Shown here: positions 1-15,624 of the stretch, one piece after another
Layout of the letters: each line of letters starts with the position of its first letter
Position numbering within the stretch: position 1 is the stretch's first letter
NCBI GenBank assembly: GCA_028865845.1
Contig: JAGWJK010000012.1
Span: 1 to 15,624 of the forward strand
Source: Rhizobiaceae bacterium
GTDB taxonomy: Bacteria > Pseudomonadota > Alphaproteobacteria > Rhizobiales > Rhizobiaceae
DNA length: 15,624 nt
Direction: 5' to 3'
Program-made: the position numbers and the translations under genes
Notes under the pieces: model-generated
Seen by the model: only the letters and a program-made list of their open reading frames with translations
What the model was told of the DNA's origin: nothing
Databases searched by the model: none

Positions 1-2
1 TG

Positions 3-404
3 CGCCGGCTGATGCTCGGCATGAGCCAGGAGCGTCTGGCCGAACAGATCGGCGTCACCTTCCAACAGGTGCAGAAATACGAAAAAGGCACCAACCGCAT
101 CGGTGCCAGCCGCCTCCAGTCGATTGCAGGAGTGCTGGCTGTTCCTGTCGCATTCTTCTTCCAGCAGGACAATTCCCAGCCGTTGACGACGGAAGGCCTC
201 GGCGCAATCAGCGGCCTTGAGGACCTGTCCGAATTCCTGACCTCCAAGGAAGGTCTGAGCCTCAACAAAGCCTTCATGAAAATCACCGATCCCGGCGTCC
301 GCCAATCGGTGCTGATGCTGATCAAATCTCTTGCCAACGCTTCCGAACCGACAATCGCGCATGCGCTTCCCGCTGCCGACATGCCTTTCGGCCTTCGGAA
401 TTGA
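3..404 (+). CDS. XRE-family (PraR-like) helix-turn-helix regulator, 5' truncated by window edge
   Basis: The frame is open from base 3 (R-R-L then MLGMSQERL), and no start codon with a ribosome site precedes it, so the true start lies left of the window. The visible 133 residues begin inside a cro/C1-type helix-turn-helix: LGMSQERLAEQIGVTFQQVQ, then KYEKGTNRIGASRLQSIAGV, then a VPVAFFF segment. This pattern is typical of the rhizobial PraR-like XRE family, whose members usually carry about 20 more N-terminal residues. The C-terminal half has no recognised domain (LTSKEGLSLNKAFMKITDP region). It is expected to be a cytoplasmic DNA-binding repressor or modulator. Its targets cannot be told from the sequence. 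A hairpin follows 6 nt after the stop, and the next gene starts 191 bp away, so it is probably a separate transcription unit from the RiPP locus. Confidence 0.9.
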   Translation, partial: RRLMLGMSQERLAEQIGVTFQQVQKYEKGTNRIGASRLQSIAGVLAVPVAFFFQQDNSQPLTTEGLGAISGLEDLSEFLTSKEGLSLNKAFMKITDPGVRQSVLMLIKSLANASEPTIAHALPAADMPFGLRN

Positions 405-410
405 CCTTCA

Positions 411-439
411 CGCCTCACCCGGTGAAACCAGGTGAGGCG
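411..439 (+). terminator. Hairpin after the XRE gene, possible terminator
   Basis: A perfect 9-bp inverted repeat (CGCCTCACC / GGTGAGGCG) with an 11-nt loop starts 6 nt after the stop codon. No T-run follows, so it is not a textbook intrinsic terminator. It could still end or protect the upstream transcript. The rest of 440-595 shows no gene I can support and presumably holds the promoter of the next regulator; I could not pick convincing -35/-10 boxes. Confidence 0.4.
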
Positions 440-595
440 CGGCTTACGGCCTATGATGGACCGGGCGCAAACAGACAGTGCGATGCCGACGAATGCAGAC
501 AAACACAATGACCGCTGTGCGACGCTTAGGTGTTGGTGAACGACATCGGGTGATCGCGAGCAACATCAGGACGCTGCAGGGCGCAGTGGAGTTGC

Positions 596-2545
596 ATGGA
601 TTTCAGGCTGCTGACATTCGGAGACCTGCGTCTTGTCGACGGAACGGGCTCGACAGTACCTTTTCCGGAAAAGGGGCTGTTGTCGGCCTGCTTTCTGCTG
701 ACCGGTCCTTCGCCGCAGAAATCGCGTTCCGAGCTTGCTGAATTTCTCTGGGGCGACATAGCGACCGATAAGGCGCTCGCCAATCTCAGGCAGACCCTTT
801 CCCGCGTCAAGAACCGCCAGGACGAACTTGGCGTCGAGCTGCTGCTGATCGAGCAGAGCACGGTCAGCGTCAATAGGGACGCCTTAACCAACGATCTTTC
901 CATCCTCGGCGCCGTCTCCAGCGATCCGCAGATCGCGCTCGAAGAACTGCTGCAACTTGGACGTTGGGATTTTTTGGCCCGCACCGAAGTCATCGGCAGC
1001 CTTGCCCGGACATGGCTTCGCACGCAGCGCGACCGCATCAAGACACAGATGCTGGCGACGCTGCGCGAGGCCATGGAAGGCCTTGCCGAGGATGCGGATG
1101 CGACGACCGTCAAGGAAGCCGCGCTGCGGTTGTTCGAGGCTCACCCCGACGACGAGGCGATCTATCAGCTGCTGGGTCAGGCCTATGCCGGCGAACCGCA
1201 GCTTGAAAGCGCGCGTCATATTTTCGAGAGCCGCAGGAAATATCGCTGGGGCGAACTGCAGGCCAATCCCGATCCGCAGACGCTGAACGTCGCCCGCCGC
1301 ATCTTCGAACGGCAGAGGGGCCTTGCACCCACGCCGGCACAGCCGGCAAGGCCGAAGATGGAAATCGTGCCGCCGACGCCGATCGGACCGCCCAAGCTCG
1401 TGCTTTTGCCGCCGGTCAACCTCACTGCGGACCACCAGATGGCGGCCTTCCTGTCGTCGTCGTTGCTGGAGGACATCACCGTCGGCCTCTGCGTGCTGAA
1501 GACGGTGACGATGGTGGCGCATTACACCGCCGAGAAGATCGCACTCGATATCGATCGCATCGCGACGCTGGAAAAACACGGCATCAACTATGTGCTCGAT
1601 ACCCGGCTGAGCTTCGACGGCAGCGCCTACTGGCTGTTCGCGCAGTTGATCTACGCGGGCAACGACGAGGTCATCTGGGCGGAGCGTTTCAGCATGGACG
1701 CCCACGACCTGCCGCGCCAGCATCGCGAGATCGCCCAAAGGATCGTCGCCTCGGTCGCAAGCTACATCGAACGCAACGAATTCTCCCGCGGCTACTTCGA
1801 GCGCAGCCCGGAAACCTATCATCAATATCTGCTTGGCCAGCGTTACTTGAAGGGTCTCGGCCTGCCGGACATTCGTCGGGCCCGCAAAGCCTTCCAGAAC
1901 GCGCTCAAGGAAAATCCTTATTTCTCGCCGGCGCTCAGCGGCATCGCGCGCACCTATCATCTGGAATGGCTGGTGACCGCACAGGGCAACGACAAACTGT
2001 TGGAGATTGCCGAGGAGCAGGCCGGCAAGGCGATCGCCACCGGCCAGGACATCGTGGGCGGCTACCATCAATTTGGTGTCGCCAAGCTTTACCAGTCAAA
2101 ATTCGACGAAAGCATCGATGCGTTCGAACTTGCCGAAACCATCAGCCCGCATTACGCCGACGTGATCGCCGATTATGCCGACACGCTGATGCACGCATCG
2201 AAGCCGGGTGAAGCCCTGAAAAAGGTCGAGCGTGCCATCAAGCTCAATCCGCTGAGCCCCGATCTCTATTTCTGGACCGCGGCGGGCGCCAATTATTGCC
2301 TGGAATGTTACGACGAGGCCAACGCCTACATAGCGCGCATGGCCGATCCCGCGCAGGCCTCGCGTCTTGCCGCTGCCAGCGCCGCTATGGCGGGCAATAT
2401 GCGCAAAGCCAAGGCCCTGGTACGCCAGGTCAAGGAAACCTACCCGGATTTCGAGGTCGATACCTGGCTGTCCATTGTTCCCTTTCGCGAGCAATGGCAG
2501 ACCGATCTCTATCGGGAAGGGCTGAAACGAGCAGGCTTCAAGTAG
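596..2545 (+). CDS. SARP/BTAD-type transcriptional activator with C-terminal TPRs
   Basis: 649 aa. Residues 1-100 match the OmpR-like winged-helix of SARP regulators: LLTFGDLRLVDG, then the SRSELAEFLWGD and KALANLRQTLSRVK segments. Residues about 105-240 form the bacterial transcriptional activation domain, with the characteristic GRWDFLA and LARTWLRTQRDRI stretches. A Pro-rich linker (about 244-266) leads to an alpha/beta segment (about 267-395, KLVLLPPVNLTADHQMAAFL) like the TolB/FlgO-type module found in HilA/CadC- and cyclase-linked regulators. TPR-like helices fill about 420-640, for example 424-454, 502-523 and 521-552. There is no transmembrane segment, so it should act in the cytoplasm. 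The ATG has a modest GTGGAG site 5 nt upstream. It lies 95 bp before the candidate precursor on the same strand and is the obvious candidate activator of that cluster. What the sensory half binds is unknown. Confidence 0.85.
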   Translation: MDFRLLTFGDLRLVDGTGSTVPFPEKGLLSACFLLTGPSPQKSRSELAEFLWGDIATDKALANLRQTLSRVKNRQDELGVELLLIEQSTVSVNRDALTNDLSILGAVSSDPQIALEELLQLGRWDFLARTEVIGSLARTWLRTQRDRIKTQMLATLREAMEGLAEDADATTVKEAALRLFEAHPDDEAIYQLLGQAYAGEPQLESARHIFESRRKYRWGELQANPDPQTLNVARRIFERQRGLAPTPAQPARPKMEIVPPTPIGPPKLVLLPPVNLTADHQMAAFLSSSLLEDITVGLCVLKTVTMVAHYTAEKIALDIDRIATLEKHGINYVLDTRLSFDGSAYWLFAQLIYAGNDEVIWAERFSMDAHDLPRQHREIAQRIVASVASYIERNEFSRGYFERSPETYHQYLLGQRYLKGLGLPDIRRARKAFQNALKENPYFSPALSGIARTYHLEWLVTAQGNDKLLEIAEEQAGKAIATGQDIVGGYHQFGVAKLYQSKFDESIDAFELAETISPHYADVIADYADTLMHASKPGEALKKVERAIKLNPLSPDLYFWTAAGANYCLECYDEANAYIARMADPAQASRLAAASAAMAGNMRKAKALVRQVKETYPDFEVDTWLSIVPFREQWQTDLYREGLKRAGFK

Positions 2546-2640
2546 CATCTTCGCATAGCATCGCGTCCACACAGCGTATGGGTCTTCTGAAAATCGGCTC
2601 TGATTTCCGAGGCATGCGCAAACAAGGAAAGACACTGAAA

Positions 2641-3006
2641 ATGGCAAACATTATCGTTTTTGGCATTCCTGGCGATACGCAACTTTATTTGGCTGACCTT
2701 GCCGCCGGAACGGTCGCCCCGCTCAACGTCCCGCCCGGTAGCGACCTCGGCGTGGCCGATCAGCTGCGCAGGTCGGGAGCGACCATCACCAAGGGCGTGA
2801 ACCTCGCGGTAACCGTCGGCAGCGGCGCCAGCGCCAGCGCCGGCAGAATGGACGATGTGGCGAGCAACAGGATGGACGAAGGTCCTGCGGCTGGCCGGAT
2901 GGACGAAAGCCCCGCCGGCGGCAGAATGGACGAAGGCCCGGCGAGCGGCAGGATGGACGAAGGTGCGGCAAGCGGCAGGATGGATAACGACTCGACCGAC
3001 AAGTAG
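2641..3006 (+). CDS. Candidate multi-core RiPP precursor peptide with RMD repeats
   Basis: 121 aa, with no family I recognise by name. Residues 1-67 are a leader-like region starting MANIIVFGIPGDTQLYLADL, with no signal peptide or transmembrane helix. Residues 69-121 contain six tandem units starting with RMD: RMDDVASN, RMDEGPAAG, RMDESPAGG, RMDEGPASG, RMDEGAASG, RMDNDSTDK. The period is 9 residues (8 for the first). There is no Cys anywhere, and the units hold few or no Ser/Thr, so azoline formation is unlikely to be the main modification. A YcaO gene starts 22 nt downstream and a TfuA-like gene follows, the context expected of a thioamidated multi-core precursor. The start at 2641 is preceded by AAGGAAAG (9 nt spacing). 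In-frame ATGs at 2578 and 2614 would add 21 or 9 residues but have poorer sites. The precursor role is inferred from repeats plus context. Confidence 0.75.
   Translation: MANIIVFGIPGDTQLYLADLAAGTVAPLNVPPGSDLGVADQLRRSGATITKGVNLAVTVGSGASASAGRMDDVASNRMDEGPAAGRMDESPAGGRMDEGPASGRMDEGAASGRMDNDSTDK
2845..3003 (+). repeat. Six tandem coding repeats, 27-nt period, in the precursor gene
   Basis: Arg codons of successive RMD units fall at 2845, 2869, 2896, 2923, 2950 and 2977, giving spacings of 24 then 27, 27, 27, 27 nt. The Arg codon varies (AGA, AGG, CGG, AGA, AGG, AGG) while ATG-GAC is kept in five units (ATG-GAT in the sixth). The repeats are therefore conserved at protein level rather than as recent exact DNA copies. 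The first and last units are the most diverged. Confidence 0.9.
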
Positions 3007-3028
3007 ATCCGAATAGCCGATACCTGAC

Positions 3029-4303
3029 GTGGTGACGATTACGACGCCATCAACCCTTCCCTTTTCGGATCCCCTGCACCGGGGGTCCGAAGGGCAATCT
3101 TTTGGCGCCGCCTCGTCGGCCTATTCCGATCGCACCTGCTCCGCCGAAGAGACCTTTCGGCGGATCGAACCCTTTCTCAAAACCCACGGCGTCACGCGCC
3201 TTGGCCGTCTGACCGGGCTCGACAATATAGGCATTCCCGTCTGGCAGGCGATCAGTCCGAACGCCAGATCGATCGTCATCAACAACGGCAAGGGCATTAA
3301 CGATCTCGACGCCAAGGTCTCCGCTGCGATGGAAGCCCTGGAACGGACGGTCGCTGGCACTCCCGTTGTAAAGACGATCACGGCGAGCCGGCGGCAACTG
3401 ACAGCGGAGGGCACTCTCGCCGATCCGCTGCCCTCGCTGATTGCCCGCGGACAACAGGATATCGGCGATGATGAGGAAATAGCCTGGGCCGAAGGCTACG
3501 ACGTGATCGCCGATCGCAGAGCCTTTGTGCCTTTCTCGGCGATCACGCTCGACCGCACGATCGCCCAGTCGCGTTTCTGGCAATCCTCCGATGGGCTGGC
3601 TTCCGGAAATGTGCTCCCGGAAGCAATCCTGCACGGTCTGCTTGAGCGCATCGAGCGCGATGCCGAAGTGCTGTGGGATGTGTCGGAACCGCGATTGCGC
3701 ATGGACGCCTGCATCGACCCGGCTTCTCTGGAAGATCCAGTGCTCGACGGACTGGTGTCGAAGGTAACCGCCGCTGGTCTCACCTTGCAGATGTTCGACA
3801 TTACCAGCGATATCGGCATTCCCGTCATCGTCGTACTCATCGGGCCTGGCGACATGACGAAGCGACGGCGGCACCGCTATCTCGACGTCATCATCGGCAG
3901 CGGCGCGCATCCGTCGAAAGTACGGGCAGCGATAAGGGCCGTGACCGAAGCGGCGCAATCGCGCCTGACCTTCATCAGCGGCGCCCGCGACGATATTCCG
4001 CCCGAGAATTTCACCCGCGACCTGCCGGAACACATTCGCCGCTCTTTCGAAGCAACCCCGAAGCCTGTACGCAAGGCCGAGGCCGACGAACCGCTGCCGG
4101 GCGGCGCCGAGGCCTTGTTACGGCGAACCATCGAACGCATGCGTGCGGCGGGGATTACATCAGCCATCGCCCTTTCGCTCGGCGACCCCTCGCTGCCGTT
4201 CGCGGTTGCCAAGGTCATTGTCCCCCAACTCGAAAATCCGATCGGAGAGCGCAAGCGTCGGTTCGGCTATCGCGCCATCTCCAAAACGCTGCAGCTGCTA
4301 TGA
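3029..4303 (+). CDS. YcaO-domain ATP-dependent peptide-backbone modifying enzyme
   Basis: 424 aa, a usual length for stand-alone YcaO proteins. YcaO hallmarks in order: LGRLTGLDNIGIPVWQAISP (58-77), GKG (87-89), SAAMEALE (98-105, ATP/Mg-binding Glu residues), GLASGNVLPEAILHGLLERI (189-208) running into ERDA (209-212), SGAHPSKVRAAIRAVTEAAQ (291-310) and SGARDD (317-322). The family activates backbone amides by ATP-dependent phosphorylation, giving azolines, amidines or thioamides. The C-terminus ends YRAISKTLQLL and lacks the PxPxP tail typical of azoline cyclodehydratases. There is no E1-like/ocin-ThiF partner, but a TfuA-like gene overlaps the stop. This supports thioamidation of the upstream peptide, by inference. 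The start is GTG 3029 (or GTG 3032), with no strong ribosome site. Translation may be coupled to the precursor 22 nt upstream. Confidence 0.93.
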   Translation: MVTITTPSTLPFSDPLHRGSEGQSFGAASSAYSDRTCSAEETFRRIEPFLKTHGVTRLGRLTGLDNIGIPVWQAISPNARSIVINNGKGINDLDAKVSAAMEALERTVAGTPVVKTITASRRQLTAEGTLADPLPSLIARGQQDIGDDEEIAWAEGYDVIADRRAFVPFSAITLDRTIAQSRFWQSSDGLASGNVLPEAILHGLLERIERDAEVLWDVSEPRLRMDACIDPASLEDPVLDGLVSKVTAAGLTLQMFDITSDIGIPVIVVLIGPGDMTKRRRHRYLDVIIGSGAHPSKVRAAIRAVTEAAQSRLTFISGARDDIPPENFTRDLPEHIRRSFEATPKPVRKAEADEPLPGGAEALLRRTIERMRAAGITSAIALSLGDPSLPFAVAKVIVPQLENPIGERKRRFGYRAISKTLQLL

Positions 4304-5025
4304 AGATCCTGTTTGTCGGCCCCACGCTCCCCGATGCCGCCTCGATCGCTTCGCCGGATATTTTCCTGCGCCCGCCGGCCCAGCGCGGCGACATCGTCAA
4401 GGCGATGCAGGACGGCGCCAATGCGATCGGCCTGATCGACGGACTGTTCGAGAACGTTCCGCCGATATGGCACAAGGAAATCCTGTTCGCGATCTCCAAA
4501 GGCGTCGCCGTTTACGGCGCCGCCAGCATGGGCGCCTTGCGCGCCGCCGAATGCGCCGCCTTCGGGATGATCGGCATCGGCCGCATTTTCGAAGATTACG
4601 CCTCCGGCGCACTCGTGGATGATTCCGCAGTCGCGCAAATTCATGGACCCGCCGAGCTTGGCTATCTTCCGCTCAGCGAGCCGCTGGTCAACGTGAAGAC
4701 AACTTTGGAGAGCCTCGTCGAGGCCGGCGCCATCGATGATATGGAGCATCGGGCGCTGCTTTTGCGCGCCGAAACCATGTTCTTCAAGTCACTCACCTAC
4801 CGCTCGCTGGCTCAGTCCGTCGAATTGCCGGACCCCGCGCGCCGCAAGGCAATCTCAGCCCTTCTTCGCCATCATGCCGTCAATCAAAAACGCGCAGACG
4901 CACTCGAATTGCTCGATGTTCTGGCCGCTTGCCCCAACGAACGGCAGCAACCGCCACGCGATTGGAGCTTTCAGGCCAACAGTTTGTGGCGCTTCGCCTT
5001 TCACCATCTTGAAATTGCATCATAA
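4300..5025 (+). CDS. TfuA-like protein, YcaO partner
   Basis: 241 aa. The start ATG overlaps the ycaO stop in an ATGA, indicating translational coupling. The open frame extends upstream inside ycaO, but homology-type sequence begins only at MKILFVGPTL. The TfuA core (PF07812 type) is clear: RPPAQRGDI (24-32), GLIDGLFENVPPIWHKEILF (44-63), then VYGAASMGALRAAE (71-84), FGMIGIGRIFEDY (88-100) and an acidic DD (107-108) before VAQIHGPAELGY (111-122). The C-terminal 110 residues are helical and less conserved. TfuA was named from the trifolitoxin locus of Rhizobium. With YcaO it is needed for thioamide formation in McrA and thiovarsolin-type peptides, probably in sulfur delivery or activation of YcaO. 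The cluster has no separate sulfurtransferase, so sulfur would come from general metabolism. Confidence 0.92.
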   Translation: MKILFVGPTLPDAASIASPDIFLRPPAQRGDIVKAMQDGANAIGLIDGLFENVPPIWHKEILFAISKGVAVYGAASMGALRAAECAAFGMIGIGRIFEDYASGALVDDSAVAQIHGPAELGYLPLSEPLVNVKTTLESLVEAGAIDDMEHRALLLRAETMFFKSLTYRSLAQSVELPDPARRKAISALLRHHAVNQKRADALELLDVLAACPNERQQPPRDWSFQANSLWRFAFHHLEIAS

Positions 5026-5159
5026 AATTCCCGCGCAATCCCACCTCGTGTCACGCCGTATGTCACGCGCCAGAAATGCGGACTTACGCTAAGGTATCCT
5101 TATGTTCTTGGCGATGTGTATCTCGTTCGCCATGAGCATTAAGGCAAAGGGATTTTCAG

Positions 5160-5402
5160 ATGAGCGCAATACTTCCTTTCGAAATGGCAAGTCAGGATTC
5201 GGAGTCGTTAAAAGAGCTGGCATCGATCGCACGGATGATCACGTACGCGCGCCAAAGCGCAAAAAGCCTGAACGCGGATTTCCCGGTCTGGTGCCTGGAT
5301 CTCGCACTCGGCGCCGTGCTGCAGGAAATGTATGCGAACGGCCTGCAGGTGCCGCTCTTTGAAGAAGGTGCGGACAAAGCCAACATGGCGGTCGCACACT
5401 GA
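5160..5402 (+). CDS. Small protein of unknown function
   Basis: 80 aa: MSAILPFEMASQDSESLKEL start, predicted mostly helical, with a hydrophobic core around FPVWCLDLALGAVLQEMYAN (residues about 41-60). It has one Cys and one Trp adjacent in that core, and no signal peptide or transmembrane helix. An AAAGGGA site lies 7 nt before the ATG, which decides the start. It follows tfuA by 134 bp on the same strand. That gap contains an 8-bp direct repeat (TGTCACGC at 5049 and 5061) and a small TAAGG-TAT-CCTTA dyad (5090-5102), so it may have its own promoter. I do not recognise the family. Composition and the ribosome site argue it is real. Membership of the RiPP cluster is possible but unproven. Confidence 0.65.
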   Translation: MSAILPFEMASQDSESLKELASIARMITYARQSAKSLNADFPVWCLDLALGAVLQEMYANGLQVPLFEEGADKANMAVAH

Positions 5403-5453
5403 AAATAATTTAGGTTCTGCTTCGGTCGAACCATTGCGAGTTTTTATGATCAT

Positions 5454-5718
5454 GCAATTCCAGGCGAAGGATCGGTTCGCACTTTCTGGAATTGCTCGAA
5501 GCGCGCCACAGTCCGGAATGGGCGCGCTGACAGTTTGAAACCGTGCCACAGGTGATGTCCGTCCTCTTCGACCAAAGAGGACAAATGCGCAGTGCGGTTT
5601 CCGAGTTTCTGGCGGGGGGCCGGAGAAAGATGCTGGTGTGGTTCTTTGAGCCACGCCGGCATCGCTCTTGAATGAACTAACCAAGCGCCGCGCGATTTCT
5701 CAATTGCGTGGCGCTTTT
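5454..5718 (+). ncRNA. Possible structured RNA or palindromic intergenic element
   Basis: The stretch 5403-5699 holds no gene I can support but is unusually rich in inverted repeats. H1 is 5454-5463/5486-5495 (GCAATTCCAG/CTGGAATTGC) with an inner GCGAA/TTCGC stem. H2 is 5500-5507/5521-5528 (AGCGCGCC/GGCGCGCT). H3 is 5537-5543/5595-5601 (GAAACCG/CGGTTTC), enclosing a perfect 8-bp hairpin at 5561-5582. H4 is 5629-5641/5651-5663, 13 bp with two G.U pairs. H5 is the terminator at 5683-5718. A TATGAT box at 5445-5450 sits just before H1, but no good -35 is seen. G.U pairs in H4 and H5 form only in plus-strand RNA, which suggests plus-strand transcription. Alternatives are a RIME-like mosaic repeat or the 3' UTR of the 80-aa gene. 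I could not match it to a named RNA. Confidence 0.35.
5683..5718 (+). terminator. Stem-loop with T-run between convergent units
   Basis: An 11-bp stem (AAGCGCCGCGC at 5683-5693 / GCGTGGCGCTT at 5706-5716, one G.U pair) has a 12-nt loop and ends in CTTTT. It reads as an intrinsic terminator for plus-strand transcripts arriving from the 80-aa gene or the structured region. It overlaps the last codons and stop of tetR on the minus strand and could also act weakly in that direction. Confidence 0.55.
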
Positions 5719-6383
5719 GGCTGAATGCCGCTGACAAAGATGGCGATACATTGCCGCAGATGGCGCAGCCGGGTCTCGCGGTCTGGCCAGTCGTTCGGTT
5801 TGCCGGGAAGCGAAATCATCGCCCCGAAGATCATGTTCATCAGCATCCGTGCGCCGCTCATGGTATCGGCGATTTCGATCCGTCCGCGCTTACGCTGCAG
5901 CGTGAGCCAATCGGCAAGCATCTGGCGCGACTGCTCGGCACCGTGCGTGCGCAACAGCGCGGCGATCTCGGGAAACTGCTGCGCCTCGTTCATGATGAGG
6001 TGGATGAACGCTTCCCGCTCCCGCTCGGCCTGCTCATCGATATCGATCATGAAAATCTGCTCGAGCACGTCGCAAAGCGGCAGATTCTCGTTGGAATCTC
6101 GCGGCAAGGCCAGCATCGAGGCGCGATGATCGGCGATGATCGCCATGAAGAGATCGGTCTTGCTGGAAAATAGCCGATAGAGGGTCTGCTTCGAAATCTT
6201 GCAGCGGGCGGCGACGAGATCCATTGTCGTTCCGCCATAGCCGAACTCGTGAAACGTCGCGCGGGCCTCAGTAGTGATGTCAACCCTGCGTTCGTCGTCG
6301 GTCAGCGTCTTCGGACGGCCGCGCGGTCGGCAAGCGGCAGGTTGAACGGCCTCGCTTGCTCCCGCCCCCGTTCGTGAATCCAT
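5700..6383 (-). CDS. TetR/AcrR-family repressor of the adjacent RND pump
   Basis: 227 aa from ATG 6383. After a basic, Pro/Arg-rich N-terminus (RPRGRPKTLTDDERR, residues 19-33) comes the TetR helix-turn-helix: ATFHEFGYGGTTMDLVAARC (42-61), then KISKQTLYRLFSSKTDLFMA (62-81). The C-terminal domain (about 90-227) is the variable ligand-binding part, AcrR-like. It is divergently transcribed from the efflux operon with 138 bp between the chosen starts, the standard layout for a local pump repressor such as AcrR, SmeR or AmeR. An ATG at 6428 would add 15 residues but would place coding sequence over the predicted operator. The start at 6383 has GGGG 5 nt upstream. Expected role: binds the intergenic operator and is released by toxic small molecules. 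The ligand is unknown. Confidence 0.9.
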   Translation of the reverse strand: MDSRTGAGASEAVQPAACRPRGRPKTLTDDERRVDITTEARATFHEFGYGGTTMDLVAARCKISKQTLYRLFSSKTDLFMAIIADHRASMLALPRDSNENLPLCDVLEQIFMIDIDEQAEREREAFIHLIMNEAQQFPEIAALLRTHGAEQSRQMLADWLTLQRKRGRIEIADTMSGARMLMNMIFGAMISLPGKPNDWPDRETRLRHLRQCIAIFVSGIQPKAPRN

Positions 6384-6407
6384 CTTAACCCCATGCGCCG
6401 AATAAGA

Positions 6408-6458
6408 TTGACAATTACGGCGTTCCAAATATTTTCCGTACTATTTGGTACTGTAATT
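6408..6458 (+). promoter_or_regulatory. Efflux operon promoter with overlapping TetR operator
   Basis: TTGACA (6408-6413) and TATTTT (6430-6435), 16 bp apart, form a plausible sigma-70-type promoter for the pump genes. A perfect 7-bp inverted repeat CCAAATA (6425-6431) / TATTTGG (6442-6448) with a 10-bp spacer covers the -10. A second, almost concentric dyad AATTAC (6413-6418) / GTAATT (6453-6458) surrounds it. The position over the -10 fits repression of the pump, and probably autoregulation, by the divergent TetR protein. Confidence 0.6.
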
Positions 6459-6521
6459 AAGGCAACAGGAAATAGCAACGTGGGAAAGTTCGTCTCCTCA
6501 ACCCCTGAATCCGTACGTCCC

Positions 6522-7793
6522 ATGGCGTTGAAACGCCTGCCGGTCGTCCGGACATGTCTGATTGCCGCAGGGGTCGCCGCCACGATGCTGCTTGCCGGCT
6601 GCAACCAGCAGAAGTCTGCCCAATCGGGCGCGCCCGCCGTCAAGCCGGAAGTGAGCGCCATGGCGCTGCACCCGCAATCGGTGGCCATTACCGCCGAGCT
6701 GCCGGGCCGCACGAGCGCCTATCTGATCGCCGAGGTGCGGCCGCAGGTCGGCGGCATCATCCGCGCCCGCAACTTCAAGGAAGGCAGCGAGGTCAAGGCC
6801 GGTGACGTGCTCTACGAAATCGATCCTTCGTCCTACCAGGCCGCTTACGACAGCGCCGCCGCCGCTCTGCAGAAGGCGCAGGGCGCCGTGCCCAGCGCGC
6901 AGGCCAAGCTTGACCGCTACAAGGGCCTCAGCCAGCCGAACGCAGTGAGCCAGCAGGATTTCGACGACGCGCAATCGAGCCTCGTGCAGGCGCAGGCCGA
7001 TGTCGCCTCCGCGAAGGCCGCGCTTGAAACCGCCCGCATCAATCTCGACTACACCAAGATGCGCGCGCCAATCAGCGGCCGCGTCGATGCCTCGACCGTA
7101 ACGGTCGGCGCTCTGGTGACCGCAGATCAAACGACGGCGCTGACGACCATTCGCGAGCTCGATCCGATCAACGTCGACGTCACGCAGTCCAGCACCAACC
7201 TCCTGGAGTTTCGCCGCGCCATCGAAGAAGGCCGGTTGAAGACGAGCGGCGACAACGTCTCGGTCCATCTGACGCTGGAAGACGGCTCGGAATACAAGCA
7301 GACCGGCAAGCTGGAATTCTCCGAGGCTGCCGTCGCCGAGACAGTCGGAACCGTTACAGTCCGCGCCGTATTCCCCAATCCGGACCGGGTACTGCTGCCG
7401 GGCATGTACGTTCGCGCCTCCATCGAGGAAGGCATTGCCGAAAACAGCTATCTCGTTCCGCAGCGCGCGGTTTTCCGCAACACCAAGGGTGAAGCGACGG
7501 CGATGTTCGTGACACCTGACGGCAAGGTGCAGCAGCGCGTGCTGAAGGTACAGCGCAACATCGGCAACAGCTGGCTCGTCAACGAGGGCATTGCCGATGG
7601 CGACCGCGTCGTCGTCGAAGGCGCCCAGCGCGTCCGCGACGGTCAGGACGTCACCGCCGTCAACGTGACCATCGACGATGCCACCGGCCTCACCAAGCAG
7701 GCCGCGGCAGCCGACGCCAAACCGGCTGAACAGGCCGGCCTTGAAAAGGGCGACGGCAAGGCCGAGCCCGGCGCTGCAGGTTCCCAGAAGTAG
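6522..7793 (+). CDS. RND efflux periplasmic adaptor lipoprotein (AcrA/MexA/SmeA type)
   Basis: 423 aa. The N-terminus MALKRLPVVR is followed by a hydrophobic stretch and lipobox LLAGC (Cys27), so it should be an inner-membrane-anchored periplasmic lipoprotein. Membrane-fusion-protein parts in order: first beta-barrel/lipoyl half (about 45-100, with VRPQVGGIIRARNFKEGSEV), alpha-hairpin (about 103-172, Ala/Gln-rich heptads), second lipoyl half (RAPISGRVDA, 181-190), then beta-barrel and membrane-proximal domains. The tail is Ala/Glu/Lys-rich. It bridges the RND pump to a TolC-like outer-membrane channel; no channel gene is present here. A GTG at 6480, with AGGA 9 nt upstream, would add 14 residues before the signal peptide and is a real alternative start. 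The transporter gene follows after 9 nt, so this is a two-gene operon. Confidence 0.95.
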   Translation: MALKRLPVVRTCLIAAGVAATMLLAGCNQQKSAQSGAPAVKPEVSAMALHPQSVAITAELPGRTSAYLIAEVRPQVGGIIRARNFKEGSEVKAGDVLYEIDPSSYQAAYDSAAAALQKAQGAVPSAQAKLDRYKGLSQPNAVSQQDFDDAQSSLVQAQADVASAKAALETARINLDYTKMRAPISGRVDASTVTVGALVTADQTTALTTIRELDPINVDVTQSSTNLLEFRRAIEEGRLKTSGDNVSVHLTLEDGSEYKQTGKLEFSEAAVAETVGTVTVRAVFPNPDRVLLPGMYVRASIEEGIAENSYLVPQRAVFRNTKGEATAMFVTPDGKVQQRVLKVQRNIGNSWLVNEGIADGDRVVVEGAQRVRDGQDVTAVNVTIDDATGLTKQAAAADAKPAEQAGLEKGDGKAEPGAAGSQK

Positions 7794-7802
7794 AGGTGAA
7801 CG

Positions 7803-10800
7803 ATGTCACGGTTTTTCATCGATCGCCCGATCTTTGCCTGGGTCATAGCGATCGTCATCATGCTTGCGGGTCTGCTGTCGATCACGACGCTGTCGATCTC
7901 GCAATATCCGCAGATCGCGCCGACCACGGTGCGCATTTCCGCCACCTATCCCGGCGCTGACGCCCAGACGGTCGAAAACTCGGTGACCAAGGTCATCGAG
8001 CAGGGCATGACAGGTATCGACAATCTCGACTACATGGCCTCGACCTCGACCTCGACCGGCCAGGCATCGATATCGCTCACCTTCAACAACAAGGCCGACG
8101 CCGACGTTGCGCAGATGCAGGTGCAGAACAAGCTGCAGCTCGTCACCGCGCAGCTGCCGCAATCGGTGCAGACGACCGGTATCGTCGTTTCCAAGTCGAC
8201 CTCGAACTTCTTGATGGTCGTCGGCTTCGTCTCGACCGACGGCAAGCTCAATTCCAACGACCTTGCCGACTATGTATCCAGTACCCTCAACGACACGCTG
8301 AAGCGTATCGAAGGCGTCGGCGACACCCAGATCTTCGGTGCCGGCTATGCCATGCGCATCTGGGTCAACCCGGATAAGCTCGCCAAGTATCAGTTGATGG
8401 TCAGCGACGTTACCAACGCTATCGAGGCGCAGAACACGCAGGTTTCCGCCGGCCAGCTCGGCGCCCTGCCGCAGCGCCAGGGCCAGCAGCTGAATGCCAC
8501 GGTGACGGCGAAGAGCCGCCTGCAGACGCCGGAGCAGTTCGAAAACATCATCCTGAAGAGCCAGTCGAACGGCTCGCTGGTGCGCCTCAACGACGTCGCC
8601 ACCGTCGAGCTCGGCGCTTCCTCCTACACGAGCTCGAGCACCTACAACGGCCAGCAGGCCGCCGGTCTTGCCGTCATGCTCGCGTCGGGCGCCAACGCCA
8701 TCAGCACGGCGGAAGCCGTGCAGTCGACCATCGACGGCCTCAGGCAGACGCTGCCGCCGAACGTCGACGTCGTCTACGCCTACGACACCACGCCCTTCGT
8801 CAAACTGTCGATCGAAGACGTGGTAAAGACGCTGTTCGAAGCGATCGTGCTCGTCTTCATCGTCATGTTCATCTTCCTGCAGAACATCCGCGCAACCCTG
8901 ATCCCGACGCTTGCCGTCCCGGTCGTCCTGCTCGGCACGTTCGGGGTGCTTTCCGTCTTCGGCTATTCGATCAACACCCTCACCATGTTCGGCATGGTGC
9001 TGGCGATCGGTCTGCTGGTCGACGACGCGATCGTCGTCGTCGAAAACGTCGAACGCGTGATGGAGGAGGAACACCTTTCGCCGCGCGAGGCGACGATCAA
9101 ATCGATGCAGGAAATCACCGGCGCACTGATCGGTATCGCGACGGTGTTGTCGGCGGTGTTTATCCCGATGGCCTTCTTCTCAGGCTCGGTCGGCGTCATC
9201 TACCGCCAGTTCTCGGTGACCATCGTTTCGGCGATGGTGCTCTCCGTCATCGTCGCCTTGATCCTGACCCCTGCCCTTTGTGCCACCATTCTCAAGAAGC
9301 CGCAGCACGGCGCCAAGGAACGCGGCATCTTCGGCTGGTTCAACCGCAATTTCGAGCGCGGCACGCTGCGTTACCAGCGCGGCATCAGCTTCATGATCCG
9401 CCGCTCCAGTATCTTCCTGATCCTGTTCGTGCTGATCGCAGGCGGCGTCGGTTACCTCTTCAACCGCCTGCCGAGCTCGTTCCTGCCGGACGAAGACCAG
9501 GGCATTCTGCTCACCGCAGTGCAGCTCCCGCCGGGCGCGACGGACGCCCGCACCAAGGCCGTGCTCGACCAGGTGCGCAACTACTACACCACGACCGAGA
9601 AGGATTACGTCCAGGGCGTGTTCGCCGTCGCCGGCTTCGGCTTCAGCGGACAGGGCCAGAACGTCGGTCTTGTCTTCGTGAAGCTCAAGGATTTCGCCGA
9701 CCGCACCGCGCCGCAGGCCAAGGCGCAGGCGATCGCCGGCCGCGCCATGGGCGCCTTCTCGAAGATCAAGGACGGTAGCGTCTTTGCACTGGCGCCGCCG
9801 GCCATTCCCGGCTTTGGCAGCTCCAGCGGCTTCGATTTCTACATCAAGGACATCAACGGCGCCGGCCATGAAAAGCTGATCGCAGCCCGCAATCAGCTTC
9901 TGGGTGCCGCCGGCAAGGATGCAAAGCTGTTCGGCACCCGTCCGAACGGACAGGAGGATACGCCGCAATATTCCGTCAACATCGACCAGGAAAAAGCGAG
10001 CGCCCTCAACATCAACCTTGCCGATATCGACTCCACGCTGTCGACCGCCTGGGGCGGTACCTATGTCAACGACTTCATCGATCGCGGCCGCGTCAAGCCG
10101 GTCTATGTCCAGGCCGATAAGGATTTCCGCATGCAGCCGTCGGACTTCGACCGCTGGTATGTCCGGAATTCCGACGGCGCCATGGTGCCTTTCTCGGCCT
10201 TCGCCAGCGGCAGCTGGACCTACGGTTCGCCACGCCTCGAGCGCTACAACGGCTCTTCGGCCGTCGAAATCCAGGGTGCGGCCGCACCAGGCGTATCGTC
10301 CGGCGATGCGATGAACGAGATCGACAACATCATGTCGCAGCTGCCGCAGGGCTTCAGCCACGAATGGACCAGCCTCTCGGCCCAGGAAAAGCTCTCCGGC
10401 AACCAGGCGACCCAGCTTTACGCCATCTCGATCCTGGTCGTGTTCCTTGCGCTTGCCGCGCTTTACGAGAGCTGGTCGATCCCGCTCGCCGTCATGCTGT
10501 CGGTTCCGATCGGCATCTTCGGCGCGCTGCTCGGCGCAACCCTCTTCGGTCAGTCGAACGACGTCTATTTCAAGGTCGGCCTGCTGACGACGATCGGTCT
10601 TGCCGCCAAGAACGCCATCCTGATCGTGGAATTCGCCATCGAACAGCAACGATCGGGCAAGGAACTGATCCCCGCGACGCTCGAAGCGGCCCGCCAGCGC
10701 CTGCGCCCGATCCTGATGACCTCGCTCGCCTTCATCCTCGGCGTTCTGCCGCTGGCAATCGCGCACGGCGCCGGTTCCGGCAGCCAGAACTCGATCGGTA

Positions 10801-10949
10801 TCGGCGTCATGGGCGGCATGATTTCGGCAACCGTGCTCGGCGTCTTCTTCATCCCGCTGCTCTTCGTCTCCGTCCGCCGGATCTTCAAGGGCAAGACCCG
10901 GGATGCAGGCACGCCCGCAGAGGAGCCCACGCCCGACACGGGACATTGA
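7803..10949 (+). CDS. RND multidrug efflux transporter, HAE1 family (AcrB/MexB/SmeB type)
   Basis: 1048 aa, full length for the family. It opens with the canonical [20 protein letters not shown]. The large periplasmic loops (about 30-330 and 560-870) hold porter and docking domains, and 12 membrane helices are expected. Proton-relay residues are present: Asp407-Asp408 in [13 protein letters not shown] (TM4) and Lys936 in [13 protein letters not shown] (TM10). The start follows a GAGGTGA site that overlaps the adaptor stop codon. It forms a homotrimer in the inner membrane and pumps drugs, detergents or plant phenolics/flavonoids out, driven by proton flow. Rhizobial relatives include SmeAB and BepDE-type pumps, but substrate cannot be predicted. 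The outer-membrane channel must be encoded elsewhere. It is regulated by the divergent TetR. Confidence 0.97.
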
Positions 10950-11002
10950 TGGCCTTGGGCCTGCTCATATCGAGCGGGGCACAATTCGAGGCGAATGATA
11001 AT

Positions 11003-11038
11003 GGCGCTTCCGCACTATCGCGGAGGCGCCAATTTTTT
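11003..11038 (+). terminator. Intrinsic terminator of the efflux operon
   Basis: An 11-bp stem (GGCGCTTCCGC / GCGGAGGCGCC, one G.U pair) with a 6-nt ACTATC loop is followed by AATTTTTT. It lies 53 bp after the transporter stop. This is the strongest rho-independent terminator in the window. Confidence 0.9.
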
Positions 11039-11076
11039 AAGGTGACGATCCGACAAATCGGACAACTGCCACAGCA

Positions 11077-11117
11077 TTGAAAACCTGGCTATCGATGATT
11101 AATCTGCAATCGTTGAT
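11077..11117 (+). promoter_or_regulatory. Possible promoter and direct-repeat operator of the antitoxin-like gene
   Basis: TTGAAA (11077-11082) is followed 17 bp later by a weak TAATCT (11100-11105). Two near-identical 9-mers, ATCGATGAT (11091-11099) and ATCGTTGAT (11109-11117), start 18 bp apart and bracket the -10. Ribbon-helix-helix antitoxins commonly repress their own promoter through repeated half-sites, so autoregulation is plausible. The -10 match is poor. Confidence 0.3.
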
Positions 11118-11131
11118 GGCAGGAGGGTTTT

Positions 11132-11377
11132 GTGGCCAGTATAACCATCCACAAAATCGATGAGTCTCTCAAAGCGCGGCTATGCACGCGCGCCGCCACT
11201 CACGGGCGCACGATGGAAGACGAAGCCAGAGAGATATTGCGGGCAGCACTTTTGACGGAAGACAAAGGCGAGCTGAACCTGACGGAAAGCATAGGCCGTC
11301 GCATGGCGAAAACCGGCGGCGTCACCTTGGCGATTTCGCCACGCGAGTTCATTCGGCCGATCGATCTCGCCGAATAA
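11132..11377 (+). CDS. FitA/Arc-like ribbon-helix-helix antitoxin-type protein, orphan
   Basis: 81 aa from a GTG start with an excellent AGGAGGG site 4 nt upstream. Residues 1-43 form a ribbon-helix-helix: strand MASITIHKID, helix ESLKARLCTRAATHG, then RTMEDEAREILRAALL, the pattern of FitA/VapB-type antitoxins. The remaining residues (SIGRRMAKTGGVTLAISPRE and after) would be the toxin-wrapping tail. In FitAB-type modules a PIN-domain RNase toxin gene normally overlaps or follows directly. Here only 47 bp separate the stop from the end of the convergent RND gene, and no toxin lies upstream. It is therefore a solitary antitoxin-like gene, either a relic, a regulator of its own, or an antitoxin acting on a toxin encoded elsewhere. 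Confidence 0.8.
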   Translation: MASITIHKIDESLKARLCTRAATHGRTMEDEAREILRAALLTEDKGELNLTESIGRRMAKTGGVTLAISPREFIRPIDLAE

Positions 11378-11393
11378 TCATACTCGATCGCTT

Positions 11394-11417
11394 GGGAATA
11401 TCACGGTTGATATTCCC
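11394..11417. terminator. Perfect hairpin between convergent genes
   Basis: GGGAATATC (11394-11402) and GATATTCCC (11409-11417) form a perfect 9-bp stem with a 6-nt loop. It is placed exactly between the convergent antitoxin-like and MdtC-like genes. No T-run follows on either strand, so it is probably a weak bidirectional terminator or transcript-end stabiliser. Confidence 0.45.
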
Positions 11418-11424
11418 GGTGTCC

Positions 11425-14400
11425 TCACGTCGAAGCAGGTGCGGTCAGCTGCCGCACCGACCAGCGCTTGTGGAGCTTGGCGAGCATCAGATAGATGATC
11501 GGCGTGGTGTAGAGCGTCAGCACCTGCGACACGATCAGGCCACCGACGATGGTGATGCCGAGTGGGCGGCGTAGCTCCGCTCCAGGCCCCTCCGCGACGA
11601 TCAGCGGGATTGCGCCCATCAGCGCCGCCAGAGTGGTCATCAGGATCGGGCGGAACCGCTTGAGGCAGGCCTCGTAGATCGCGTCTTCCGACGACATGCC
11701 ATGCTTGCGTTCGCCCTGTAGCGCGAAATCCACCATCATGATGCCGTTCTTCTTGACGATGCCGATCAGGAGAATGATGCCGATGAAGGCGATGATCGTC
11801 AGTTCCGTGCCGCTGATTGCAAGCGCGAGCAAGGCGCCAAGGCCGGCAGACGGCAGCGTCGAGATGATCGTCAGCGGGTGCGCCAGGCTCTCATAGAGAA
11901 TGCCGAGCACGATGTAGACCGCGAGAAGCGCTGCCAGCAACAGCAACGGCTGGCTGCTTGAGGATTGCGTTGCGCTTGCCGCATCGCCGGCAAAATCCGC
12001 ATGCAGCGTATCGGGCAGATGCATGCCGAGCACGGCTTTCTGGATAGCGTCGTTGGCGACTTCGATCGGCGTGTTGAGGGCGAGATTGTAGGAAATCGTC
12101 ACGGCCGGATATTGCCCCTGGTGATTGACCACCAGGGGCGCCAGCGTGCGCTCGATCGAGGCGACGGCGCTGAGCGGAACCTGCGTGCCATCGGCGGCAG
12201 GCACGTAGAGATTGGCGATCTCCTTGGGATCGCGGGCATAGTCCGGATCTGCTTCCAGCACGACGCGATATTGATTGCGCTGGGTGTAGATCGTCGAAAC
12301 CTGCCGCTGCGCGAAGGCGTTGTTCAGCGCACTGTCGATCGACTGGATGCTGACGCCGAGGCGAGAGGCTTCGCTGCGGTTGATATCGACGGTCGCCTGC
12401 AGCCCGTTTGGCTGACGGTCGGTCGCGACATCCGTAAGTTCGCTCAACCCCTGCAATTGCTCCAGCACCTTTGGAGCCCATTCCACCATCTCGTCGTAAT
12501 TCGCGTCCCAAAGCGTGAACTGATACTGCGATTGCGACGAGCGCGCGCCGGCGCGGATATCGCCCGGCGAAAACAGGAAAGTGCTGAGCCCCGGAATCGC
12601 CATCAGCTGCTTACGCAGCCGGTCGATCACCTCGGCGGTCGAGACGCGTTCCGAGGCCGGCTTCAGCGAAATCAGCAAGGAGCCGCGATTGACGGAGCTG
12701 GCAAAGCCGCCGCCGCCTACCGATGAACCAAGACCGGCGACAGCCGGGTCCTTGGCGACGATCGCGGCTGCCTGCTCCTGCAGCTTGACCATGGCTGGAT
12801 AGGAAATATCAGTCGCCGCCTGCGTGCCGCCCTGGATGAAGCCGGTATCGTCCTGCGGAATGAACGCCTTCGGCACCTTGACGTAGAGATAGGCGGACAT
12901 GACGACGCAGGCGAGAATGACGAGAACCGACATGACCCGATGGTGCAGCACTGCCTTCAGCGTGCGGCCATAGAAATTGGTGATCGCGCCGAGCGTTCCC
13001 TCGACGATGCGGCCGAAAAGGCCGGGGCGGGCTTCCAGGTCATGGGCACGAAGCCGATGGCCGCAGATCATCGGCGTCAGCGTCAGCGATACCAGCGTCG
13101 AGACGATGATGGTGAAGCCGAGCGTCAGCGAAAAGGTCTGGAAGAAGCGGCCGACGATGCCGCCCATGAAAAACAGCGGAATGAAGGCTGCGAGCAGCGA
13201 CACACTGATCGACACGACGGTAAAGCCGATCTGCTTGGCGCCCTCGAGCGCCGCCTTCATCGGCTTCATCCCGGTTTCGAGATTGGCGTAGATGTTTTCG
13301 ATCATCACGATCGCATCGTCGACGACGAAGCCCACCGAGACCGCAAGCGCCATAAGCGACAGATTGTCGATCGACAGGCCAAACAGCCACATGGCGGCGA
13401 AGGTGCCCGCCAGCGATAGCGGTACCGTGACGCCAGCGGCAAAGGTCGGCGTCGCGCGCCGTAGAAAGACGAAGACCACGCCCATGACGAGGCAGATCGT
13501 CGCCAGTAGCGTCCACTGCATGTCCGTGACGCTCGCATGGATCGTCGTGGTGCGGTCGTTGAGAACGGCGATATGCACGCCGGCCGGGATCAGCCGCTGC
13601 AGCTCCGGGATCAGCTCCTTGACGCCATCGACCGTGGAGATAACGTTCGCATCCGCCTCCTTGGTGATGTTGAGCAGCACGGCGGGTTTGCCGTCGTACC
13701 AGGCATCCGAGCGGCTGTTGCGCACGCCGGGCTCGACGGTGGCGATATCGGAGAGGCGAACAGCCGTGCCGTCGCCGCTGCGTACGATGATGTTGCCGTA
13801 GTCCTCCGGTGTCCGCAGCTGACCGTTGATGGCAATGGAGAAGGCTGCATTGCTGCCGTCGATCGAGCCGATCGGGCCGAGCACGCTGGCATTGACGATG
13901 GCGGTGCGAACGGCGTCGAGCGATAGACCCATGGCCGATAGGCGATCGGGGTCGAGCCTGACACGCACGGCGGGCTGGTCGGCGCCGCTCACGGTTACGC
14001 CACCGACGCCGTCCACCTGCGAAATGCGCTGCACCACCACCGTATCGGCGGCGTCATAAATGGCGCTTGGGGATACGTTGTCCGATGTCAACGCGAGGAT
14101 CAGCACGGGTGCTGCGGCAGGGTTGATCTTGCGGAAGGAGGGCAATGTCGGCAGATCGCCCGGCAGGTCGGTCGCCGCCGCGTTGAGTGCCGCCTGCACA
14201 TCCTGCGCCGCGCCGTCGACACTGCGAGAAAGATCGAACTGCGCGACGATGCTACTGGTGCCGAGGGAACTTACTGACGTGAGCTGCGTGATGCCGGCGA
14301 TCGTGCCGAGATGTCGCTCCAGTGGCGCTGCGACGCTCGCCGCCATGCTGGCCGGGTCGGCGCCGGGGCGGCTCGCGGAGACGACGATGGTCGGCAGGTC

Positions 14401-14520
14401 GACGGTCGGCAGGCTCGCAACCGGCAGAAAATGATAGGCGACGATACCGAGAAGCGACAGCCCGATCGCCAGCAGCGTCGTTCCGACCGGACGTTTGATG
14501 AAAGGTTCGGAAAGGTTCAT
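11425..14520 (-). CDS. RND transporter subunit, MdtC/MuxC-like
   Basis: 1031 aa, full length. The N-terminus MNLSEPFIKRPVGTTLLAIG and the motif ASLPTVDLPTIVVSASRPGA are typical of the MdtB/MdtC branch of HAE1 pumps. The C-terminus (LYTTPIIYLMLAKLHKRW) also fits. Proton-relay residues are present: Asp401-Asp402 in VGFVVDDAIVMIEN (TM4) and the TM10 motif IVKKNGIMMVDFAL. It starts 14 nt after the stop of the upstream MdtB-like gene, with GGAAAGGGCGG as ribosome site, so the two are co-transcribed. In MdtABC/MuxABC systems the B and C subunits form a heterotrimer that needs an adaptor (MdtA/MuxA) and a TolC-type channel. The second-in-order position and sequence favour the C subunit. Known relatives export bile salts, novobiocin or plant compounds; the substrate here is unknown. 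Confidence 0.95.
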   Translation of the reverse strand: MNLSEPFIKRPVGTTLLAIGLSLLGIVAYHFLPVASLPTVDLPTIVVSASRPGADPASMAASVAAPLERHLGTIAGITQLTSVSSLGTSSIVAQFDLSRSVDGAAQDVQAALNAAATDLPGDLPTLPSFRKINPAAAPVLILALTSDNVSPSAIYDAADTVVVQRISQVDGVGGVTVSGADQPAVRVRLDPDRLSAMGLSLDAVRTAIVNASVLGPIGSIDGSNAAFSIAINGQLRTPEDYGNIIVRSGDGTAVRLSDIATVEPGVRNSRSDAWYDGKPAVLLNITKEADANVISTVDGVKELIPELQRLIPAGVHIAVLNDRTTTIHASVTDMQWTLLATICLVMGVVFVFLRRATPTFAAGVTVPLSLAGTFAAMWLFGLSIDNLSLMALAVSVGFVVDDAIVMIENIYANLETGMKPMKAALEGAKQIGFTVVSISVSLLAAFIPLFFMGGIVGRFFQTFSLTLGFTIIVSTLVSLTLTPMICGHRLRAHDLEARPGLFGRIVEGTLGAITNFYGRTLKAVLHHRVMSVLVILACVVMSAYLYVKVPKAFIPQDDTGFIQGGTQAATDISYPAMVKLQEQAAAIVAKDPAVAGLGSSVGGGGFASSVNRGSLLISLKPASERVSTAEVIDRLRKQLMAIPGLSTFLFSPGDIRAGARSSQSQYQFTLWDANYDEMVEWAPKVLEQLQGLSELTDVATDRQPNGLQATVDINRSEASRLGVSIQSIDSALNNAFAQRQVSTIYTQRNQYRVVLEADPDYARDPKEIANLYVPAADGTQVPLSAVASIERTLAPLVVNHQGQYPAVTISYNLALNTPIEVANDAIQKAVLGMHLPDTLHADFAGDAASATQSSSSQPLLLLAALLAVYIVLGILYESLAHPLTIISTLPSAGLGALLALAISGTELTIIAFIGIILLIGIVKKNGIMMVDFALQGERKHGMSSEDAIYEACLKRFRPILMTTLAALMGAIPLIVAEGPGAELRRPLGITIVGGLIVSQVLTLYTTPIIYLMLAKLHKRWSVRQLTAPAST

Positions 14521-14534
14521 GTCCCGCCCTTTCC

Positions 14535-15624
14535 TCAGTCCAGTTCCGGTGCCGGCTCGCCGGTCGGCCGGCCGACGAACCGCGTGCGCAGGTTCTCGAA
14601 GGCAAGGTAGATCACCGGCGTCGTATAGAGCGTCAGCAGCTGCGACAGCACGAGGCCGCCGATGATGGTAATGCCGAGCGGGATGCGCAGCTCCGCGCCC
14701 GTGCCGTGGGCCAGCGCCAGCGGCAACGCGCCGAAGAGGGCAGCAAGCGTCGTCATCATGATCGGCCGGAAGCGCAGGATCGAGGCCTTCAGGATCGCCT
14801 CGCGTGGCGCCAGGCCCTCGTTGCGCTCCGCTTCGAGCGCAAAGTCGATCATCATGATGGCGTTCTTCTTGACGATACCCATCAGGAGCACGATGCCGAT
14901 CAGCGCGATGATCGACAGGTCCTGCCCGAAGAGCATCAGCGCCAGCAGGGCCCCGACACCGGCTGATGGCAGCGTGGAAAGGATCGTCACCGGATGGACG
15001 GCGCTTTCGTAGAGCAGGCCGAGCACGATATAGATCGTGACGATCGCCGCAAGGATCAGCCAGGGCTCGCCGGCAAGCGAAGAGGCGAATTCCTGGGCAT
15101 CGCCGGAATAGTTGCGCTGGATCGAACTCGGCATGCCGATATCCTGCTCCGCCGCCCGGATTTCCGTTACGGCGTCGCTGAGCGATGCGCCTTTGGCGAG
15201 ATCGAAGCTCAGCGTTACCGCCGGGAACTGCTCGTCATGACTGATGACCAGCGGCGCGGTGGTGAACGACGCCTTGGTAAAGGCGTTGAGCGGCACCTGC
15301 GTATCGCTGGCGCCGGCCACATAGAGCTTGTCGAGCGATTTCGGATCCGACTGATATTGCGGTGCCGCCTCCAGGATGACGCGGTACTGGTTGGCCTGAC
15401 CGTAGATCGTCGCGATCTGGCGCTGCCCGAAGGCATCGTTCAACGTATCGCTGACCGCCTGCATGGAGACGCCGAGACGGGACGCCGTTTCGCGATCCAC
15501 GTTGACGAAAAGCCGGCCGCCGCCCATCTCGACCTCGGAGGTGACGTCGATGAGCTTCGGGCTCTGCTGCAGCTGGCGCGTCAGCTTGTCGGCCCACTCG
15601 ACCACCGTCGCCGTGTCCGTGCCC
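14535..15624 (-). CDS. RND transporter subunit, MdtB/MuxB-like, N-terminal part beyond window
   Basis: About 363 C-terminal residues are visible out of an expected 1040 or so. The frame stays open to the right edge, and the apparent GTG start at 15605 is an internal Val. It covers part of the second periplasmic loop (VVEWADKLTRQLQQSPKLID, then ASRLGVSMQAVSDTLNDAFG) and the last five or so membrane helices, including the TM10 relay motif GIVKKNAIMMIDFAL. It ends in LYTTPVIYLAFENLR and a short Pro/Glu-rich tail. It is paralogous to the downstream MdtC-like gene and 14 nt upstream of it, the B-then-C order of mdtABC/muxABC operons. The adaptor gene is expected right of the window. Confidence 0.93.
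   Translation of the reverse strand, partial: GTDTATVVEWADKLTRQLQQSPKLIDVTSEVEMGGGRLFVNVDRETASRLGVSMQAVSDTLNDAFGQRQIATIYGQANQYRVILEAAPQYQSDPKSLDKLYVAGASDTQVPLNAFTKASFTTAPLVISHDEQFPAVTLSFDLAKGASLSDAVTEIRAAEQDIGMPSSIQRNYSGDAQEFASSLAGEPWLILAAIVTIYIVLGLLYESAVHPVTILSTLPSAGVGALLALMLFGQDLSIIALIGIVLLMGIVKKNAIMMIDFALEAERNEGLAPREAILKASILRFRPIMMTTLAALFGALPLALAHGTGAELRIPLGITIIGGLVLSQLLTLYTTPVIYLAFENLRTRFVGRPTGEPAPELD

Follow-up and report, generated by a model that had tools for sequence, protein, structure and literature searches.

The nearest tested analogue of the locus analysed here is the thiovarsolin system of Streptomyces varsoviensis. According to its description in PMC6511847, the genes varA, varY, varT and varO are sufficient, three of them (varA, varY and varT) already yield B and D, two thioamidated tripeptides whose release is attributed to cellular peptidases, and the precursor family ranges from non-repeating members to members with five repeats. 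The StdGH pathway of Streptomyces thermodiastaticus (PMC13174530) shares with our locus a first step in which a YcaO-TfuA pair acts on a short conserved C-terminal motif, and differs from it in the thioamidation of Asn within SNKEWQE, in the use of further enzymes and in the phylum of the host. In rhizobia, YcaO-TfuA clusters as such were surveyed by Malit et al. in 2021 (PMC8120280), who counted more than 500 Rhizobium clusters with ycaO and tfuA and predicted 797 precursor families; as presented there, all YcaO-TfuA thioamidated RiPPs known at the time came from Actinobacteria and the Rhizobium clusters had no characterised products. The locus type described below is very likely among the TfuA-related clusters of that survey and has probably been flagged by software already. 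Yet no leader of this kind, repeated core, SARP-TPR partner or trans pair appears in the text of the survey consulted here, and none of the literature matches listed (titles and abstract beginnings, with few subscription journals) deals with the leader family, with its pairing to the regulator or with trans modules. The suggestion of a previous sequence-only reading of this DNA that the class may be undescribed therefore stands within the literature searched and falls for the YcaO-TfuA clusters of rhizobia themselves, which were already known; within the same literature, the precursor leader family, the regulator pairing and the probable trans arrangement appear to be new.

The window, that is, the whole stretch of 15,624 nucleotides analysed, comes from a Rhizobiaceae genome that is 82% complete and divided into 1324 contigs. 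Its relevant features are the following:

12..404, + strand, HTH_3 (XRE-type) gene (Pfam HTH_3, E=1.3e-11), heading the conserved neighbourhood
596..2545, + strand, SARP-like regulator with a TPR C-terminal half (Pfam TPR_19, E=1.8e-9)
2641..3006, + strand, precursor peptide of 121 aa, with a leader of about residues 1-67 and six RMD core units at residues 69-115
2842..2985, + strand, repeated core region, six Gly/Asn-Arg-Met-Asp units plus linker, spacing 24-27 nt
3029..4303, + strand, YcaO enzyme (Pfam PF02624, E=1.6e-64)
4300..5025, + strand, TfuA (Pfam PF07812, E=1.3e-41)
5160..5402, + strand, 80-aa ORF conserved downstream of tfuA, a probable further cassette gene

The gene arrangement given in the sequence-only reading was reproduced exactly. 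At 2641-3006 lies an ORF for a 121-aa protein with six RMD copies at residues 69, 77, 86, 95, 104 and 113, its stop codon is separated by 22 nt from the GTG of ycaO at 3029, and ycaO and tfuA share the four letters ATGA (4300-4303), the end of the first frame and the beginning of the second. The three-gene extent proposed for the locus was too small, since the regulator, which lies upstream of the precursor on the same strand and had been overlooked, the HTH gene and the ORF at 5160-5402 also belong to the syntenic unit. All 19 loci that combine regulator, precursor, ycaO and tfuA have a relative of the HTH gene directly ahead of the TPR gene (L085 in this comparison being the same place as L003), and none was found in L013 or L084; whether this gene is a member of the functional unit is uncertain. 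Among 199 Rhizobiaceae genomes the 80-aa ORF matched in 21, each of which also has TfuA, with 18 of its 22 hits at 1 kb or less from a TfuA hit. As in YcaO-TfuA thioamidated RiPPs generally, ycaO and tfuA are adjacent and linked to a small precursor with a conserved leader and a variable core. With the thiovarsolin system (PMC6511847) the cassette shares the YcaO-TfuA pair, an N-terminal leader, an imperfectly repeated core, varying repeat number and the lack of a specific protease. It differs in its core, G-x-x-[DE] instead of APR/GPR (a distinction drawn from the motifs, with no direct comparison of precursor sequences), in its SARP-TPR-like regulator and in its hosts, Hyphomicrobiales instead of Actinobacteria. 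The window precursor contains neither APR nor GPR, and the Pfam scan of ten window proteins recognised no protease or RRE gene and, no VarO query being used, no VarO heme-oxygenase-like gene.

The repeat of the window precursor is not a chance feature. An array with a period of 27/54 nt was located at 2868-2984 (TRF scores 127/148), and two or more RMD copies, the threshold of this test, arose in 17 of 20000 residue shuffles. The conserved Arg is encoded by AGA, AGG or CGG among the six copies, so it is at the protein level that the motif is conserved. The ATG at 2641 matches the start in 15 of the 18 first homologues, the other three having longer N-termini. In the AlphaFold2 model (mean pLDDT 68.6, pTM 0.40 for the whole chain) the leader forms three strands and a helix in residues 4-44, with pLDDT of about 75-90 up to residue 50, and the tail is predicted to be without structure. 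Homologues, codon evidence and selection on the leader together rule out an orphan repeat protein.

A search of 5.8 billion proteins yielded 18 precursor relatives at the first pass and 76 with a broader profile. The precursor is a genuine family with, as judged from its sequences, RiPP anatomy: a conserved leader of about 60 aa with the consensus MAxVVVIGxxGxxxLWxADLxAGTVxPL...KGVNLAV is followed by a short C-terminal Gly-x-x-Asp/Glu core, typically [ASG]-G-x-x-[DE]. Most relatives carry this core once, near the C-terminus (SGHYDG, SGVFDG, GGFMDG). In several Hyphomicrobiales lineages it is tandemly repeated with differing letters (RMD, RLD, QFD, RFD, KFD, GYMD, GLHE, GKLE). Other families of the order keep a recognisable leader, and their repeats can differ strongly: GGFFEAS x4, GLFERSE x6, RSDAASHHYFPNRG x8, RSDAASHIFYG x6 and SLSAASSHNWGEP x4, copy numbers counted by eye with imperfect copies included. 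The core forms of these families can also be written GFFE, GLFERSE, SDAASHHYFPNR and SDAASHIFYG. In two alignments the Gly of the core reaches 90% conservation or more. Among 117 distinct precursors, gathered by our searches and hence not an even sample, G-x-x-[DE] is present in the tails of 104, as a single copy in 63 of these, and missing from 13, including Phyllobacterium-type tails ending in ADVKMSxxDP; the motif thus does not define the whole family. Leader dN/dS was about 0.10-0.24 in six pairs with the window, at more than one synonymous change per site, and 0.09-0.41 in four other pairs. On well-supported branches of a YcaO tree of 64 distinct sequences the repeat state changed at least six times, gains and losses together, with repeat labels assigned by eye and each change being either a gain or a loss. 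For that tree we collapsed identical rows and left out nine locus rows (L051 and L108-L111 with an open frame, L100, and the partial hits L112-L114). In the class sample the precursor was found in 1 of 337 genomes, the window's own, and in none beyond Hyphomicrobiales, at a depth of at most 14 candidates scored per genome that distant forms could escape.

Composition of the core bears on the chemistry. Thioamitides (thioviridamide-like peptides) have core Cys and Ser/Thr for an AviMeCys-type ring; the ring-forming Cys is absent from the window precursor, which has no Cys at all, and Cys occurs anywhere in 3 of the 117 distinct precursors. Linear azol(in)e and trifolitoxin-like peptides carry heterocyclisable Ser, Thr or Cys in the core, a feature scarcely seen in this family: these residues occupy the x-x positions in 8 of 193 G-x-x-[DE] cores and RMD has none of them. 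Azoline formation in the core is therefore unlikely. The linkers of the window precursor contain Ser.

The two enzymes are most like those that form the thioglycine of McrA. The Pfam match of the YcaO spans all 325 profile positions, its nearest NCBIfam model is that of McrA-glycine thioamidation (TIGR03266; score 201.3 bits, cut-off 365) and its PDB relative is MJ1094 (E=1.5e-35). The TfuA reaches 174.7 bits with NF033432 (cut-off 235.2) and has 6xp8 as PDB relative (E=7.8e-31). Both scores of the best models fall below their cut-offs, and the substrate of the McrA system is McrA whereas the linked candidate of the rhizobial cassette is a small peptide. In such systems TfuA is reported to use a thiocarboxylated ThiS homologue as sulfur source (PMC13063428), and ThiS is encoded in the window's genome. 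Because YcaO enzymes catalyse several chemistries and other modifications are possible (PMC13063428), the YcaO could make an azoline or amidine, or act on another substrate with the repeat protein as a bystander. We regard this as very improbable, given the TfuA partner, the fact that x-x hardly ever contains Ser, Thr or Cys and the presence of precursor and TfuA together in 27 of 27 genomes (see below).

We read the locus, with a probability of about 0.78, as a YcaO-TfuA RiPP cassette whose repeated core would be thioamidated to give short peptides and whose upstream regulator would control the operon and may sense the product. The predicted-folded leader would present the unstructured C-terminal tail to the YcaO, which would activate a backbone amide with ATP; TfuA would deliver sulfur, probably from thiocarboxylated ThiS; and a thioamide would be placed in each Gly-x-x-Asp/Glu unit, the near-invariant Gly being our guess for the modified residue. 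Each precursor would then be cut by housekeeping peptidases into several short thioamidated peptides, a route also proposed for the thiovarsolins, and the SARP-TPR-like gene just upstream would regulate the operon, presumably transcribed as one unit, and may bind the product. Our proposal that every G-x-x-[DE] unit is thioamidated and that short peptides are then set free is based on the likeness of the enzymes, the core composition, ThiS and the thiovarsolin analogue. The locus offers a defined precursor family with a predictable core and a two-enzyme minimal pathway that could be reconstituted in E. coli; it also comes with natural variants in core and repeat number, and its constant regulator makes the function testable. 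Since no protease was recognised among the ten window proteins and most family members combine one C-terminal core with a leader for which a fold is predicted, the product might instead be an intact thioamidated small protein, with one or several thioamides, acting inside the cell and never cleaved. This is quite unlikely: the repeated gain or loss of tandem cores is the pattern of precursors cut into several products, and the cores, nearly free of Cys and without conserved Met or His, offer no obvious metal site.

Distribution of the precursor supports its link with the enzymes. Of the 199 Rhizobiaceae genomes, 27 matched the precursor profile and 54 TfuA; every precursor genome is also a TfuA genome, which leaves 145 with neither (Fisher p=1.1e-18, taking no account of relatedness). 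The figure of 27 is a lower bound, as the profile missed leader-related ORFs in at least two more sample genomes, the TfuA-bearing G069 and G063. The proposal of the sequence-only reading, a RiPP with a repeated core beside YcaO-TfuA, is thus strengthened as regards family anatomy and genome-level co-occurrence. Its own objection, that precursor homologues might commonly occur without ycaO-tfuA, holds locally and fails per genome. In the 23 named-genome loci ycaO was present in the examined stretch of 15 and absent from 8; in the 29 loci of the Rhizobiaceae sample it lay within the examined flank in 26, and TfuA lay within 3 kb in 24 and not in the other five. Yet all 27 precursor genomes have TfuA, and so do all 11 tested genomes with precursor loci split from the enzymes (solo loci), as well as G149. 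Seven of these 11 (G200, G201, G202, G203, G204, G003 and G009) have a second precursor beside YcaO-TfuA. The other four (G199, G205, G206 and G029, the last an assembly of 1890 contigs) have YcaO-TfuA with no recognised precursor within 7.5-8 kb; because their YcaOs fall inside the precursor-linked part of the YcaO tree, YcaO-TfuA probably acts in trans on their solo precursors, as far as sequence can tell. In G045 and G138 ycaO adjoins the precursor and TfuA is elsewhere in the genome. The eight loci without ycaO nearby, these two split genomes, the 13 motif-less precursors and the enzyme scores below cut-off count against our main explanation; so do the other modifications that YcaO enzymes can install and the outcome of the Pfam scan, no protease or RRE gene among ten window proteins.

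The regulator is a constant companion of the precursor. It is predicted to consist of an N-terminal winged-helix and BTAD-like part, a strand-rich middle domain and C-terminal TPR helices; its BTAD match scores 21.1 bits, just below the Pfam cut-off of 22.1, its PDB match to AfsR is weak (E=0.038), and its AlphaFold2 model (mean pLDDT 80, pTM 0.45) has a secondary structure that fits a winged helix plus BTAD and a helical C-terminal half. A relative of it lies at 1 kb or less from the precursor in 29 of 29 sample loci. Each of the 23 named-genome loci has one too, as does each of 15 loci in other families of the order; 14 of these 15 have ycaO, and the remaining one ends at a contig edge. With a profile built from the linked regulators and a threshold of our choice (E<=1e-60), 62 places were located in 50 of the 199 genomes, 49 of which have TfuA; 48 of the 62 are 8 kb or less from a TfuA, and the regulator profile has no match in the 8 kb around 19 of the 67 TfuA hits. 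Some loci consist of just regulator and precursor, and when the ORFs of five solo loci were compared with those of all 11, these two genes were the only pair common throughout. The solo loci L017 and L018 come from near-identical genomes and share their surroundings as well; further matches, of an HTH gene and two isolated ORFs, were limited to one pair of solo loci each.

Receptors of the RNPP family have a TPR fold. RNPP regulators of Gram-positive bacteria are controlled by imported small peptides (PMC3601965), and by analogy the SARP-TPR protein may be a cytoplasmic receptor of the modified core, the solo pairs being extra receptor-signal pairs served in trans by one enzyme pair. The rhizobial protein differs from RNPP receptors in its SARP-like DNA-binding part, its Gram-negative host and its putative ligand, a peptide predicted to be modified. 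We hold this reading, which adds to the YcaO-TfuA RiPP explanation and does not replace it, only tentatively. The proximity of regulator and precursor, the TfuA of nearly all regulator genomes, the common pair of the solo loci and the TPR helices favour it, as does the close likeness between the solo core ALSGHYDG and the cassette core ALSGHVDG in G201, G202 and G203. However, a cluster-situated regulator needs no ligand, no exporter or importer was recognised in the conserved unit when neighbours were sought with the window genes, and over 17 loci leader divergence tracks YcaO, not the regulator (partial correlations 0.37 vs 0.04, with no significance test), so that leader-regulator co-evolution beyond the YcaO effect is unsupported. 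In its widest form, which we consider rather doubtful, the idea would be a Gram-negative cell-cell signalling system in which SARP-TPR receptors read thioamidated peptides, regulator-precursor pairs are exchangeable, scattered modules sharing one YcaO-TfuA in trans, and core divergence and repetition set the identity and dose of the signal. If the regulator does read the product, thioamidated peptides would enter signalling.

Phazolicin and trifolitoxin are both of YcaO origin. They are narrow-spectrum antirhizobial modified peptides made by rhizobia (PMC9670871), and the product of our cassette could likewise be secreted against related rhizobia, with no signalling role. Cores that vary by lineage would suit such an antagonist. 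We think it unlikely, as the same neighbour comparison recognised no immunity gene or dedicated transporter in the conserved unit, and the TetR and HlyD-RND pump genes next door, considered as a part of the system, were rejected because they keep their place in only one group of Rhizobium loci.

Returning to the cassette with its upstream regulator, the intergenic region ahead of the regulator is partly conserved in ten loci, with recurring GTGATYGC-like words seen by eye; despite this conservation no operator site could be established there. A fragment like the start of the regulator was seen by eye ahead of ycaO in L083. Several regulator-YcaO-TfuA loci that lack the window-type precursor have other small ORFs in its slot, for example a short peptide whose C-terminus reads LTHALRFR or VHAVRFR and ORFs of another type, roughly 140-160 aa long.

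Other small ORFs were found in the slot that the precursor gene takes in the window, between the SARP-TPR regulator gene and ycaO. Other rhizobial loci (L numbers, each with its own coordinates) carry there, after the SARP-TPR gene and ahead of the YcaO-TfuA pair, a second precursor-like type of about 42-52 aa whose C-terminal end reads LTHALRFR, VHALKFR or VHAVRFR:

L087, 5560-5960; L078, 1850-2260; L121; L131; L133: ORFs ending in LTHALRFR, VHALKFR or VHAVRFR

In L122, L123, L124 and L128 this slot holds linked ORFs of a third kind, about 140-160 aa long, for example FFIVGKKGFGVLFIRT... At L119 (2487-3214) a tandem pair of ORFs related to the precursor leader lies upstream of ycaO, the second of which contains four imperfect RSDxSDRAFSF units.

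Two further features lie downstream of tfuA in the window:

5160-5402: conserved 80-aa ORF
5700-15623: TetR, HlyD-type and RND-type efflux genes

Within the sample of 199 Rhizobiaceae genomes the 80-aa ORF is confined to those that are TfuA-positive, and the position of the TetR-HlyD-RND set beside the cassette is kept in one group of Rhizobium loci only. Upstream of the regulator, window positions 405-595 are partially conserved over ten loci and contain repeated GTGATYGC-like words, which might be operator repeats.

Some cassettes have missing or split parts. L134 and L135 retain the regulator, precursor, ycaO and downstream small ORF; tfuA is absent from its place, and TfuA genes are located elsewhere in the same genomes. 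In one fragmented genome (L083, 2350-2818, and L132), one cassette is without regulator and precursor and keeps a regulator-like fragment, and another short contig carries the HTH gene, the regulator and the small ORF without the enzymes.
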